Shown here: positions 1-64,000 of the stretch, in pieces
Position numbering within the stretch: position 1 is the first letter of the stretch
How the letters are laid out: each line of letters starts with the position of its first letter
Assembly: GCF_007197995.1 (NCBI RefSeq)
Contig: NZ_VKKH01000004.1
Span: 434,001-498,000 of the forward strand
DNA length: 64,000 nt
Reading direction: 5' to 3'
Source: Aliiglaciecola sp. M165
Lineage (GTDB): Bacteria > Pseudomonadota > Gammaproteobacteria > Enterobacterales > Alteromonadaceae
Translations under genes and position numbers: made by a program
The notes under the pieces: generated by a model
Databases searched by the model: none
What the model was told of the DNA's origin: nothing
What the model saw: the letters and a program-made list of their open reading frames with translations, nothing else

Positions 1-3000
1 GACGTCACCGTATCGCCACCTCTAAGGGTATTGCTAGCAGACAAGTTACCCGTTGGATAAACAACAGGATCTGGATTTTGTTGCGTTGAGGCATCATCCA
101 TAACAACTCTGTTCAATGCATTTCGCTCCGCTAAAGCCGTCGCTTCCGGTGAAAGTGGCGCATGAAGATTAGTCGGTGTGAAAATGCGCTCTGAAGACAG
201 AGTCACTTCACCAAAACGTCCTAAACCAAAGTTGTTAGTAACAACCAATGGTGCTGCGTTTGTGACCAACATACCTTCGATAGACTCAGCTTTCTCAGCA
301 CTGTCAAATGGTAGTGAGAAGATCGTTGCATCAACACTTCCTGCACCACAGTCTAGAGCATCTGCAGAGACACTCAATTGAGTGCGGCCAAAGTTTTCTT
401 CGACAGTGCCCAGAACTCGAACAACGCTACCAACAGCCGGCAATGCGCCACTAGCAAGATAGTCTACATACAAGCCTTCTGAAGTAGCCGAATCACCATC
501 TTGGTCTGCATCTTCTTCTTGTAAGAAGAAAGCGCCAAGACCGTCATAGCTCCCCGTCACAACCGCTTCAACAATGTGATCCTGCCCCTCTAACAACGAG
601 CTGCTACCAGAACCTTGGATCGCACTGATTAAGGTTGCAGGGTCAGCACATTGGCCGATGACAGGGTCTTCACCACCTGGGTCACCGCTTCCACCAAATG
701 TTTTGCCATCCGGGCCAGAACCTGGTGTACCAAAATCTCCGTCTCCATAGCTCTCAACATTTTCAGCAAACCAATTAGCACCATCATTATTGTCCAATGT
801 CGCACTGATCAATGTCATCGATGCGCCGTTTGGATCAGGGAAGACAGGACCGCCGTCATATTCAACAATGTCTTCAACTGACCCATCTGGACGCTGAAGA
901 ACTATCTCATCAGCGCCGTTGGCGATAAACATGCCACTGTACTGATAGAGTGCTTCAAAACCACCATTGGTAGTACTGTCCTCGTTATTGGTAAACACCG
1001 CGTAGGTGCCTGCAGGGACGTACACATCCGTAGAGATAGTGTGTGAATCGCTGTCATTATCACGAAGCGTCCAACCGTTCATGTTAGCTGCAATAACGCC
1101 AGTGTTCAGCACTTCAAAGTACTCACCACTTCCGTCAGATACTGCACGAGGATTCTGCATGATTTCTGTGATCACCAAACTGAAACTTGCATCACCTGTT
1201 CCAGGTGTTCCTAAATCACCGGCACCATAAGCTTCTGTGCTTGTTGCCCATTTCGATCCCACATTGTTATCGCCAAACAGGTCAACCAAAACCATTGAAG
1301 CGCCATTTGGATCGGGGAAATCAGGGCCGCCATCGTAGGTTATCTCGTCAACGATGTTTCCATCTGGGTCGGTAAGAACCAACTCATCTCCACCGTTTGC
1401 CAACGCCATTGAGCTGCCATAAGCATACGCCAATTCAATACCACCGTTAGCGGTCATATCAGCGTTTCTGCCCAATACGGCATATTCCCCGACACCAATA
1501 AACACATCTTGGTCAACAACAAACGAATCAAAGTCGTTATCGCCAATAGTCCAACCGTTAAGGTTGATAACTTGGGTACTGGTATTTAGGACTTCAAACC
1601 ACTCACCATTTGAATCACTGACTACACTTGGGTTTTGCATAATTTCTGTGATCAACAGTGCATCAGCTTCGACTGTACCCGCGTCACCTCCTGGGTCACC
1701 ACCTTCACCAGGGTCGACAGGATCTCCGCCACCTTCACCACCTGTGTTTCCACAAGCTTCTGTGCTGTACAACATGGACACCCACTCTGGATGATCGATG
1801 TACGGGTTACGGTTGCCCTGATACTCGTAGATGTCGTCATTTCGAGCTTGCTCTGTGGTGTCCACAGGATCTGCAACATGCCATTCTACCAGGCGACAGA
1901 GCAATCCTAGGTTAGGTTGCCCCGTTGAAGTTAAGTTGCTGACCAGCACCAAATCAGGCGTTACGTCGCCCAAACCTTCATAACGAGTGTCCATGTAGAA
2001 CATCATTCGAGCGACATCACCTTTTACCGCATCACGAGGTTCAAATGAATCGCTATCAACTCGGTTCTCAGGCGCTTCTGCAAGGGGTGCATCACTGTTA
2101 TCAAAATCTAGATTACCACGATCACCGTTAACAGAAATATCTGTAGGACGCAGATGGTGGATGTCCGTAAATGCCTCAAAACTAGGTAGTTGATCACGAG
2201 GACCATTGTCAGGGAAGCCTTTGCTGTTAGGCCATACGTGCTCACGATTCCAGTTGTCTGGATCAGTACTTTGCGCACCGCTTCCATTGGACAATTTTGG
2301 CAATGAAATGCCTTTGTACAATAAGGTAACGTTATCTGAGTTTGTCGGATCTTCGTCAGTTTCAGTTAAAGCTGTCCACACTTGATTGTAAGTAAGAACA
2401 CGATGATCATTAGTAATTATCGTATTAATTGCAGATTTAATAACGCTAGGATCAGAAGCTAAGTCCACTTCGGTAATCGCCGCAGCATAATAGGTTGCGT
2501 CATCAAAAGTCGATGCATCGGCGACTTTATCAAGATCTGGACAGTTAAAGCACACGCCTTCAAGGCCACCACCTTCACCGCCTTCTCCGCCACCCGCTTC
2601 GCTACTAACAACAATGTCATCAAGACGAATAAATTCGCTGCCTGCATTGTTTTGCATAGCGACTCTTAATACAAGAGAGCTGCCTGTGCCGACGTCTATT
2701 GATAATGCAACCGAGGTAAAATCATCAATCAAAGTGCGTTCTGCAGATCCCTGACCGTTGAAGTTAGTGACTTTAACAAATTCGCCATTATCAATTGAAT
2801 AAGAAAAATCGAAATAATCTGTGGATTCATGTGTCCCGTCTTCTTCTGCGCGCAAGGATACGTTTACCGTGCCTTTATCGGTAATGTCTATAGATTCAGA
2901 CAACCAAACGGCTTCACCGTCTAAGTCACGACCCTCCATACGGCCGCTTTGTACGCGGAAATAATCAGAGGTTGCAGTGAGGGCGGCGCCACTAACATCA

Positions 3001-3164
3001 ATTGACCATTTGGTAACACCGGCCATATCGATAGTTTCAAACGTTGCGCCTTTTTGGTCTAATTCCGGGGCATTAAAATCTTCGGACCATATGGTTTCCC
3101 CATAGGCTGAAGTTGCCATCGAAGCGCAACAAAGCGCCGCAATCGCAGTGAGTTTGGTTTTCAT
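1..3164 (-). CDS. Secreted multidomain nuclease: endonuclease I domain, two lamin-tail domains, ExeM-like OB domain (3' end outside window)
   Basis: The reading frame is open from an ATG at 3164 to the left edge, so the C-terminus is missing. A signal peptide (MKTKLTAIAALCCASMATSAYG) in short form, basic then hydrophobic and ending near residue 22, is followed by a jelly-roll-like domain. After a Gly/Glu linker comes an endonuclease I (EndA/NucM) domain with NREHVWPNS, HHLRP and NGDRGNLDFDNSDAPL, the His-metal signatures of that family. A second Gly-rich linker leads to two lamin-tail repeats, each with LVITEIMQNP- or LLITEIMQNP-like starts, NGWT and EYDGGP or TYDGGP. The visible end (from about 660 leftwards) resembles the OB-fold domain of ExeM/NucH extracellular nucleases, which normally precedes an endonuclease/exonuclease/phosphatase domain; that domain would lie beyond the window. 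The inferred role is degradation of extracellular DNA for phosphate or carbon. Domain assignment is firm for endonuclease I and good for the rest. Confidence 0.88.
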   Translation of the reverse strand, partial: MKTKLTAIAALCCASMATSAYGETIWSEDFNAPELDQKGATFETIDMAGVTKWSIDVSGAALTATSDYFRVQSGRMEGRDLDGEAVWLSESIDITDKGTVNVSLRAEEDGTHESTDYFDFSYSIDNGEFVKVTNFNGQGSAERTLIDDFTSVALSIDVGTGSSLVLRVAMQNNAGSEFIRLDDIVVSSEAGGGEGGEGGGLEGVCFNCPDLDKVADASTFDDATYYAAAITEVDLASDPSVIKSAINTIITNDHRVLTYNQVWTALTETDEDPTNSDNVTLLYKGISLPKLSNGSGAQSTDPDNWNREHVWPNSKGFPDNGPRDQLPSFEAFTDIHHLRPTDISVNGDRGNLDFDNSDAPLAEAPENRVDSDSFEPRDAVKGDVARMMFYMDTRYEGLGDVTPDLVLVSNLTSTGQPNLGLLCRLVEWHVADPVDTTEQARNDDIYEYQGNRNPYIDHPEWVSMLYSTEACGNTGGEGGGDPVDPGEGGDPGGDAGTVEADALLITEIMQNPSVVSDSNGEWFEVLNTSTQVINLNGWTIGDNDFDSFVVDQDVFIGVGEYAVLGRNADMTANGGIELAYAYGSSMALANGGDELVLTDPDGNIVDEITYDGGPDFPDPNGASMVLVDLFGDNNVGSKWATSTEAYGAGDLGTPGTGDASFSLVITEIMQNPRAVSDGSGEYFEVLNTGVIAANMNGWTLRDNDSDSHTISTDVYVPAGTYAVFTNNEDSTTNGGFEALYQYSGMFIANGADEIVLQRPDGSVEDIVEYDGGPVFPDPNGASMTLISATLDNNDGANWFAENVESYGDGDFGTPGSGPDGKTFGGSGDPGGEDPVIGQCADPATLISAIQGSGSSSLLEGQDHIVEAVVTGSYDGLGAFFLQEEDADQDGDSATSEGLYVDYLASGALPAVGSVVRVLGTVEENFGRTQLSVSADALDCGAGSVDATIFSLPFDSAEKAESIEGMLVTNAAPLVVTNNFGLGRFGEVTLSSERIFTPTNLHAPLSPEATALAERNALNRVVMDDASTQQNPDPVVYPTGNLSASNTLRGGDTVT

Positions 3165-3472
3165 GGTCTCTCCTAACATGAGTACAGCAAATGCCACTTC
3201 ATGGCTTATTATTTATTTTTGTTTGTTTTTTATTGAGCGTTGACGCTCTTTTTTAAACTGGTCGGATGTTATTCTATTTTTGTGACAAATAAATGACACT
3301 GAATGACCTAATTTCATTGTGAATACTGGCAGAATTAGTACAGTTATTCAACGAATTAAATGTCTGGAGAGCATGAGGGATGTTTAGTTTTTTTACCCAT
3401 CATACTTAATGATTTGGCCTTTCTTTTTGATTTTTAAAGACTATTTTTAGAGTGAATCCTGAACAAATGGTC
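3165..3472. other. Intergenic region upstream of the nuclease gene
   Basis: No gene is supported here. The stretch is AT-rich and should carry the nuclease promoter. At 3460-3473 it holds TGAACAAATGGTCA, close to the TGACCAAATGGTC palindrome seen upstream of the TonB receptor at 30491, but a single copy is weak evidence for a site. Confidence 0.4.
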
Positions 3473-3497
3473 AAAAAAAAACCGCCCAATGGGCGGC
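3473..3497 (-). terminator. Rho-independent terminator of the DUF3016 gene
   Basis: On the minus strand a perfect 6-bp GC stem (CCGCCC / GGGCGG, 3482-3487 with 3491-3496, loop of 3) is followed directly by a run of eight T. It begins a few bases after the stop codon of the DUF3016 gene. Confidence 0.88.
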
Positions 3498-3504
3498 TTC
3501 TTGC

Positions 3505-4056
3505 TCAGTTCTTAGCGATCATTTCGGGAAACTCGCCATGAAACCAATGTCGGATCATATTTTTTTCATAACGTAAGTTTTCACTTTTAAAGAATGGATT
3601 GTGTCGATCCTGGAAACCCATATCTTTTAATTTCACTTCAGCGGACTCTTGCACTACATTGCCCTGCGCATCCGTTAACGTGTAAGAGAAAGTCATACGC
3701 GGAATTTCGCCACGTTTAATCAGCCTAACATCATTGCCTGAATGCCCTAAACCGACAAATGAAGAAGGCCACACACGTCCGGCAAGGTCTAGATCTGTGA
3801 CCGTGATTGACAACGTTTGACCTTCAGCGAGCGACTCAGATAATTCTTCAAAGTACTTATCGAGCTGTTTGAACGTTTGCTCACGATATCTCTTACGCGA
3901 CTGATTGGTCGGTTGCACATCCCGATAATCCTCAGGATTTTCCCATGTCACTTCTATGTTTCCTTTAGCAGCGCTTGCACCAGAGATCAAAAGCAATGTC
4001 GCTCCAGTTGCTAAAAGTGCCGCCTTGGTTGCTATTGCGATGGATGATTTACTCAT
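3505..4056 (-). CDS. DUF3016 family exported protein
   Basis: A 183-residue protein with a clear N-terminal signal peptide (hydrophobic stretch LLATGATLLLISGASA, cleavage near residue 29). The mature part has the DUF3016 hallmarks: an opening VTWENPEDYRDV, a basic segment SRKRYREQTFKQLDKYF, and the highly conserved ITVTDLDLAGRV. The function of the family is unknown; members are small periplasmic or secreted proteins found mainly in Gammaproteobacteria. It is transcribed alone and ends at a strong terminator. The start is supported by an AGGAG-like site about 7 bases upstream of the ATG. Confidence 0.85.
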   Translation of the reverse strand: MSKSSIAIATKAALLATGATLLLISGASAAKGNIEVTWENPEDYRDVQPTNQSRKRYREQTFKQLDKYFEELSESLAEGQTLSITVTDLDLAGRVWPSSFVGLGHSGNDVRLIKRGEIPRMTFSYTLTDAQGNVVQESAEVKLKDMGFQDRHNPFFKSENLRYEKNMIRHWFHGEFPEMIAKN

Positions 4057-4205
4057 TATTTTATCTCCTAGAACCTTTGACGTATTCGTACCACATTAAT
4101 CGGGAATCTACTAAGAGTATAGTAGATTTTACTGAACCTATACTGAATACGATAATAGACCGCTAAAAGTTGCAAATAGTTGCACCCTTCCTGTTTCAGT
4201 TACAG

Positions 4206-4229
4206 CAATCCACATAAAAAAGTGGATTG
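4206..4229. repeat. Short inverted repeat related to the 43.85-kb palindrome
   Basis: Arms CAATCCAC (4206-4213) and GTGGATTG (4222-4229) form a perfect 8-bp stem with an A-rich loop. The arms and the following AAGTGAT match parts of the near-perfect 48-bp palindrome at 43843-43890, so this looks like a shortened or decayed copy of the same dispersed element. Confidence 0.5.
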
Positions 4230-4284
4230 AAGTGATAAAAAAGGGCCCCCTACGGTGCGATGGCAGGATCGACCGAAGCGGCCC

Positions 4285-4302
4285 AAAAAGCGCTGTGCGC
4301 TT
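4285..4302 (-). terminator. Possible terminator of the beta-propeller lipoprotein gene
   Basis: On the minus strand AAGCGC-ACA-GCGCTT (4302 to 4288) forms a 6-bp stem followed by TTTTT. It overlaps the stop codon at 4301-4303. The stem is short, so the call is tentative. Confidence 0.4.
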
Positions 4303-6268
4303 AAAACGGCCCGCTAATTTGCCCGTCGCTCCATGAAGACAACCAAACTTGGTTGCCGCGAATATAATAAACGTTTTGGCCATGAATAATGCTGCGATCA
4401 TCCCCAGAGTAAACATAGGTATCAGAGGTATTTTCCACTTCTAAGCTATTGACCCAATCTAGTGTGGGATCTTGGGCATTGCTATCACTTTGTAGCAGTA
4501 CCAGGCTGTTTCGCGAACGCAACATTGATGTGCTTGCTGGATCAATGTCATCGGAATTACCCCATTGCTCTACCGGCAAGGCAAATTGATAAACGCCCTC
4601 GATATTCAATGCACTTAACGCTTTGTAATTCCATTCAACAGGTGTATAGGCATCCTCGATCACCAATGGTGTGATCTCCAATGGATTAGCTGGGTCGCGC
4701 ACATCAAACAAGCTAATTTTCAAGCCACTAACTGGAACCGGAGCAATGACTTGCTCACCTGTGGCAGGAATGTTCGCTAAATTGATTTGTTGCCCGATTC
4801 CTAATAGAAGATCATTTTCCATTGGATGCAGGTAACTAGAAAATCCGGGAATTTCTAAACTTCCTGTAATAATTGGGCTTGTGTTGTCGGTTAAATCAAT
4901 CACATAGAGGGGATCAATTTGTAAAAACGTTACTACGTACGCTTTGTCATCGACAAAACGTACAGCATAAATATCCTCATCTGGCTTACCAATCTTCTCT
5001 GGCTGGTCTTGGTTAGGTAAGATGGCAACTGCTTCCAATTCATTGGCTTGTTGAGACAACACGGTTAATCTGTGCTCGGGTGAACCAGAACTGTAATCGG
5101 TAGAAACAACGCGCAGAAATCCATCCTTTTCGTTCAACTTGAATACCGGATCACTTCGCCAATTCAGCACACCCTGCACACTGCCCGAAGCTTGATAAGA
5201 AAGATCGGATAACTGGACTTTGTGAAAACTAGTTTGCTCTGAACTCACACCGGAACCGATATACAAGTTTTGCTCAGACATATACATCATGTAAGCATAA
5301 ACGCTCATACACATTGATTGAATTTCAGTAGGTTCCAGCAAATTTATTTTTGTCACCGTGAGAATTTGCGCATACCCATCATCGTTTGTAGCTTCGGCCG
5401 GAACATAGCATTGCTCAATGTTGTTTAACGGTTGAGACTGCCCGTCGACGTAACGCTTTGGCATGATTGAACTTGATGGTGTACTAAGAATTTTCTGATA
5501 GGTGTCAAGTTTCTCAGCGTCTGAGGCCGCGCCTGGCGCAATATCGCTGACGTAAGGAACGTAATTACTAACAATAAATAGTGCATCATCTATTCGACGT
5601 GAAGACAACAAAGCACCATCGATTTTTATTTCAGTCACCAACTCAACGTCTGTCGGGTCAGAAACGTCGTGAATGTTGATGGTAATTTCCGGTTCTGAAT
5701 ATACCCACGGCAAACTGGATAAAGTGTCGATGGAATAATATGGCGACTCAATGCCCAGCGTAGCGAGCCTATCTTGATGAAGATAAAGCCCTTCAATGTT
5801 GTTTACACCACCCGCTAGTTCAATATCCGTTTGGGCTTGCAAAGTAAAGTCTTCATTCCGAGTCAGTACTCTTACTTTAACCTCTTCTTGGTTGGCGAGG
5901 GTCCAATTGGGAAATGTCGCAAGAAAAAGGGTTTCGCCGTCATATTTGATCCGATCCGCCTCATCAACGCCTTGCTCAACGGTGTTTGTTCCAGAAAATG
6001 AAAAATTGTTTTCCGGTGCTGGTGTCGCAGGAGCGGCATCAGTTGTTGGTGTTGAAGGCGCCGAGGTCGATGCTACAGTTGTCGCGTAAATCCCATTGCG
6101 GATAAATGTACTTGCCTTACCCTGTGCAAGTGGCCCATCAAACCCTTTAGCTGCATTCACTTGCGGTACGGTTATTATTGGTTCTGGGTCGTCACTACTA
6201 CTGCCGCCACAAGCAGTCAATAATGCTAAAGTAGGAACTACTGCTATATATAAAATTCGAAAGGTCAT
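4301..6268 (-). CDS. Beta-propeller domain lipoprotein
   Basis: A 655-residue protein with a lipoprotein signal peptide (LLTAC, Cys20, followed by GGSSSDD). After a low-complexity linker rich in Ala, Pro and Thr (residues about 65-90) comes the motif TNTVEQGVDEADRIKYDG near residue 95, the characteristic opening of the secreted 'beta propeller domain' family (Pfam Beta_propel), in which the usual form is NVQVEGVDEADIVKTDG. The rest is a long beta-rich domain with propeller-like blade sequences such as ISLFDVRDPANPLEI and INIHDVSDPTDVELV. The role is unknown; it is probably anchored in the outer membrane or periplasm. It is a single-gene unit, not obviously linked to its neighbours. Confidence 0.82.
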   Translation of the reverse strand: MTFRILYIAVVPTLALLTACGGSSSDDPEPIITVPQVNAAKGFDGPLAQGKASTFIRNGIYATTVASTSAPSTPTTDAAPATPAPENNFSFSGTNTVEQGVDEADRIKYDGETLFLATFPNWTLANQEEVKVRVLTRNEDFTLQAQTDIELAGGVNNIEGLYLHQDRLATLGIESPYYSIDTLSSLPWVYSEPEITINIHDVSDPTDVELVTEIKIDGALLSSRRIDDALFIVSNYVPYVSDIAPGAASDAEKLDTYQKILSTPSSSIMPKRYVDGQSQPLNNIEQCYVPAEATNDDGYAQILTVTKINLLEPTEIQSMCMSVYAYMMYMSEQNLYIGSGVSSEQTSFHKVQLSDLSYQASGSVQGVLNWRSDPVFKLNEKDGFLRVVSTDYSSGSPEHRLTVLSQQANELEAVAILPNQDQPEKIGKPDEDIYAVRFVDDKAYVVTFLQIDPLYVIDLTDNTSPIITGSLEIPGFSSYLHPMENDLLLGIGQQINLANIPATGEQVIAPVPVSGLKISLFDVRDPANPLEITPLVIEDAYTPVEWNYKALSALNIEGVYQFALPVEQWGNSDDIDPASTSMLRSRNSLVLLQSDSNAQDPTLDWVNSLEVENTSDTYVYSGDDRSIIHGQNVYYIRGNQVWLSSWSDGQISGPF

Positions 6269-6429
6269 CCTGATATCTCCAAACTAGATTGCTCACTCAT
6301 AATTTAGTCCCCACATGACCCTCAGTCTGCTACGAAATGACAATAATTGTGAAAATTTGTAATCCTCCCATGAGGTATGGTCAAAGGTCTGGTAATCTTC
6401 TGTTTATTGGAGATTTTTAGAGTTGAATT

Positions 6430-7302
6430 TTGAACCCGGATATATCGAAAGGATTAGTCAAAGCCTTTGCCACCTTTTTCATCTATGCGCTGTTGCAAAA
6501 CCAAGTTTTTGCTTGTGAACCACCGCAGAATTGTGCCAAACAAGGGGAATGGGATGTCGGTATCGCGTTCGGACTAGGTGTTCGAGATAACCCTCTAGTC
6601 GATGGTGATACAATCCCAAACGTAGTGTTGTTTGATATTGCCTGGTACGGCGACACTATGTATTTTGACAATGGTGAGCTTGGATTTAAGTGGCACGATT
6701 CTGACTCAGTGTTGGCAGAATCTTATCTAACACTCGACCGCGAAAATACGTTTTTTGAGTTATGGCACCCAGGCAACTTTACAGTCAATGCTGCAACACC
6801 TCCTTCGCCAGGCCAAACGCCGTTGCCTGGTGACAGCAATTTCGAAATCTCTGTGGATGATGTTTCAACACGCAAATGGGCGATTAACTTTGGCTCCCGA
6901 GTTCACTATTACTTTGATGATTACGAAGCATCATTTTCGATAGAAACTGATATTTCCTCGGTTCACCAAGGACACAAAGCAGAGATATCGTTAGAACGTT
7001 TATGGAAAGGGGAAAACTGGAACGTAAGACTTCGACCTAGTGTGATTTGGAAGAGCGACAACCATGTTAATTATTATTACGGTATTTCCCCAGCTGACAC
7101 CGAAATAGAAGCGCTATTTTACAGCGCCAAGAGTGGCTTCCAGCCGGGTATCTCATTATCCTTCACACGCACCATAACTCCTCAATGGTACTGGGTTGCG
7201 AATGCCTCTTATCGAAGGTTACATGGCTCCATGGTTGACAGTCCGCTGGTAGACAAAAGAACGATTGCGAGTTTTTTTGTTGGTGCGGGGTATCGGTTCT
7301 AA
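6430..7302 (+). CDS. MipA/OmpV family outer membrane protein
   Basis: A 290-residue protein with an N-terminal hydrophobic signal (residues about 10-28) and a beta-barrel pattern typical of MipA/OmpV: GEWDVGIAFGLGVRDNPLVDGD near the N-terminus, alternating aromatic strands, and a C-terminal strand ending FFVGAGYRF with terminal Phe, the outer membrane insertion signal. The start is a TTG at 6430: an in-frame TGA at 6424 leaves no earlier start. It heads an operon with a DUF3019 gene (no gap), a response regulator and a histidine kinase; the same arrangement is common in Shewanella and Alteromonas relatives. MipA homologues have been linked to peptidoglycan-enzyme scaffolding and to envelope-stress or antimicrobial-peptide responses. 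Which applies here cannot be told. Confidence 0.85.
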   Translation: MNPDISKGLVKAFATFFIYALLQNQVFACEPPQNCAKQGEWDVGIAFGLGVRDNPLVDGDTIPNVVLFDIAWYGDTMYFDNGELGFKWHDSDSVLAESYLTLDRENTFFELWHPGNFTVNAATPPSPGQTPLPGDSNFEISVDDVSTRKWAINFGSRVHYYFDDYEASFSIETDISSVHQGHKAEISLERLWKGENWNVRLRPSVIWKSDNHVNYYYGISPADTEIEALFYSAKSGFQPGISLSFTRTITPQWYWVANASYRRLHGSMVDSPLVDKRTIASFFVGAGYRF

Positions 7303-7695
7303 ATGCAAAAGAGTCCTGTACTAAAAGCGCTCCTGGCGTCCCTATTCGCTGCAATAATTCCTGGTGTGTATGCACAACCCTCCCCCAACAACTGGGAGGT
7401 GAGTCCTAAAGTGTGTATCGTTGAAAGCATGGGGGATGAATGCGAAATTGCCTTAAACATTAATGTTCAAAAACTTGAGAAAGGGCGGTATTGTTATTTT
7501 CAAAACGACACATTATTGAGTTGCTGGCACACTGAAAACACCCAGAATCAAGTGGTATTGCGATTTAGCGAACCAACGATACTTATTTTAAAAAATCAAC
7601 ATGATGAGACCGTTTTTAGCCATCCAATCGACCTCAAGGCAAGAGAAAGCACTAAGCGAACCCGGCGGGTCAGACAACCTTGGAGTCTATTTTGA
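7303..7695 (+). CDS. DUF3019 family periplasmic protein
   Basis: A 130-residue exported protein. The signal peptide runs to about residue 24 (AAIIPGVYA-Q). The mature domain has the DUF3019 pattern: an opening WEVSPKVCIVESMGDECEI with two cysteines, later YCYFQND and LLSCWHT. The four cysteines suggest two disulfides. The ATG follows the mipA stop codon immediately, and its own TGA overlaps the start of the response regulator gene, so translation is probably coupled through all three. Function unknown; its constant place between mipA and a RstAB-like pair suggests a sensing accessory. Confidence 0.8.
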   Translation: MQKSPVLKALLASLFAAIIPGVYAQPSPNNWEVSPKVCIVESMGDECEIALNINVQKLEKGRYCYFQNDTLLSCWHTENTQNQVVLRFSEPTILILKNQHDETVFSHPIDLKARESTKRTRRVRQPWSLF

Positions 7696-8399
7696 GCACG
7701 CGTATTTTGTTAATTGAGGACGACAAGCGACTTAGTCAACTTATGCAGGACTTTTTGGAGCAAAACGACTTTGTAGTGAAATGCTTATACGACTCAATTG
7801 GCTTGGCACAGGTTATGAAGTCCTTCAATCCCGATATTATCGTGCTCGATATCATGTTACCTGGGGAAGACGGTTTTGAATTGTGCCGGAAGTTACGCCG
7901 CGTTTTTGTTGGCCCGTTGCTATTTGTGACAGCAAAAAGTTCAGATTTCGACCAAGTTTTAGGGCTCGAATTAGGTGCAGATGACTATGTTATTAAACCG
8001 GTAGAGCCAAGAGTTTTACTCGCCCGTATCAATGCGCTAATGCGCCGTGGAGACTTTTCTCTTCAGGAAAATATTGCTGAGACTGAAAGCCTTGAATATG
8101 GCCAATTATTGATTAACAAGCAATCTCGCGAAGTTTTTTTGGCAAAAGAGTCTATTCAGCTCACTAGCCACGAATTTGATATGTTGTGGAAACTGGCCAC
8201 AAATCCTTCCAAACTGGTTACTCGCGAAACACTCTACAGCGAGTTAATTGGAAGAGAGTATGACGGCTTAGATCGCTCGGCGGATGTCAGGATTTCACGT
8301 CTGCGCAAAAAACTAAAAGATAATCCGCAAAACCCATTTCGAATTAAAACGATTTGGGGCAAAGGCTTTTTCTTTGTACCTGATGCTTGGAACGAATAA
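7692..8399 (+). CDS. OmpR/RstA-like response regulator
   Basis: A 235-residue winged-helix response regulator. The receiver domain has the acidic pair in LLIEDD, the phosphoacceptor Asp53 in [11 protein letters not shown], the switch Thr in LFVTAK and the Lys in DDYVIKP. The C-terminal domain (from about residue 130) is OmpR-type, with [16 protein letters not shown] and a recognition helix around [14 protein letters not shown] place the start at the TTG at 7692 and not the TTG at 7680: GGAG at 7682-7685 is then 6 bases upstream, and the TTGA overlap with the previous stop is a classic coupling arrangement. It is followed by its kinase. By position it probably controls the mipA operon. Confidence 0.88.
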
Positions 8400-8401
8400 C
8401 G

Positions 8402-9628
8402 ATGACGCGTTTGTTCCTGAGTTTGTACCTGTTTATTGTTTTGTCTTTGGTTGTTCTCAGTGCGTTACTTAATCAAATTTTTTTTAGCAACGATGCACTC
8501 AATCAAGAACAGCAAGCCATTATTAGCTTGCTCACCGACCTCAATCAACAAAGCCAACTCAGTGCCGTAAATCTGGACACTGATCTGTTTCACGTAGAGA
8601 TGATGAACATGTCAGATATGGCTTGGCGCGATGAAGAGCGTGAAAAGCTCAATGATGGCCTGCCGATAGTGCTGTTTGACAACACTCAAGGAACGCAAGT
8701 TTACTTCAATCATTCGTCAGACAAGTTATTGGAAGTCACTTTGCCTACCAATCAAGAAAAAGGCACTAACTATTACCTTTATAGCGGCGTATTTTTTGCG
8801 GTATTGGCTGCACTTATTGCTCTGTGGTTGTGGCCATTGTGGAGTGATCTACAACGATTAAAGCAAGCCGCAATTGATATTGACCCGAATGACGAATATC
8901 AACCCATTAGTATCGAAGCACGTTCGGCAGTCAAGCCTATCGCCATTGCCTTGAATGACTTAGGCAAAAGAGTGACATCTTTGCTTCACGCTCAGAGAGA
9001 ACTCACCGGGGCAGTTGCCCACGAATTTAGAACGCCTTTATCAAGATTGAAGTTTGCTATTGCAACAAATAAAGATTCTCCCTCCTCTGCATTGTTGGCC
9101 ATGAATCAAGATATTGATGAATTAGAAAAATTGGTCCAAGAAATGCTCGACTACACTAGTATGGAAACGCAACAGCCTGAATTAAACGTTACGGAAATAC
9201 CTCTGCTGGCATTGTGTCAGCAACGTTGTGAATATATTTTGGGCTCTTTGCCTGAGCCACCTATAACGACCTTTGCTGGCCACGATCGTTTAATTTTGGG
9301 CGACGGACATTTTATTGAACGTGCAATTGATAATTTACTACAGAATGCCTGTCGCTATGCCGTAGAACGCATTGAAATTGTGTTGACTGACCATGCATCT
9401 GGTATCGTTTTGTCGATTGAAGACGACGGAAAAGGCATACACCCAAATCTTCGGGAACGTATTTTTGACCCGTTTTTTCGCCCCGATCAAGGTCGTGACA
9501 GAAAACGCGGTGGGGCAGGTTTAGGCTTGGCTATTGTAAAAAGGATAATGCATTGGCACAACGGTCGCTGTTGGGTGCAAGAGTCTCACATGGGTGGTGC
9601 AAAATTTTGTCTTGAATTTAAGATATAG
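8402..9628 (+). CDS. RstB-like sensor histidine kinase
   Basis: A 408-residue inner-membrane kinase. The first transmembrane segment is residues 3-22 and the second about 122-145 ([17 protein letters not shown]), with a periplasmic sensor of roughly 100 residues between them, then a HAMP linker. The H-box [17 protein letters not shown] places the phosphorylated His at 207; the N-box [14 protein letters not shown] and the G-boxes EDDGKGI and [10 protein letters not shown] complete the ATPase domain. I use the ATG at 8402 because a GGAA lies just upstream; a TTG at 8387 overlapping the regulator gene is possible. The ligand is unknown. Confidence 0.88.
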
Positions 9629-9676
9629 TAAATCAGAGATTTAAGTGACGTTGTCAGCGACAAATATAAAGTCAGA

Positions 9677-10048
9677 TTAAGTCGCCTTCTTGACGTCAAC
9701 CAGTTTAGATGAATTGATAGTGTGACAAACCAATTCTAGGTTTGCACCGTTTACGAAAGGATTAATTTCTCGCTGCACACAATATTTGTTGTGGAAATGT
9801 TCTAAATTGGCTGAACTTTCAGTAACTTGATTTAAGTAGTCTTTTTGGAAGTCTCGCATATGCCCGGTGTGCGGAGCCAACGAATAACGTAAATCGTCTA
9901 ATTGAGTTTGTTCCAGTCGCAGGGTAATTTCACTCATAAACGATGTGAGAGATTGTTGGACGTCTGACAACAAATATTGTACGAATGATGAACGTAAAAC
10001 GGTCACCAACACTACAATTTCAGCCAGTACGATCAGATATCTAAACAT
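9677..10048 (-). CDS. Small membrane-anchored protein of unknown function
   Basis: A 123-residue protein not recognised. The N-terminus (MFRYLIVLAEIVVLVTVLR) is a single membrane anchor or uncleaved signal, and the rest is hydrophilic and mostly helical, with two cysteines far apart (CVQRE and LVCHT). The ATG at 10048 is chosen because the frame upstream (to 10141) encodes a sequence with no signal character and would bury the anchor. It is convergent with the kinase gene. Coding status is likely but not certain. Confidence 0.5.
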   Translation of the reverse strand: MFRYLIVLAEIVVLVTVLRSSFVQYLLSDVQQSLTSFMSEITLRLEQTQLDDLRYSLAPHTGHMRDFQKDYLNQVTESSANLEHFHNKYCVQREINPFVNGANLELVCHTINSSKLVDVKKAT

Positions 10049-10380
10049 TGCTTTACTACAATCTCTTTGAAACGGGTTTAAAATATATACTGATGTTAAA
10101 TCACCACGCGCGAACTGCAAAGCGGTAACTATTATGCGCAAACATACTTAAGTTTGTGGCGTTATACATATTTGACCAGACTAAACCACATGTTTTCAGC
10201 GGCCCCTAGGCGACAATGTTAATAAATTCAATTGGTTTTGTATTTTACTCTTTACTGCTATAGGTATACTGACCAATAACCAAAACGGCAGGATCCTGGG
10301 ATAGTGAATTCATGAAAGTGGCATTTGTTTGCAACATCACCTAAACCTTGTACAAACGCTTTTATGAATGTTGAACATCA

Positions 10381-10394
10381 TTGATCCAGATTAA
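10381..10394 (+). promoter_or_regulatory. Candidate FNR-type site upstream of ccoG
   Basis: TTGATCCAGATTAA matches the FNR/Anr consensus TTGAT-N4-ATCAA except at one position in the right half. It lies 103 bases before the ccoG start, in a 448-base intergenic stretch with no other gene. CcoG serves cbb3-type oxidase assembly and is typically induced at low oxygen by FNR, so the position makes sense. The rest of the stretch (10049-10496) shows nothing else that I can support. Confidence 0.45.
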
Positions 10395-10496
10395 CAACTA
10401 ATCTCGACTCCATGTCATAATAGCCGCCTCTTTGTGTTATAAAGAATTTACCCAAGGCTTTTGGGGCAAATGTTTTCCATTTTGAAGGATTTTTGA

Positions 10497-11936
10497 ATGA
10501 GTGAGCGCATTCCTGTTAAAACGATTTCTCCTGTCAAAGTTCACAAACCATCTCCCTCTAAAAATGACAATGGCTACCAGCCAAGAAGCAGAATTTATGT
10601 ACGTGCTGTTGAAGGAACGTTAGAAACCTTTCGTCGCTTTTTTGGATTAATATTCCTAGGAATTTTTGCCATATTGCCGTGGTTGCAATTTAATGGAAAC
10701 CAAGCGATTTTGTTCGACATTGGCGCTCAGAGATTCAATATTTTTGGGTTGACGTTATGGCCACAAGATCTGACGTTATTGGCCTGGCTACTGATTGTTG
10801 CAGCATTTGCACTATTTTTTATTACCACCTTTGCAGGAAGAGTGTGGTGTGGATTTATGTGTCCTCAAACGACCTGGACGTTTATTTTTATTTGGTTTGA
10901 AGAAAAAATCGAAGGAGCCAGAAACAAACGTATCAAGCTCGACCAACGTAAAATGGATTTCGATAAATTCTGGCGCAAAACGTTAAAACACTTTTCCTGG
11001 GTGATGGTAGCACTGCTAACTTCTCTTACCTTTGTTGGGTACTTCACACCTATTGATATGTTATTTATAGACTTTTTTACGTTTGGAGCCAGTTTTTGGG
11101 CGACCCTGTCAGTCGTATTTTTTACTTTTTGCACCTATGGTAATGCCGGTTGGATGCGCGAAATCATGTGTACTCACATATGTCCTTATGCGAGGTTTCA
11201 ATCTGCGATGTTTGATAAAGACACATTCACTGTCGCTTACGACAGCAGCAGAGGTGAGAAACGTGGGCCCCGTTCACGAAAAACAAGCAGAGAACAAAAC
11301 CTAGAAAAAGGCTTAGGTGACTGCATTGACTGTAACCTCTGTGTTCAGGTTTGTCCCACAGGCATTGATATCCGTAACGGCTTGCAATATGAGTGTATCA
11401 ATTGCGGAGCCTGTGTTGATGCTTGTAATGGTGTCATGGACAAAATGAATTATCCAAAAGGATTGATCAGTTTCACTTCTGAACATGAATTAGCGGGAGG
11501 TAAAACGCACATTATTCGACCAAAACTGGTAGGTTATGCTGTCGTTCTGCTGGTAATGGTTTCACTACTAGTATTTGAAATCGCCACGCGGATCCCATTA
11601 GAAGTAGATATAATTCGCGACCGCAATTCATTATATAGAGAAACCAACGACGGCTTAGTGGAAAATGTCTTTACCTTAAAAGTGCTAAATAAATCACAAA
11701 CCCCCAGAACTTACCAGATCATCGTGGAAGGGTTAGATGGACACAGATTTATAGGTGAAACACAAGTTTATGTGCAAGGCGGTGAAGTATTGAGTCATCC
11801 GTTGAGCTTAGCCATTGACCCTTATGCATTGGAAGAGACCGTGACAGAGTTTTATTTTAACGTACAGACGCTAGATATGCCTGAAGGTGAGGATATTATT
11901 GAGGTACGTGAACCCAGTAAGTTTATTTATCGATGA
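10497..11936 (+). CDS. ccoG: Cytochrome c oxidase accessory protein CcoG
   Basis: A 479-residue membrane iron-sulfur protein of the CcoG (FixG/RdxA) family, which helps copper delivery to cbb3-type cytochrome oxidases. Transmembrane segments lie near residues 45-65, 88-110, 160-185, 195-215 and 343-363. The conserved loop GFMCPQTTWTFIFIWFEEKI follows TM2. Two ferredoxin motifs are complete: CIDCNLCVQVCP and CINCGACVDAC. The C-terminal part, after the last membrane segment, is an Ig-like periplasmic domain. Its stop codon overlaps the srkA start by 4 bases. No cco structural genes are in this window, so this copy is detached from the oxidase operon. Confidence 0.94.
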   Translation: MSERIPVKTISPVKVHKPSPSKNDNGYQPRSRIYVRAVEGTLETFRRFFGLIFLGIFAILPWLQFNGNQAILFDIGAQRFNIFGLTLWPQDLTLLAWLLIVAAFALFFITTFAGRVWCGFMCPQTTWTFIFIWFEEKIEGARNKRIKLDQRKMDFDKFWRKTLKHFSWVMVALLTSLTFVGYFTPIDMLFIDFFTFGASFWATLSVVFFTFCTYGNAGWMREIMCTHICPYARFQSAMFDKDTFTVAYDSSRGEKRGPRSRKTSREQNLEKGLGDCIDCNLCVQVCPTGIDIRNGLQYECINCGACVDACNGVMDKMNYPKGLISFTSEHELAGGKTHIIRPKLVGYAVVLLVMVSLLVFEIATRIPLEVDIIRDRNSLYRETNDGLVENVFTLKVLNKSQTPRTYQIIVEGLDGHRFIGETQVYVQGGEVLSHPLSLAIDPYALEETVTEFYFNVQTLDMPEGEDIIEVREPSKFIYR

Positions 11937-12916
11937 GCAATATCATCACAACGACATTCGATTTTGCGCATCTTGGGCCAGATTTAATCCTCGATGCAAT
12001 TGAGTCAAAAGGCCTGGTTGTAGAATCAGGGCTACTAGCACTAAATAGTTACGAAAACCGTGTTTATCAATTCTTATGCGATGACAGAAAACGCTATGTT
12101 GCGAAGTTTTATCGTCCGCAAAGGTGGCAGAAATCGCAAATCCAAGAAGAGCATGATTTTGCACTGGAGCTTCAAGAGCATGAGATCCCCGTAGTTGCGC
12201 CATTGAAATTGGGCGGCGAAACGCTGCACGACTTTAACGGATTCTATTTCGCATTGTTCCCTTCTGTAGGTGGCAGAGAGTTTGAGGTCGACAATCTCGA
12301 TCAATTGGAGTGGATGGGACGTTTTATCGGTCGTATTCACAGAGTTTCCAGTCAAAAATCGTTTTCTCACCGACCTACCCTTGGTGTGCAAGAGCACCTC
12401 ATTGATGCCAGCCAGACGCTTCGAAAAACAGAACTCATCCCTCAAAGTTTACACACATCCTTTTTCGCGATTCTGGATTTGGTTGTCGAAGCTTGTATGC
12501 AAAGGTATGAGTCAAATAACGTTATTCGACTTCATGGCGACTGCCACCCTGGTAATATCTTGTGGCGCGATGGACCGACCTTCGTTGACCTCGATGACTG
12601 TAGAATGGGGCCAGCAATTCAGGACCTATGGATGATGCTGTCAGGTGACCGCCATCAACAGCGCATTCAGCTCGACACACTAGTTGAGGCGTATGAAGAA
12701 TTCAGTGACTTTGATTCAACACAACTTCAGTTGATTGAACCACTGCGCGGTATGCGTATGGTCCACTACATGGCTTGGCTGTCTAAACGATGGCAAGACC
12801 CAGCTTTTCCGCTAGCTTTTCCATGGTTTGCAGACAATAAATATTGGGAAGGACAGATTCTTGCGTTAAAAGAGCAATTGTCCGCATTAAACGAACCAAG
12901 TTTGACCCTTTTTTAA
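11933..12916 (+). CDS. srkA: Stress response Ser/Thr kinase SrkA (YihE/RdoA family)
   Basis: A 327-residue aminoglycoside-phosphotransferase-fold kinase. The N-lobe has NSYENRVYQFLCDDRKRYVAKFYRP with the ATP-binding Lys; the catalytic loop is LHGDCHPGNILW and the metal-binding Asp is in FVDLDDCRMGP, both closely matching SrkA. Length equals the E. coli protein (328). SrkA protects against programmed death under oxidative and antibiotic stress; in E. coli it sits next to dsbA. Here it is translationally coupled to ccoG through an ATGA overlap. Confidence 0.9.
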   Translation: MSNIITTTFDFAHLGPDLILDAIESKGLVVESGLLALNSYENRVYQFLCDDRKRYVAKFYRPQRWQKSQIQEEHDFALELQEHEIPVVAPLKLGGETLHDFNGFYFALFPSVGGREFEVDNLDQLEWMGRFIGRIHRVSSQKSFSHRPTLGVQEHLIDASQTLRKTELIPQSLHTSFFAILDLVVEACMQRYESNNVIRLHGDCHPGNILWRDGPTFVDLDDCRMGPAIQDLWMMLSGDRHQQRIQLDTLVEAYEEFSDFDSTQLQLIEPLRGMRMVHYMAWLSKRWQDPAFPLAFPWFADNKYWEGQILALKEQLSALNEPSLTLF

Positions 12917-12972
12917 TTCCATTATCGACAAATTTATATCCTTTTTAGACTCGTTAGCTATAATAGCGGCTC

Positions 12973-13195
12973 GAAGGTGCTGCGCTGCTCATGAGTAGTA
13001 AAGTTAAACGGGAAGTCAGTGCGCTGGAGCATAAAATCCAGCAAAGCTGACGCTGCCCCCGCAACGGTAAATAAGTCAACAATTAACTGCTCACCACTGT
13101 TCAAAAATTACTGAATGGGAAGGTGTTAATTGGTCTATGCAATCTGAAGTCATTCTCGGATTTAATCGACACTTATAAGCCCGGATACCGGCCTT
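12973..13195 (+). promoter_or_regulatory. Cobalamin riboswitch controlling btuB
   Basis: The conserved elements are in order: the start of the aptamer around GAAGGTGCTG, then GGGAAGTCAGTGCG, the B12-box AAGCTGACGCTGCCCCCGCA (13034-13053) followed by ACGGTAA, and the closing CCGGATACCGGCC at 13181-13193. Downstream, two small hairpins (CGCAC/GTGCG at 13206-13221 and GTGCTC/GAGCAC at 13232-13248) lie before the start codon and are candidates for the expression platform. No T-run follows the second, so control is probably at translation. High adenosylcobalamin should repress the receptor gene. Confidence 0.95.
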
Positions 13196-13265
13196 GGAAC
13201 TCGAACGCACCCATGTGTGCGAAATAATTACGTGCTCGGGTGGAGCACTTAACAAGGTCAACTAA

Positions 13266-15137
13266 ATGAAAAAAAATACATTATCTTTAGCGGTAAATGC
13301 CTGTTTATTGCTGTCTATTCCAACGATTGGTGCATCTGCACAAAGCTACGCGCAAACTGATGAATCTTCCATCGAAAAAGTGACAGTCGTATCTAGCCGT
13401 ATTGCCCAACCGGCTAATCAACTGGCAACAAGTGTTTCTGTCATTGACGAAGAGATGCTCAAATCTAGGGTTTCTCTCAATATTACCGATATTCTCCGAT
13501 CTTCGACCTCTGTCGGTGTATCCAATGCCGGAGGTTTGGGAAAAACCACGGTATTACGGATCCGAGGTGAAGAGGGATTCAGAACCAAACTTTATATTGA
13601 TGGGGTAGAGTTAAGCGACCCATCATCGCCGCAAGTCTCGCCAATTTTTGATGATATTCTCACAGGTCATCTCTCGCGGATCGAAATTTTGCGTGGTGCG
13701 CAGGGGTTAGCCTATGGTGCCGATGCGGGGGGTGTTATCAGTATGTTCACTAAAACCCCTTCTGAAGGTTTAAGCACTAACCTTAGTTTTGGTGCGTCAC
13801 GTTATAACACCCAAGAGTTTGCAGCGAGTCTATCTGCCGGTAGTGAACACGGCAGTATTTTGGTCGCCACATCTTCACTATCGAGTGACGGTTTCAATGC
13901 GCAGACTTCAGATACCTCAGGTGAGGAAGATGGTTATGACAATCAAAGTCTTTACCTCAAAGCCCTCTATCGCCTAAATGACCGTATTGACGTCTCACTG
14001 GTTGTCAGACAAGTGGATGCAGATAATCACTACGACGGTTGTTTCGACAACATCACTTTTGCACAAATCAATACCTGTACAACAGATTCTGATCAACAAA
14101 CAATCCGAACTGCTATTAATTATGCCGCCGACTCCGGTAGTCACCAGCTTGCATTCAATCGCACAGACGTTGAAAGGCGTTTTATCAACGACGGTGTTTT
14201 CAGTTTCGAAAACAAAGGACAAGTGAATAAGTTTGAATATCTTGGCAACACGCGTTTGTTGGATCACAACTTGGTTTATGGTGCTGAGATGCTTGAAGAA
14301 GAAATTGTCGGACAAGATTTATCCAGAAAACAAAATAGCGTTTTTATTGAATGGTTGGGTGAATTTGACGACACACTGTTTTTAAATGTTGGCGCTAGGC
14401 AAGATGATAATGACACTTTTGGCAATCATACTAGTTTACGGGCTGGCGCTGCCAAACTTGTTGAATTCGGTAACGCGACACTTAAGATTAAAAGTAGTAT
14501 TGGCACCGGTTTTCGAGCACCAAGTCTATTTGAACAAAATTATAATGATGGCCCCTTCGCGTTCGGTGAAGCCGCAGGCTTGCAGTTAGTCGAAGAAAAT
14601 AGCGAAGGACTCGACATTGGATTTGAACTCTATAACATTCGAGGCACTAAACTGGAAGTTGTGTGGTTTGAACAATCCATTGAAAACGAAATCATATTCG
14701 ACAATGCGGGATTCCAAGGATATCTGCAATCTACCGGCACTAGCCGATCCAAAGGAGTAGAATTCAATATAGAGCATACATTTGCCAACTCACTGACGTT
14801 TTGGGCCAACTATACATACAATGATGCACAAGATGGTACGGGGAACAAACGCCTGAGACGTCCCAAAAACAAGGCAAACTTTGGTGTGTTGCGCACATTT
14901 TTGGATGATGATCTCAATATTGAACTCACACACCGTATCGTTAACGGAGCAGTAGATATTGGCGGAGAAGAATTGGACGATTACACAATCACAGATTTTT
15001 CGATGCGTTATCAAGCCTCGGATCTGTTCTCTGTTAAGTTGGGATTGACCAATTTATTTGACCGCAAATACCAAGAAGTCCGTGGTTTCAACACCGCTGG
15101 CAGATCACTTTACATCTCTACAGACTTTTCGTTTTAG
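13266..15137 (+). CDS. btuB: TonB-dependent vitamin B12 receptor BtuB
   Basis: A 623-residue outer membrane receptor. A signal peptide ends near residue 26; a TonB box-like IEKVTVVSS follows; the plug domain contains LRIRGEEGFRTKLYIDGVEL and RIEILRGAQGLAYGADAGGVI; the rest is a 22-strand barrel ending in a terminal Phe (LYISTDFSF). Length and the riboswitch directly upstream identify it as BtuB, which imports cobalamin across the outer membrane with TonB energy. AAGG at 13254-13257 serves as the ribosome-binding site. The periplasmic and ABC components (BtuF, BtuCD) are not in the window. Confidence 0.92.
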   Translation: MKKNTLSLAVNACLLLSIPTIGASAQSYAQTDESSIEKVTVVSSRIAQPANQLATSVSVIDEEMLKSRVSLNITDILRSSTSVGVSNAGGLGKTTVLRIRGEEGFRTKLYIDGVELSDPSSPQVSPIFDDILTGHLSRIEILRGAQGLAYGADAGGVISMFTKTPSEGLSTNLSFGASRYNTQEFAASLSAGSEHGSILVATSSLSSDGFNAQTSDTSGEEDGYDNQSLYLKALYRLNDRIDVSLVVRQVDADNHYDGCFDNITFAQINTCTTDSDQQTIRTAINYAADSGSHQLAFNRTDVERRFINDGVFSFENKGQVNKFEYLGNTRLLDHNLVYGAEMLEEEIVGQDLSRKQNSVFIEWLGEFDDTLFLNVGARQDDNDTFGNHTSLRAGAAKLVEFGNATLKIKSSIGTGFRAPSLFEQNYNDGPFAFGEAAGLQLVEENSEGLDIGFELYNIRGTKLEVVWFEQSIENEIIFDNAGFQGYLQSTGTSRSKGVEFNIEHTFANSLTFWANYTYNDAQDGTGNKRLRRPKNKANFGVLRTFLDDDLNIELTHRIVNGAVDIGGEELDDYTITDFSMRYQASDLFSVKLGLTNLFDRKYQEVRGFNTAGRSLYISTDFSF

Positions 15138-15157
15138 AAAGGTTTACTTAGCTTTAC

Positions 15158-15192
15158 TCGGCGTCGCTCCTGGGGCGCCGACACGTTTTTTT
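15158..15192 (+). terminator. Rho-independent terminator after btuB
   Basis: TCGGCG (15158-15163) pairs with CGCCGA (15176-15181), and the loop contains GC-rich extensions; a run of seven T follows at 15186-15192. Confidence 0.8.
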
Positions 15193-15559
15193 ACCGAAAA
15201 TCTGGCACTTATAACCTTTTTTGTCTACTTTTAGTTTGAAAACAATACATGCTTTGGGACCTTTAGATGAGTTATCAACGCTTCTTAGGACAGATGTTAT
15301 TAATTAATATCTCTCAACACTTGGTGAATTCATTCAGCTATTTTTATCAATCAATATTCCCACCTCTTCCTTACTTTCATTCACAACTAAATATACCAAA
15401 GTCTAAATGCCGTATATTTTTATATACCTTTGCAATATTACACATACCTCATCACGCAAGAACCGGATAGAAAAAGTTAAACAATATCTGTATCTTACGC
15501 GCCGGATCAATTGACTGTTTATTTTTTAAGCTACATTTGAACACATAAAGAGAGGACAC
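15193..15559. other. Intergenic region between btuB and the PstS-like gene
   Basis: AT-rich stretch with no convincing gene. A 67-codon open frame at 15267-15470 lacks a ribosome-binding site and any protein-like composition. The promoter of the PstS-like gene should be here; I found no Pho box. Confidence 0.4.
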
Positions 15560-15982
15560 ATGTTGAAGAATTTTATACGTAATACTGTTTTGGCAACCAG
15601 CCTGACAGTAATCACTGCAAGCGCCTTTGCAGATGTAGTGGTGGTCGTTCACCCAAGCAACTCGAGCGAATTGAGTGCTAAACAAGTACAACGCATTTTT
15701 TTAGGTAAAGAGAAGAAGTTTTCCAATGGAACGGCTGTAAACCCAATTAATCAGACTAGCAATGCTGCACGAAACGACTTCGATTCCAATGTGTTAGGTC
15801 GCAGTTCAACGCAGGTAGCCGCTTATTGGTCAAAACTGGTATTTACGGGTAAAGGGATCCCTCCCAAAGAAGTAAATGGTGATGCGGAAGTCGTCGCAGC
15901 TGTCGCTGCTGACCCTTCAGCGATCGGCTATGTAGACAGTGCCGCTGTAACAGGCGATGTCAAAGCCATTCCACTTAACTAA
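15560..15982 (+). CDS. Short PstS-like periplasmic substrate-binding protein
   Basis: A 140-residue exported protein (signal peptide to about residue 24, ASAFA-D). The mature part resembles the first lobe of PstS-type phosphate-binding proteins, with DVVVVVHPSNSSELSAKQVQRIFLGK, then INQTSNAARNDFDSNVLGRS and DPSAIGYVDSAAV. It is about half the length of true PstS (around 320 residues), so it cannot form the usual two-lobe cleft. Such short forms are common in Alteromonadales. It is followed 17 bases later by a porin gene, suggesting a periplasm-outer membrane partnership. No ABC transporter genes are nearby. Its ligand is unproven. Confidence 0.8.
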   Translation: MLKNFIRNTVLATSLTVITASAFADVVVVVHPSNSSELSAKQVQRIFLGKEKKFSNGTAVNPINQTSNAARNDFDSNVLGRSSTQVAAYWSKLVFTGKGIPPKEVNGDAEVVAAVAADPSAIGYVDSAAVTGDVKAIPLN

Positions 15983-15999
15983 TTTTGGGAGACCTAATC

Positions 16000-17124
16000 A
16001 TGAAAAAGACTTTACCAATTATTGCGCTAACTTGCGCTACCTCGTTTTCCGCTAGCGCTGAAGTACGTATTAATGGCTTTGCCAACTTTATTGGTGGTAT
16101 CACCAGTAGTGACGATGCTGTTTATGGCTATGACGACAGAGTTTCTTTTAGCGATGAAAGCCTGTTTGCGATTCAAATTAGTGGCGATGTCAACGACAAA
16201 GTCACGGCTACCGGTCAAATTCTAGCCCGTGGCGAAAATGATTACGAAGCCGATTTCGAGTGGGCTTATTTAACGTTCCAAGCGACTGATGAATTGGCCA
16301 TCTCTGCTGGGCGCATAAGAATGCCTTTATTCCGCTATTCAGCGTCCTCGGATGTGGGCTATTCATACCATTGGGTTACGGCTCCCCGTTCTGTTTACGA
16401 TGTCGGCTTCAATAATATCGATGGCTTAAAGCTGGATTACAGCAACTATGCTGGAGATTGGGAATACAACCTACAAGCGGTATTTGGTACTTTTAGTTCA
16501 GACCTAGGCGGTGGCCGAAATATAGGTGACAATGTTTACTTGTTCTCTGCTGAATTTACTAAAGACTGGTTCAAAGTTCGTGGCGTGTATGGTGCGGATA
16601 AAGCAACCTTTACCCGTGACGATATCGATGGAACCATTGCCTCGCTGGCTAACGCAGGATTAACACAACTCGCTGATAGCTTGGCGGCTGACGATGATAC
16701 CGGTGAATTTGTCGGTTTTGGCGTGGAGTTAGACAATTTTGAGTACTTTGCGAGTGCTGAATACACTGTCACCAGTATTGAAGATTCATTTGTACCTGAA
16801 GCAACCGCATTCTATGTAACTGCAGGTATGCGTGTAGGGAAATTTACACCGTCAATCACCTACGAGAAGTTTGAAGAAGACGATAAAATCAAATTTTTGG
16901 ATCAGGTCGCAGCTCTTCCAGCAGAAGCACAACCTACTGCAGCAGCCGTTACTACTGGTTTGCAGCAAGCGGTCATGAATGAATACAGTCTAGTTACTTT
17001 GGGACTGCGTTATGACTACGATACCAATATTGCACTCAAAGCAGATATCAGTAAATACGATGATGATCTTAACGACGCAGCTGATGCAACGCTAGTTCGT
17101 TTTGCGGTTAACTACGTTTTTTAA
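16000..17124 (+). CDS. Outer membrane porin
   Basis: A 374-residue porin with a signal peptide cleaved near residue 20 (SFSASA-E) and typical barrel strands; the mature N-terminus VRINGFANFIGGI, an internal FEWAYLTFQATDELAISAGRI and the C-terminal VRFAVNYVF with terminal Phe fit trimeric general or anion-selective porins. The ATG at 16000 has GGGAGA 8 bases upstream; a TTG at 15985 lies inside that site and is rejected. It shares a transcript with the PstS-like gene and ends at a strong terminator. Confidence 0.85.
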   Translation: MKKTLPIIALTCATSFSASAEVRINGFANFIGGITSSDDAVYGYDDRVSFSDESLFAIQISGDVNDKVTATGQILARGENDYEADFEWAYLTFQATDELAISAGRIRMPLFRYSASSDVGYSYHWVTAPRSVYDVGFNNIDGLKLDYSNYAGDWEYNLQAVFGTFSSDLGGGRNIGDNVYLFSAEFTKDWFKVRGVYGADKATFTRDDIDGTIASLANAGLTQLADSLAADDDTGEFVGFGVELDNFEYFASAEYTVTSIEDSFVPEATAFYVTAGMRVGKFTPSITYEKFEEDDKIKFLDQVAALPAEAQPTAAAVTTGLQQAVMNEYSLVTLGLRYDYDTNIALKADISKYDDDLNDAADATLVRFAVNYVF

Positions 17125-17148
17125 ACTAAATTGAACCTTGTGAAGTAA

Positions 17149-17174
17149 AAACCGTCTGTTTAAGACGGTTTTTT
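17149..17174 (+). terminator. Rho-independent terminator after the porin gene
   Basis: AAACCGTC and GACGGTTT form an 8-bp stem (17149-17156 with 17164-17171) with a 7-base loop and seven T. Confidence 0.9.
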
Positions 17175-17287
17175 TATGGGTGTTCGATTTTCATCTTCAG
17201 TTTAGATTCATCTAACTGATTTACTATACCTATTAAAATGTTAGCTGTGATAACCTTGGCAAAATTTTTAACTGGAATGATTGTGTA

Positions 17288-17917
17288 ATGAAAAAGATTT
17301 ACGTTTTTTTTGCGATGATTTTAACGTTCTCATTGCAAGCGTGCGCCCAAGAGCAAGAAAAATGGGTAGAAGACACGCACTATAAAGTGATAAGTGATCA
17401 GGCAACAGAAAAGCCTGTGGTCACTGAATATTTTTCCTTTTGGTGCCCACATTGTTATAACTTTGAGCCAATTGTTGCACAAATCAAAGCAAAATTAGAT
17501 GAAGGAACCGAATTCAAGAAAGTCCATGTTAATTTTATGCGCTTTACCGGACCTGAAGTCCAAGATGCAGCCACCAAGGCGATGTTAGTCGGCCGAACTA
17601 TGGGTAAAGAAGTTGAGATGAATCAAGCCATTTTCAATTATATCCATGTTCAGCGCCAACCCATTACTGGTTTAACAGAATTACAAAGTATTTTTCTTGC
17701 TAACGGTGTCACAAATGAAGAATTCAATAAAATGGCATCAAGCTTTGGTGTAAATAGCCAGCTCAAGCAAAACAATAAATCATTGGCTGATTACCGAGAG
17801 CATCTAAGCGGTGTACCTAACTTTATCGTAAATGGTAAGTACCAAGCTACATTCACCCGTGATATGACCATGGATGATATCGTTGAACTTATCGTTTGGC
17901 TTTCGAAACAACCCTAA
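17288..17917 (+). CDS. DsbA-family thiol-disulfide oxidoreductase, predicted lipoprotein
   Basis: A 209-residue DsbA-like protein. The active site is CPHC (Cys53-Cys56) in YFSFWCPHCYNFE and the cis-Pro loop is GVPNFIVNGKY, followed by a typical helical C-terminus. Unusually, the signal peptide ends in a lipobox (FSLQAC, Cys19), so it is probably membrane-anchored, whereas DsbA is normally soluble. It introduces disulfides into exported proteins if reoxidised by DsbB. A second dsbA-like gene follows 17 bases later, and the two share overall layout and the NFMR/NFMG and FIVN blocks, which indicates tandem duplication. Confidence 0.88.
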   Translation: MKKIYVFFAMILTFSLQACAQEQEKWVEDTHYKVISDQATEKPVVTEYFSFWCPHCYNFEPIVAQIKAKLDEGTEFKKVHVNFMRFTGPEVQDAATKAMLVGRTMGKEVEMNQAIFNYIHVQRQPITGLTELQSIFLANGVTNEEFNKMASSFGVNSQLKQNNKSLADYREHLSGVPNFIVNGKYQATFTRDMTMDDIVELIVWLSKQP

Positions 17918-17934
17918 TTAGTATCAAAGGAAAT

Positions 17935-18567
17935 ATGTGTTTTATGATTATTAAATCCACCCAAAGACTATTAATTGCCCTATTTGTCGTTTTCCCGTTT
18001 TTCGCTTTAGCTCAACAAGGAAATTGGCAAGAGGGCGAGCACTACACCGTTATCAAAGATGCTGCGAGCAGTGACAAGCGGATTAGAGAAGTGTTTTCTT
18101 ATTGGTGCCCTGCCTGTAACAGTTTTGAGTCTATTGTAAAAGAACTTAAAACCAAACTGCCAGCAGATGTCACCTTTGTAAAAGCTCATGTTAATTTTAT
18201 GGGTTCAGCATCAGAAGATGCACAGAACGATGCAACCAAGGCAATGTTGGCCGCTAAGGCAATTAAGCAAGATGCTCTATTCAATGAAGCGCTTTTCAAC
18301 GCTATCCACAGTGAGCGCAAAAACATCGCATCGTTGGATGATATGGTGAAGGTATTTACTGCTGCAGGTGGCGACGGTGAAAAATTAAAAAAAATGGCAG
18401 GAAGTTTTGGGATCCGCAGCCAAGTGAGCAAAAATAACAAACTCACACAAGGCGTAAGCAGAGTACCGACTTTTATTGTCAACGATAAATATCAGGCCAT
18501 CTATACTCGAGACACGACACCTGATCAATTTATTGATCTTCTTCTTTGGTTAACTAAACAGAAATAA
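17935..18567 (+). CDS. DsbA-family thiol-disulfide oxidoreductase (second tandem copy)
   Basis: A 210-residue soluble periplasmic DsbA-like protein with signal peptide ending FFALA-Q and the active site CPAC (Cys58-Cys61) in SYWCPACNSFES; the cis-Pro loop is RVPTFIVNDKY. The dipeptide between the cysteines differs from the upstream copy (Pro-Ala against Pro-His), which usually changes redox potential. The start is uncertain: ATG at 17935 (AAAGGA just upstream, tight spacing) or ATG at 17944. Probably co-transcribed with the first copy. Confidence 0.88.
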   Translation: MCFMIIKSTQRLLIALFVVFPFFALAQQGNWQEGEHYTVIKDAASSDKRIREVFSYWCPACNSFESIVKELKTKLPADVTFVKAHVNFMGSASEDAQNDATKAMLAAKAIKQDALFNEALFNAIHSERKNIASLDDMVKVFTAAGGDGEKLKKMAGSFGIRSQVSKNNKLTQGVSRVPTFIVNDKYQAIYTRDTTPDQFIDLLLWLTKQK

Positions 18568-18583
18568 CCTCAAGTTTGATAGT

Positions 18584-18613
18584 AACCCGATAGCATTGCC
18601 TATCGGGTTTTTT
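18584..18613 (+). terminator. Rho-independent terminator after the dsbA-like pair
   Basis: AACCCGATA (18585-18593) pairs with TATCGGGTT (18601-18609), with a 7-base loop and a T-rich tail. Confidence 0.9.
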
Positions 18614-18681
18614 CTTTGTGGGATGTTTAGATCTTTATCTAGCCCTTGCGCCCTAAACTCGTAATTTTTGTAACGCCCCAA

Positions 18682-18788
18682 CCACGTCATTCCCGAGGCA
18701 CCCAACTACGTCATTCACGAGGTGCTTTTGGTCGGGAACCCCATGAACATCAAACAGATCCCGGCTCAAAGAGCGCTGCCGGGATGAC
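18682..18788. repeat. Dispersed GTCATTCCCG repeat
   Basis: Contains two copies of ACGTCATTC-C/A-CGAGG, then GGTCGGGAACCCC, CAGATCCCGGCTCAAAGAGC and GCTGCCGGGATGAC. The same succession occurs at 56727-56870. The ends (CGTCATTCCCG and CGGGATGAC) are imperfect inverted repeats, as in REP- or MITE-like elements. No coding potential. Confidence 0.7.
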
Positions 18789-18799
18789 ATTTTATCGAT

Positions 18800-18917
18800 C
18801 GCTGCGGGGATAGGTTAAACACCGCGGAGCGTCGCTTGAGAACACCGTAAACTCCAGAAGATCCCCGCTTAAGAGCGCTGCGGGGATAGGTTAAACACCG
18901 CGGAGCGGTGTTTAACC
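18800..18917. repeat. 32-bp direct repeat with a 12-bp hairpin at the SulP gene end
   Basis: A 32-base unit beginning CGCTGCGGGGATAGG occurs at 18800-18831 and again at 18876-18907. In the second copy the TTAAACACCG part pairs with the following bases: GGTTAAACACCG (18889-18900) and CGGTGTTTAACC (18906-18917) form a perfect 12-bp stem with a 5-base loop. The SulP stop codon (18912-18914) lies inside the stem, so the repeat end doubles as the gene end and possibly as its terminator. Confidence 0.65.
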
Positions 18918-20477
18918 TAACTTATCTGTGGCGATTCTGTAGCGGGGGTCTTCGTTTACGTCCATTTCAACATATTCTTGTGCTTTTGTGAGTAGCTCTT
19001 TGCATTCCGGGCTTATGTGGCGAATGTGGAGGTTTTTCCCCTGATCTTTATATTTTCCTGCTAATCCATCAATTGCATCTAATCCAGAGGAATCCCAAAT
19101 TCGCGACTCTTGAAAGTCGATCACCACGTCCTGAGGGTCATTTTGTGGATCAAACAAATCTCTAAAATGCAGGACAGAACCAAAGAAAAGTGGTCCGTCT
19201 AATTCGTACACTTTCCAGCCATCATCATCGGTATGGGAGCGCGCATTAATGTGTGTCGCGTGTTTCCAGGCAAACACAAGAGCAGATACGATAACGCCGA
19301 CAACAACGGCAACGGCCAAGTCAGCAATGACTGTAATGCCAGTTACCAAGAACAATACAAAGGCGTCCTCTTTGTTGACACCTCGAACAATGCGAAACGA
19401 TGCCCACTCAAATGTACCAATAACGACGATGAACATGACGCCCACTAATGCAGCTAACGGGATCATTTCAATTAGTGGCGCAGCAAACAAGATAAACCCT
19501 AGCAATACCATTGCAGCGGTGATCCCAGACAATCGACCACGACCACCTGAGTTGATATTGATCATACTTTGACCAATCATTGCACAACCGCCCATTCCAC
19601 CGAAGAATCCATTGACGGTATTGGCAACACCCTGGCCCACACATTCACGATTACCATTACCTCGGGTGTCGGTCATTTCATCGATCAGCGACAAGGTTAA
19701 AAGTGATTCGATCAGACCCACCAAACAGAGGATTACGGCTGTGGGTAACACTATGTATAACGTTTCTAGAGTGAACGGCACCATTGGAATTGAAAAGCTC
19801 GGTAACTCGCCAGCCAGCGTTGCTGCCGCTTTTTGCTCTTCAGGTAGCATGTCCCTAACAAAATCGATAACAGTGCGCGCTTCGAGATCCAGACCATGCA
19901 CCAATAAAGTCACCGTAATGATTGCTACCAAAGAGGCGGGAACCGCGGTTGTTAATTTGGGTAAAAAGAAGATGATGGCCATGGTCAGCGCGGTGAGACC
20001 CAGCATCAAGTACAACATTGTGCCTTCCATCCAGACCTGCTGACCCAGCGCATCGGCTATTTTAAATTGGCCTAACTGTGCCAGAAAAATCACAATAGCC
20101 AGGCCATTCACAAAACCTAACATGACTGGATAAGGCACTAAGCGTATGAATTTTCCTAGCTTAAATATTCCGGCCAATATTTGTAATACGCCGGCTACAA
20201 TAACTGCGGCGAATAGATACTCAACGCCGTGAGTGGCCACAAGCGCTACCATCACTACAGCCATAGCGCCTGTCGCGCCTGAAATCATGCCTGGGCGACC
20301 GCCAATTGCTGAGGTGATTAATCCCATCATAAAAGCAGCGTATAAGCCTACCATTGGCTCGACACCTGCCACAAAGGCAAAGGCTACAGCTTCAGGCACC
20401 AACGCCAGCGCTACAGTAATACCAGAAAGCACGTCATTTTTGACGTTGCTGTCGCGACTGGTAATTAGGTCAATCAT
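18912..20477 (-). CDS. SulP family anion transporter with STAS domain
   Basis: A 521-residue inner-membrane protein with ten or more membrane segments in residues 10-400, including the SulP signature region around [19 protein letters not shown] and [26 protein letters not shown] cytoplasmic STAS domain follows (about 415-510) with [18 protein letters not shown], where the DSSG motif is the usual regulatory serine site. SulP proteins carry sulfate, bicarbonate or dicarboxylates; the substrate here cannot be told. The ATG at 20477 is preferred because GGGGA lies 5 bases upstream; the TTG at 20489 is part of that site. Its stop codon is inside a repeat hairpin. Confidence 0.88.
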
Positions 20478-20604
20478 GTATTTCCCCAAAAGTGTGTATT
20501 TTCAAACAATTAATCGCTTATTTTAGCATCGATGTGTACGGAGATCTTTTAACAGTTTGTTAAAACCTCGAGAGCGAAGATACTGTTCATGGATAAGTGC
20601 GCAC

Positions 20605-20631
20605 AAAAAAGGCCGGATACGTCCGACCTTC
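20605..20631 (-). terminator. Rho-independent terminator of fklB
   Basis: On the minus strand AAGGTCGGAC and the matching TCCGGCCTT form a GC-rich stem (one mismatch) around a 3-base loop, followed by six T. Confidence 0.85.
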
Positions 20632-20650
20632 TTTAAATTCCAAAGAATGT

Positions 20651-21271
20651 TTACGCAACGATATCAAGTAGCTCAACATCAAATACCAAGGTGCTAAAAG
20701 GACCAATTGCACCGCCAGCACCCTGCTCACCGTAAGCAAGGTCATGAGGTACGTATAGTCTCCACTTAGAACCAACAGGCATCATTTGAAGTGCTTCAGT
20801 CCAGCCTTTGATTACACCATTGACGGGGAATTCAGCAGGCTGGCCACGGTCATAAGAACTATCGAAAACACTACCGTCAATCAAAGTTCCATGATAATGA
20901 GTGCGAACTGTGGACGTTGCTACAGGCTTGTCGCCTTCGCCAGCAGAAAGTACTTCATACTGAAGGCCTGACGGAGTAACCGTGACTTCTTCGCGCTTAG
21001 CATTCGTTGCTAAAAACTCAGTACCTTCAGCGATGGCGCCTTGATGTTGCTCTGCTTTGGCTTCTTGCATGCGCTGATGAATTTCATTAAACGCTGCTCC
21101 AAGTGTCTGGTTATCAACTTTTGAAGCCTGTTTTGCAAACGAATCAGCTAAACCTTCTTTAACTGCTTCGATGTCTAATCCATCAAAAGGGTTAGATGCT
21201 AGCTGCTCTCCCATTTGAAAACCAATACCGTAGCTTGCTTGCAATTCAACACTATTAAATTTGTCTGTCAC
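20651..21271 (-). CDS. fklB: FKBP-type peptidyl-prolyl isomerase FklB
   Basis: 206 residues, the same length as E. coli FklB (FKBP22). The N-terminal dimerisation domain (residues 1-85, with QASYGIGFQMGEQL) and long linking helix precede the FKBP domain (about 100-206), with VRTHYHGTLIDGSVFDSS, VIKGWTEALQMMPVGSKWRLYVP and LAYGEQG. The GTG at 21271 is chosen because AGGAA lies 6 bases upstream and it gives the E. coli-like N-terminus; the ATG at 21307 would add 12 residues. It is a cytoplasmic protein-folding enzyme. Confidence 0.92.
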   Translation of the reverse strand: MTDKFNSVELQASYGIGFQMGEQLASNPFDGLDIEAVKEGLADSFAKQASKVDNQTLGAAFNEIHQRMQEAKAEQHQGAIAEGTEFLATNAKREEVTVTPSGLQYEVLSAGEGDKPVATSTVRTHYHGTLIDGSVFDSSYDRGQPAEFPVNGVIKGWTEALQMMPVGSKWRLYVPHDLAYGEQGAGGAIGPFSTLVFDVELLDIVA

Positions 21272-21471
21272 GAGAATTCCTGATTGCTCAATAATAAAGC
21301 CGCGCATGGTAACACAGGCTGGTATTGCCTTGACAGCCTATTCACCAAATCAACTACGTTCAATACCAAAATTCTTTAGGAATAACGAATAACAATTGTG
21401 TTTGGACAAACGCATTGCACATCAGTATGGTTTCTATTCATATCTGTCGAAAAAGCATTCGTGGAGGAAGC

Positions 21472-24093
21472 GTGACAAAACAACAGGCTTTTCAGTTAAA
21501 GGAATCTGTCAGATTCTTGGGATCAACTTTAGGTGATACGATTAAAAATCAGTTAGGGGAGCAGTGGTTAGAGCGCATTGAAGCCGTTCGCCTCGCCGGT
21601 CGTGAGTCGTTTCAAGGCAAGACTGAAGCGACTGATCAATTAAAAAAGCTGTTTAAAGAGCTACCCAATGACGAGTTGCTTACCGTCGGACGAGCATTCT
21701 CGCAATTTCTGAATTTAGCCAATATTGCTGAACAAGAATTTAATAGCATCACCACTGATGACGACCCGATTACTTCTTTGTTCGACCACTTGGAATCAGA
21801 AAAAATTGATCAAGCGGCATTTGCTAATGCGTTTGATCAACTTAAGATTGATTTGGTTCTCACCGCGCACCCAACAGAAGTCACACGACGAACACTCATC
21901 CATAAACATAGTGAGTTGGCGAGTTGTTTGCGAGATTTGCATCAAAGCGCGGTTACCAATGAAGAAAGAGACCAAATTGAGACAAGAATTGCCGATTTAA
22001 TAAGCCAGGCGTGGCATACGGAAGAAATTCGAACCATCCGGCCCACCCCGGTTGATGAGGCACGTTGGGGCTTTTCCGTTATTGAAAACTCGCTTTGGGA
22101 CGCGGTTCCAGCCTTTGTACGAGCGCTGGATAAAAAAGTTAACGACAGGTTTGATATTACTTTGCCGATAGATGCGTCACCCGTTCAGTTTAGCTCGTGG
22201 ATGGGTGGGGATAGAGACGGTAACCCTAATGTCACCTCTAAAGTCACCCAGCAAGTATTGTTGTTAGCAAGAAGACGCGCAGCAAAGCTCTTTGCTAAGG
22301 ACATTGACCAGCTTCAAGTCGAGCTGTCAATGAGAGATTGTGATGAACATGTACGCAAACTGGCGGGCGAAGATGCGCTTGAACCCTACCGAGCGATATT
22401 GCGTCCATTACTAGTTAAGCTCAACCACACACAAGAAGGTATCGGTGAGTTTTTAGCAGGAAAACCAGTGGACACCCATGAGTGGGTGTCCAAACAAAGC
22501 GAACTCCTTGACCCCCTTCTCGCCTGTTACCACTCTTTACATGCTTGTGGCATGAAAGTCACCGCCCAGGGCTTGTTGCTCGACACCATTCGCCGGGTCC
22601 ACTGCTTTGGTGTCAACTTGTTAAAACTAGATATTCGACAAGACTCCGAGCGTCACGCAGACGTGTTTGGCGAGCTAACACGCTATTTTGGGTTGGGCGA
22701 CTACACCAAGTGGAGTGAACAGGACAAACAAGCGTTTTTACTGCGTGAATTGAACTCTAAACGGCCGTTAATACCGGCCAATTGGCAGCCGTCAGCTGAG
22801 GTTCAAGAAGTTTTAGATACTTGCAAAGTGATCGCCCAAAATGACCGTGAAGGCTTTGGGATCTATATCATTTCAATGGCGAGCCTTCCCTCAGATGTTT
22901 TAGCAGTGCAGCTATTGCTTAAAGAAAGTCAGGTAACCTGGCCAATGCCCGTGGCCCCATTGTTTGAGACACTCGATGATCTGAATAATGCGCCAAAAGT
23001 TATGGGCGATTTATTAGATATCGATTGGTATCGAGGATATATTCAGGGCCGTCAGTACGTCATGATAGGTTACTCTGATTCGGCCAAGGATGCTGGCGCC
23101 CTAGCTGCCGGCTGGGCGCAATACGAATCTCAAGAGGCTCTCGTTGCTTTAACCGATCGACATGACGTGAAGCTAACACTCTTTCATGGTCGTGGCGGAA
23201 CCATTGGCCGAGGCGGCTTGCCTGCCCACGCAGCGATCCACTCGCAGCCACCTGGCTCATTGACAGGTGGGTTCCGTGTTACCGAGCAAGGAGAAACAAT
23301 ACGTTATAAATTTGGTATGCCACAGCTTGCCAAAGGCAGCCTTGGCATATATGCCAGCGCGATTTTAGAAGCGATTCTTTTCCCACCCCCGCAACCCAAA
23401 CAGGCATGGCGTGATGCAATTAAAGTGATGGCCGAGGCGGGTCGCGATAATTACCGTCAAACCGTGCGACACGATGAAAATTTTGTGCCCTATTTTCGCG
23501 TGGCAACCCCTGAGCAAGAACTGGGTAAGTTGCCATTGGGAAGCCGCCCTGCGAAACGTAAGCCCACTGGAGGCATTGAAAGTCTTAGGGCCATCCCGTG
23601 GATTTTTGCTTGGGCACAGACACGACTTGTTTTGCCTTCCTGGTTGGGTGTCATGAAAGCGGTGAATAGTGGCAGACAAACGGGTCACGAACAGACCATC
23701 GAAGAAATGCTACAAAACTGGCCATTCTTCCATTCCCGTTTATCCATGCTCGATATGGTTTTTAACAAAGCCGATGCTAGGGTCAGCGAAGAATATGACC
23801 AAAGACTCGTTCCACAGGAACTTAGACATTTTGGTCAGGCGTTGCGAGAAGAGTTAAAGCAAAGTATTGATCAATTGCTTGAGCTGCTTGATCAACAGGA
23901 AGTCATGGAGAGCGATCCCAAAGGAAAAGAATCCATGACCATTCGTGCAGGTTATTTACAACCACTGCATTTTTTGCAAATTGAATTGCTAGCCAGGATC
24001 CGTGAATTGCAAGAAGAGCACGATGCGACCCTAGAGCGCGCTATGATGGTCACCATTGCAGGAATTGCTGTCGGAATGCGCAATACAGGCTAA
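21472..24093 (+). CDS. ppc: Phosphoenolpyruvate carboxylase
   Basis: An 873-residue enzyme (E. coli Ppc is 883) that carboxylates phosphoenolpyruvate to oxaloacetate, replenishing the TCA cycle. Signatures: catalytic His in LTAHPTEVTRRTL near residue 133, WMGGDRDGNPNVT, the mobile-loop Arg in FHGRGGTIGRGG near residue 573, GYSDSAKDAGALAAGW, and the C-terminal MRNTG end typical of the family. The GTG at 21472 has GGAGG 4 bases upstream; an earlier ATG at 21415 lacks such a site. mdh, which uses the same metabolite, lies close by on the other strand. Confidence 0.97.
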   Translation: MTKQQAFQLKESVRFLGSTLGDTIKNQLGEQWLERIEAVRLAGRESFQGKTEATDQLKKLFKELPNDELLTVGRAFSQFLNLANIAEQEFNSITTDDDPITSLFDHLESEKIDQAAFANAFDQLKIDLVLTAHPTEVTRRTLIHKHSELASCLRDLHQSAVTNEERDQIETRIADLISQAWHTEEIRTIRPTPVDEARWGFSVIENSLWDAVPAFVRALDKKVNDRFDITLPIDASPVQFSSWMGGDRDGNPNVTSKVTQQVLLLARRRAAKLFAKDIDQLQVELSMRDCDEHVRKLAGEDALEPYRAILRPLLVKLNHTQEGIGEFLAGKPVDTHEWVSKQSELLDPLLACYHSLHACGMKVTAQGLLLDTIRRVHCFGVNLLKLDIRQDSERHADVFGELTRYFGLGDYTKWSEQDKQAFLLRELNSKRPLIPANWQPSAEVQEVLDTCKVIAQNDREGFGIYIISMASLPSDVLAVQLLLKESQVTWPMPVAPLFETLDDLNNAPKVMGDLLDIDWYRGYIQGRQYVMIGYSDSAKDAGALAAGWAQYESQEALVALTDRHDVKLTLFHGRGGTIGRGGLPAHAAIHSQPPGSLTGGFRVTEQGETIRYKFGMPQLAKGSLGIYASAILEAILFPPPQPKQAWRDAIKVMAEAGRDNYRQTVRHDENFVPYFRVATPEQELGKLPLGSRPAKRKPTGGIESLRAIPWIFAWAQTRLVLPSWLGVMKAVNSGRQTGHEQTIEEMLQNWPFFHSRLSMLDMVFNKADARVSEEYDQRLVPQELRHFGQALREELKQSIDQLLELLDQQEVMESDPKGKESMTIRAGYLQPLHFLQIELLARIRELQEEHDATLERAMMVTIAGIAVGMRNTG

Positions 24094-24105
24094 ATTCAAG
24101 TTCGA

Positions 24106-24150
24106 TTGACTAAGTGAGTACTAACTATATAATCCGAGTACTCACTTAGT
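24106..24150 (+). promoter_or_regulatory. Promoter overlapped by a perfect 14-bp inverted repeat
   Basis: -35 TTGACT (24106-24111), a 16-base spacer and -10 TATAAT (24128-24133). ACTAAGTGAGTACT (24109-24122) and AGTACTCACTTAGT (24137-24150) are perfect inverse copies separated by 14 bases, so one arm covers the -35/spacer and the other covers the region just after the -10. Each arm contains the self-complementary AGTACT. This is the geometry of a repressor operator. A terminator for ppc is less likely because no T-run follows. Confidence 0.75.
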
Positions 24151-24174
24151 TTCTTAAAAACAAGATTTGATGGA

Positions 24175-24567
24175 ATGAAGTTCGCAAGCCATGGGCATCT
24201 AAAAGCTGAAAAGCTCGGCAACATACTATTGATAGAGGGTACTGGCCCCTGGAATATTGAAATGTTGGAATCAGCAGGTGATTCTGCCAAAAGTATTCTT
24301 GATGAGCTTTACAAGGCGCCATGGGGCGTATTGTGTATCATGCATGGCGATACGGCGTACCTGCCCGATGCAGCAAAAAAGTTAACCGAACTTGTCAAAC
24401 AGGAAAAACTAAAAAATCGTAAAGCGACTGCCGTTGTTGTTGCCGACGCTAATCTGCCGTCGTTTGCAAAAGGACACCTTGGACAAATTTATGACCAAGC
24501 GGGTGAGCATTACCGTTTTTTTGATGATAAAGCCGACGCGCTAGAATGGCTAAACGGCCAGTTCTGA
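24175..24567 (+). CDS. SpoIIAA/STAS-like small protein
   Basis: A 130-residue cytoplasmic protein with the SpoIIAA-like (STAS/SEC14-type) pattern: alternating strands and helices, ILLIEGTGPWNIEML, PWGVLCIMHGDTAYLPDA, KATAVVVADANLP, and an end DDKADALEWLNGQF, which resembles the 'F.d..eAl.WL' finish of this family. The biochemical role is unknown. It is preceded at 24106-24150 by a strong promoter embedded in a perfect inverted repeat, so its expression is probably gated by a dedicated repressor. The ribosome-binding site is poor (GGA directly before the ATG). It ends at a bidirectional terminator shared with mdh. Confidence 0.75.
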   Translation: MKFASHGHLKAEKLGNILLIEGTGPWNIEMLESAGDSAKSILDELYKAPWGVLCIMHGDTAYLPDAAKKLTELVKQEKLKNRKATAVVVADANLPSFAKGHLGQIYDQAGEHYRFFDDKADALEWLNGQF

Positions 24568-24587
24568 TTCAAATTTTATTCAAGCAT

Positions 24588-24619
24588 AAAAAAACCAGCC
24601 TCGGCTGGTTTTTTTTTAA
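24588..24619. terminator. Bidirectional terminator between the SpoIIAA-like gene and mdh
   Basis: AACCAGCC and GGCTGGTT form an 8-bp stem with a 2-base core loop, with an A-run before and a T-run after, so it can serve both converging genes. Confidence 0.92.
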
Positions 24620-24638
24620 ATGAACATTTCGTCAAAAG

Positions 24639-25574
24639 TTAGCCGTTTACGAACTTAACCCCTAACTCGATATCACCGCGCAAACCATCAAGCATGGATT
24701 CTTTGGCATTTTGTTCAAAATCGCTAAGCTTGCCATAAGGTAAGATCTCTTCAACACCATTGGCACCTAAACGCACCGGATGCGAGAAAAACACTGCATC
24801 ATCGCTGTTGGTTTCTACATAGGTATACTCAACTACATTGTCGCCTTTCATAGCAGCGACCAAAGACAAGCAGAAGCGCGCAGCAGCTTGCCCCATTGAC
24901 AATGTTGCTGAACCGCCACCAGCTTTAGCCTCTACCACTTCCGTACCTGCGTTTTGGATACGGTGAGTCAGACTTGCAACTTCTTCATCGGTAAAACTGA
25001 CACCCTCAACTTGAGATAGCAGTGGAAGAATTGTTGTCCCTGAGTGACCACCTATTACGGGTACGTGAACACTTGCAGTATTAAGACCTTTCAATTCCGC
25101 AACAAAGGTTTCGGCGCGGATCACATCCAAAGTCGTTACACCAAATAACTTGTTTTTGTCATAAACGCCTTTCGCTTTGAGCGTTTCCGCTGCAATTGCA
25201 ACGGTCGTATTCACTGGGTTGGTGATGATACATGTACACGCATTGGGGCAATTGTCAGCAATGCCTTCTACGAGGTTTTTAACGATGCCTGCGTTAATAT
25301 TGAATAGATCGGAACGGTCCATGCCAGGTTTACGTGGCACACCAGCGGGGATCAGCACAATGTCTGAACCTTGCAAGGCTTTGTCCAGATCATCTTTACC
25401 AAACCCTTCCACCTTAACGTCAGTGGGAATATGGCTAAGATCTACCGCTACACCGGGAACGACTGGCGCGACATCATAGAGTGCAAGTTCAGAGCCTGCA
25501 GGAAGTTGAGTTTTTAACAAAAGGGATAAGGCTTGGCCGATACCGCCTGCAGCACCTAATACTGCTACTTTCAT
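24639..25574 (-). CDS. mdh: Malate dehydrogenase
   Basis: A 311-residue NAD-dependent malate dehydrogenase, close in length and sequence to E. coli Mdh (312). The nucleotide-binding loop is GAAGGIGQA, the substrate-binding arginines are in [17 protein letters not shown], followed by ITNPVNTT, and the catalytic His is in [14 protein letters not shown]. It oxidises malate to oxaloacetate in the TCA cycle. The gene is divergent from argR, an arrangement widespread in Alteromonadales, Vibrionales and Enterobacterales. Confidence 0.97.
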
Positions 25575-26036
25575 AGTTGTCTCCTGTGAGAAGGTCAGAT
25601 TGAATCGGCAAACACTAATGCAAGCCGCGCAAAATTACAAATTGTTAAGATGAATACTGGAAAATGTTGACCTTTGCTGAGTAGTTTTGCAGCAACGCCA
25701 ACGTTGATAGATATTGGGGCATCAAAAGTATTATTCAACGCCTTGATTCAAATCACTTTAAACTACCGAGGATGTGAACTTTATGTCACACTATGTAGCC
25801 TCAATTCTGGATGAGAAATGTCGGCATCGCATAGTTTTTCAACGCTTAATCAATAAAATTGCAGTTCTCGTCATATTGATATGGGTCTTTTATTGGTAAG
25901 TGTAGTGATTTTTTCCCTTTCGAGGCGAGAATTATGTTATCTAATCGCTCAAAACGAAAACTGGACAACATAGAGACAAAGATAGATAGCGGTGCGAATC
26001 GAGGATTGAGTTTATACAGGTTAAAGAGAGAGACTT
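25575..26036. other. mdh-argR divergent intergenic region
   Basis: 462 bases without a gene. It must hold both promoters. Several half-site-like TGAAT/ATTCA words occur (for example around 25650 and 25735-25750) and could be weak ARG boxes for ArgR autoregulation, but none is a clear 18-bp site. Confidence 0.4.
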
Positions 26037-26501
26037 ATGTCAAACAATAAACAAGAAGAATTAATTAAGGCATTTAAAGAGATTCTCAAGACTGAAAGTT
26101 TTGGTTCGCAAGGTGGGATCGTTGAAGCGTTAAAAGATCAAGGATTTGGCAGCATTAGTCAATCCAAAGTCTCGCGCATGCTAAGTAAGTTTGGCGCCGT
26201 GCGCACACGCAACGCCCGAGGCGATATGGTTTATTGTTTGCCTCCTGAAATGGGCATGCCAACAGCAAAAAGTCCACTTCGTCAGTTAGTTTTAGATATC
26301 GTGCATAACAATGTTATGGTCATCATCCGTACCAGCCCGGGAGCCGCACAGCTAATCGCCAGATTGTTGGATTCGTTGAGCCAAAAAGACGGTGTTTTGG
26401 GCACAATTGCAGGAGACGACACCATATTTATCGCACCAGCCGATGTTAGCCAGATTGAAGAAACACTGCACAAAGTTGAGGCGCTTTTTGAAAACGTTTG
26501 A
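26037..26501 (+). CDS. argR: Arginine repressor ArgR
   Basis: A 154-residue repressor with the standard two domains: an N-terminal winged helix (residues 1-75, with [26 protein letters not shown] as two adjacent blocks) and the C-terminal hexamerisation/arginine-binding domain with [20 protein letters not shown] and [13 protein letters not shown], including the Asp-Asp pair that contacts arginine. It represses arginine biosynthesis genes, none of which lies in the window. AGAGAGA precedes the ATG. Confidence 0.96.
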
Positions 26502-26576
26502 TATCGATAAGTCTTAGGAAGTTTTTAGAATCGGGCTTCCGGACTCATCGACCGGCGGATATAGTGCCAAGGACAG

Positions 26577-26987
26577 TTACTGAGTAGATTTCACCACCGT
26601 AGAAACTATTGAATCATAATTCATCGCTAAATAAAGCAACGTTGCGAGGTTCGCATAAATAAGTAAAGGTATTAGCCATAGTGCCAGCACTACCGCTCCC
26701 TGATTGAGAAAAATCACGTAACCAACCAATCCCACCCCAATATACAGATCAACACCAATTTGCTTAGTCCAATGGTATTTACCGGTTTTTTTCATGGTTT
26801 GAAAAAAGTCTTCATGAACATGGCAATAGAGCGAGTAAGCAAGAAATGCAAATAGCACTAACCATAAAACGGGCTTGCCTAAGGCATAAGGGCCGGAACT
26901 GAAAAATAACGGCTCTTGGGTTTTAAATATTATCGCCAAGGCAACAAAAACCCCATAAACGAGCCATAAAAAGTGTCTTTTGAGCAT
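26577..26987 (-). CDS. Small integral membrane protein of unknown function
   Basis: A 136-residue protein with four predicted membrane segments (about 5-23, 38-58, 83-102, 104-125), separated by a short charged loop EDFFQTMKKTGKYHWTKQ. No family recognised. The ATG at 26987 has GAGGAG 6 bases upstream; the longer frame to 27017 overlaps that site and is rejected. It is a single gene between argR and the TonB receptor gene. Confidence 0.7.
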   Translation of the reverse strand: MLKRHFLWLVYGVFVALAIIFKTQEPLFFSSGPYALGKPVLWLVLFAFLAYSLYCHVHEDFFQTMKKTGKYHWTKQIGVDLYIGVGLVGYVIFLNQGAVVLALWLIPLLIYANLATLLYLAMNYDSIVSTVVKSTQ

Positions 26988-27094
26988 TTGCATCTCCTCA
27001 CAATCTAACCGTTCCACTCTAGGACGTGTGGGTTAAAAAACCAACTCACTATCATTAATAGTTCTTAATAAAGAGTTAAGCATGGAAATGAGTC

Positions 27095-27121
27095 AAAAAA
27101 AACCGGCCATGAAGGCCGGTT
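27095..27121 (-). terminator. Rho-independent terminator of the Oar-like receptor gene
   Basis: On the minus strand AACCGGCC and GGCCGGTT form an 8-bp stem with a 5-base loop, followed by eight T. Confidence 0.92.
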
Positions 27122-27144
27122 TTGAAGTTAGAAATGAATCGAGT

Positions 27145-30100
27145 TTAGAATCTGTACTTCACACCGAAACGAATTTCATAAAGTGATGCATCAGCAACAA
27201 CTGTTTGACCACCAGGGATAATGAAATCTTCGTAAACATACTGTCCTGCTTCGTTAATAGACGCATCAACAACAGTTTGAGCACGTGGGAAGCTAGCTTC
27301 TCTCAATACACCCCAATCATCATTCAGGAAGTTACCAAAGTTTTCGATCAATAGGTAAGCTTCACCTTTGTGACCATCCATGAAACCAGGGAACTCTTGG
27401 CTCACTCTGATATCAACTTTAGTCCACCAATCGCTGTTTTGGCTGTTACGAGCCATGATTTCGCCGCGAGCTAAACCAGCTTCGTCGATGAAAGCATTGA
27501 AACCAGCTAAGTCGAAGTCGTCGCCATAGACAACACTTGAGTCACTTTCAGTTGGGATATACACCAAGTTATGATCGATGAAACCAACAGAGCTGCCAAA
27601 TCCAGGGTCACCGTCAAATGTATAACTAAACGGACGACCTTCGTTGGCTGACGCAAACAATGTGAAGCGTGTATCAAGACCATCGAAGAATTCCGTAGTG
27701 TATGTCATACGGAATGTGAAACGATGAGGGATCTCGTAGTTAGAGGTCGCAACACCAGGGTTCTCTGCATCACTAACAGCAGGGCTGATGTAGTTAGAGA
27801 ACGCAACAGAGCTGGTCATTGGGCTTACGTCTTGTGAATCAACATAAGCGTACGCCAAGCTCCAGTCCAAACCGTAATCATAAGACTTGCTTAGTGCCAA
27901 TGAGATTGTAGTTGAATCACCAGAATCACCTTGAACATTAGTCAATACGAAATCTTGGCTACGACCGTTACCGCTTTCATAGATAGGACGACCATCTGGC
28001 GCTCTAGTACCCGTCAATGAACGAGAGAAATCACGGATAATCGCTGCATCTTTTTTGTCTGTGTACAAAATATCAGCCATTAACACGTAATCATCGTCAA
28101 AGGTGTAGGTTGCACCAATGGCATATTTCCACTCTGAAGGAATTTCAAAGTCAGGGTCCTGAATGTTCAAACCACCGTTACGGCCTTCGCCAGCAGCAAC
28201 AGCATTAAACAGATCTTCTGGTACACCGTAAATAGGACGATCGTCACCACCTACGAAGTTTAAGTCAAAGACTGAAGTTCCTGAACGATCCTGGTTTTCT
28301 AATTGAATAATACCGTTGTTGGTATAGTTATTAGAAATCCAAACATTCGGGTTACCGCCTGAATACAAGCCAACACCACCACGGATTTCAAGCTGATCGT
28401 TATACAACCAGTTCACACCAAGGCGCGGCTGCAACAAACTCAAACCGTCTAGGTTCTGTTGGTTACTGAAACCGTAAGTTGCTTCAACAAGTGGGTTTTC
28501 AGGTGGCACGTCATCACTGGTGTACCAGTCGTAACGTAGACCGTAAGTTACCGTCATATCCAAATCAATCAGATACCATTCATCTTGAATGTAAGCTGTG
28601 TTGATTTGATAAGAGAATTCACCACCAGCATCCTGTGGGTTGTTAGTGATTGCAGCATTCTCATAAGTGATACGGTTTGGCGTACCAGCGCGGAAGTCTT
28701 CGATAGAGCTGAAGCGGTATTCACCTTCAGCTTCTTGGATAAACAAGTTAAACACATCTAGGTTTTCGTATTCGTAACCACCTGTAATGACGTGGTCACC
28801 AACAGTGTACGTACCAGCAATCTTGATTGTGTCATTACCGTAGATAAGTTTGTTAGCGTGACGTGAGTCATCAGCGCCTAAATAAACCGTTGCACGTGAA
28901 CCATTATTTTCAGTACGGATTTGAACTTCACCAAACTCAGTGCCACCTAATGGGTCAACAAAGGCTTCGAAATCAGCTTTGCCGATACGAATTTCTGTGC
29001 TGAAATCGTCAGACCATTCTGAGTACAAAGACGCAACCAATGAATCAAATTCACCACGCTGTCTGTAGTAGTGATTTGAGAATTCAAATTCATCAGAGTC
29101 ACCGTCAGATTCGCGAATGATGTCGCCGTCATTGTAGTTATAAACAATAGACGCACGATGTTCATCATTGATTTGCCAATCTAGTTTAACCATGATCTTT
29201 TCGTCTTCTACAGGAAGACTTGTAACAAATGCACCTGGATCGTATTGATAAAGGTCATTAGATATCTGGCGAATTTCATCAAGCTGAGCTTGAGAAACAC
29301 CTAATACTTTAACGGCAGAGTTAGAGTCAGCAGCGCCACGGTCAAACAATGTTGAGCCTTCTAGCTTCTCGTAAGAAGTGAAGAAGAACAATTTGTCTTT
29401 GATGATTGGGCCACCAACGTTGAAGCCATAACGACGCTCGTTAAATGCACCAACTTGAAGCTTATCACCTTCAAGCTCATCACCACGAAGTGAATCGTTT
29501 GTGTAATCGAAGAACACGCTACCGGTAAATTCGTTAGTACCAGATTTGGTTACGGCGTTGATGTTACACGCGGTAAAACCACCGTACTGAACATCAAATG
29601 GTGCCAATTCAACAGCAACCTGGTCGATTGAATCATATGAGAAAGGAGAACGAATGGTAGGGTAACCGCTGTTACCTAGACCAAAGTTATCGTTGGTACG
29701 GATACCATCGATAGTCAAGCTGTTAAAACGTGAGCTTGCACCCGCACATTGGATTGAATCACCAAAAGCTTCATCAATGTATACGCGAGGGTCAATTCTT
29801 ACCAAGTCTTTAATATCACGGTTAATCGCAGGAGCCGCTTGCAAGTCTTCGAGTCCGAAGTTAGCAACTGGGCCAGACGCACCGTAAGCAGAGTTAGTTA
29901 GAGCACCAGTAACTGTGATGCTTTCGATTTGCTCTTGGCTCTCAAGTGCCAAGTTTAACGCCAAGTTTTCACCCAACGTTAGGTAAACATTTTCAACTGT
30001 TCTTGTTCCAGCAGCACTTGAAACAGTTACGGTGTATGGACCGCCAACACGCAAACCACGTAGGTTATAACGGCCTGTGTCAGTTGTTGATAGCTGTCGT

Positions 30101-30279
30101 GCTGAACCAGTACGATTGTCGGTAATTACAATTGAGGCATTCGCAACAGTCTGACCCGATTCAGTCAAAACTGTACCGCCAATACCAGCAGTGGTTTCCT
30201 GAGCCATTGCCGCAGTTGACATGCCAACAGACATGGCCACTGCAATCGCAATGCGATTCAGTTTAGATTTTTTAAACAT
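27145..30279 (-). CDS. Oar-like TonB-dependent receptor with carboxypeptidase-regulatory N-domain
   Basis: A 1044-residue outer membrane receptor. A signal peptide (ending SAAMA-Q near residue 27) is followed by a carboxypeptidase-regulatory-like domain (ASIVITDNRTGSARQLSTTD, GRYNLRGLRVGGPYTVTVSS), then a plug domain with SIQCAGASSRFNSLTIDGIR and SIDQVAVELAPFDVQYGGFTACNINAVTKSGTN, and a long barrel ending EIRFGVKYRF. This is the Oar-type organisation, abundant in Alteromonadales; substrates include peptides or large polymers, and I cannot tell which. The ATG at 30279 is preceded by AGGAAAC; an upstream ATG at 30333 would put 18 extra residues before the signal. Upstream lie four TGAC-N6-GTCA palindromes. 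Confidence 0.9.
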   Translation of the reverse strand: MFKKSKLNRIAIAVAMSVGMSTAAMAQETTAGIGGTVLTESGQTVANASIVITDNRTGSARQLSTTDTGRYNLRGLRVGGPYTVTVSSAAGTRTVENVYLTLGENLALNLALESQEQIESITVTGALTNSAYGASGPVANFGLEDLQAAPAINRDIKDLVRIDPRVYIDEAFGDSIQCAGASSRFNSLTIDGIRTNDNFGLGNSGYPTIRSPFSYDSIDQVAVELAPFDVQYGGFTACNINAVTKSGTNEFTGSVFFDYTNDSLRGDELEGDKLQVGAFNERRYGFNVGGPIIKDKLFFFTSYEKLEGSTLFDRGAADSNSAVKVLGVSQAQLDEIRQISNDLYQYDPGAFVTSLPVEDEKIMVKLDWQINDEHRASIVYNYNDGDIIRESDGDSDEFEFSNHYYRQRGEFDSLVASLYSEWSDDFSTEIRIGKADFEAFVDPLGGTEFGEVQIRTENNGSRATVYLGADDSRHANKLIYGNDTIKIAGTYTVGDHVITGGYEYENLDVFNLFIQEAEGEYRFSSIEDFRAGTPNRITYENAAITNNPQDAGGEFSYQINTAYIQDEWYLIDLDMTVTYGLRYDWYTSDDVPPENPLVEATYGFSNQQNLDGLSLLQPRLGVNWLYNDQLEIRGGVGLYSGGNPNVWISNNYTNNGIIQLENQDRSGTSVFDLNFVGGDDRPIYGVPEDLFNAVAAGEGRNGGLNIQDPDFEIPSEWKYAIGATYTFDDDYVLMADILYTDKKDAAIIRDFSRSLTGTRAPDGRPIYESGNGRSQDFVLTNVQGDSGDSTTISLALSKSYDYGLDWSLAYAYVDSQDVSPMTSSVAFSNYISPAVSDAENPGVATSNYEIPHRFTFRMTYTTEFFDGLDTRFTLFASANEGRPFSYTFDGDPGFGSSVGFIDHNLVYIPTESDSSVVYGDDFDLAGFNAFIDEAGLARGEIMARNSQNSDWWTKVDIRVSQEFPGFMDGHKGEAYLLIENFGNFLNDDWGVLREASFPRAQTVVDASINEAGQYVYEDFIIPGGQTVVADASLYEIRFGVKYRF

Positions 30280-30411
30280 TGTGTGTTTCCTAAAGTAGAG
30301 TGTGTTCTTTTCTGTCAAGCCAATATTATTCACAGTCTTTTATGCTGCTTCACAAAGATTGGTACTAATTTTACTAAAACAGATTGTACCAGCTTAATTA
30401 TTACACTTTTA

Positions 30412-30573
30412 TGACCAAGCTGTCAGCAATAAAATTTAATCTGTTTTTTAACCGCTAGGCCACATCCCTGTAACGTTTCATTTACTTTCCTGACCAAATG
30501 GTCTATCTGAAAACAGAGTATTTAAAACAAATTCCTGACTAAACAGTCACATAGGTACTTGACCAGCTAGTCA
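30412..30573. promoter_or_regulatory. Cluster of four TGAC-N6-GTCA palindromes
   Basis: TGACCAAGCTGTCA (30412-30425), TGACCAAATGGTCT (30491-30504), TGACTAAACAGTCA (30536-30549) and TGACCAGCTAGTCA (30560-30573) share one 14-bp dyad pattern, with a single mismatch at the last base of the second copy. They lie in the 412-base region between the divergent receptor and udk genes. The layout suggests a dimeric regulator with several operators. Which of the two genes it controls is not clear. Confidence 0.6.
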
Positions 30574-30691
30574 ATGTATTGGTTTTGGCGATTTAATATC
30601 GGATTATTATCAGGTTTTTTTAGCATTGTGACTGACTTTTTTATTGATGACTGGTATCTTTTTAGCAGTTTATCATTGCGTTAAGGTCGAC

Positions 30692-31321
30692 ATGGCTTCC
30701 CCACTCATTATTGCGATTGCAGGTGCTTCTGGCTCAGGCAAGTCACTTTTTACTGAAAATTTACTCAAAGAGTTTGAGCAGCAAGGCAGACCAGTTCAGG
30801 TTTTGCGGGAAGATCATTACTATCGTGCACAGGATCACTTACCTATGCATGAAAGAGAAAAGAACAACTATGACCACCCTAAAGCATTTGAACATGAGTT
30901 GTTAGTTGAGCATTTAAATGCGCTCAAACAAGGGCAATCCATAGATTACCCCACCTATTGTTATAAGACCCATACACGACTCAAAGAACGCGAGCAGCTA
31001 GAATCTGCTCCGGTGATCATCATTGAAGGCATCATGTTATTGGCCAGCCCAGATCTCGAAGCATTGTACGATGTGAAGATATTTGTTGATACACCACTAG
31101 ACATCTGCCTTCTTAGGCGAATTAAACGAGATATAGCGGAGCGAGGAAGAACATTGGAATCTGTCGCTAATCAATACGAAAGCACAGTAAAACCCATGTA
31201 TCATCAGTTTATTGCTCCAAGTCGTTTTACTGCTGACGTGATTGTGACCCAAGGCGGCGAAAATTATATCGCTTTAGACGTGATAAAATCGCATATCCAG
31301 CAAGCGTTGAGTAACAATTAA
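30692..31321 (+). CDS. udk: Uridine kinase
   Basis: A 209-residue kinase (E. coli Udk is 213) that phosphorylates uridine and cytidine in pyrimidine salvage. The P-loop is IAGASGSGKSLFTE at the N-terminus; further family blocks are REDHYYRAQDHLPMHER, NYDHPKAFEHELL, IIIEGIMLL and DICLLRRIKRDIAERGR. The ATG at 30692 has AAGG 5 bases upstream; the longer frame from 30644 adds residues not found in the family. A concentrative nucleoside transporter gene follows 46 bases later, giving a coherent import-and-phosphorylate unit. Confidence 0.94.
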   Translation: MASPLIIAIAGASGSGKSLFTENLLKEFEQQGRPVQVLREDHYYRAQDHLPMHEREKNNYDHPKAFEHELLVEHLNALKQGQSIDYPTYCYKTHTRLKEREQLESAPVIIIEGIMLLASPDLEALYDVKIFVDTPLDICLLRRIKRDIAERGRTLESVANQYESTVKPMYHQFIAPSRFTADVIVTQGGENYIALDVIKSHIQQALSNN

Positions 31322-31367
31322 CGCCTTGCCCAAGACAATAAAAAAATAATAAGAAAAAGGAAAACTC

Positions 31368-32576
31368 ATGATAGGTATTCTTGGCGTTGCTGTTCTCATT
31401 GCCATAGCTTACGGATTGTCTGCGCATCGAAAATCAATAAACTGGCGCACGGTCGGCGGTGCTTTTGCGATTCAAGCCTCACTGGGGGCATTTATTCTTT
31501 ACGTACCTGCAGGAAAAGATATTCTGTTAACGCTTTCCACCGGCGTGCAACGTTTGTTGGAATACGGTCAAGAAGGGATTAACTTTATTTTTGGTCCGGT
31601 CGGTGACAAGTCTCTTGGATTTATTTTTGCATTTAATGTGTTGCCAGCCATTATTTTCTTTTCTTCTCTCATCGCGGTGTTGTACCACCTTGGAATTATG
31701 AGCTGGGTCATCCGCCTTATCGGTGGTGCGTTGCAGTTGGCATTGAAAACCAGCCGCCCTGAATCCATGTCAGCCGCCGCAAACATTTTTGTCGGTCAAA
31801 CGGAAGCGCCTTTGGTCGTTAAACCATTTATCCCGCAAATGACGCGTTCAGAGCTATTTGCTGTCATGGTTGGCGGGTTGGCATCAATCGCTGGTGCAGT
31901 AATGGTTGGTTACGCTCAACTAGGTGTAGAAATTAAATACCTGCTAGCGGCAAGTTTCATGGCCGCACCCGGTGGATTATTGATGGCAAAAATCATCATG
32001 CCGGAGACACAATCGTTTAAAAACGAACTTGATGAATTACAGACCGACGATAATAACTATGCCAATGTCTTTGACGCCGCAGCAAGTGGCGCAGCAAATG
32101 GACTTAAACTAGCAGTTAATGTCGGCGCCATGCTGCTAGCATTTATTGCGTTAATTGCCATTTTAAACGGACTCATTGGTGGGATAGGTGGTTTATTTGG
32201 CCAGGAACAACTTACCTTCCAGATGATTTTGGGCTATGTCTTCCAGCCTCTTGCATGGTCTCTAGGGGTGCCCTGGAATGAAGCCAATTTAGCGGGTAGT
32301 TTTATTGGCCAAAAAATGGTCGTAAACGAATTTGTTGCTTACTTGGATTTTGTAAAATACCAAGCAGAATTATCGGTTAAATCTCAAGCAATTATTACCT
32401 TTGCTTTGTGTGGATTCGCGAACTTCTCGTCCATTGCTATTCTAATGGGTGGTATTGGTGCAATCGCTCCGTCACGACGTAAGGAAATCGCACAACTTGG
32501 TTTAAAAGCGGTTATCGCAGCGACCTTGTCTAATTTGATGAGTGCCGCATTGGCAGGGCTTTTTGTTTCGCTTTAA
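31368..32576 (+). CDS. nupC: NupC-type concentrative nucleoside transporter
   Basis: A 402-residue inner-membrane transporter of the CNT family (nucleoside:cation symport). The family blocks are present: an N-terminal segment [54 protein letters not shown] (nucleoside- and cation-binding half-helix) and [19 protein letters not shown] near the C-terminus. It has about ten membrane segments. It probably shares a transcript with udk. A purine- or pyrimidine-specific preference cannot be read from the sequence. Confidence 0.93.
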
Positions 32577-32587
32577 CAAAACATGCC

Positions 32588-32618
32588 ATTGACCCAGATC
32601 AGTAAGATTTGGGTCAAT
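32588..32618 (+). terminator. Possible terminator hairpin after nupC
   Basis: ATTGACCCA (32588-32596) and TGGGTCAAT (32610-32618) form a perfect 9-bp stem. No T-run follows, so it could be an attenuating or Rho-assisted end. Confidence 0.45.
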
Positions 32619-32690
32619 CTATGTCAAAATCGCTCGCACTATGAATCACTTTGCCACGCCATTTAGTGGCAGCTATATGCAGGACACATT

Positions 32691-33530
32691 ATGAAATTAG
32701 AAGCCGTTGATTACGCCGCCCCCGGTGCAGATAAATTGTTTGTTGAATCGTTGCGTGCTACCGGGTTTGGTGTTTTAAAAAATCACCCGATCTCTAAGCA
32801 AAGCGTCACATCAATTTACCAAAACTGGCAGTCCTTTTTCGACTCAGCTGAAAAAGAACAATACCTTTTTGACAAAGCGACCCAAGATGGTTTTTTTCCG
32901 ATTACAGTTTCTGAAACGGCGAAAGGGTTTAAGAAAAAAGATATCAAGGAATACTACCACTACTACCCATGGGGAAAGTGCCCACCTGAGTTAAAACAGG
33001 AACTAGCAGACTATTATCAGGCGGCCATGACTCTCGCCGCGGAGCTATTAGGTTGGGTTGAAAAATACTCGCCGGCTGAAGTTGCCAAAAAATACAGTCA
33101 ACCATTGTCTAACATGATCAAAGACAGTGAACAGACACTGCTAAGAATATTGCACTACCCTCCCCTCACTGGAGACGAAGAGCCTGATGCAATTCGCGCG
33201 GCCGCCCATGAAGACATTAACTTGTTAACCATATTGCCCGCAGCTAACGAACCTGGCTTGCAGGTGCAAGGAAAAGGCGATCAATGGATCGATGTTCCCA
33301 GTGACTTTGGTAATTTGATCATCAACATTGGTGACATGTTGCAAGAAGCGTCTGGCCAATATTTCCCATCTACCACGCACCGGGTTATCAATCCTGACGG
33401 CGCAGATATGAGTAAATCAAGGATCTCATTGCCACTATTCTTACACCCAAGACCGGATGTTGTGCTTTCAGAGAGGCATACCGCAGATTCCTACCTAAAA
33501 GAACGCTTAAGAGAGTTGGGCGTCGCCTAA
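32691..33530 (+). CDS. Isopenicillin N synthase-like 2-oxoglutarate/Fe(II) oxygenase
   Basis: A 279-residue non-heme iron oxygenase of the IPNS family. An N-terminal DIOX_N-type block (GFGVLKNHPISKQSV) is followed by the jelly-roll core with the iron triad: His and Asp in AHEDINLLTILPA and a distal His in FPSTTHRVINP. The 2-oxoglutarate-binding Arg-X-Ser is in KSRISLPLFLHPR. Substrate unknown; such proteins occur in many marine Gammaproteobacteria, outside beta-lactam pathways. The gene stands alone between two hairpins. Confidence 0.85.
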   Translation: MKLEAVDYAAPGADKLFVESLRATGFGVLKNHPISKQSVTSIYQNWQSFFDSAEKEQYLFDKATQDGFFPITVSETAKGFKKKDIKEYYHYYPWGKCPPELKQELADYYQAAMTLAAELLGWVEKYSPAEVAKKYSQPLSNMIKDSEQTLLRILHYPPLTGDEEPDAIRAAAHEDINLLTILPAANEPGLQVQGKGDQWIDVPSDFGNLIINIGDMLQEASGQYFPSTTHRVINPDGADMSKSRISLPLFLHPRPDVVLSERHTADSYLKERLRELGVA

Positions 33531-33561
33531 TTCATTGGTATTGCTGATGATAGGAACTCAT

Positions 33562-33594
33562 AGCGCGTCGTGAATTATCACGACGCGCTTTTTT
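33562..33594 (+). terminator. Strong hairpin terminator after the IPNS-like gene
   Basis: GCGCGTCGTGA (33563-33573) pairs perfectly with TCACGACGCGC (33578-33588) around a 4-base loop, followed by six T. Confidence 0.92.
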
Positions 33595-33598
33595 GATA

Positions 33599-34276
33599 CT
33601 AATTCGTGGAAAACGACAATGTAAATGTGGTTCGGCGCCACATTTTACCCACCACGAAAAATTGTCCCATTAGTAACAGTGCGAACCACCATTCAAAGGC
33701 ATTGTCCCAGAATTGGTAAAGATCCCAGAAAAATCCCAAGATAGCACTGACGCACCCTACAACAATAAGTCCTATGCAAAGTCTAAAAAGCAGCTGGTAA
33801 TCTGCTTCTAGACCAAGTTCCAGTAACGGTAATTGGTTTAGCGTTCTTAGTAACAGCAAATGTGCAAAGGCGCTAAATGCAAAAAAGAGGATCACACCGA
33901 TGCGTCGAGCCAAGGCATAAGGCTCACCAATTGCGCCCAATGTCACGGTGTAAACAATCATGGCTAAAGCAGCAATGGCACCCAAGCACAAAATCCACTT
34001 ATGACCTATCGAGGATATAGATGCGGCTTGAATCGAGCCTAACCACCGATGTAAAGCAAACCAATAGCCCATCATTAACACAGCGATCGGGATCATTAAT
34101 CCTTTAAAAATAAAAAACTCCGGGTATTGCCGGCCTGTCGCACTAATTGAATGACATTGACGCCAATACGGATTACAGCCATGCAAATTTTCAAATAAAT
34201 AGGCAGTAAAAAGGGTGATATGCACACTAACGACGGGCAAAATCGCACAGGCGTAAGCCAATTTGTACAACTTCAT
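33599..34276 (-). CDS. Frag1/DRAM-like six-helix membrane protein
   Basis: A 225-residue protein with six membrane segments (about 7-28, 55-76, 92-113, 120-142, 160-183, 190-210). The segment after TM1, HSISATGRQYPEFFIFKGLM, resembles the conserved opening loop of the Frag1/DRAM/Sfk1 family, whose bacterial members have no assigned function. The start codon overlaps the stop of the M28 peptidase gene (ATGA), so the two are translationally coupled. The family call is by pattern only. Confidence 0.65.
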   Translation of the reverse strand: MKLYKLAYACAILPVVSVHITLFTAYLFENLHGCNPYWRQCHSISATGRQYPEFFIFKGLMIPIAVLMMGYWFALHRWLGSIQAASISSIGHKWILCLGAIAALAMIVYTVTLGAIGEPYALARRIGVILFFAFSAFAHLLLLRTLNQLPLLELGLEADYQLLFRLCIGLIVVGCVSAILGFFWDLYQFWDNAFEWWFALLLMGQFFVVGKMWRRTTFTLSFSTN

Positions 34277-35223
34277 GGTGACAGGGCGTCCATATTCAGT
34301 AATACCGTTAGGCTGGTCTCTGCTGCTGCGCGATAAAAATCTGGATTGATTCGTTCGTAGGTGTCATTTACAGTGTGATAATAAGGGTGGTCGGTTACAC
34401 CAATAAATAGATAAGGAATACCGACACGAGCAAATGCCGCGTGATCACTGGCCTGTCGCCAATTGTTGCGAGAAGCGTAGATCGAACCGCGCTGTTGTGA
34501 ACGATGACCGTCAACCAAACATAATCCAGCTTGTTCTTTGCTTTTACCGACGACTGGCACTAATTCTGGATAATACCTCGCTCCAGAGATGTACAACCGA
34601 TTGCGTCCTTTGTTTTGCGACAACATATCCAAATTCAAGTTGAAACGAATATCTTCTAGGGCAACTGGGGGAGTTTGCACAAACCCCTTTGCCCCAAAAA
34701 GGCCTTTTTCTTCTGCATCCGTTGCCAGAAAAATTACTGAGTGCTTTAGTGGTTTTTTTGCTGTGTACCTAGCCAATGCCAATAGTGCAGCAACGCCAGA
34801 TGCATTGTCGTCTGCACCATTGAACACTTTGGCGCCTTTTTTGCCAAGATGATCATAGTGAGCCGTCACTATGATGTATTTATTCGAGAAGGCTGTTCCT
34901 GCAACCATAGCCGCAACGTTAATGCCTTCTACACTGGTCAAGCCGTTTTTATAGTGGAAGGGCAGCAAATAGTCCGTTTGATTAGGTAAGGGAGCCACCT
35001 GATAAAGGGCCAGTTGCTGAGCGATGTAATCTCTTGCCAGTTTTGCCCCGGCAGTTTGCGTTTTACGTCCTTGAAAATCATCTGACGATAAGACGCGCAA
35101 ATCGGTCAGCAGCAGTTCCGCGTTAATGCTGTCATTGTGCTGATAGTTTCGGCAATCGTTTGCTTTTGCGCTCAATTGTAAGCATGTCAGGCATGCAATT
35201 AATGCACTAAGTGCTCGAGTCAT
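34273..35223 (-). CDS. M28 family secreted aminopeptidase
   Basis: A 316-residue zinc aminopeptidase with a signal peptide ending near residue 20 (QLSAKA). The metal ligands are in VTAHYDHLG, NGADDNASGVAA, ATDAEEKGLFGAKG, NLNLDMLSQ and the final His in HPYYHTVNDTYE; the Glu-Glu pair in DAEEKG provides the general base. It would release N-terminal residues from peptides in the periplasm. It overlaps the upstream TPR-lipoprotein gene by 17 bases and the downstream membrane-protein gene by 4. Confidence 0.92.
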   Translation of the reverse strand: MTRALSALIACLTCLQLSAKANDCRNYQHNDSINAELLLTDLRVLSSDDFQGRKTQTAGAKLARDYIAQQLALYQVAPLPNQTDYLLPFHYKNGLTSVEGINVAAMVAGTAFSNKYIIVTAHYDHLGKKGAKVFNGADDNASGVAALLALARYTAKKPLKHSVIFLATDAEEKGLFGAKGFVQTPPVALEDIRFNLNLDMLSQNKGRNRLYISGARYYPELVPVVGKSKEQAGLCLVDGHRSQQRGSIYASRNNWRQASDHAAFARVGIPYLFIGVTDHPYYHTVNDTYERINPDFYRAAAETSLTVLLNMDALSP

Positions 35224-36370
35224 TGCGACGACTTAACAAGTCTAATTTACCTTGGTAACGCTCTTGGTCCTGGCCATTTCGTGAGCGGTCCCGCGCTTTT
35301 TTGAAATACCTTTGACTGCGCGTTATGTCGCCCATTTCGTAATAGGTTTTTGCCAGACCATAATAAATTTCATGCTTACTTTTATCGAGTTTTAGGGCGT
35401 CACGATAATGTCTTAGCGCAAGCTGCATATTGCCATTATCAAATTCTTGCTCGCCAAGAATAAAGTGATAAAAAGGGTTGTCATCACGTTTACGTTCCAC
35501 TTTTGAAGCGATTAAACGAGCTTCTTCATGCCTGCCAGTGAATTCGTACAAATAGGCCATGTTTTCCCATGCCGTCAGATTTTCTTCATCTATGGCTAAT
35601 GCTTGGTTGTAAGCCATTTCAGCAGAGCCATAATGCTCTTGGATGCGGTATAAAATACCCAAATTGACCCAGGTTGAATCAAAATTTGGCGCTAAGTGAG
35701 CGGCGGCTCTAAAATACGCATAAGCTTTGGTGTAAGAGTTAGATAGCAGCGCATCTGCTCCTTTGTTGTTATAAAACATGGCCATCACAGTGCGTTTGTT
35801 AACCATTTTTTTCGGAAAGTTGTTGCGTACGTTTTGAGGATCGAAATCGACTTCGTACCCTTCATTAAGCAAATGAATAACCCCAGGATCTCTCGACTCT
35901 ATTCTCAAATTGATGTGGCCGTTCAACAAGCTGTAACCTTCTCGGCGAGTCCAGTACTCAGGAATTTTGATGTCTTGAAAGCGTACACTGAATCCCGCCG
36001 TTTTTGCTAAAGAGTAGGTCATGATAGACATAGACAAACAGTTTGCGGCGCGATTGTGGAATGTTTGCGTAGCTGTAGTGTTGGCATTACCCATGTATAA
36101 AAGATTAAACTCAGAACGATCGAATATTTTTCTGACCAAGGTTTCCATTCTATCAACCGGGTCATTGATTGAGCCAACAGCATCTCTAACAAATCGAACT
36201 GCGTCGTCGTCTAGCTTAAAAATTTCGTCTTCTGTTTCAATGTGATAAATAGCGTAATCAGGAAATGCATGATCATTGAGTAATAGATCAGCTTGCACTG
36301 TGGTTTCAGTGGTCGTCTTGCAGCCAGTTATAAATATGGCCATCACAACAAGGGATAAAAACTGCTTCAT
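35207..36370 (-). CDS. TPR-repeat lipoprotein with transglutaminase-like N-domain
   Basis: A 387-residue lipoprotein (FITGC, Cys17). The N-terminal half looks like a transglutaminase-fold domain, with AANCLSMSIMTYSLAKTAGF (a Cys within a helix) and a His in NGHINLRIES. The C-terminal half is a series of tetratricopeptide repeats (from about residue 205: STWVNLGILYRIQEHYGSAE, AWENMAYLYEFTGRHEEAR, and two or three more). This architecture is known in Gammaproteobacteria but has no defined function. It begins a three-gene unit with the M28 peptidase and the membrane protein. Confidence 0.82.
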   Translation of the reverse strand: MKQFLSLVVMAIFITGCKTTTETTVQADLLLNDHAFPDYAIYHIETEDEIFKLDDDAVRFVRDAVGSINDPVDRMETLVRKIFDRSEFNLLYMGNANTTATQTFHNRAANCLSMSIMTYSLAKTAGFSVRFQDIKIPEYWTRREGYSLLNGHINLRIESRDPGVIHLLNEGYEVDFDPQNVRNNFPKKMVNKRTVMAMFYNNKGADALLSNSYTKAYAYFRAAAHLAPNFDSTWVNLGILYRIQEHYGSAEMAYNQALAIDEENLTAWENMAYLYEFTGRHEEARLIASKVERKRDDNPFYHFILGEQEFDNGNMQLALRHYRDALKLDKSKHEIYYGLAKTYYEMGDITRSQRYFKKARDRSRNGQDQERYQGKLDLLSRRNDSST

Positions 36371-36574
36371 AAGTACCTCCAGGCTACTTTAACCATAGTC
36401 TTTACCGCATTAAATTACCAGACGATTCGACGTGAATTAATGGCTCTTCAACGTCATTATTAGGTAACTAAATGTGTACAACAGGTGCCAAATTTGAATT
36501 GGCTTCATGAGGAGCTGTCACTGCAGATTGTCGCTGTTTTTATTCAACTGCTCATACACATTGCAGTTCACTAT

Positions 36575-37573
36575 TTAATCTGCTTTGCTGACATGCAAAG
36601 ACTCAGCTCGTGAGTCGCGACAAATTTCTGGGTTGTTCGCGCACAATTTTAGTTTGGCTTTTTTTGTTTCCGTTTCTACTTTATCTATCAGGATACGCTT
36701 GAGATGATTGCGTAGCCACGCAAGACCTTTATCTCTATCTTGCCGCTTATGCCATAAAAAGGAGACTTGCTGTGGGGCCACATCTACAGGCGGCATTGTT
36801 GCGGCAATGGTGTCTTCAATAATCGCTTCTGTTACAGCCACTGATGGTACTACGCTGATTAGGTTGCTAGTTTGTATAAGCTTAGTCACAGCGGAAAAGT
36901 GATTAACCGTTACCGCAATTCGTCTAGTCAGTCCATGCTGCATCAACACCTGATCCGTATAGCCTGTTGTATCGCCCGACAAAGAAACAAGCAAATGATC
37001 TGCCGCTGCAAATTCTTCTAAGCTCAAATCTTGTTTGGCAAGGGGATGGTTTTTTCGCATTACACAAAAATATGTGGGCGAGAAAATGAACTCAGAGCGA
37101 AACACGCTAGAAATCGCACCAGAGGCACCGATCACTAAATCTACTTCAGCATCTTCTAACACTTGTTCGGTATTAACGATGGTATATGGGATGGCGTGAA
37201 TATCGATGCCAGGCGCTTCGGACTCTATAATGCACCTTAGACTGGGCCATGCAATGTGGGCCACAATGTCGGTGATCGCAACGCGAAAGGTTCTTCTTGC
37301 TGTTGCGGGATCAAAACTCTTGGGATCCACCGCATCCGAAAGACTTATGAGCGGCTCTTTAATTTGTCCCCACAAATTTTGTGCAAACAACGTGGGTTGA
37401 ATGTTTCGCCCATCTTTAACAAATACTTCATCTTTCCAGGCTACGCGCATTCTGCTCACCGCATTGGATACGGCAGGTTGAGTCATGGCTAGCCTGTCGG
37501 CCGCTCGGGTTATAGACTTTTCAGTCATCACCGCATCAAATACCATCAACAGGTTAAGATCTTGGGGTCGCAT
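36575..37573 (-). CDS. LysR-family regulator divergent from a MexEF-OprN-like operon
   Basis: A 332-residue LysR-type regulator. The N-terminal helix-turn-helix is DLNLLMVFDAVMTEKS followed by AADRLAMTQPAVSNAVSRMR, closest in style to the MexT/NodD/LeuO branch (where VDLNLL and FVRxGR-like segments occur; here FVKDGRNIQPT). The C-terminal part is the effector-binding domain. It is divergent from an RND efflux operon, as mexT is near mexEF-oprN in Pseudomonas, so it is probably its activator. The ATG at 37573 has AAAGG upstream; an earlier ATG at 37630 is rejected. Confidence 0.85.
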   Translation of the reverse strand: MRPQDLNLLMVFDAVMTEKSITRAADRLAMTQPAVSNAVSRMRVAWKDEVFVKDGRNIQPTLFAQNLWGQIKEPLISLSDAVDPKSFDPATARRTFRVAITDIVAHIAWPSLRCIIESEAPGIDIHAIPYTIVNTEQVLEDAEVDLVIGASGAISSVFRSEFIFSPTYFCVMRKNHPLAKQDLSLEEFAAADHLLVSLSGDTTGYTDQVLMQHGLTRRIAVTVNHFSAVTKLIQTSNLISVVPSVAVTEAIIEDTIAATMPPVDVAPQQVSFLWHKRQDRDKGLAWLRNHLKRILIDKVETETKKAKLKLCANNPEICRDSRAESLHVSKAD

Positions 37574-37698
37574 TGTTTCACCTTTCTTAATTCTCATTAC
37601 ACGCCCTGCAAGAACAAGCATGCACACCAATACATCACTTTAAAAAATGTGTTCCATATATTTTTATAATTTTTTTTATTCATTCTAGACACCCATAC

Positions 37699-37732
37699 TT
37701 AGCTCCGTCAAATAAATTAGTTGAGGAGCTAA
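37699..37732 (+). promoter_or_regulatory. Inverted repeat covering the efflux-operon ribosome-binding site
   Basis: TTAGCTCC (37699-37706) is the exact inverse of GGAGCTAA (37725-37732). The right arm contains the GGAG ribosome-binding site of the adaptor gene. This could be a hairpin masking translation, or a LysR operator; the sequence cannot separate these. Confidence 0.5.
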
Positions 37733-37736
37733 CCCG

Positions 37737-39023
37737 ATGAGAACCCCAAAAACCCATTTAATATTGAATAATTGGTTGGGACTGGCAGCAGCAAGTGCCA
37801 TGTTATTTTTAAGTGCATGTGTCCCTGTTGATGACGTAGCTCAGCAGTCATCCCAGCAAGCCGCCCCACAAGTCACAGTCGCTGAAGTGGTTAATCAACG
37901 GCTCACTGAATGGGACGAATTTACTGGCCGCATTCAAGCACCGCAAACCGTAGACTTGCGCCCCCGTGTTTCAGGTTACATCGATTTTATTGCCTTTGAA
38001 GAAGGTAGTATTGTTGAAGTAGGAACCCCTTTATTCTTTATCGATAATCGCCCATTTAAAGCAGAAGTCAAACGCCTAAAAGCATCACTTGGCAATGCCA
38101 AAAGTCAGTTCGATTTGGCGCAAAAAGAATTCAAGCGAGCCAAAGAGCTAGTCAGCAAAAATGCGATATCTGTTGAATTACTTGATAGTCGCTCTGCAAG
38201 CTTGCAACAAGCTAAATCCAATGTGGATTCGGTCAGCGCGCAATTGGATATCGCCAAGCTCAATTTAAGCTATACACGTGTGGAGGCACCGATTACAGGT
38301 CGTGTTTCAAATGCGCTCATCACCCGCGGCAACTACGTTAACGCTGGTGACAGCTTGTTAACTACCATAGTGTCGACCAAAGAAGTGTATGCGTATTTTG
38401 ATGCAGATGAACAGACCTATTTAAAGTACAGCAAACTGGCCAAAGATGGCGATCGCCCAAGCTCACGTGATACAGCAAATCCCGTGTATATGGCGTTAGC
38501 TTCTGACAACGATTACCCCTACCAAGGTGTGATTGATTTTGTTGATAACACGGTTAATCAAACCACAGGAACCATTCGGGGCCGCGCGGTATTTGACAAC
38601 CAAGACGGGACGTTAATTCCTGGTTTGTTTGCCCGTATCAAATTGGTCGGCAGTGCTTCTTATGACGGTATATTGATCAATGACCGAGCTATCTCTACCG
38701 ACCTGAATAACAAATTTGTCTTGGTACTAGACGATAAAAACACCGTGCAATATCGCAAAGTGGAACTAGGCGAAAAGCTTAATGGCCTGCGTATTATCAA
38801 ATCTGGTTTGAATGCTGGCGAAAAGATTGTCGTCAAGGGTTTGCAACGTGTTCGTCCTGGTAGCCCGGTGTCACCTGAATTCACCCAAATGGCTTCAGAA
38901 GAAGTGATTGCACAGCTTCTCGCCCAACAACAACGTATCGATGCCGCTCGCAACGCAGGTCAGCTAGCTGATGCGTCTGACAAGGCGCTGAAAAACATCG
39001 CACGAGCAAACATCGGAGGCTAA
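37737..39023 (+). CDS. RND efflux periplasmic adaptor (MexE-like)
   Basis: A 428-residue membrane fusion protein with a lipoprotein signal (FLSAC, Cys28). The order barrel-lipoyl-hairpin-beta-barrel is visible: LRPRVSGYIDFIAFEEGSIV at the lipoyl half, a long coiled-coil (about 115-175), VEAPITGRVSNALITRGNYV, and a C-terminal segment VKGLQRVRPGSPV typical of MexE/AcrA adaptors. It links the inner-membrane pump to the outer channel. The pump gene begins 1 base after its stop. Confidence 0.92.
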   Translation: MRTPKTHLILNNWLGLAAASAMLFLSACVPVDDVAQQSSQQAAPQVTVAEVVNQRLTEWDEFTGRIQAPQTVDLRPRVSGYIDFIAFEEGSIVEVGTPLFFIDNRPFKAEVKRLKASLGNAKSQFDLAQKEFKRAKELVSKNAISVELLDSRSASLQQAKSNVDSVSAQLDIAKLNLSYTRVEAPITGRVSNALITRGNYVNAGDSLLTTIVSTKEVYAYFDADEQTYLKYSKLAKDGDRPSSRDTANPVYMALASDNDYPYQGVIDFVDNTVNQTTGTIRGRAVFDNQDGTLIPGLFARIKLVGSASYDGILINDRAISTDLNNKFVLVLDDKNTVQYRKVELGEKLNGLRIIKSGLNAGEKIVVKGLQRVRPGSPVSPEFTQMASEEVIAQLLAQQQRIDAARNAGQLADASDKALKNIARANIGG

Positions 39024-39024
39024 A

Positions 39025-42000
39025 ATGAACTTCTCACAATATTTCATCCATCGCCCCATTTTTGCAGCAGTGCTTTCTATTTTGATTTTTATCGGTGGTG
39101 CCATTGCTGTGTGGCAATTGCCCATCACAGAATACCCTGAAGTAGTGCCACCAACAGTGGTGGTGACTGCGAACTACCCCGGCGCCAATCCCAAAGTGAT
39201 CGCCGACACCGTTGCGGGCCCCCTAGAGCAGGAAATTCAGGGCACAGAGAACATGTTATACATGTCTTCTCAAGCAACCTCAGACGGCCGAATGACGCTA
39301 ACCGTTACCTTCGCCATTGGCAGTGACGTTGATAAATCACAAACCTTGGTTCAAAACCGCGTTAACCGTGCGTTGCCTCGTTTACCTCAAGTTGTGCAAC
39401 GTTTAGGGGTAGTCACACAAAAATCTTCTCCTGATTTGACCATGGTAGTTCACCTGACTTCACCAAGTGAAGAATATGACATGTTGTATCTGTCTAATTA
39501 CGCTCATTTGAATGTCAAAGACCAACTCAATGCCATTGATGGGGTTGGCGATGTACAACTTTTTGGTGCTGGGGAATACAGCATGCGTGTCTGGTTAGAT
39601 CCAGAAAAAGTCGCTGCACTGAATCTAAGTGCCATGGATGTGGTAAACGCAATTCAGGAACAAAACCAACAAGCAGCCGCAGGTAGCCTGGGTGCGCAAC
39701 CAACTGGCAGCAATGAATTTCAGCTTTTAATTAATGTTAAGGGGCGTTTAAGCAGCGAAGAAGAGTTTGGCAATATCATTGTCAAAGTCGGCGAGAACGG
39801 TCAAATTAGTCGTTTGAAAGACGTTGCAAACGTTGAGCTAGGTTCTGATTTTTATGCTCTTCGTTCGTTGTTAAACAATAAACAAGCCGTTGCTTTGCCT
39901 ATTTTCCAAAGTCCCGGCTCAAATGCGATTGAGATTTCCGATAATGTTCGCGCCACCATGGCTGAGCTGAAAAAGACCTTTCCACAAGGTGTTGATTATT
40001 CGATCGTTTATGACCCTACTGTATTTGTGCGCGGCTCCATTGAAGCGGTTGTTAAAACCCTTCTTGAAGCGGTGTTATTGGTCGTTATCGTCATTATCTT
40101 GTTTTTGCAAACTTGGCGTGCTTCCATCATCCCATTAGTAGCAGTGCCCGTATCCTTGGTTGGTACTTTTGCAGTAATGCATATGATGGGATTTTCGCTA
40201 AACGCGCTGTCTTTGTTTGGGTTAGTTTTGGCCATCGGCATAGTCGTGGATGATGCCATTGTGGTGGTGGAAAATGTAGAACGTAATATCGAAGAAGGAT
40301 TAAGCCCCCTTGAAGCCACACAAAAGGCCATGAAAGAAGTCACTGGCCCTATCGTTGCGACAACCTTGGTATTGGCAGCAGTCTTTATTCCTACAGCGTT
40401 TATGTCTGGTTTAACTGGACAATTTTATAAACAGTTTGCATTGACCATTACTATTTCCACGTTTATTTCTGCGTTTAATTCATTGACCTTAAGCCCTGCG
40501 CTGTCAGCTTTGTTGCTCAAACCTAAATCTGAGAGTCAAGACTGGCTGACTCGCGCCATGGACAAGACCTTTTCAACCTGGTTATTCAAACCCTTCAATC
40601 GTTTGTTTAACCGCGGTGAAAAAGCCTATAGTTTCACAGTCAAAAAAGTTGTGCGCTCAAGTGGCATTGTGATGGTCTTGTATGCAGGATTATTAGCCCT
40701 GACCTATCAACAGTTTGCGGCAACTCCAACAGGTTATGTACCAAGCCAAGACAAACAGTATTTAGTGTCTTTTGCACAGTTACCTGATGCATCGTCGCTG
40801 GACCGCACTGAGGATGTGATCCGCGAAATGTCACGGATTGCACTTGAGCACCCTGGTGTTGAATCAGCGGTTGCCTTTCCAGGATTGAATATCAATGGTT
40901 TCACCAACAGTCCTTCAAGCGGTATTGTATTTGTCACATTGAAAGACTTTGATGAACGCACCACAGACGAATTGTCAGCCGATGCAATTGCAGGTCAATT
41001 AGGACAACAATTTGGTGCTATCCAAGATGCATTTATCGCCATCTTCCCGCCCCCACCCGTGCAAGGACTCGGCACAATTGGTGGTTTCAGACTACAAATT
41101 CAGGACAAAGCAAACCTTGGTTATGATGCGCTTTATGGTGTCACGCAGGAAGTGCTGCAAAAAGCCTGGGCTACTCCTGAACTAACCGGCATTTTTTCCA
41201 GCTATCAGGTGAACGTTCCTCAACTTGATGTTGAAATTGATCGTGACAAAGCCAAAGCACAAGGTGTGGCAATAAACGACATATTCTCAACCATGCAGGT
41301 CTATCTTGGGTCTTTGTATGTGAACGATTTCAATCAATTTGGTCGCACTTACCAAGTCAATGTGCAAGCCATAGATAGCTTCCGTCAAGAGCCAGAGCAA
41401 ATTGCCCAATTGAAAGTCCGCAATGCCAATGGTGATATGATCCCACTCGGCTCATTTGTCAACGTGGAGTATGTTGCAGGGCCGGATCGCGTTATGCACT
41501 ACAACGGCTTTAAAACTGCAGAAATCAACGGTGCACCCGCTGCGGGTTTCAGCTCTGGTGAAGCGCAAGCGGCAATCGAAAAAATATTGGATGAAACCCT
41601 GCCCATTGGTATGAGCTATGAGTGGACAGATCTTACTTACCAGCAAATCTTGGCAGGCAATACCGCGTTGTTGGTGTTCCCGTTGGTCGTGTTACTGGTT
41701 TTCCTAGTGTTGGCCGCTCAATACGAAAGTTTAAGTCTGCCTTTGGCCATTATCTTGATTGTACCTATGACGCTCTTATCTGCCATGACAGGCGTGATCC
41801 TCTCGGGAGGAGACAACAATATCTTTACCCAGATAGGATTGATTGTGCTGGTTGGCCTTGCCACTAAAAATGCCATTTTGATTGTCGAGTTTGCCAAGGA
41901 AAAAGAAGAGCAAGGACTGAAATTAATGGACGCACTGATGGAGGCTACTCGCCTGCGCTTGCGCCCAATATTAATGACATCTTTTGCGTTTATCATGGGC

Positions 42001-42219
42001 GTAGTCCCTATGGCCTTCTCAAGTGGTGCGGGCGCTGAAATGCGCGAAGCCATGGGGATCACTGTGTTCTCAGGCATGATTGGCGTAACCATCTTTGGCT
42101 TAGTACTTACCCCAGTATTCTATCACCTCGTACGCCGCTCATCGGCCAACAAGGACGAATTAACAAACAATCCGTCAACCTTCAATGAAAACTCAGAGGA
42201 GAACCGCCATGCAGCTTAA
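39025..42219 (+). CDS. RND multidrug efflux pump (MexF-like HAE1 transporter)
   Basis: A 1064-residue inner-membrane proton antiporter of the HAE1 group. Twelve membrane segments, two large periplasmic loops and the internal duplication are present. The proton-relay aspartates are in AIGIVVDDAIVVVENVERN; other blocks are FIHRPIFAAVLSILIFIGG at the N-terminus, TEYPEVVPPTVVV, and LVGLATKNAILIVEFAKE in the second half. It expels drugs or toxic metabolites. The outer-membrane gene overlaps its 3' end by 11 bases. Confidence 0.95.
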   Translation: MNFSQYFIHRPIFAAVLSILIFIGGAIAVWQLPITEYPEVVPPTVVVTANYPGANPKVIADTVAGPLEQEIQGTENMLYMSSQATSDGRMTLTVTFAIGSDVDKSQTLVQNRVNRALPRLPQVVQRLGVVTQKSSPDLTMVVHLTSPSEEYDMLYLSNYAHLNVKDQLNAIDGVGDVQLFGAGEYSMRVWLDPEKVAALNLSAMDVVNAIQEQNQQAAAGSLGAQPTGSNEFQLLINVKGRLSSEEEFGNIIVKVGENGQISRLKDVANVELGSDFYALRSLLNNKQAVALPIFQSPGSNAIEISDNVRATMAELKKTFPQGVDYSIVYDPTVFVRGSIEAVVKTLLEAVLLVVIVIILFLQTWRASIIPLVAVPVSLVGTFAVMHMMGFSLNALSLFGLVLAIGIVVDDAIVVVENVERNIEEGLSPLEATQKAMKEVTGPIVATTLVLAAVFIPTAFMSGLTGQFYKQFALTITISTFISAFNSLTLSPALSALLLKPKSESQDWLTRAMDKTFSTWLFKPFNRLFNRGEKAYSFTVKKVVRSSGIVMVLYAGLLALTYQQFAATPTGYVPSQDKQYLVSFAQLPDASSLDRTEDVIREMSRIALEHPGVESAVAFPGLNINGFTNSPSSGIVFVTLKDFDERTTDELSADAIAGQLGQQFGAIQDAFIAIFPPPPVQGLGTIGGFRLQIQDKANLGYDALYGVTQEVLQKAWATPELTGIFSSYQVNVPQLDVEIDRDKAKAQGVAINDIFSTMQVYLGSLYVNDFNQFGRTYQVNVQAIDSFRQEPEQIAQLKVRNANGDMIPLGSFVNVEYVAGPDRVMHYNGFKTAEINGAPAAGFSSGEAQAAIEKILDETLPIGMSYEWTDLTYQQILAGNTALLVFPLVVLLVFLVLAAQYESLSLPLAIILIVPMTLLSAMTGVILSGGDNNIFTQIGLIVLVGLATKNAILIVEFAKEKEEQGLKLMDALMEATRLRLRPILMTSFAFIMGVVPMAFSSGAGAEMREAMGITVFSGMIGVTIFGLVLTPVFYHLVRRSSANKDELTNNPSTFNENSEENRHAA

Positions 42220-43681
42220 AAAGTCCTTAGCCATAAGTGTATTAATGGCATCTCTGACACTGGCCGGTTGTGCCAACGTTGTTGCTGACTATCAATCGCC
42301 GTTAGAAGCAACGTCGTTGGTGTCAAGCAGTATCACTAAGCACAATGTTGATATAGCCGCACAACAGCTGCAATGGTGGAAAAATTTCGACGATCAGGAT
42401 TTAGATCAGCTAATTGCACTCACGTTGAAGCAGAATCCATCTTTAAAAATAGCCCGTGCTAACGTTGACGCCGCTTATGCCGTGTTTCGCGATACTGACA
42501 ATAACAACAGCATTCAAGGTGACGTTGGTGCGTCTTACACTGCCCAAGATCAGGCTGTACCTGGATTATCTGATCAACGAGTGAATACCCGCACTTACCG
42601 GGCAGGCGCGGATCTTCGCTGGAGTTTGGATTTGTTCAATAAATTGGAGTATGCCGCGCGCGCCGCTAAAGCCAATGCCAAACAACAGGAATACGCCTGG
42701 CAAGAGGTGAAAGTTAACTTAATTGCTCAAACGACGGCTTTATTCGGCGAGCTCAAAGCGTTGCAAGCTCGCACTCTGGTTGCGCAACAAAATGTGCAAA
42801 GTCTGACTAAGACTGAAGCGGTTATTCAAGCTCGGCTCGATGCTGGCTTTTCTTCCGAGCTAGATTTATTGCGTATCCAATCACAGGTAAAAGGGGTAGA
42901 AGCCAGTATTCCAGGATTAAAAGCTCAGCAAGCAAGGGTGACAAATACCCTATTAGCTCTCGCGGGATTGTCGCCAAATGATAGGTCGCTTTCATTGTTT
43001 TCTGATGAAGCCTTCTCGCTAAAAAGCAACATTCGTTCGCTATCCATCAAGCGCCCTATCGCCATTGGTACCAGCCAAGCGTTGCTCAAACGTCGGCCTG
43101 ATGTTTACGCAGCTGAACGTCAACTTGCCGCAGCTAACAGTCAACTTGGTTTTGAAACAGCTAGCTTATATCCGGACATCAGCGTCAGTGGCTTTGTTGG
43201 TTTTTTGTCCGGTGATATCGCAAATTTGGGTAACCAAACCAAAGCTTGGTCAATTGCTCCGAGTATTAGCTGGCCAGCCTTTGATTTAGATTCAGTAGAC
43301 GCCAGAATCGATACTGCTGACGCCAATATCAAAGCCGCTGCAGCGCAATTCGAACGAACCGTATTGGATGCACTTAACGAAGCCCAAACCGCCTTGCAGG
43401 TGTATACCCAAAGTCAAAAGCAGTTAAATTTATTGGAGATGCAAGTCGACGCAAGTGAAAAAGCGCTTAATCTTGCTCAACTTCAATACGATGCAGGCTC
43501 AATTGATTTACTCGTGCTATTAGACGCAGAGCGCTCGGTCTTGGCAGCGAAAGACAATCTAGCCCAAACTCAAGCCATAGTGTTCTCAAACATAATTGAG
43601 ATCTATCGTGCTTTTGGTGGCAACCTGATAAGTCCTGACTCAATTGAAACAGAACGGTCACTTTTGGTGGCTCATTTTTGA
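42209..43681 (+). CDS. RND outer membrane factor lipoprotein (OprN/OprM-like)
   Basis: A 490-residue TolC-type lipoprotein (LTLAGC, Cys21) of the NodT/OprM family, with the two internal OEP repeats: IALTLKQNPSLKIARANVD and LLKRRPDVYAAERQLAAANS near 290-310. The coiled-coil and barrel segments are of normal length. It completes a three-part efflux system with the two upstream genes. The ATG at 42209 follows GAGGAGA; the frame start at 42185 is rejected because it would add a non-signal leader. Confidence 0.92.
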   Translation: MQLKKSLAISVLMASLTLAGCANVVADYQSPLEATSLVSSSITKHNVDIAAQQLQWWKNFDDQDLDQLIALTLKQNPSLKIARANVDAAYAVFRDTDNNNSIQGDVGASYTAQDQAVPGLSDQRVNTRTYRAGADLRWSLDLFNKLEYAARAAKANAKQQEYAWQEVKVNLIAQTTALFGELKALQARTLVAQQNVQSLTKTEAVIQARLDAGFSSELDLLRIQSQVKGVEASIPGLKAQQARVTNTLLALAGLSPNDRSLSLFSDEAFSLKSNIRSLSIKRPIAIGTSQALLKRRPDVYAAERQLAAANSQLGFETASLYPDISVSGFVGFLSGDIANLGNQTKAWSIAPSISWPAFDLDSVDARIDTADANIKAAAAQFERTVLDALNEAQTALQVYTQSQKQLNLLEMQVDASEKALNLAQLQYDAGSIDLLVLLDAERSVLAAKDNLAQTQAIVFSNIIEIYRAFGGNLISPDSIETERSLLVAHF

Positions 43682-43842
43682 TGCAGTAGTTTTTCTGCTC
43701 ACCGCCTGTGCGCTTTTGGGTGTTAGGTTTGTTTTTAATGTTGTTCCTCAACTGAAACAAAAACGGCCTTGCACCCAAATTTCATCTCAAAACCCCTATT
43801 TTTGTATCTTTGCAAGCTGCAACTGCAATTCTGCGTAGGGCT

Positions 43843-43890
43843 ATACCAATCCACACAAGGAAGTGATCACTTCTTTATGTGGATTGGTAT
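43843..43890. repeat. 48-bp near-perfect palindrome
   Basis: Outer arms ATACCAATCCACA (43843-43855) and TGTGGATTGGTAT (43878-43890) are exact inverses, and the centre GAAGTGATCACTTC is also self-complementary. Only two of 24 base pairs mismatch. A related fragment is at 4206-4235. It lies at the end of the efflux operon and could act as a terminator in both directions or be a dispersed palindromic element. Confidence 0.75.
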
Positions 43891-43916
43891 TAATTAAAAG
43901 ACTAATCCGTATTCGA

Positions 43917-43973
43917 TTGACAAAGCTGTAGAGCTCGCATAATCTTGTGTCTTATATAAGACCAATATAAGAC
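43917..43973 (+). promoter_or_regulatory. Promoter and GntR operator of the reductase-dioxygenase-exporter operon
   Basis: -35 TTGACA (43917-43922), 15-base spacer, -10 CATAAT (43938-43943), then the perfect 14-bp palindrome GTCTTATATAAGAC (43949-43962) over the expected transcription start. A second half-site TATAAGAC follows at 43966-43973, 11 bases later and on the same DNA face. The same core lies before the TonB receptor (50563-50574) and the GH31 operon (55796-55807). It is a candidate binding site of the GntR protein at 55966. Confidence 0.78.
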
Positions 43974-43980
43974 CCAGACT

Positions 43981-44946
43981 ATGTCCCTGACCCACACCCA
44001 TATGCACAAAGTTGGCTTTGGTTTATGGAAAATTGATCCTAAAGATTGTGCCCAAGTCGTTTATGATGCCATTAAAGCGGGCTACCGCCACTTAGACAGC
44101 GCTTGCGATTACGGAAACGAAAAGCAAGTTGGCGAAGGCATTGCAAGAGCAATTGCTGATGGCTTGGTGACCCGAGAAGAGTTGTGGATCACCTCAAAAC
44201 TTTGGAATACATTCCACGCAAAGGAACACGTTGAACCTGCTTTGCAACGCACCTTGAATGACCTGCAGTTAGACTATTTGGACTTGTATCTTATTCATTT
44301 TCCCATTGCGCAGCCTTATGTGGATTTTGACGTTCGATATCCACCGGAGTGGATTACCGATCCCGACGCCGACACTCCCTGCATGGAACTTGCTCCTGTA
44401 CCACTTTCCGAGACCTGGCAAGCCATGGAAGCATTAGTGAACAAGAGCCTGGTAAAAGAAATTGGGGTGTGTAACTACAACTCTGGATTGTTAAATGACT
44501 TAATGGCTTATTCGACCATTAAACCGAGCAGTTTGCAGATTGAGAGCCACCCTTACTTAACCCAAGAAAGACTTATCCGGTTGGCTAATCACTACAATAT
44601 TCAAGTTACCGCTTTTTCTCCGCTTGGTGCCCTGTCGTATCTTGAACTGGACATGGCCGGTGCCAGCGAATCAGTATTAGAACAACCCGCAGTAAAAGCA
44701 GCGGCAAGTCGGCTCGGTAGAACGCCTGCCCAAGTCGTTTTGCGTTGGGGTGTGCAGCGTGGGACAGCAATCATTCCGAAAACAACAAAAAAAGCGCGCA
44801 TGGCAGAGAACTTGGCACTGTTTGATTTCGAGTTAAACGAAGACGAAATGCAACAAATATCAGCATTAAACAGCAATCGTCGGTTCAATGACCCTGGTGA
44901 TTTCTGCGAGGCTGCGTTTAATACTTTTTATCCTATTTACGATTAA
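43981..44946 (+). CDS. Aldo/keto reductase, candidate 6-oxo-glucose reductase of a sulfoquinovose pathway
   Basis: A 321-residue NAD(P)H-dependent reductase of the xylose-reductase-like AKR2 group. The catalytic tetrad is complete: Asp39, Tyr44 (HLDSACDYGNE), Lys73 (ITSKLWN) and His106 (LIHFPIA). The C-terminal cofactor block is IIPKTTKKARMAEN. By sequence alone it would be named D-xylose reductase. By context (dioxygenase and anion exporter in the same operon, GH31 glycosidase in the same regulon) I infer that it reduces the 6-oxo-glucose left after desulfonation of sulfoquinovose to glucose, as the reductases SmoB/SquG do in known pathways. No xylitol dehydrogenase or xylulokinase is present. 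No ribosome-binding site precedes the ATG, so a leaderless or later start (44002) is possible. Confidence 0.82.
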   Translation: MSLTHTHMHKVGFGLWKIDPKDCAQVVYDAIKAGYRHLDSACDYGNEKQVGEGIARAIADGLVTREELWITSKLWNTFHAKEHVEPALQRTLNDLQLDYLDLYLIHFPIAQPYVDFDVRYPPEWITDPDADTPCMELAPVPLSETWQAMEALVNKSLVKEIGVCNYNSGLLNDLMAYSTIKPSSLQIESHPYLTQERLIRLANHYNIQVTAFSPLGALSYLELDMAGASESVLEQPAVKAAASRLGRTPAQVVLRWGVQRGTAIIPKTTKKARMAENLALFDFELNEDEMQQISALNSNRRFNDPGDFCEAAFNTFYPIYD

Positions 44947-44958
44947 AACGAGGTCACA

Positions 44959-45942
44959 GTGGATCATTTAACCTTTACGCCAGTCGACAAACAAATCCAC
45001 GACGGAAAGCACGTCTTTCCGCAAGTGATCGTAAATGACGGGTCGATTAAGAGCGTTGACGAGTGCAAACAGTGGATTAAAAACAACCTAGCCGATTTAG
45101 AACAAGCACTTGCTGACTCTGGTGCCGTGCTTTTTCGTGGTTTTCCGGTAGATTCTGCTGAATCATTTGACGAATTTAGCAATGCGTTTGATTATCCAAA
45201 TTTTACGTATCAAGAATCACTTTCAAACGCGGTTCGGATCAACTTTACTGAACGTGTGTTCACAGCTAACGAAGCGCCAAAAGATGTAGATATATATCTG
45301 CATCACGAAATGGCCCAAACGCCTATTTCGCCGAGCAAATTGTTTTTCTTCTGCCAATCAGCAGCTGATCAGGGAGGAGCAACGCCGTTGTGTCGATCAG
45401 ACATGTTGTTCGACGAATTGCGTAATCAACAACCTGAATTGGCACAGAATTTCATTAGTAAGGGGTTAAAGTATACAACGCACATGCCTGCCGAAAATGA
45501 TCCCAACTCGGGTCAAGGTCGAAGCTGGAAAAGTACCTTGAGTGTCGACAGTATCGAAGAAGCAGAGGCAAAACTGTCTGATTTGGGGTATACCTGGAAA
45601 TGGTTAGTAGATGGCAGTTTAAAAGCGACCACGCCAGTATTGCCCGCTGTGATCCAAATGGGTGAAGAGCGCCAAGTTTTTTACAATCAACTTATTGCGG
45701 CCTACATGGGATGGAAAGGCGTGAAAGAAGACCCCTCTAGCGCTATTACCTATGGCGACGGCACCCATATACCCGTTGAAGGGTTAGAATTAGCAACAAG
45801 ATTGGCCAACGATTTCACTTTTGATTTGGAATGGCAAGATGGTGATGTCGCCTTGGTTGACAACTATTTGACTATGCACGGCAGAAGGTCATATTCTGGT
45901 GATAGAAAGCGCCAAGTTTTAGTTGCATTGGCGATTGACTAG
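44959..45942 (+). CDS. TauD/TfdA-family dioxygenase, candidate sulfoquinovose dioxygenase
   Basis: A 327-residue Fe(II)/2-oxoglutarate dioxygenase. The iron triad is visible: His115 and Glu117 (IYLHHEMAQT) and His307 (YLTMHGRRSY), with the 2-oxoglutarate-binding Arg just after it. The family includes TauD, which oxygenates taurine next to the sulfonate so that sulfite leaves. Known oxygenolytic sulfoquinovose degraders use a TauD-type enzyme (SqoD) to give sulfite and 6-oxo-glucose; the neighbouring reductase and exporter fit that role. The metal motif HxE, where TauD has HxD, places it in the SyrP/clavaminate-synthase-like branch, so the substrate is not settled by sequence. The GTG start has GAGGT 5 bases upstream. 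Confidence 0.85.
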   Translation: MDHLTFTPVDKQIHDGKHVFPQVIVNDGSIKSVDECKQWIKNNLADLEQALADSGAVLFRGFPVDSAESFDEFSNAFDYPNFTYQESLSNAVRINFTERVFTANEAPKDVDIYLHHEMAQTPISPSKLFFFCQSAADQGGATPLCRSDMLFDELRNQQPELAQNFISKGLKYTTHMPAENDPNSGQGRSWKSTLSVDSIEEAEAKLSDLGYTWKWLVDGSLKATTPVLPAVIQMGEERQVFYNQLIAAYMGWKGVKEDPSSAITYGDGTHIPVEGLELATRLANDFTFDLEWQDGDVALVDNYLTMHGRRSYSGDRKRQVLVALAID

Positions 45943-45983
45943 GTCGATGCGTCATTGCTGTCTAAAACAGGAGTTTGTCTTCA

Positions 45984-46964
45984 TTGAATAAAATCAGGCA
46001 AGCTCTTCCCGGTATTTGGGTAGCCGCGATCGTTGGATTAGCAGCGTTGTTCTTAAGCGAACATTATGGCGCCCCCGCAATGTTATTCGCGTTACTCCTG
46101 GGCATTGCTCTATCTTTTCTTTATGAAGACACCCAATGCAAAGAAGGCATAGAGTTTACCGCATGTCATATTTTGCGCATTGGTGTTGCTTTGCTTGGCC
46201 TGCGCATCGCCTTTGGCGACCTCGCTGCTCTTGGTTGGAAGACTGCAATACTGCTAGTTGTGGCCATAAGCAGCACCATTTTTGTTGGTATTTTATTAGC
46301 CAAAGTCTTTGGGCTTCAAAAGCGATTTGGCGTGCTTACCGGCGGCGCCGTCGGCATTTGTGGTGCATCCGCGGCAATGGCAGTCTCTGCCGTTTTACCC
46401 GACAGCAAAAATAAAGACAGAGATACCCTGCTAACTATCATTGGTGTTACGTCATTATCGACTATAGCCATGGTGCTCTATCCCATCGTTGCTGGTCTAC
46501 TGAATCTGGACGAAACCAGTACCAGCATATTTTTAGGCGGCACCATTCACGATGTTGCTCAGGTAGTCGGCGCAGGATATTCAGTTTCAGAACAAACGGG
46601 AGACTTAGCTACGCTGACCAAACTAGTCAGAGTAGCTTTTCTCATGCCGGTAGTGATTTGCATCTTGTTGGTTTTAAGAATGAACCTTAAACATACTGGA
46701 GATTCTAAACCACCAGGTATTCCTGGGTTTCTCATCGCGTTTGTCATCTTAATGACGGTCAACAGTGTGGTAGATTTGCCCAGCGCCGTCACTCAAGGTG
46801 CTACTGAGATTTCTCGTTTTGCACTGGTCATTTCCATCGCCGCCATTGGTATGAAATCAAACCTGAAACAGCTGCTCACCGTAGGCGCTAAACCAATCAT
46901 CATGCTTGTTGCTGAGACAGCTTGGATTGCAGGGTTAATTTTGCTGGCAATCCCTTACCTTTAA
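45984..46964 (+). CDS. YeiH/UPF0324 family putative sulfite/sulfate exporter
   Basis: A 326-residue membrane protein with about ten segments, belonging to the YeiH (UPF0324) family of putative anion exporters. Family blocks are LRIGVALLGLRIAFGDLAALG, VGICGASAAMAVSAVLPD, and FLGGTIHDVAQVVGAGYSVS. The protein probably exports sulfite or sulfate freed from a sulfonate. It follows the dioxygenase gene by 41 bases, so it belongs to the same operon, which supports a desulfonation pathway. The start is uncertain: TTG at 45984 sits 10 bases after AGGAG, while TTG at 45975 is too close to it. Confidence 0.87.
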   Translation: MNKIRQALPGIWVAAIVGLAALFLSEHYGAPAMLFALLLGIALSFLYEDTQCKEGIEFTACHILRIGVALLGLRIAFGDLAALGWKTAILLVVAISSTIFVGILLAKVFGLQKRFGVLTGGAVGICGASAAMAVSAVLPDSKNKDRDTLLTIIGVTSLSTIAMVLYPIVAGLLNLDETSTSIFLGGTIHDVAQVVGAGYSVSEQTGDLATLTKLVRVAFLMPVVICILLVLRMNLKHTGDSKPPGIPGFLIAFVILMTVNSVVDLPSAVTQGATEISRFALVISIAAIGMKSNLKQLLTVGAKPIIMLVAETAWIAGLILLAIPYL

Positions 46965-47060
46965 ACTTCTCTTTGGATTGCGTTGTATTTGGGGAACCTA
47001 GGCTAACCCCTTGAGAGGATGACGGTTAGGCGTCCTTCACATCATATCAATCTCGATAAC

Positions 47061-47906
47061 TTACTCATTTACGCTACACGCCGCACGAAAAGGAAATGAA
47101 AACCCTCCAGTATGTTCCAACATTGCTTTGTCACGCTGACCTGACTGGATGAAATTCATTAAGTGTTGATTGATGTCTTTCACGTACCGCTGTTTAGTCG
47201 CATTCACCACAAAAACCAAATCGACTTTACTTACAATAGTGGGTGATTGATAGAAGGTGTGGTTGCAATCCAATGTTGAAAGGAATGCTGAACGAGCGTT
47301 ATATTCGTTCATAATCGCAAAGTCGCAACGATTTTTCACCAACATACTAGTCATAGTGGCCTGGCTACTGGAATTCACTCTGATCATAGTTCCCTTTTCG
47401 AAATATTCTTGCAACACGGGATAAGTGTACCCATAACGCGTGCACACCAACGCGTTTTTTAGACTTGCTAACGCGAAATCTGATTTAAATGGTTTTGACG
47501 AATACAGGTAACTTTTGTGCTCAATGAAAGGTTCACTAAACACAAAACCTTCAGGTGAACTTAGCCACGCTTTACTGGAAAGAAATACATCATTTACACC
47601 TGTTCTGGTAAATCGTTCAATCCGCGAACGGCTAGTTTCCAATAGTTCAATTTGGATATTTGACTCATAGGACAGGCTTTTGAAAAAATCCATTACCGCG
47701 CCTTGATAGGTTTGACTGGTTTCATCAAGATAAAGATACGGAGCAGAACCAGGGGCATTAATCGCTAAGGTGAGGGTAATAGGTTTCGACTCCGCCAACG
47801 AATGCTGCGGGATTGCCCAGCAAACAAACATGATGAGAGCGAAAATCCACAAAGCTAATCCCCAAAACAATTCAATGGATACTTTACAACGAAGCTTAGT
47901 AGTCAT
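47061..47906 (-). CDS. Periplasmic amino-acid-type solute-binding protein (SBP family 3)
   Basis: A 281-residue protein with an N-terminal hydrophobic segment (about 13-34) and a two-lobe binding domain of the SBP_bac_3 family: ITLTLAINAPGSAPYLYLDE, YQGAVMDFFKSLSYESNIQ, FSEPFIEHKSYLYSS and the DFAIMNEYNARSAF hinge region. There is no ABC permease nearby. Such orphan proteins in Alteromonadales are often sensors or accessory binding proteins. It is on the same strand as the TonB receptor but separated by a terminator, so it is probably independent. Its relation to the sulfonate locus is unknown. Confidence 0.75.
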   Translation of the reverse strand: MTTKLRCKVSIELFWGLALWIFALIMFVCWAIPQHSLAESKPITLTLAINAPGSAPYLYLDETSQTYQGAVMDFFKSLSYESNIQIELLETSRSRIERFTRTGVNDVFLSSKAWLSSPEGFVFSEPFIEHKSYLYSSKPFKSDFALASLKNALVCTRYGYTYPVLQEYFEKGTMIRVNSSSQATMTSMLVKNRCDFAIMNEYNARSAFLSTLDCNHTFYQSPTIVSKVDLVFVVNATKQRYVKDINQHLMNFIQSGQRDKAMLEHTGGFSFPFRAACSVNE

Positions 47907-47936
47907 TGCCTACTTCATCAACTGTGTAGTAGACAC

Positions 47937-47971
47937 AAAAAAGCGCCCTCATCTATTCCAAGATGGGGCGC
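47937..47971 (-). terminator. Rho-independent terminator of the sulfonate-locus TonB receptor gene
   Basis: On the minus strand GGCGCCCCATC pairs with GATGAGGGCGC (one bulge) and is followed by six T, about 27 bases after the receptor stop. Confidence 0.8.
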
Positions 47972-47997
47972 CAACACACACACGTTTTAAAACTAGA

Positions 47998-50391
47998 TTA
48001 GAAATTCACCCGTAACTGCACACCAAAGTAACGGTCAGCATCACGCGGGATTTGATAACGGAATCCGTCACCGCTATAAGTGGTAACAAAACTCTTATCT
48101 GTCAGGTTTTTACCAATGATTGAAATACGATAGGCGTCATCGTCAAACGAAAAAGCCAGACTTGCATTTACAATTCCATAGCTTGGCAATAACGCTTCTG
48201 GGTTTGTTTGCGCAGTTGCGCCAGGTCCACCAGCAAAGATATCGTCGGTGTAGACGTAAGAGCCATTTAAGATGACATCCATTTCATCCAATTCCCAGAA
48301 ATACTCACCTACCACTGAGTATTTTAGATCAGGTGAAAACGGCAAATCTGCGCCAGAACGTCCGTCACAAGTTTCTAAGCCAACTGGGCAGCGGAATTCA
48401 TCCACTTCAGCATCCACAGACGCTAGACCACCAGATAATGAGAAGTTATCGGTAGCCTGCCATAAGAAATCAACCTCAATACCTTCAGTGATTACCGAAC
48501 CTGCGTTGGTCAATCGGGTGATGAATACACCGTCTAACAATTCAGGATTGTTCGCTTGGAAACCGTCAATTTCGGTGCGGAATAAAGCAACGTTGAATAC
48601 TAAATCACTGCTTGCATACTTGTAGCCAATTTCGTAAGAATCAGAGGTTTCCTCACCAATTGGCAAGGTATCGTTTTGTGCCATGTTGTAGAACACGTTA
48701 AACGCTGGGCCTTTGTAACCTTGCGCATAGGTGAAATACGCCATGCCACTGTCACCAATATCATGTTGTAAGCCAAGCTTAATGGAGAAATTGGATTCTT
48801 CAGTTTCGCCATCGAAGTCAGTATCAAAACTTCTCACGCCCACACCCGTGCGGCTAAATTCATCATTACTGCTGCGATTATGTTTGAAACTTACTTCATC
48901 TTCGGTGAAACGTGCTCCAAATAACGCTCTAAAATCGTCATTGAATTTATATTTACCATCGGCAAATAGTGCAATGTTTTGGAACTCTGTTTCCATAAAT
49001 GCCGTCGCACTGACGATATCGTTTGAATTACAGCTTAAGCCCTCAGCCGCGATAAAGTCGTTGACCTGCTGCTCTGTAGGGCTATCTATGCCAACAACGT
49101 CAGACAAGTATGTGCTGATAGCCGCTGGGAATTGACCATTGTTATTTTGGCAACTGGCATCACGAGTAAAGTTTCGCTCAGATTCTTGTTTCCAGTAGAA
49201 GAATCCAACCTGGTATTCGAGCGCGTTCGCAGTGGAAGACGCTAAACGGAATTCTTGCGAAAAGGTATTCCATTCTTGAGGACCAATATCATGCAATTGG
49301 AAAGGGACGCCAAACACAGGCAATGGCAGATCACCTGCAGTTGAAGTGAAATCCCCTTCACGGAATTCGGTATTTTCCCAATTACGATACGCGGTGATTG
49401 ACGTGAACGTATGATCGTCTAACGACTTGTCTACCTGAATTGAGAATGACGTGGACTCGTCCAAGGTACGGGTTTCAAAATCGTGATCGATTTGACGCTG
49501 TTCCAAATCTAAATCGCCAGTACCCGTGCTATTTGGTGACGCTTCAGATTGATGACGTCCACTGGGCGTTAACTCTAAATCAGCACAACAATCGTCATCT
49601 GATTTTACGTTTTCAAAGATAAATAGAATATCGGTATCGCTAGATGCCTCAACAGCAAGCATTGCGCGCACGCCTTCTTTATCGTAACCACTGGTGGTTT
49701 CGTTATTGAAGACGTTTTCAATATATCCATCAAAGCCAGATTTCAAAACGGTTAGGCTACCGCTGACATTGTCATTTAAAGGACCAGAAACGCTACCTTT
49801 GATGCGATATTCATTGTCTTGGAACATGGTTGCTTCAAAGCTTCCTTCAAAGGCACCTGAAGGCTTTTTAGTGGTGATGTTGACTACACCGGCAGAGGCA
49901 TTTTTACCAAACAATGTGCCTTGAGGACCACGTAACACTTCCACACGCTCTAAATCGTATAGATCGACAAATGCCTGGCCAGAGCGGCCCAGCACAACGC
50001 CATCGACAACGGTAGAAACACTTGGTTCTGCCGCAATACTGAATGAAATAGTACCGATACCACGAATGGTGATTGCCGAGTTACGGGTGGTGTTTCCTTT
50101 TCGGAAACTGACAGAAGGAACAAGGCTTTGTAACCCTTCCAAGTTAGCAGTGAACGCCGAGGCAATTTGATCTTCACGCAGCACTGAAACCGCCACGGGG
50201 ACTTCATTGAGGCTTTCTACACGTTTTTGTGAAGTCACTGTAATCTTCTCAAGAAGGCTTTCACGCTCTTGGGCGCCTTCTTCCTGTGCGTTCACGGCAA
50301 AGCCGGTGAGCATGCATGAACTTAACGCCAATGCGCGCACGACGCTGGAATTGAGTTTTGAGGGTCGGAATGCTTTTTTATTTGCTAACAT
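47998..50391 (-). CDS. TonB-dependent receptor in the sulfonate regulon
   Basis: A 797-residue classical TonB-dependent receptor. A signal peptide (ending GFAVNA near residue 37) precedes a TonB box-like EKITVTSQKR, a plug domain with ITIRGIGTISFSIAAEPSVS and LERVEVLRGPQGTLFGKNASAGVV, and a barrel with C-terminal FGVQLRVNF. The ATG at 50391 has GGAG upstream; the frame start at 50433 is rejected because it would place 14 residues before the signal. The operator core TCTTATATAAGA lies 172 bases upstream, the same word as at the other two operons. It could import sulfoquinovosyl glycerol or sulfolipid head groups; this is inferred from the regulon. Most TonB receptors of this type in Alteromonadales serve carbohydrates or siderophores. 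Confidence 0.9.
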   Translation of the reverse strand: MLANKKAFRPSKLNSSVVRALALSSCMLTGFAVNAQEEGAQERESLLEKITVTSQKRVESLNEVPVAVSVLREDQIASAFTANLEGLQSLVPSVSFRKGNTTRNSAITIRGIGTISFSIAAEPSVSTVVDGVVLGRSGQAFVDLYDLERVEVLRGPQGTLFGKNASAGVVNITTKKPSGAFEGSFEATMFQDNEYRIKGSVSGPLNDNVSGSLTVLKSGFDGYIENVFNNETTSGYDKEGVRAMLAVEASSDTDILFIFENVKSDDDCCADLELTPSGRHQSEASPNSTGTGDLDLEQRQIDHDFETRTLDESTSFSIQVDKSLDDHTFTSITAYRNWENTEFREGDFTSTAGDLPLPVFGVPFQLHDIGPQEWNTFSQEFRLASSTANALEYQVGFFYWKQESERNFTRDASCQNNNGQFPAAISTYLSDVVGIDSPTEQQVNDFIAAEGLSCNSNDIVSATAFMETEFQNIALFADGKYKFNDDFRALFGARFTEDEVSFKHNRSSNDEFSRTGVGVRSFDTDFDGETEESNFSIKLGLQHDIGDSGMAYFTYAQGYKGPAFNVFYNMAQNDTLPIGEETSDSYEIGYKYASSDLVFNVALFRTEIDGFQANNPELLDGVFITRLTNAGSVITEGIEVDFLWQATDNFSLSGGLASVDAEVDEFRCPVGLETCDGRSGADLPFSPDLKYSVVGEYFWELDEMDVILNGSYVYTDDIFAGGPGATAQTNPEALLPSYGIVNASLAFSFDDDAYRISIIGKNLTDKSFVTTYSGDGFRYQIPRDADRYFGVQLRVNF

Positions 50392-50561
50392 TGTGTTCTC
50401 CAAGATGTGTCCTGTTTTTATTCGCGTCGACACTTATCATCTGCTCGCCTGGTCATTGCATCAGGCGGCGCAAACAAGCCTGTGTGTTTCATTACACTGC
50501 TTTACAACATGCTTAGAATTTGTGCCATTAAAACGCCATCTTCTGACATTTTTGTTTTACT

Positions 50562-50575
50562 ATCTTATATAAGAC
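50562..50575 (-). promoter_or_regulatory. GntR operator candidate upstream of the TonB receptor
   Basis: On the minus strand GTCTTATATAAGAT, a 12-bp perfect palindrome core (50563-50574) with one flanking mismatch. Bases before it (TATATCTTCT) align with the -10 region and spacer of the 43938 promoter, so the site again lies just downstream of a possible -10. The rest of the region 50392-50719 holds no gene. Confidence 0.72.
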
Positions 50576-50719
50576 AGAAGATATACTAGAAAACTACCCA
50601 ATTCGTTATGAAGATGCAATCTTTTTGTGAAATTTAAGTTAAAGTTGTGGAGATTAAGATGTCACAGAATGTGACAATAAATACGTGGGCAATCCGTCAA
50701 ATAAACTAAAAAAGTGTGG

Positions 50720-51778
50720 CTAGCGGCAGCTTTGCACGGTTTCATCAAGTGCTTCTAGCCAAGTAGAACCATAATTATCGATAAACCATTGACGCATTTG
50801 CGCCGCTCCGTCGATAAATGCCTGCTTTTCCTCAGGTGTTGGACGATAAACCGTTCCACCGGCTTTCTCAAACAAGGCGTAAGATTCACTTTCGCCATTA
50901 ATGACTTTGTCTCTGGCTGCGATGCGCTGTTTGTCAAACCCTTGCTGAATGATTAACTGGATATCTTCTGGTAATTTTTGCCATTGAGGCTCTGAAAACC
51001 ACCACAAAGCCGCCATGTAAGAATGCCCATCGAGCACGATGTAATTTAAGTGCTCTTCGAGTTTGGCACCAATAATGTCCTGGATACCATTTTTACTGCC
51101 ATCCACTACACCGGTTGCCAACGCTGTGTATAGTTCCGCCCAGGAAACGGGAGTCGGATTCGCGCCCAACTGTTTAACCAGTTCTTGTTGCACCTTTGCT
51201 GGCGTTGTACGGATTTTCACTCCCTGTAAATCGGCAGGTGACCGAATCGGCGTCTCAGTGGTCGCAAAGTTACGCCAACCGCCGGTATTGGTCACTCCCA
51301 TCAACCGCAGTTGCAAGCCGTTTTCTAATACTTGCTCGCGCATTTTATCCATTATGGGACCTTGCATAACACATTCAGCCTGTTCGTCACCACTAAATGC
51401 ATAGGGCAGATCAAGAACCTGCGCCGGGGCGAAAAAGTTGCCTGTGCCACCTGCGGTAGTAGGAAACATCTCCAACACACCTTTTTGTAAATTGCCGATG
51501 CACTCTGGCACATTGCCACAGAACTGACCTGAAGCGAAAAGCTGAACCTGTACTCTACCCTCGCTGTGTTCTTCGACATACTGCTTAAAAGCCAGCAAGC
51601 CGGTGTAATCCTCATCCAACGTTGACGCTTGAATGGCGGCTTTTATGGTGAACTCTGCCTGACTGGATTCAGCTTGATACAAACCGATCCCGCAGCCGAT
51701 CACCACCAAAGCATAAATACTCAGTAAAAGTGTTCGTTTGTTGCTTATTTGCTTTTCACTTATTTGCTTTTGGTTCAT
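50720..51778 (-). CDS. TRAP transporter solute-binding protein DctP
   Basis: A 352-residue periplasmic binding protein of the DctP family. The N-terminal membrane segment (about 16-38) is a signal peptide or anchor; the core has GRVQVQLFASGQFCGNV, VLDLPYAFSGDEQAE, and the diagnostic LQGVKIRTTPAKVQQELVKQ with the conserved Arg that binds carboxylate (or, here possibly, sulfonate) groups. VDGSKNGIQDI follows. It delivers the ligand to the DctQM permease encoded directly upstream. The start is ATG 51778 or 51787; the first is better spaced from AGAAGA. Confidence 0.9.
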   Translation of the reverse strand: MNQKQISEKQISNKRTLLLSIYALVVIGCGIGLYQAESSQAEFTIKAAIQASTLDEDYTGLLAFKQYVEEHSEGRVQVQLFASGQFCGNVPECIGNLQKGVLEMFPTTAGGTGNFFAPAQVLDLPYAFSGDEQAECVMQGPIMDKMREQVLENGLQLRLMGVTNTGGWRNFATTETPIRSPADLQGVKIRTTPAKVQQELVKQLGANPTPVSWAELYTALATGVVDGSKNGIQDIIGAKLEEHLNYIVLDGHSYMAALWWFSEPQWQKLPEDIQLIIQQGFDKQRIAARDKVINGESESYALFEKAGGTVYRPTPEEKQAFIDGAAQMRQWFIDNYGSTWLEALDETVQSCR

Positions 51779-51790
51779 GGATGTCATCTT

Positions 51791-53077
51791 CTAGGCAAAA
51801 CCAAACCAGCGAGGCAAGGTCATTGTCAACGCGGGGAAATAGGTAATGGCGAAGATCACCAGGGCTTCAACCGCCAAAAAAGGCAACATCTCAACCGCTA
51901 TATTTTCAGTTTTTTCGTCTGATACTGAGGCAGCAACAAACAGCACCAAACCCATCGGGGGAGTTGCCAAACCGACGGTAAGATTGACACACATGATCAC
52001 AGCAAAATGCAGTGGATCAATGCCTAGGCTAATAAAAATTGGTGCCAGTACCGGACCTAAAATCAAAATTGCCGGACCTGCATCCAAAAACATACCGATC
52101 ACAAACAAGAACAAGTTAATAATGAGCAACAGCAACAACACGTTTTCCGTGATCCCCACCAACTCGCCTGCAAGCATATCTGCCATACCTGAGACAGTGA
52201 TGATCCAGGCAAAGGTTACCGCTGAACCGACTAACAACAAGATGGTACCCGACTGCACTGCCGCATTGATAAATACTGTTGGCAAGGATTTAGGCGTGAG
52301 GGTTTTGGTAAAATACAGGGTGATCACGAGTGCATAGGCCGCCGCCACCGCCGCCGCTTCTGTGGGGGTAAATACCCCCAACAATATACCACCAAGCAAA
52401 ATAACCGGAGTTAACAAGGGTAAAAATGATGATTTAAAAGCACTGCCACGTTCACCCCAAGTGGCCTTTGCGTTCGCCACAGGATAATTGCGTTTTTTGG
52501 CGATTCGGCTAGTCACCCACATCAAACCTGCACAAATTAACAAGCCGGGAACAATCCCCGCTAAGAACATGCCAGCAACCGAAACATTCATAATAAAGGC
52601 ATACAAAATCATGATCCCCGAAGGCGGGATGATCGGCCCTATCACCGATGAGGCGGCAGTTACCGCTGCGGCAAAACGGCGACTATAGCCATTTTGCTCC
52701 ATTGCTGGAATGAGCATTTTCCCCAAAGCTGACGTATCGGCAACTGCCGACCCCGACAATCCTGCAAAGAGAACTGAAGAAAGAATGTTCACCTGCGCCA
52801 AACCACCTCTAAGATGGCCTATCAAGGTTTGACTAAAATGCACAATCGATCGGGTAATCCCTCCTTGATTCATCAGCTCGCCAGCCAGAATAAAAAAGGG
52901 TACAGCCATTAATGGAAAGGAGTTCATCCCGGAATAAAGACGGTTCAGCAAGGCAGAGAAAAACACTTCATTGCCGTCTATCATTAAACTGACTCCGGGG
53001 CCAATTAGAAGGGCAAAAACCACGGGCGTGCCAGCAGTGAGCAGTAAAATGAAGATCCAAAAATAACTGAGCGACAT
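51791..53077 (-). CDS. TRAP transporter large permease DctM
   Basis: A 428-residue membrane protein with about twelve helices, the large TRAP subunit. Family blocks are AVPFFILAGELMNQGGI, FAGLSGSAVADTSALGKMLIPAM, PIIPPSGIMILYAF and GLATPPMGLVLFVAASVSD. It uses a sodium gradient to import the ligand captured by DctP. The ATG at 53077 lies one base after the dctQ stop; the longer frame to 53119 would overlap dctQ by 41 bases and is less likely. Confidence 0.93.
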   Translation of the reverse strand: MSLSYFWIFILLLTAGTPVVFALLIGPGVSLMIDGNEVFFSALLNRLYSGMNSFPLMAVPFFILAGELMNQGGITRSIVHFSQTLIGHLRGGLAQVNILSSVLFAGLSGSAVADTSALGKMLIPAMEQNGYSRRFAAAVTAASSVIGPIIPPSGIMILYAFIMNVSVAGMFLAGIVPGLLICAGLMWVTSRIAKKRNYPVANAKATWGERGSAFKSSFLPLLTPVILLGGILLGVFTPTEAAAVAAAYALVITLYFTKTLTPKSLPTVFINAAVQSGTILLLVGSAVTFAWIITVSGMADMLAGELVGITENVLLLLLIINLFLFVIGMFLDAGPAILILGPVLAPIFISLGIDPLHFAVIMCVNLTVGLATPPMGLVLFVAASVSDEKTENIAVEMLPFLAVEALVIFAITYFPALTMTLPRWFGFA

Positions 53078-53078
53078 G

Positions 53079-53618
53079 TTAGCTGGCCTCCCGCAATGCA
53101 GTGACAGAGTCTGGGTCAACTATTGAAGCCAATTGCACTAACCCGCGTTCAATCGCGATGAGAAACAAGCCGCCAAAAGCAAAGGGGGCACAACTGTAAA
53201 AATACGCCAATTTGACCGGCACAGAAGACGCATTGATTTGTAATCCACCCACCCAAAAGTCGAGACTTTCTAAGAAGAATATCGCACTGACTAGCGCGAC
53301 TAATATGGTTATCGCCAATTCACTGATTTTACGCAGCATTTGCGGTAAAGCATCAGCGAACATTTCAATGGACACATTGAGGTTTTCCCGATAAGCCCAG
53401 GGGGCGACTAAACACGCGACCCACACCATGGCATACTTAGATAGCTCTTCAGTCCAGGGTAAGGAGTTTTCCAAAATCCGAAAAAGGACTTGGGCCAGAA
53501 TAAAAATAAGCATCATGACCAACAATATTGCTGCCACGTTACGGCCCAACAAAGCGACTTTAACATTGACCAACCCGAGTCCTTTGGCCAGTTTAAGCAG
53601 CATGGCGCTAATGTTCAC
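53079..53618 (-). CDS. TRAP transporter small permease DctQ
   Basis: A 179-residue protein with four membrane helices, the small TRAP subunit. Its core has WTEELSKYAMVWVACLVAPWAYRENLNVSIEMF split over two blocks, the usual signature of DctQ. The GTG at 53618 has GGAA 7 bases upstream. The order GH31-dctQ-dctM-dctP with gaps of 42, 1 and 12 bases indicates one transcript, so the transported substrate is most likely the glycoside or sugar processed by the GH31 enzyme. Confidence 0.88.
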   Translation of the reverse strand: MNISAMLLKLAKGLGLVNVKVALLGRNVAAILLVMMLIFILAQVLFRILENSLPWTEELSKYAMVWVACLVAPWAYRENLNVSIEMFADALPQMLRKISELAITILVALVSAIFFLESLDFWVGGLQINASSVPVKLAYFYSCAPFAFGGLFLIAIERGLVQLASIVDPDSVTALREAS

Positions 53619-53660
53619 AATGACATTCCGGATATTGTTGCAGTCCTTTGGTAAACATGG

Positions 53661-55739
53661 CTAGTTCCCATTTTGTGCGTTTTTATCTTGGTGCGCGTTA
53701 AGCGCAATAAGCTGTTCAGTATGCTCCACTTCTGGCCCTAACGGAATCTCAATGCCATCACAAACAAACACTGCCATTTCATCAATTGCCAAGATCAAGT
53801 TAACCAGTTGACTGCCTTCATATAGCTCATCGGTTAGGAATCGTCGCCATTTGCCTTTAGGCAGATAGACCGACACTTGACCACCGGGAACCAAACAAGG
53901 AGCTACCAGCATGTGTGGTCCAAACATAAACTGATGTTCAAACGACCAGCTCAGTTTGTCGTCTGGAAAAGCGAGAACCATGGCTTTCATAACGGGTAAA
54001 CCGCTGGTGCTGGCTTGCTCCATAGCCGCTTGAAGATAAGGAATGAGCTGATACCGTAGTTTTAACGCCTGAGTGACTGCCTGCTCGGCTTCATCACCAT
54101 AACTCCAGGGCTCTCGCTGACCTATACCGTGTAAACGCATATGCGCGGAGAACACCGCAGCCTGAGACCAACGCACAAATAGCTCTGCGTCGCGAGTGTC
54201 TTTATAAAACCCGCCAACGTCGGTGGCAAAAAACGGTGCACCGGACATACCCCAAGACAACGCCCCTCGAATACTCGCCGCCAGGCCGCCCCAATCTGCC
54301 TGAGGATCACCTCCCCACTGACTGGGGAATCGTTGCGAGCCTGTCCAGGCCGAACGGCTGAACAAAAATGGGCCGTTTTTCGAATATTTTTTTGCCGCCT
54401 CATAGACACATTTGTTGTACAACATACTGTATACATTGTGCAGACGATGGCCAGTGTCACCGCTGTAAGCAAGCATATTATCGTCTTCCACCTGCTCACC
54501 AAAATCGGCTTTAATCATGTCTACGCCGAGATCAAACAAGGGTTTGTGACTTTCCAACCAAAATTCAAACGCGTCGGGATGAGTGAAATCAACGATGCCC
54601 GATTCTGGTAAAGGTGTAAGGACTTCTCCAAAAGCGCTCATATCCCATTGATAACGAAACGCCAAGCCAGTGCGTTTGTCTTTAAGCAACCAGCCTTTTT
54701 GTGCCATTTTCTCAAACAATGGATTGTTCACCGACACCAAGGGGTATTCCCACACACAGACTTTGAAATCTTGCGCCTTGAGTTCGTTTATCACCGCAGC
54801 AGGATCATCATATCGCTTGGGGTCCCACTCAAATGCAAACCGGGTGTCGGTATCCTGCCATGCGCGACCATCCAAGGTGATGACATCGCAAGGCATTTTA
54901 TGCTCGCGCACCGCTTTGGCCGTGGCCAACAGCTCGGGAACATCTTGATAATAGGCTTTGGACAAAATTACCCCTAAGCTCCAAAGTGGAGGTACCGGTG
55001 ATTTCCCTGTCCAGTGAGTGTACTGATCGATCAAGGCGGCGCCGCTGTTACCTGCGTAAAGGATCAGATCCAGCACTTCGTCTTCTACCAATAGGCTATA
55101 GGCCCTTTGCGACCATGCGGGGAAACCGACAGAGTGCGTCACAGGCGCTGGGGTATGCACAAAACATCCCCAACCTAATGGGCTCCAGGCAAATGGCGTA
55201 TTCTTATAAGATACCTCGGCATTGACTCCCAAAGCGTCAAAATTATAAGAGCGTAAAAGTTGGCCACGTTTATTTAGGCCACTCCACTTTTCACCAAGAC
55301 CGTAAACGGGTTCGTCGTGAGCTAAATCCAGGCTAAACAGCCAACCTTTGTCGGTTAGCGCAAAAGGCGGCAAGCGATACTGGCGCACAAAATGTCCGTC
55401 GTTGGGGGTACGTTGCACAACTTTGCCATTTAATGTCAGGCAAAAACTAAAAGGGGCTTTGTTGATTTCAAGATGCAACGAGCCTGCGCTCAAGGAAAGC
55501 GTCTCGGCAGATTGTTCCAGCACACACGCCAGTGGCTCCGGCTGATTCAACAAGATACCGTAATCCGGAGATTGCTGGTCGCCCATGCGAATTCTCATGC
55601 CTCCGTCGATGAGACAGACGTTGAGAAGCCCTTGGCTGGTTTCGACACTAACCTGTGCGCCATCACTCGACGCACTGCCGGTAATGTGAAGCTGTGAAAT
55701 TAAATTCCAATTGGGTGTTGCAAGATCAAGAGACGACAT
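53661..55739 (-). CDS. GH31 glycoside hydrolase, candidate sulfoquinovosidase
   Basis: A 692-residue cytoplasmic GH31 alpha-glycosidase (no signal peptide). The catalytic nucleophile is Asp412 (KADFGEQ) and the acid/base Asp478 (QWGGDPQADW), at almost the same positions as Asp416/Asp482 of YicI and Asp405/Asp472 of YihQ. By eye it mixes YicI-like features (FEWDPKRY, WGGD) with YihQ-like ones (ADFGE, TGSQ, the DxxxDW end of the acid/base loop). Arg300 in TRFAFEW is where YihQ has Arg301, a sulfonate-binding residue; position 303 is Phe where YihQ has Trp304; the Tyr508 position of YihQ appears to be Phe. It could therefore cleave sulfoquinovosides, or be an alpha-xylosidase. Its operon with a TRAP importer and shared operator with a dioxygenase favour the first. 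Confidence 0.85.
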   Translation of the reverse strand: MSSLDLATPNWNLISQLHITGSASSDGAQVSVETSQGLLNVCLIDGGMRIRMGDQQSPDYGILLNQPEPLACVLEQSAETLSLSAGSLHLEINKAPFSFCLTLNGKVVQRTPNDGHFVRQYRLPPFALTDKGWLFSLDLAHDEPVYGLGEKWSGLNKRGQLLRSYNFDALGVNAEVSYKNTPFAWSPLGWGCFVHTPAPVTHSVGFPAWSQRAYSLLVEDEVLDLILYAGNSGAALIDQYTHWTGKSPVPPLWSLGVILSKAYYQDVPELLATAKAVREHKMPCDVITLDGRAWQDTDTRFAFEWDPKRYDDPAAVINELKAQDFKVCVWEYPLVSVNNPLFEKMAQKGWLLKDKRTGLAFRYQWDMSAFGEVLTPLPESGIVDFTHPDAFEFWLESHKPLFDLGVDMIKADFGEQVEDDNMLAYSGDTGHRLHNVYSMLYNKCVYEAAKKYSKNGPFLFSRSAWTGSQRFPSQWGGDPQADWGGLAASIRGALSWGMSGAPFFATDVGGFYKDTRDAELFVRWSQAAVFSAHMRLHGIGQREPWSYGDEAEQAVTQALKLRYQLIPYLQAAMEQASTSGLPVMKAMVLAFPDDKLSWSFEHQFMFGPHMLVAPCLVPGGQVSVYLPKGKWRRFLTDELYEGSQLVNLILAIDEMAVFVCDGIEIPLGPEVEHTEQLIALNAHQDKNAQNGN

Positions 55740-55794
55740 AAATGAGCATTCACATTGGGCGCAATTCAGTTTGCACTCTGATTGCGATACGTTA

Positions 55795-55839
55795 ATCTTA
55801 TATAAGATACAAGTTATAGTAGTGTTAAATTCTTGTCAA
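55795..55839 (-). promoter_or_regulatory. Promoter and GntR operator of the GH31-TRAP operon
   Basis: On the minus strand: -35 TTGACA (55839 to 55834), 15-base spacer, -10 TATAAC (55818 to 55813), TTGT, then the perfect 14-bp palindrome ATCTTATATAAGAT (55808 to 55795) over the expected start of transcription. The same arrangement (TTGACA, 15 bases, an ATAA-type -10, TTGT, operator) is found at 43917-43962, so the two operons have parallel promoters. Confidence 0.78.
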
Positions 55840-55866
55840 CGGACTAAATTTGGTCTTATACGAAAT
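55833..55866 (+). promoter_or_regulatory. Promoter of the GntR gene with degenerate operator
   Basis: -35 TTGTCA (55833-55838), 17-base spacer, -10-like TTATAC (55856-55861). GTCTTATA (55853-55860) is a half copy of the operator found at the structural operons and covers the -10. The TTGTCAA word is also the inverse of the divergent TTGACAA, so the two promoters share their -35 bases and cannot be used at the same time without collision. Confidence 0.5.
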
Positions 55867-55965
55867 TGTGATAATCTCATAATCAGTCGTTCGGTTCACA
55901 ATGTGAAAAAGTGAATACAAACGCGACAACCCATATGGCAGCATGAACTGGTAGTAATAGTAAAC

Positions 55966-56721
55966 ATGAACGAAAACCGATTCGACAATAAACTTAGTGG
56001 CCGCAATCTGGCATTTCAACCACTGTATAAACAAGTGGAAGAACATGTTACTCAGCTAATCGTCGAACAACGTTGGAAGCCAGGTGATGTGTTGCCCAAC
56101 GAGTTTCAGCTCGCCAGCGAATTTGGTGTCAGTCAAGGTACCATGCGAAAGGCGTTGAATGCCTTAACGGATGCTAAAATACTGACCCGCAAACAAGGGG
56201 TGGGAACCTTTGTTTCTGAGCACACAGGCCATAGTAGTCTGTATCGTTTCTTTCCATTAATTGGTGATGGCAAAAAGCCCGAGCTCCCTCACGCACAATT
56301 GGATGATATTCAGGTTATCGATGCCAGTGAAGAAATTAAACAGGCACTTGAACTCTCAGATGAATCACCAAAAAAAGTGATTCAGCTAAAACGGAGAAGG
56401 ATCCTGGACGATGTGTTTTGCATTTTAGAGACAATCTATCTGCCACAAAACTTGTTTTCCGGTATTGAAACCTTGAAGGAAATTCCCCACACCCTTTATC
56501 ATTTTTATCAAACCGACTTCGGTATGACCGTGCACAAAACCAGCGACAGCATCAAAGCTGTGCTCGCCACTGAAGACTGTGCAAAGCGCTTGGATATGAA
56601 AGCCGGCGAGCCGCTGTTACGGGTTACGCGGGTAGCCCACTCACTGGATGGCAAAGCCATGGAGTACAGAGTGAGTCTATGCCGCACTGACAATTATCAC
56701 TATTTGGTTAATCTGGATTAA
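55966..56721 (+). CDS. GntR/HutC-family regulator with UTRA effector domain
   Basis: A 251-residue regulator. The N-terminal winged helix has PLYKQVEEHVTQLIVEQRW, LPNEFQLASEFGVSQGTMRKALNAL and ILTRKQGVGTFV, typical of the HutC subfamily. The C-terminal UTRA domain (about 95-245) has VIQLKRRRILDDVFCILE and LLRVTRVAHSLDGKAMEYRVS, the fold that binds small-molecule inducers such as sugar phosphates. It lies at one end of the sulfonate locus, divergent from the GH31 operon. The probable targets are the TCTTATATAAGA sites at three operons; the half copy at its own promoter suggests autoregulation. Confidence 0.88.
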   Translation: MNENRFDNKLSGRNLAFQPLYKQVEEHVTQLIVEQRWKPGDVLPNEFQLASEFGVSQGTMRKALNALTDAKILTRKQGVGTFVSEHTGHSSLYRFFPLIGDGKKPELPHAQLDDIQVIDASEEIKQALELSDESPKKVIQLKRRRILDDVFCILETIYLPQNLFSGIETLKEIPHTLYHFYQTDFGMTVHKTSDSIKAVLATEDCAKRLDMKAGEPLLRVTRVAHSLDGKAMEYRVSLCRTDNYHYLVNLD

Positions 56722-56726
56722 ACCAC

Positions 56727-56982
56727 ACGTCATTCTCGCGACGCCCCTCCTAACACGTCATTCCCGCGACGCTCACCCCACACGTCATTCTCGCGACGCT
56801 CTTGGGCGGGAATCTCAAAAACAACCACAACCCAAACAGATCCCGGCTTAAAGAGCGTTGCCGGGATGACGTTGTTGTTTTACGCCTCCACACAAGCCAT
56901 TCACGCGCCTCCCCCTAACACGTCTTTCCCGCAACGCTTAGCCCACACGTCTTTCCCGCGACGCTCTTGGGCGGGAATCTCC
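56727..56982. repeat. Dispersed GTCATTCCCG repeat, second and longer copy
   Basis: Five variants of CACGTC-A/T-TTC-T/C-CGC-G/A-ACGC occur in tandem, with GGCGGGAATCTC twice, CAGATCCCGGCTTAAAGAGC and GTTGCCGGGATGAC. The order matches the element at 18682-18788. The 328-base gap 56722-57049 contains nothing else that I can support. Confidence 0.72.
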
Positions 56983-57049
56983 CAAACAAACCTGCCATTT
57001 CAAAACAAAAACCCCTATAGTAAAACTTCGTCAATATGGAAAAACCGAC

Positions 57050-58201
57050 ATGCCATTACTAGTGTTAACAAAATCTCTAATAATCACTTTTTGTCTTGCC
57101 ATCACCCTGCCTTTTTGCACAAACGCCAAAGAAAACACCGAACATCAAAAACTCGACAGCCTATTTTCCAATGCGGTTAAAAGCCCAACCGTGCCTGGTA
57201 TCAATGTCGCCATCGCAGACTCGTCAGGCGTAGTTTGGGCGAAAGGATATGGTATTGCAGATATTGAAAATAATGTAGCCATGACCGCAAAACACAAAAT
57301 GCGTATTGGCAGCGTAGCAAAACTCATCACCGTTGCAGGCATGATGCGTCAGGTCGAGCAAGGCGAACTCGATTTAGATGCTCCGGTAAAACGCTATGTG
57401 TCTAGCTGGCCCGAGCTGATGCCTACGATTACCCTGAGGCAGTTGGCGTCTCATAGTTCAGGCATTCGTCACTACAATAGCCAAGAAGAGTTTCTATTGA
57501 ACGAAAACTATGACTCTGTGGTCGATAGCCTGGAACTGTTTAAACACGATCCTTTACTGTTTGCACCAGGCACAGAATACAAATATTCAACCTTCGCTTT
57601 TTCGTTAATAGCCGCTGCAATGGAAGGTGCTTCAAGTGGTAAGTCGTTTAAGCAAATAATCACTGCTCAGGTATTGGAACCACTGAATCTCGACGACACC
57701 GTTTTTGATGATCAGGCAGACATTATTCCACTAAGGCAGCGTCCTTATCATGTAAAAGATGGCAAACTGATTAACGCACCACAATCGGACCATTCATACA
57801 AATACGCCGGAGGCGGTTTTTTGGCAACGCCGTCAGATATATCTCAATTTGCCGTCGCCCATACCCAGCCAGGCTTTCTAGCTGAGCAAACCCGCAAAGA
57901 AATGCTCAGTCGCGCAACACTTACTGATGGCACTGACCTGCCCTATGGAATTGGCTGGATGATAGATTTTGACAACTTTATCAACCGCAGCTATTACGTA
58001 AACAACCCCAAAGCCCAAGAACTGATGGCCAGCTTTGACAACGCGGTCATGCATTCAGGTGGCAGTAATGGCGGCACCACCATGATGATATTGTGCCGCG
58101 ACCACAACCGTGCCATCACAGTGGTCAAAAATGTCGATGGTGAATATAGTGCAGATGTGGTGTTATTGGCGTTGGAAGGGTTGAGGTTTTATCATATGTG
58201 A
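57050..58201 (+). CDS. LACTB-like serine hydrolase (beta-lactamase class C fold)
   Basis: A 383-residue exported protein with a signal peptide (about 1-27, cleaved near FCTNA-K). The serine-hydrolase triad is Ser-X-X-Lys in RIGSVAKLITVAGM, Tyr in YKYSTFAFSLIAAA (YST form, as in LACTB, where class C enzymes have YSN), and HSGGSNGG replacing KTG near the C-terminus. Such proteins act as D-aminopeptidases, esterases or peptidases rather than as resistance enzymes. No linked partner is seen. Confidence 0.87.
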   Translation: MPLLVLTKSLIITFCLAITLPFCTNAKENTEHQKLDSLFSNAVKSPTVPGINVAIADSSGVVWAKGYGIADIENNVAMTAKHKMRIGSVAKLITVAGMMRQVEQGELDLDAPVKRYVSSWPELMPTITLRQLASHSSGIRHYNSQEEFLLNENYDSVVDSLELFKHDPLLFAPGTEYKYSTFAFSLIAAAMEGASSGKSFKQIITAQVLEPLNLDDTVFDDQADIIPLRQRPYHVKDGKLINAPQSDHSYKYAGGGFLATPSDISQFAVAHTQPGFLAEQTRKEMLSRATLTDGTDLPYGIGWMIDFDNFINRSYYVNNPKAQELMASFDNAVMHSGGSNGGTTMMILCRDHNRAITVVKNVDGEYSADVVLLALEGLRFYHM

Positions 58202-58528
58202 ACAGTAGGGCGAAGTCTTAGAGATACATAAGAGAATAGGCGATATCATATACAAATCCTTTAACTTGTTTTTGGGGCTGCGTTGCGGTTTTCTGCGATT
58301 TGCCCGAAGGTCACCACGAAATGGCTCGTTTTCTTGTTGGTGAATTTCTATACTTTTAACATCAAAATCCACCTCCTTTCACACTATGTTAACTCATTAG
58401 TTTTTTTAATCTGAGCTGTACAATAAATATTCGTTGAACTATGTTTTGACTGGCCATACAATCCGCGCCCGTTTGTAGCAATCGCACGTTCAAACAACAG
58501 TGCATATTTCAGAAGTAGTAGCAGTAAG
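58202..58528. other. Intergenic region after the serine hydrolase gene
   Basis: 327 bases without a convincing gene. A 69-codon minus-strand frame at 58163-58372 is open and reads with a highly charged protein-like segment (about residues 20-42, RGDLRANRRKPQRSPKNKLK), but it overlaps the hydrolase 3' end and could be a shadow or a piece of dispersed repeat. The upstream ATG region of the ThrE gene should hold its promoter. Confidence 0.35.
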
Positions 58529-59755
58529 ATGGACATAAAAGAATTTATTCAAATCCGTAGATTTATTCTTAAGCTTGGCAAGATGTTGCACAAGTATGGA
58601 TCGCCATCTTTTCGTCTGGAAGCCTACTTAACGGAAATCTCCACTTACTTGGGTGTGCACGCTTCGTTTATCTCTACCCCAACGTCTCTTTCTATGGTGC
58701 TTTGGTCTGATCGTCACGAAGAAGAATACAATCACGCGGCGCGTATGCAGCCGGGTGAATTGGATATGAATTCCTTGTCACTGACTGACGAGTTGGCTAA
58801 CCAGCTTTTGGCTGGAGAAATCTCATTGGAAGAAGCCAGCATAAGGCTTGACGAGATTGATGCGACACCGAGCCCTTACAATAAATTCCTCACGGCACTG
58901 GCATTTGGTTTATCAACCAGTGCATTTGCGTTGTTGATGGGCGCGGGTTTAATTGAAATTTTTTGGTCCGGTGCGCTTGGGCTTCTGGTTTATGTGTGGA
59001 CGTTATGGGCGCTGCGTTCTCGTCGCGTCGGTTTGATGCTTGAGCCTGTTGCATCATTCACAGTTGGATTTGCTGCCTGTGCCATTAACTATTATTTTGC
59101 CTGTGGGTTTAATATTTGGCTGATCATTTTATCTTCCCTGATTATCCTGGTGCCGGGTCTATCATTGACAATGGGGCTCGCCGAATTGTCGTCACGCAAC
59201 ATGGTATCAGGCACTGCTCGGGTGATGGATGCAATGATGCAATTGTTCAAGTTGTATTTTGGTGCATTTATTGGCATCACATTAGGCAGTCATTTGTTTG
59301 GACAACAAGACATTCAGGTAGCCGACACCCTACCCTTTTGGTTCAATTGGGTCGGCGTATTGATGCTGAGCATTGGTCTAGTCGCCATTTTTAGAACCCG
59401 TCCTAAGCATATCCCTTGGGCAATAGCATCAACCTTTATTGCGTACAGTGCATCGACTTGGGGGTCAGGATTTTTAGACAACGGTTTGGGTGCCTTTTTA
59501 GGGGCCTTTGCCCTAGGCGTATTTGCCAACGCGTTTTCACGAATCGTTAATGCACCTTCCACTATAGCAGCTATGCATGGTTTGATTGTGTTGGTTCCAG
59601 GTTCAAAAACCTACATTGGACTGAATTCGTTTATCTCAGGGCAAGATATCATCAAGGCTGAGCATATAGGCCAAGAAACCTTTTTGATTTTGATGTCTTT
59701 AATCGCTGGATTGATTTTTGCCAACGTAGCCATGCCAACCCGCAAGGCGCTGTAA
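58529..59755 (+). CDS. ThrE-family threonine/serine exporter
   Basis: A 408-residue fusion of the two ThrE-type domains: a cytoplasmic and membrane N-terminal part (LKLGKMLHKYGSPSFRLEAYL, the usual DUF1212 start; SLEEASIRLDEID) and a C-terminal permease-like part (GLIVLVPGSKTYIGLNSFISG, the DUF3815 end). About ten membrane segments are visible. The family exports threonine and serine in Corynebacterium; a role here in amino-acid efflux is inferred from that. Confidence 0.87.
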   Translation: MDIKEFIQIRRFILKLGKMLHKYGSPSFRLEAYLTEISTYLGVHASFISTPTSLSMVLWSDRHEEEYNHAARMQPGELDMNSLSLTDELANQLLAGEISLEEASIRLDEIDATPSPYNKFLTALAFGLSTSAFALLMGAGLIEIFWSGALGLLVYVWTLWALRSRRVGLMLEPVASFTVGFAACAINYYFACGFNIWLIILSSLIILVPGLSLTMGLAELSSRNMVSGTARVMDAMMQLFKLYFGAFIGITLGSHLFGQQDIQVADTLPFWFNWVGVLMLSIGLVAIFRTRPKHIPWAIASTFIAYSASTWGSGFLDNGLGAFLGAFALGVFANAFSRIVNAPSTIAAMHGLIVLVPGSKTYIGLNSFISGQDIIKAEHIGQETFLILMSLIAGLIFANVAMPTRKAL

Positions 59756-60085
59756 AAGCTTAAAAAAGGGGCGATGGCTGCAGTATCCCGGCGAGTTGAT
59801 CAAGTAACGCAGTCTGATTATTAATGAGTTAGGGAATATTGTTGGCATATCAATTTTTCTTTGATACGTGTCAACTGCATTGAGAAAAAGAGTCAATCGG
59901 GTTGTATGGCTTGTAGATGTTTTATAAGTAAATACTGAAATTGCTACTAACAGCACTTACAAAACTAATAGTTTTTTAATCTCGATTCGCTTAAAATGCG
60001 ACCGATTAGAGCGCAATGTGATTTGTTTAGTAAATACATTAGCGCGTTTGGATTTGCTAATTTTTAAATTTAGGGATGAATTGTG
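59756..60085. other. Intergenic region upstream of the FG-GAP lipoprotein gene
   Basis: 330 bases, AT-rich, with no gene and no obvious hairpin. It should contain the lipoprotein promoter. AGGGA at 60072-60076 is the ribosome-binding site. Confidence 0.4.
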
Positions 60086-63000
60086 ATGTACCTCTCTCGT
60101 TTTTCTGTACTTGTTTTATTTTCCTTACTTGCCGGTTGTGGTGGCGGTGGTGGCTCCGATTCGGGCGGCACTGTAACCAATCCACCCGTGCAACCACCGT
60201 CTCCGCCAACACCGACCGAAATGATCGCTGATGCACAGGCGTATTCTGTCACCCAGCTTAAAACGGCAGCTACAAGTTTAGCAACCAGTCGTTATTCTGG
60301 ATTGCGAACGATGGCAAACATGGACTCCGAGTTGGCCAGGCAAGTTTTCACCTATCTTTTTAATGATGTAACAACCGAGTTACCTATTATTGGAGAAGAA
60401 GATTTTGTTGGTCAAAGAGACGTAAGTGGAAACGTCAACATTACTTTTTCATGCTTTTTTGGTGGGAGCGCTCAATACTCCGGCACTCTAGATGTCAACC
60501 TTAAGGGCAATTTATCAGTTACTTACAGTAACTGTAAACAACCTAATAATAACGTTGCTGTGAGTGGCAAGGCTGCGCTAACTATAAATGAGATATCGGA
60601 AAATAACGCCGATATTATTTATTATTACGACAACCTAGCATGGCAATTAAACGGCCAGCAAATTCGTCTCAACGGTTATTCGGAACTGAAAAGTACATTT
60701 AGTCCAAACTCTGATCAATATCAGTTAAATAGTATTCAACACGTTTTGTTTACCATTGGAAATGAACAACTATTGTTGGAAGCTGATCTGGCATTAGTAG
60801 ACGGCTTCCAAAACTTCTCATTGGAATTATCTGGAAATTTATATGTAAAAGATGAAGGGAGAATACAGTTCGACTTAGATGACGTCGCAGGTTTCCCCCC
60901 GTATTTTGGAGAAGGTACAGTCAATTTGCTTGGGAACAAAGCCGTTGCATTTGAATTTGAAAATGGCTACTCAGAAGTCAAATATGTAGAAGATACAAAT
61001 GGTGATGAGCAGTTCGACGTTGGGGCCTATTATATTAATCTTGATGATTTATCTTATGGCACTGAAACTAAGACATTGGTCGCCTTGACTCTACTTTCTT
61101 TGCCACCAAATATTTCCAGCCCGTACCTTGAATATACTGAAACCCTCAACACAACGACACCGGTTATGGTTTCAGAAGGTTATATTTCGGATCCTGATAC
61201 GGCTTTAGAGGATTTGGATGTTAGTTACAGGTGGTATTTAAATGGCGAGCAAATCGCCGAACAATTTAGTAACGTACTTCCCGCTCATATTGCGGTTTTT
61301 GGAGACGAACTTGAAGTCTCAATGGTGGTATTCGATGGTGCGACAAGCGTGGAAAGTTATCGCACCTTTATTACTTTGCAGGATGCGCCCGCAGAAATTG
61401 CTATAACCAATTTACCTAGCAACATTCGTCCAGGGGATGCTGTACAGTTTGTCGCATCTGTTTCGGATCCAGATGTCGGTGAATTGTCGACCGCCAGTTC
61501 ATTGATCTCTTCGCCTTCAGGAGTTTCTATTGACGAAGACGGTTTGGTAACTTGGAATGTTCCAACAGAGTTTTTATTCAATATTCAAAATTATGAGTTT
61601 ACTTTTGGTATTCCTCACGAAGACGGCTCAGTAACTGATATTACTGTTATTCCCGTTTCTGTTGTATCCGAAAATAGCTTGCCGCTGGCGAGATCTGGTA
61701 TGGAAGTGCCATACCGAGGTAAGTCGATGTCGGTGGCTGATTTTGATGGTGATGGTTTAAATGAAATACTGTCTACGGATAATAATAAAAGTGTATTTTT
61801 GCTCGAATATCGTGATGGAAAATACGTCCAAAAATGGGTCTATCCTTATGCGCTAGTATCCTCAGGTCAAATAAATCAAGTCGTGTCTGTTAACCTCGAC
61901 AATGACCAAGAACATGAAATCCTTGTTCTGACGAGCAATGGAATCGAATTGATCGATGGGTTAGACAAGCCGGCGAGTAACTTGTATTCAACTGATTCTT
62001 ATTTGCATTTCATTGCCGTTGCCGATGTTAATAACGATGGCGTACCAGAAATAGCCGTTCTACAAAGTGACAGTGATTATCAATACGATGAAAAATCTTT
62101 AGTTGTATTTTCTGCAGATCAACCCGAATCTTTGTTATTCGAGACATCCGTCGACTCGGCAGAACAGCTTGTCTTTGCAGATGTGGATGAAGATGTAAGC
62201 CTAGAGCTAGTAATCAACAACGGTCTGGTCTACGACGTAACGACATGGGAAAACCAGTGGTTCAGCGGCACTGCATTTGGCAGTTCACTGGTTACCGCAG
62301 GCGATTACAACGGCGATGGCATTGCTGAAATTATTGGTGCGGACATTTGGGGAAATATCGCTGCTTATTCTGCAGTAAACCGCTCACAGTTAGACAGCAT
62401 GGACAATTTTAATACTTGTACTCTGCATTCAGATGATATCAATAACGATGGTGAAGATGAGATTATCGTTGGAGACTGTCAGTGGGGCAATGTCACAGCG
62501 TACAAATTAGTCAATAATTCATTTAGTCAAATATGGCAAATCGATTCTCAAGATCATAGTGCGACGTCATTGGTTTCCGGAGATTCTGATAACGATGGCA
62601 ACATCGAGTTGCATTGGGGGAGCGGCACGTCTCACTCAGGGGCGAATATGTTTGTTAGTGTTGATGTCACGCCAAATTCAGCCACACTCAAAGGCGAAAG
62701 GCAGGTGCAGTTAGACTCATATTCTAATGCTGGATGGGCTGTGGTTTCACAAATTGAAGAGAACGCTATATTCTTCATACCCTCAACAGAGAATGGATAT
62801 GATGGCAGTCGCTACCTAGTTATGGATGAAATAGGAGATTTCACTTTAAGCGATCCAATTTCTTCCAATTGGGATGGAAGTCGTTCAGCAGTAGCAACAG
62901 ATTTTAACAATGATGGTATGGGAGATATTTTTGTTCCTTCTACCGACACTTACGACGGCGCATTAAGCGCGCTTCAGCTTTCAGATGGCAGTGTTCATTG

Positions 63001-63709
63001 GCAAATCGATGGTGATTTTAATAGCACTATTGGGCTCATTAAGGCTTATGATTTGAATGGCGATGGATTCGATGATGCCATTTATTCGGACAGCAGCGAA
63101 ATAAAAGCTATCGATATTGAAAATCAATTGGTGATCAGCACATACACGTTTGATTCTGCGATCCATGATTTTACACCTGTCAGAATAGGTGATACTGCGT
63201 TGGTCATAGTGTCAGCAGGCGAACGACTTTTCTTACTAGCAACCAACGGTTCGGTATTCTCTGAGCAAGCGGTAATCTCACAAACTTGTATTAGAATGGA
63301 ATTGATTAACGCTGATTCAGATGCTGATATTGAACTGGCATGTATACAAGACGATCAATATCAATATAGTGAAACGCCTCAATCACTTGTAATCTTCGAC
63401 TTAGGTGTTGATGAATTTACTGAGGTGAAACGCTCCGCCATAAATTCGCTTAGCCGGATTACAGACTTTGCTGTCGACCCAAGTAAAACCGCTAATCAAG
63501 ACCTGTTTATCGTGACTAGTACTGGCGACATGTATGATTATCAGGCTGATTTTCAAATTAAAAAATTCAATACAGACGGTCATATCATATGGAGCAGCCC
63601 AGCATTAATTGGCACGCCAAGTCACCAAGGTTTAAAAGTGCGCCTCGACGAATCTTCCAACATCGAAATATTGTTTGCAACGTCAGACATGATGTATTGG
63701 ATTAAATAG
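60086..63709 (+). CDS. Large FG-GAP/VCBS-repeat lipoprotein
   Basis: A 1207-residue lipoprotein (LLAGC, Cys18), followed by a Gly-rich and Pro-rich linker. The first half (about 40-520) is beta-rich and contains Ig/cadherin-like segments (SYRWYLNGEQIAEQF, SVSDPDVGELS). The second half has at least seven FG-GAP-type calcium loops of the form D-x-[DN]-x-DG: DFDGDGLNEI, DVNNDGVPEI, DYNGDGIAEI, DINNDGEDEI, DSDNDGNIEL, DFNNDGMGDI, DLNGDGFDD. This suggests a surface-exposed, calcium-stabilised propeller, perhaps for adhesion or polymer binding. No partner gene is seen. The start is ATG 60086; GTG 60083 is also possible. Confidence 0.82.
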   Translation: MYLSRFSVLVLFSLLAGCGGGGGSDSGGTVTNPPVQPPSPPTPTEMIADAQAYSVTQLKTAATSLATSRYSGLRTMANMDSELARQVFTYLFNDVTTELPIIGEEDFVGQRDVSGNVNITFSCFFGGSAQYSGTLDVNLKGNLSVTYSNCKQPNNNVAVSGKAALTINEISENNADIIYYYDNLAWQLNGQQIRLNGYSELKSTFSPNSDQYQLNSIQHVLFTIGNEQLLLEADLALVDGFQNFSLELSGNLYVKDEGRIQFDLDDVAGFPPYFGEGTVNLLGNKAVAFEFENGYSEVKYVEDTNGDEQFDVGAYYINLDDLSYGTETKTLVALTLLSLPPNISSPYLEYTETLNTTTPVMVSEGYISDPDTALEDLDVSYRWYLNGEQIAEQFSNVLPAHIAVFGDELEVSMVVFDGATSVESYRTFITLQDAPAEIAITNLPSNIRPGDAVQFVASVSDPDVGELSTASSLISSPSGVSIDEDGLVTWNVPTEFLFNIQNYEFTFGIPHEDGSVTDITVIPVSVVSENSLPLARSGMEVPYRGKSMSVADFDGDGLNEILSTDNNKSVFLLEYRDGKYVQKWVYPYALVSSGQINQVVSVNLDNDQEHEILVLTSNGIELIDGLDKPASNLYSTDSYLHFIAVADVNNDGVPEIAVLQSDSDYQYDEKSLVVFSADQPESLLFETSVDSAEQLVFADVDEDVSLELVINNGLVYDVTTWENQWFSGTAFGSSLVTAGDYNGDGIAEIIGADIWGNIAAYSAVNRSQLDSMDNFNTCTLHSDDINNDGEDEIIVGDCQWGNVTAYKLVNNSFSQIWQIDSQDHSATSLVSGDSDNDGNIELHWGSGTSHSGANMFVSVDVTPNSATLKGERQVQLDSYSNAGWAVVSQIEENAIFFIPSTENGYDGSRYLVMDEIGDFTLSDPISSNWDGSRSAVATDFNNDGMGDIFVPSTDTYDGALSALQLSDGSVHWQIDGDFNSTIGLIKAYDLNGDGFDDAIYSDSSEIKAIDIENQLVISTYTFDSAIHDFTPVRIGDTALVIVSAGERLFLLATNGSVFSEQAVISQTCIRMELINADSDADIELACIQDDQYQYSETPQSLVIFDLGVDEFTEVKRSAINSLSRITDFAVDPSKTANQDLFIVTSTGDMYDYQADFQIKKFNTDGHIIWSSPALIGTPSHQGLKVRLDESSNIEILFATSDMMYWIK

Positions 63710-63725
63710 TCGATATTAAAAATTC

Positions 63726-63764
63726 CATAAAGAAAGAGGAACAGGTTGTTCCTCTTTCTTTATG
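63726..63764. terminator. Perfect 17-bp hairpin between converging genes
   Basis: CATAAAGAAAGAGGAAC (63726-63742) and GTTCCTCTTTCTTTATG (63748-63764) are exact inverses around a 5-base loop. The right arm is T-rich on the plus strand and the left arm gives the same on the minus strand, so it can stop transcription of the FG-GAP gene and of the converging gene at the right edge. Confidence 0.8.
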
Positions 63765-63895
63765 TTCTTCAACACTTGGTAGTAGTGATTCAATTTCACA
63801 AGAAGCGTAGTGGATAAACCTCCTTCAAGTTAACCCAACGCGGAATTAAATTATCCTTAAGTTACCTCTAACTCAGACCCCTTTTTTAGATTTAT

Positions 63896-64000
63896 TTAGG
63901 CAGTAGGATTAGCAATTTCTACTGTTTGGCCATCTCGAAGGCGTTCTGCTCCGCGGGTGACAACTTTGTCTCCATTGCGCAGATTAACACTTTGCACGCT
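63896..64000 (-). CDS. C-terminal end of an RND efflux periplasmic adaptor (partial)
   Basis: A minus-strand frame enters from the right edge and stops with TAA at 63896-63898. The 34 visible residues (from SVQSVNLRNGDKVVTRGAER to LRDGQTVEI and ANPTA) match the usual C-terminal end of RND adaptors, where GD-x-VVTRG-x-x-x-LxDG closes the membrane-proximal domain. The bulk of the gene lies outside the window, so the type of pump cannot be given. Confidence 0.7.
   Translation of the reverse strand, partial: SVQSVNLRNGDKVVTRGAERLRDGQTVEIANPTA

Follow-up and report, generated by a model that had tools for sequence, protein, structure and literature searches.

A probable sulfoquinovose utilisation locus of the dioxygenase type in Aliiglaciecola sp. 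M165, with a glycosidase from a separate GH31 clade

Background

Sulfoquinovose is a sulfosugar of plants and algae, and the loci of one of its known degradation pathways, the SMO loci, use ABC transporters. The closest described system to the locus reported here is that of Marinobacterium aestuarii, in which SqoD and SquF belong to the sulfo-ASDO/sulfo-SDO pathway (Ye et al. 2023, as given in an excerpt of the review PMC12890257). There, an Fe/2-oxoglutarate dioxygenase and an NAD(P)H oxidoreductase yield sulfite and glucose. The SMO pathway, which relies on the flavin monooxygenase SmoC, gives the same products as proposed here, i.e., sulfite and 6-oxo-glucose (same excerpt). Besides the GH31 enzyme YihQ (E. 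coli b3878), sulfoquinovosidases (SQases) include GH188 SqgA, for which there are solved structures (8QC2/8QC3; excerpt of PMC10755693); the review names Ma 2025 as a source of work on GH188 (excerpt of PMC12890257). The oxygenolytic pathway has already been published for Alteromonadaceae; for the GH31 clade and the TonB/TRAP uptake described below, no published description was found in the literature searched, which did not include two key papers.

Here we analyse 64,000 nucleotides (the window) of Aliiglaciecola sp. M165 (assembly GCF_007197995.1, contig NZ_VKKH01000004.1, positions 434,001 to 498,000). Its locus resembles the published description of the M. aestuarii system in its proposed chemistry and in belonging to a gammaproteobacterium; TonB and TRAP uptake genes and a GH31 enzyme that is not of the YihQ kind accompany it here. 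Unlike SMO loci, it has neither a flavin monooxygenase nor an ABC permease or ATPase domain among its ten proteins, and the SMO pathway was rejected for the locus because no flavin enzyme domain occurs among them.

Results

Locus layout and shared operator

An ORF listing and a Pfam search of the window confirmed all the open reading frames and families of the preliminary description and its gene order (Table 1), and aligned residues agreed with its catalytic assignments. The aldo/keto reductase (AKR) and the dioxygenase are separated by 12 bases in one operon, and a second operon holds all three TRAP subunits, DctP, DctQ and DctM. The second-best PDB match of DctP is an isethionate-binding DctP (8t9t, E 2.2e-37). 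A further gene (47061-47906, minus strand) was rejected as a member of the system, having no match in the screened neighbourhoods outside its own genome; its SBP_bac_3 match is weak (20.3 bits against a Pfam cut-off of 26.4).

Table 1. Features of the locus, in window coordinates.
Feature	Coordinates	Strand	Remark
Operator TCTTATATAAGA	43950..43961	none	Precedes AKR-dioxygenase-YeiH operon
Aldo/keto reductase (AKR), proposed 6-oxo-glucose (6-dehydroglucose) reductase	43981..44946	+	Pfam PF00248
TauD/TfdA-family Fe(II)/2-oxoglutarate dioxygenase, proposed SQ dioxygenase (SqoD-like)	44959..45942	+	PF02668, 105 bits
YeiH-type (Cons_hypoth698) membrane protein, proposed sulfite/anion exporter	45975..46964	+	PF03601, 223 bits
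TonB-dependent receptor, proposed outer-membrane SQ or sulfoquinovosyl glycerol uptake	47998..50433	-	Pfam Plug + barrel; own operator
Operator TCTTATATAAGA	50563..50574	none	Precedes TonB receptor
TRAP substrate-binding protein DctP	50720..51787	-	PF03480, 208.8 bits
TRAP large permease DctM	51791..53119	-	PF06808, 376 bits
TRAP small permease DctQ	53079..53618	-	PF04290, 80.6 bits
GH31 glycosidase, separate clade, proposed sulfoquinovosidase	53661..55739	-	PF01055, 292 bits
Operator TCTTATATAAGA	55796..55807	none	GH31/GntR divergent intergenic region
GntR/UTRA regulator, proposed local repressor of three units	55966..56721	+	PF00392 + PF07702

The claim that the units share an operator held in a whole-genome pattern search, in which the palindrome TCTTATATAAGA was found at exactly three sites in the 4.6-Mb genome, all within the locus, while a reversed-pattern control gave none in the whole genome. 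At up to one mismatch a mean of 0.21 sites is expected in the window, and three sites were reached in one of 100 shuffles. The operator is common to the TonB receptor, GH31-DctQMP and AKR-dioxygenase-YeiH units, which agrees with the earlier suggestion that TonB and TRAP uptake belong to the set. Beside the first site lies the repeat ATATAAGACC (43965-43974); there is also a separate inverted repeat (43843-43890), whose first 13 bases do not recur exactly anywhere else in the window.

Among relatives, the operator stands ahead of the AKR gene, at up to one mismatch, in 22 of the 23 loci of window type checked, our own included, and is kept even where the GH31 and dioxygenase clusters occupy separate contigs (L053 and L068 of genome G002). 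The sole failure, L013, has within its 21 kb no operator, GntR gene, YeiH gene or window-type TonB receptor. The TonB receptor accompanies the cluster in many relatives, and in many the GntR gene adjoins that for GH31, TauE or AKR. We infer that the GntR/UTRA protein is paired with the TCTTATATAAGA operators.

A separate GH31 clade beside YicI

The preliminary description had likened the GH31 protein to YihQ, and here it did not stand. In our tree the protein falls in a 14-member clade (support 100/100) apart from both YihQ and the alpha-xylosidase YicI (E. coli b3656), on a branch beside the YicI-type enzymes. Its best curated model is the alpha-xylosidase PRK10658 rather than PRK10426, which we take to be the model of YihQ; the profile and tree check thus set the protein beside YicI and not YihQ, yet the score (430.8 bits) is under the model's cut-off of 606. 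The nearest solved structures by sequence are likewise of YicI, at 32-33% identity for the E. coli enzyme compared with 26-28% for YihQ. With YihQ the protein shares the family, the catalytic pair (D412 and D478, aligned with D405/D472) and Gln288-Asp289, its Q295-D296. Of Q262, Q288, R301, W304 and Y508 (QQRWY), presumably the sulfoquinovose motif of YihQ, only Q288 is kept, the aligned residues being I258, Q295, D298, F301 and F511; equivalents of W304 and Y508 are lacking and no Arg is aligned with R301, in a region where a 10-residue length difference makes the alignment unsure. No export signal was recognised by eye.

The clade has arginines of its own, R292 and R300, both invariant. In all 14 rows Gly-Arg-Ala (G291-R292-A293, with an inserted Arg) replaces Cys307-Phe308 of YicI, a loop that we take to shape the -1 site, and R300 is aligned with Trp315 of YicI, to which we assume a role has likewise been assigned. 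At 36 positions the clade is invariant and has a residue that none of the three compared enzymes of YicI type shares. None of the searched genomes combines the clade with YihQ or SqgA, and SqgA gave no match in the window's own genome at E 1e-30.

One member of the clade, from Deinococcus, does not keep Q295-D296, and the genes around it may form a cluster for sulfoglycolysis. They may also encode an ordinary route for hexoses, because the cluster's aldolase scores above the cut-off of the model for tagatose 1,6-diphosphate aldolase (258 against 184 bits) and its isomerase is annotated as L-fucose isomerase. The isomerase has no PDB or Pfam match, and in NCBIfam it matches sulfoquinovose isomerase and no other model (139 bits against a cut-off of 700).

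These data bear on the best-surviving alternative, namely that free sulfoquinovose is degraded as proposed while the GH31 protein is a co-regulated alpha-xylosidase or alpha-glucosidase of the YicI type, acting on another glycoside. The profile, the nearest structures, the position in the tree and the possible hexose route in Deinococcus all speak for it, whereas the remodelled Cys307-Phe308 loop throughout the clade, the want of a companion YihQ or SqgA in the searched genomes and the sole NCBIfam match of the Deinococcus isomerase speak against it, and we regard it as unlikely. We favour a sulfoquinovoside as the GH31 substrate, judging from context and active-site changes read from sequence. 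Because the clade is separate, has an inserted and a second Arg, does not co-occur with YihQ or SqgA and has a member in the Deinococcus context, it probably represents a third SQase lineage.

The AKR-dioxygenase pair and its glycosidases

Two tests were able to break the reading of an oxygenolytic sulfoquinovose pathway: the linkage of the AKR-dioxygenase pair to recognised SQases, and sulfite handling in relatives. With regard to the first, 28 loci were compared, i.e., the window, 13 named loci and 14 other genomes, the latter two sets possibly overlapping; in every one of them the AKR gene adjoins that of a closely related dioxygenase, with identities of 48-100%. The closest solved chains to the AKR are aldose/xylose reductases. 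In one genome (G629, locus L078) the pair, with an AKR 74% and a dioxygenase 56% identical to those of the window, is linked to a YihQ with 54% identity to the E. coli enzyme and all five QQRWY residues kept. In three others (G315, G775 and G497; loci L050, L080 and L081) it lies behind GH188 SqgA, an NAD-dependent enzyme non-homologous to the window's GH31 protein that occupies the glycosidase slot of the same pair. For the SqgA of L050, the match to 8qc3/8qc2, both solved SQases, is at about 1e-96. The R-x3-L-x-K sulfonate loop is kept in all four SqgA checked (those of L050, L080, L081 and L082). These linkages agree with the pathway first proposed, and gene-neighbourhood comparison shows three glycosidase types exchanging around the AKR-dioxygenase core.

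The window-type GH31 was found in six of 369 class genomes, a close dioxygenase in six and both in five (hypergeometric P 6e-10, kinship ignored), one genome with a 37% dioxygenase (G350) being excluded from the dioxygenase count. Two genomes with part of the set speak against the reading: G652 has the AKR, dioxygenase and TRAP genes, and searches for the three SQase types found none in it, and in G065 the genes for GH31, TRAP and TonB occur as a set but the dioxygenase is missing.

A second alternative is that the same oxygenolytic chemistry serves the glycoside of another C6-sulfonated hexose, e.g., a sulfofucose (galacto) or another epimer. The GH31 pocket is unlike that of YihQ, and a bacterium is reported to catabolise the rare sulfofucose (excerpt of PMC12421959). 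Against this, the pair is closely matched in the YihQ cluster of L078, which has a whole sulfoquinovose set, and is linked to SqgA elsewhere, which makes another sulfosugar less likely still.

The dioxygenase and the fate of sulfite

The metal triad of the dioxygenase (H115-x-E117...H307) is aligned with H99, D101 and H255 of TauD. TauD-type taurine use was rejected because H70 and R270, which we take to be the sulfonate ligands of TauD, align with Y79 and A323. The only PDB sequence matches were At3g21360 and the 9yut series, and At3g21360 was the only close fold in a search with the AlphaFold model (mean pLDDT 75.7, with low confidence at residues 82-123, a stretch that includes the metal site; the GH31 model has a mean of 53.9). 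The dioxygenase gave no match to plasmids at 1e-40.

Next to the dioxygenase lies YeiH in 20 of the 28 loci; it is missing there in eight, one of which (L014) ends at that point. The window's YeiH passes the wider PF03601 model and scores under the cut-off of TIGR00698 (154.6 against 232.6 bits). Sulfite release had been expected from the outset, and, on the second test, several relatives add a SorA/SorB-like sulfite dehydrogenase, with matches under the NCBIfam cut-offs, and TauE. SorA is beside YeiH in all seven Alteromonas loci (L006-L012) and also in L052, L056 and L077, and a gene for a TauE exporter is present in L008-L012, L056, L077 and L079. No SorA was found in nine genomes at 1e-20, in a search that ran without a positive control, and a further search yielded nothing beyond a partial match of 39 bits. 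No SorA-like enzyme was found in the window's own genome, a weak negative on these searches; sulfite removal in this organism would rest on export.

That the dioxygenase acts on a non-sulfonate, e.g., by demethylating a sugar oxidatively or by dehalogenating it, with YeiH exporting some other anion, would suit its distance from TauD, the unaligned sulfonate ligands and its few PDB matches, but sulfite dehydrogenase, TauE and recognised SQases surround the same pair, and we consider this highly improbable. A reading of the TauD-family gene as a putative sulfoquinovose dioxygenase is supported by these comparisons.

Discussion

Taken as a whole, the locus very probably encodes locally regulated sulfoquinovose utilisation of the dioxygenase (sulfo-SDO/sulfo-ASDO) type. 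We infer its substrate, every reaction and the direction of transport as follows. The TonB receptor would carry sulfoquinovosyl glycerol and/or sulfoquinovose across the outer membrane, and DctPQM would then move the substrate into the cytoplasm, where the GH31 enzyme may hydrolyse the alpha-sulfoquinovoside. Hydroxylation of C6 by the Fe(II)/2-oxoglutarate dioxygenase is predicted to give sulfite and 6-oxo-glucose, the AKR would reduce 6-oxo-glucose to glucose, and the YeiH-type protein may export sulfite (or sulfate). The GntR/UTRA protein would repress all three promoters via operators that resemble TGTCTTATATAAGACA, and a sugar ligand would release them on binding.

We further consider it likely that the GH31 protein is a third, independently evolved sulfoquinovosidase, which arose from the YicI side and acquired a C6-sulfonate pocket via the inserted R292 and the change of Trp315 to R300. 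It would serve oxygenolytic pathways in marine Gammaproteobacteria and sulfoglycolytic pathways in Deinococcus, swapping with YihQ and GH188 SqgA around one AKR-dioxygenase core.

The single-locus operator offers a clean inducible system for testing the outer-membrane uptake of sulfoquinovosyl glycerol. If the clade is indeed a sulfoquinovosidase, surveys that rest on the two recognised SQase types would overlook glycoside use by these Alteromonadaceae and would label the gene an alpha-xylosidase. It would also mean that sulfonate recognition has arisen convergently inside one glycosidase family.

Gene organisation and shared operator

All open reading frames and gene families named in the preliminary description, which had read the locus as an oxygenolytic sulfoquinovose pathway, are present in this 4.6-Mb genome (see table).

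Coordinates of the locus in the window
Feature	Position	Strand	Arrangement
AKR (aldo/keto reductase)	43981-44946	+	12 bases before the dioxygenase
TauD-family dioxygenase	44959-45942	+	
YeiH-type protein	45975-46964	+	
TonB receptor	47998-50433	-	
DctQ, DctM (overlapping), DctP	downstream of GH31 to 50720	-	
GH31	53661-55739	-	followed by DctQ, DctM, DctP
GntR/UTRA regulator	55966-56721		divergent from GH31

The gene at 47061-47906 shows a weak SBP match and has no copies in the neighbourhoods screened, and was therefore excluded from the system. Immediately upstream of the locus (39025-43681) lie genes for an AcrB-type RND efflux pump and an outer membrane efflux protein, and between the latter and the AKR operon is a loopless inverted repeat (43843-43890; 24-nt arms, 92% complementary), perhaps a terminator. 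A beta-lactamase-fold (PF00144) protein is encoded after the GntR gene (57050-58201); in the related locus L002 a different PF00144 protein, with a 95% identical counterpart in L004, stands between GntR and AKR.

The shared operators of the preliminary description were borne out, as the palindrome TCTTATATAAGA lies at 43950 (before AKR), 50563 (before the TonB receptor) and 55796 (between GH31 and GntR), exactly the three sites returned by a whole-genome scan, in which the reversed control pattern gave none. With one mismatch allowed, a mean of 0.21 copies is expected in the window, and three were reached by 1 of 100 shuffles. Of the 23 window-type loci checked, among them the window itself and the short L014, 22 have it ahead of AKR with no more than one mismatch. 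The exception, L013, has five mismatches at best, and no GntR was seen there either. In the congener G002, the AKR-dioxygenase-YeiH (L053) and GH31-TRAP-TonB (L068) units sit on separate contigs and both carry the operator. In L008 and L077 the best copy in the TauE-GntR interval has three mismatches, and in L009 the best one ahead of GH31 has four. Loci with other glycosidases or none (L050, L078-L082) have no exact copy, and their best matches within the 300 bases checked differ from it at three to five positions. We infer that the GntR protein binds TCTTATATAAGA, and the three units that it precedes would form one putative regulon.

The AKR-dioxygenase pair and its probable substrate

The core was compared across loci whose dioxygenase shares at least 48% identity with that of the window, namely 13 loci, 14 further genomes (the two sets may overlap in genomes) and the window. 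Twelve of the 13 belong to Glaciecola, Paraglaciecola, Alteromonas or an Alteromonadaceae bacterium, and one to a Spongiibacteraceae bin, which suggests that the window comes from a member of the Alteromonadaceae. The window-type AKR adjoins the dioxygenase in all 28 loci and YeiH does so in 20; YeiH is absent there in L013, L047, L050 and L078-L081, and the sequence of L014 ends at this point. The count leaves out genomes G350 (37%) and G563 (33%), whose AKR-family neighbours do not match the window AKR, and, in seven relatives, dioxygenase matches that do not exceed 32%.

In G629 (L078), the pair clusters with TRAP genes and a YihQ-like GH31, which shares 54% identity with the E. coli protein and retains Q262, Q288, R301, W304, Y508 and both catalytic Asp. 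A GH188 SqgA precedes the pair in G315, G775 and G497. The G315 SqgA matches PDB 8qc3 and 8qc2 (~1e-96), which are solved NAD-dependent sulfoquinovosidases according to PMC10755693; that paper also places SqgA in sulfo-SDO clusters, and all four SqgA examined (that of L082 included) have Arg, Leu and Lys with the spacing that it describes for the sulfonate ligands. Since the same pair is linked to YihQ and SqgA in other lineages, sulfoquinovose is the most likely substrate.

At L082:9475-16795 (G563), SqgA adjoins the remote dioxygenase (33%), a different AKR and TRAP genes. This dioxygenase is without R146/Q244 of the main clade and groups with that of L051, and the two are perhaps a second sulfoquinovose dioxygenase lineage. 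The five entries of the PDB 9yut series, a TauD/TfdA-like protein without a name, score 213 bits to the window dioxygenase, and the function of that protein could bear on the dioxygenase substrate.

The glycosidase

The preliminary description is corrected on one point, as the GH31 does not group with YihQ. It scores 431 bits with PRK10658 (alpha-xylosidase) and 215 bits with PRK10426, which we take to be the model of YihQ, both under cut-off. A tree built from 26 GH31 proteins, some of them long-branched, unites the window enzyme with 12 relatives and one protein of Deinococcus peraridilitoris in a single clade (100/100) that lies closer to YicI-type enzymes than to YihQ. Identity with YihQ was rejected on this separate placement, the PRK10426 score and the lack of equivalents of W304 and Y508. 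The 13 marine members retain the Q288-D289 pair of YihQ, in place of which the Deinococcus member has Leu-Glu.

The catalytic Asp pair is conserved in the clade. All 14 rows have Gly-Arg-Ala at the YicI Cys307-Phe308 loop, with R292 as an insertion, and R300 at the position of Trp315. R292 is absent in all 12 comparators, and R300 recurs in one distant comparator, L098. Because Cys307, Phe308 and Trp315 of YicI line the part of the active site expected to hold C6, R292 and R300 may be well placed for sulfonate binding.

Exchange of glycosidases

Among the 15 genomes with a close dioxygenase (that of the window included), nine have the window-type GH31, three SqgA, one YihQ and two none of these, namely G652 and G004 (59% complete, with a contig ending at DctQ). 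None of the 18 genomes searched holds two of the three kinds. Across 369 genomes of the class, the window-type GH31 occurs in six, the close dioxygenase in six (G350, at 37%, left out) and both in five, three of these being of one genus (P 6e-10, ignoring kinship). The sixth GH31 genome, G065 (1.7 Mb), carries a TonB-GH31-DctQMP set of the same clade (L067:6177-13829) and an operator copy with one mismatch; no close dioxygenase was found in it, and the same sugar is possibly served by a different downstream route.

On plasmid pDEIPE01 of D. peraridilitoris (L104:1349-13012), the GH31 (43-44% identical) shares a cluster with ABC importer genes, a divergently encoded SSADH-type dehydrogenase, a PfkB kinase (31.5% identity to YihV), an aldolase (29% identity to YihT) and an isomerase. 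The isomerase matches a single NCBIfam model, that of sulfoquinovose isomerase SftI (139 bits against a cut-off of 700), and no Pfam or PDB entry. The cluster would fit sulfoglycolysis as a possible function, but two observations count against it: the aldolase passes a model for tagatose 1,6-diphosphate aldolase, and the isomerase carries the annotation L-fucose isomerase. On a plasmid of Haloarcula sp. GH36 (L105:1-10112), a YicI-like GH31 (33-35%) lies less than 8 kb from an annotated putative sulfate exporter.

Proposed uptake and sulfite handling

TRAP genes accompany GH31 in the window, the Glaciecola and Paraglaciecola loci, L013, G002, G004 (where GH31 would lie past the contig end), G012 and G065, and are replaced by a sodium:solute symporter in Alteromonas, the congener G006 and the f167 genomes; the TonB receptor is found with both forms. 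The second-best solved match of the window DctP is an isethionate-binding DctP, a hint that it may bind a sulfonate.

A SorA-like sulfite dehydrogenase gene follows YeiH in all seven Alteromonas loci (L006-L012), with a SorB-like cytochrome after it in six, L012 ending there. The arrangement recurs in L056, L077 and L052, the last of these from G004, the congener with the closest dioxygenase. The two SorA-like proteins scanned score 240-243 bits in NCBIfam, under the cut-off of 600. TauE/SafE proteins are encoded between GH31 and GntR in L008-L012, L056 and L077, and L079 has one. A search of the window's genome, run without a positive control, found no SorA-like gene at 1e-20, and the SorA model gave only a partial match (39 bits), so sulfite presumably leaves this strain via the YeiH-type protein, whose TIGR00698 score is under cut-off.

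Relation to known pathways

The sulfo-ASDO/SDO pathway type is already known (PMC12890257) and its presence in Alteromonadaceae already published (PMC13372026). A literature search, with Ye 2023 and Ma 2025 outside it, found no description of the window-type GH31 clade or its TonB/TRAP uptake. The testable novelty of the locus is therefore placed in its glycosidase.
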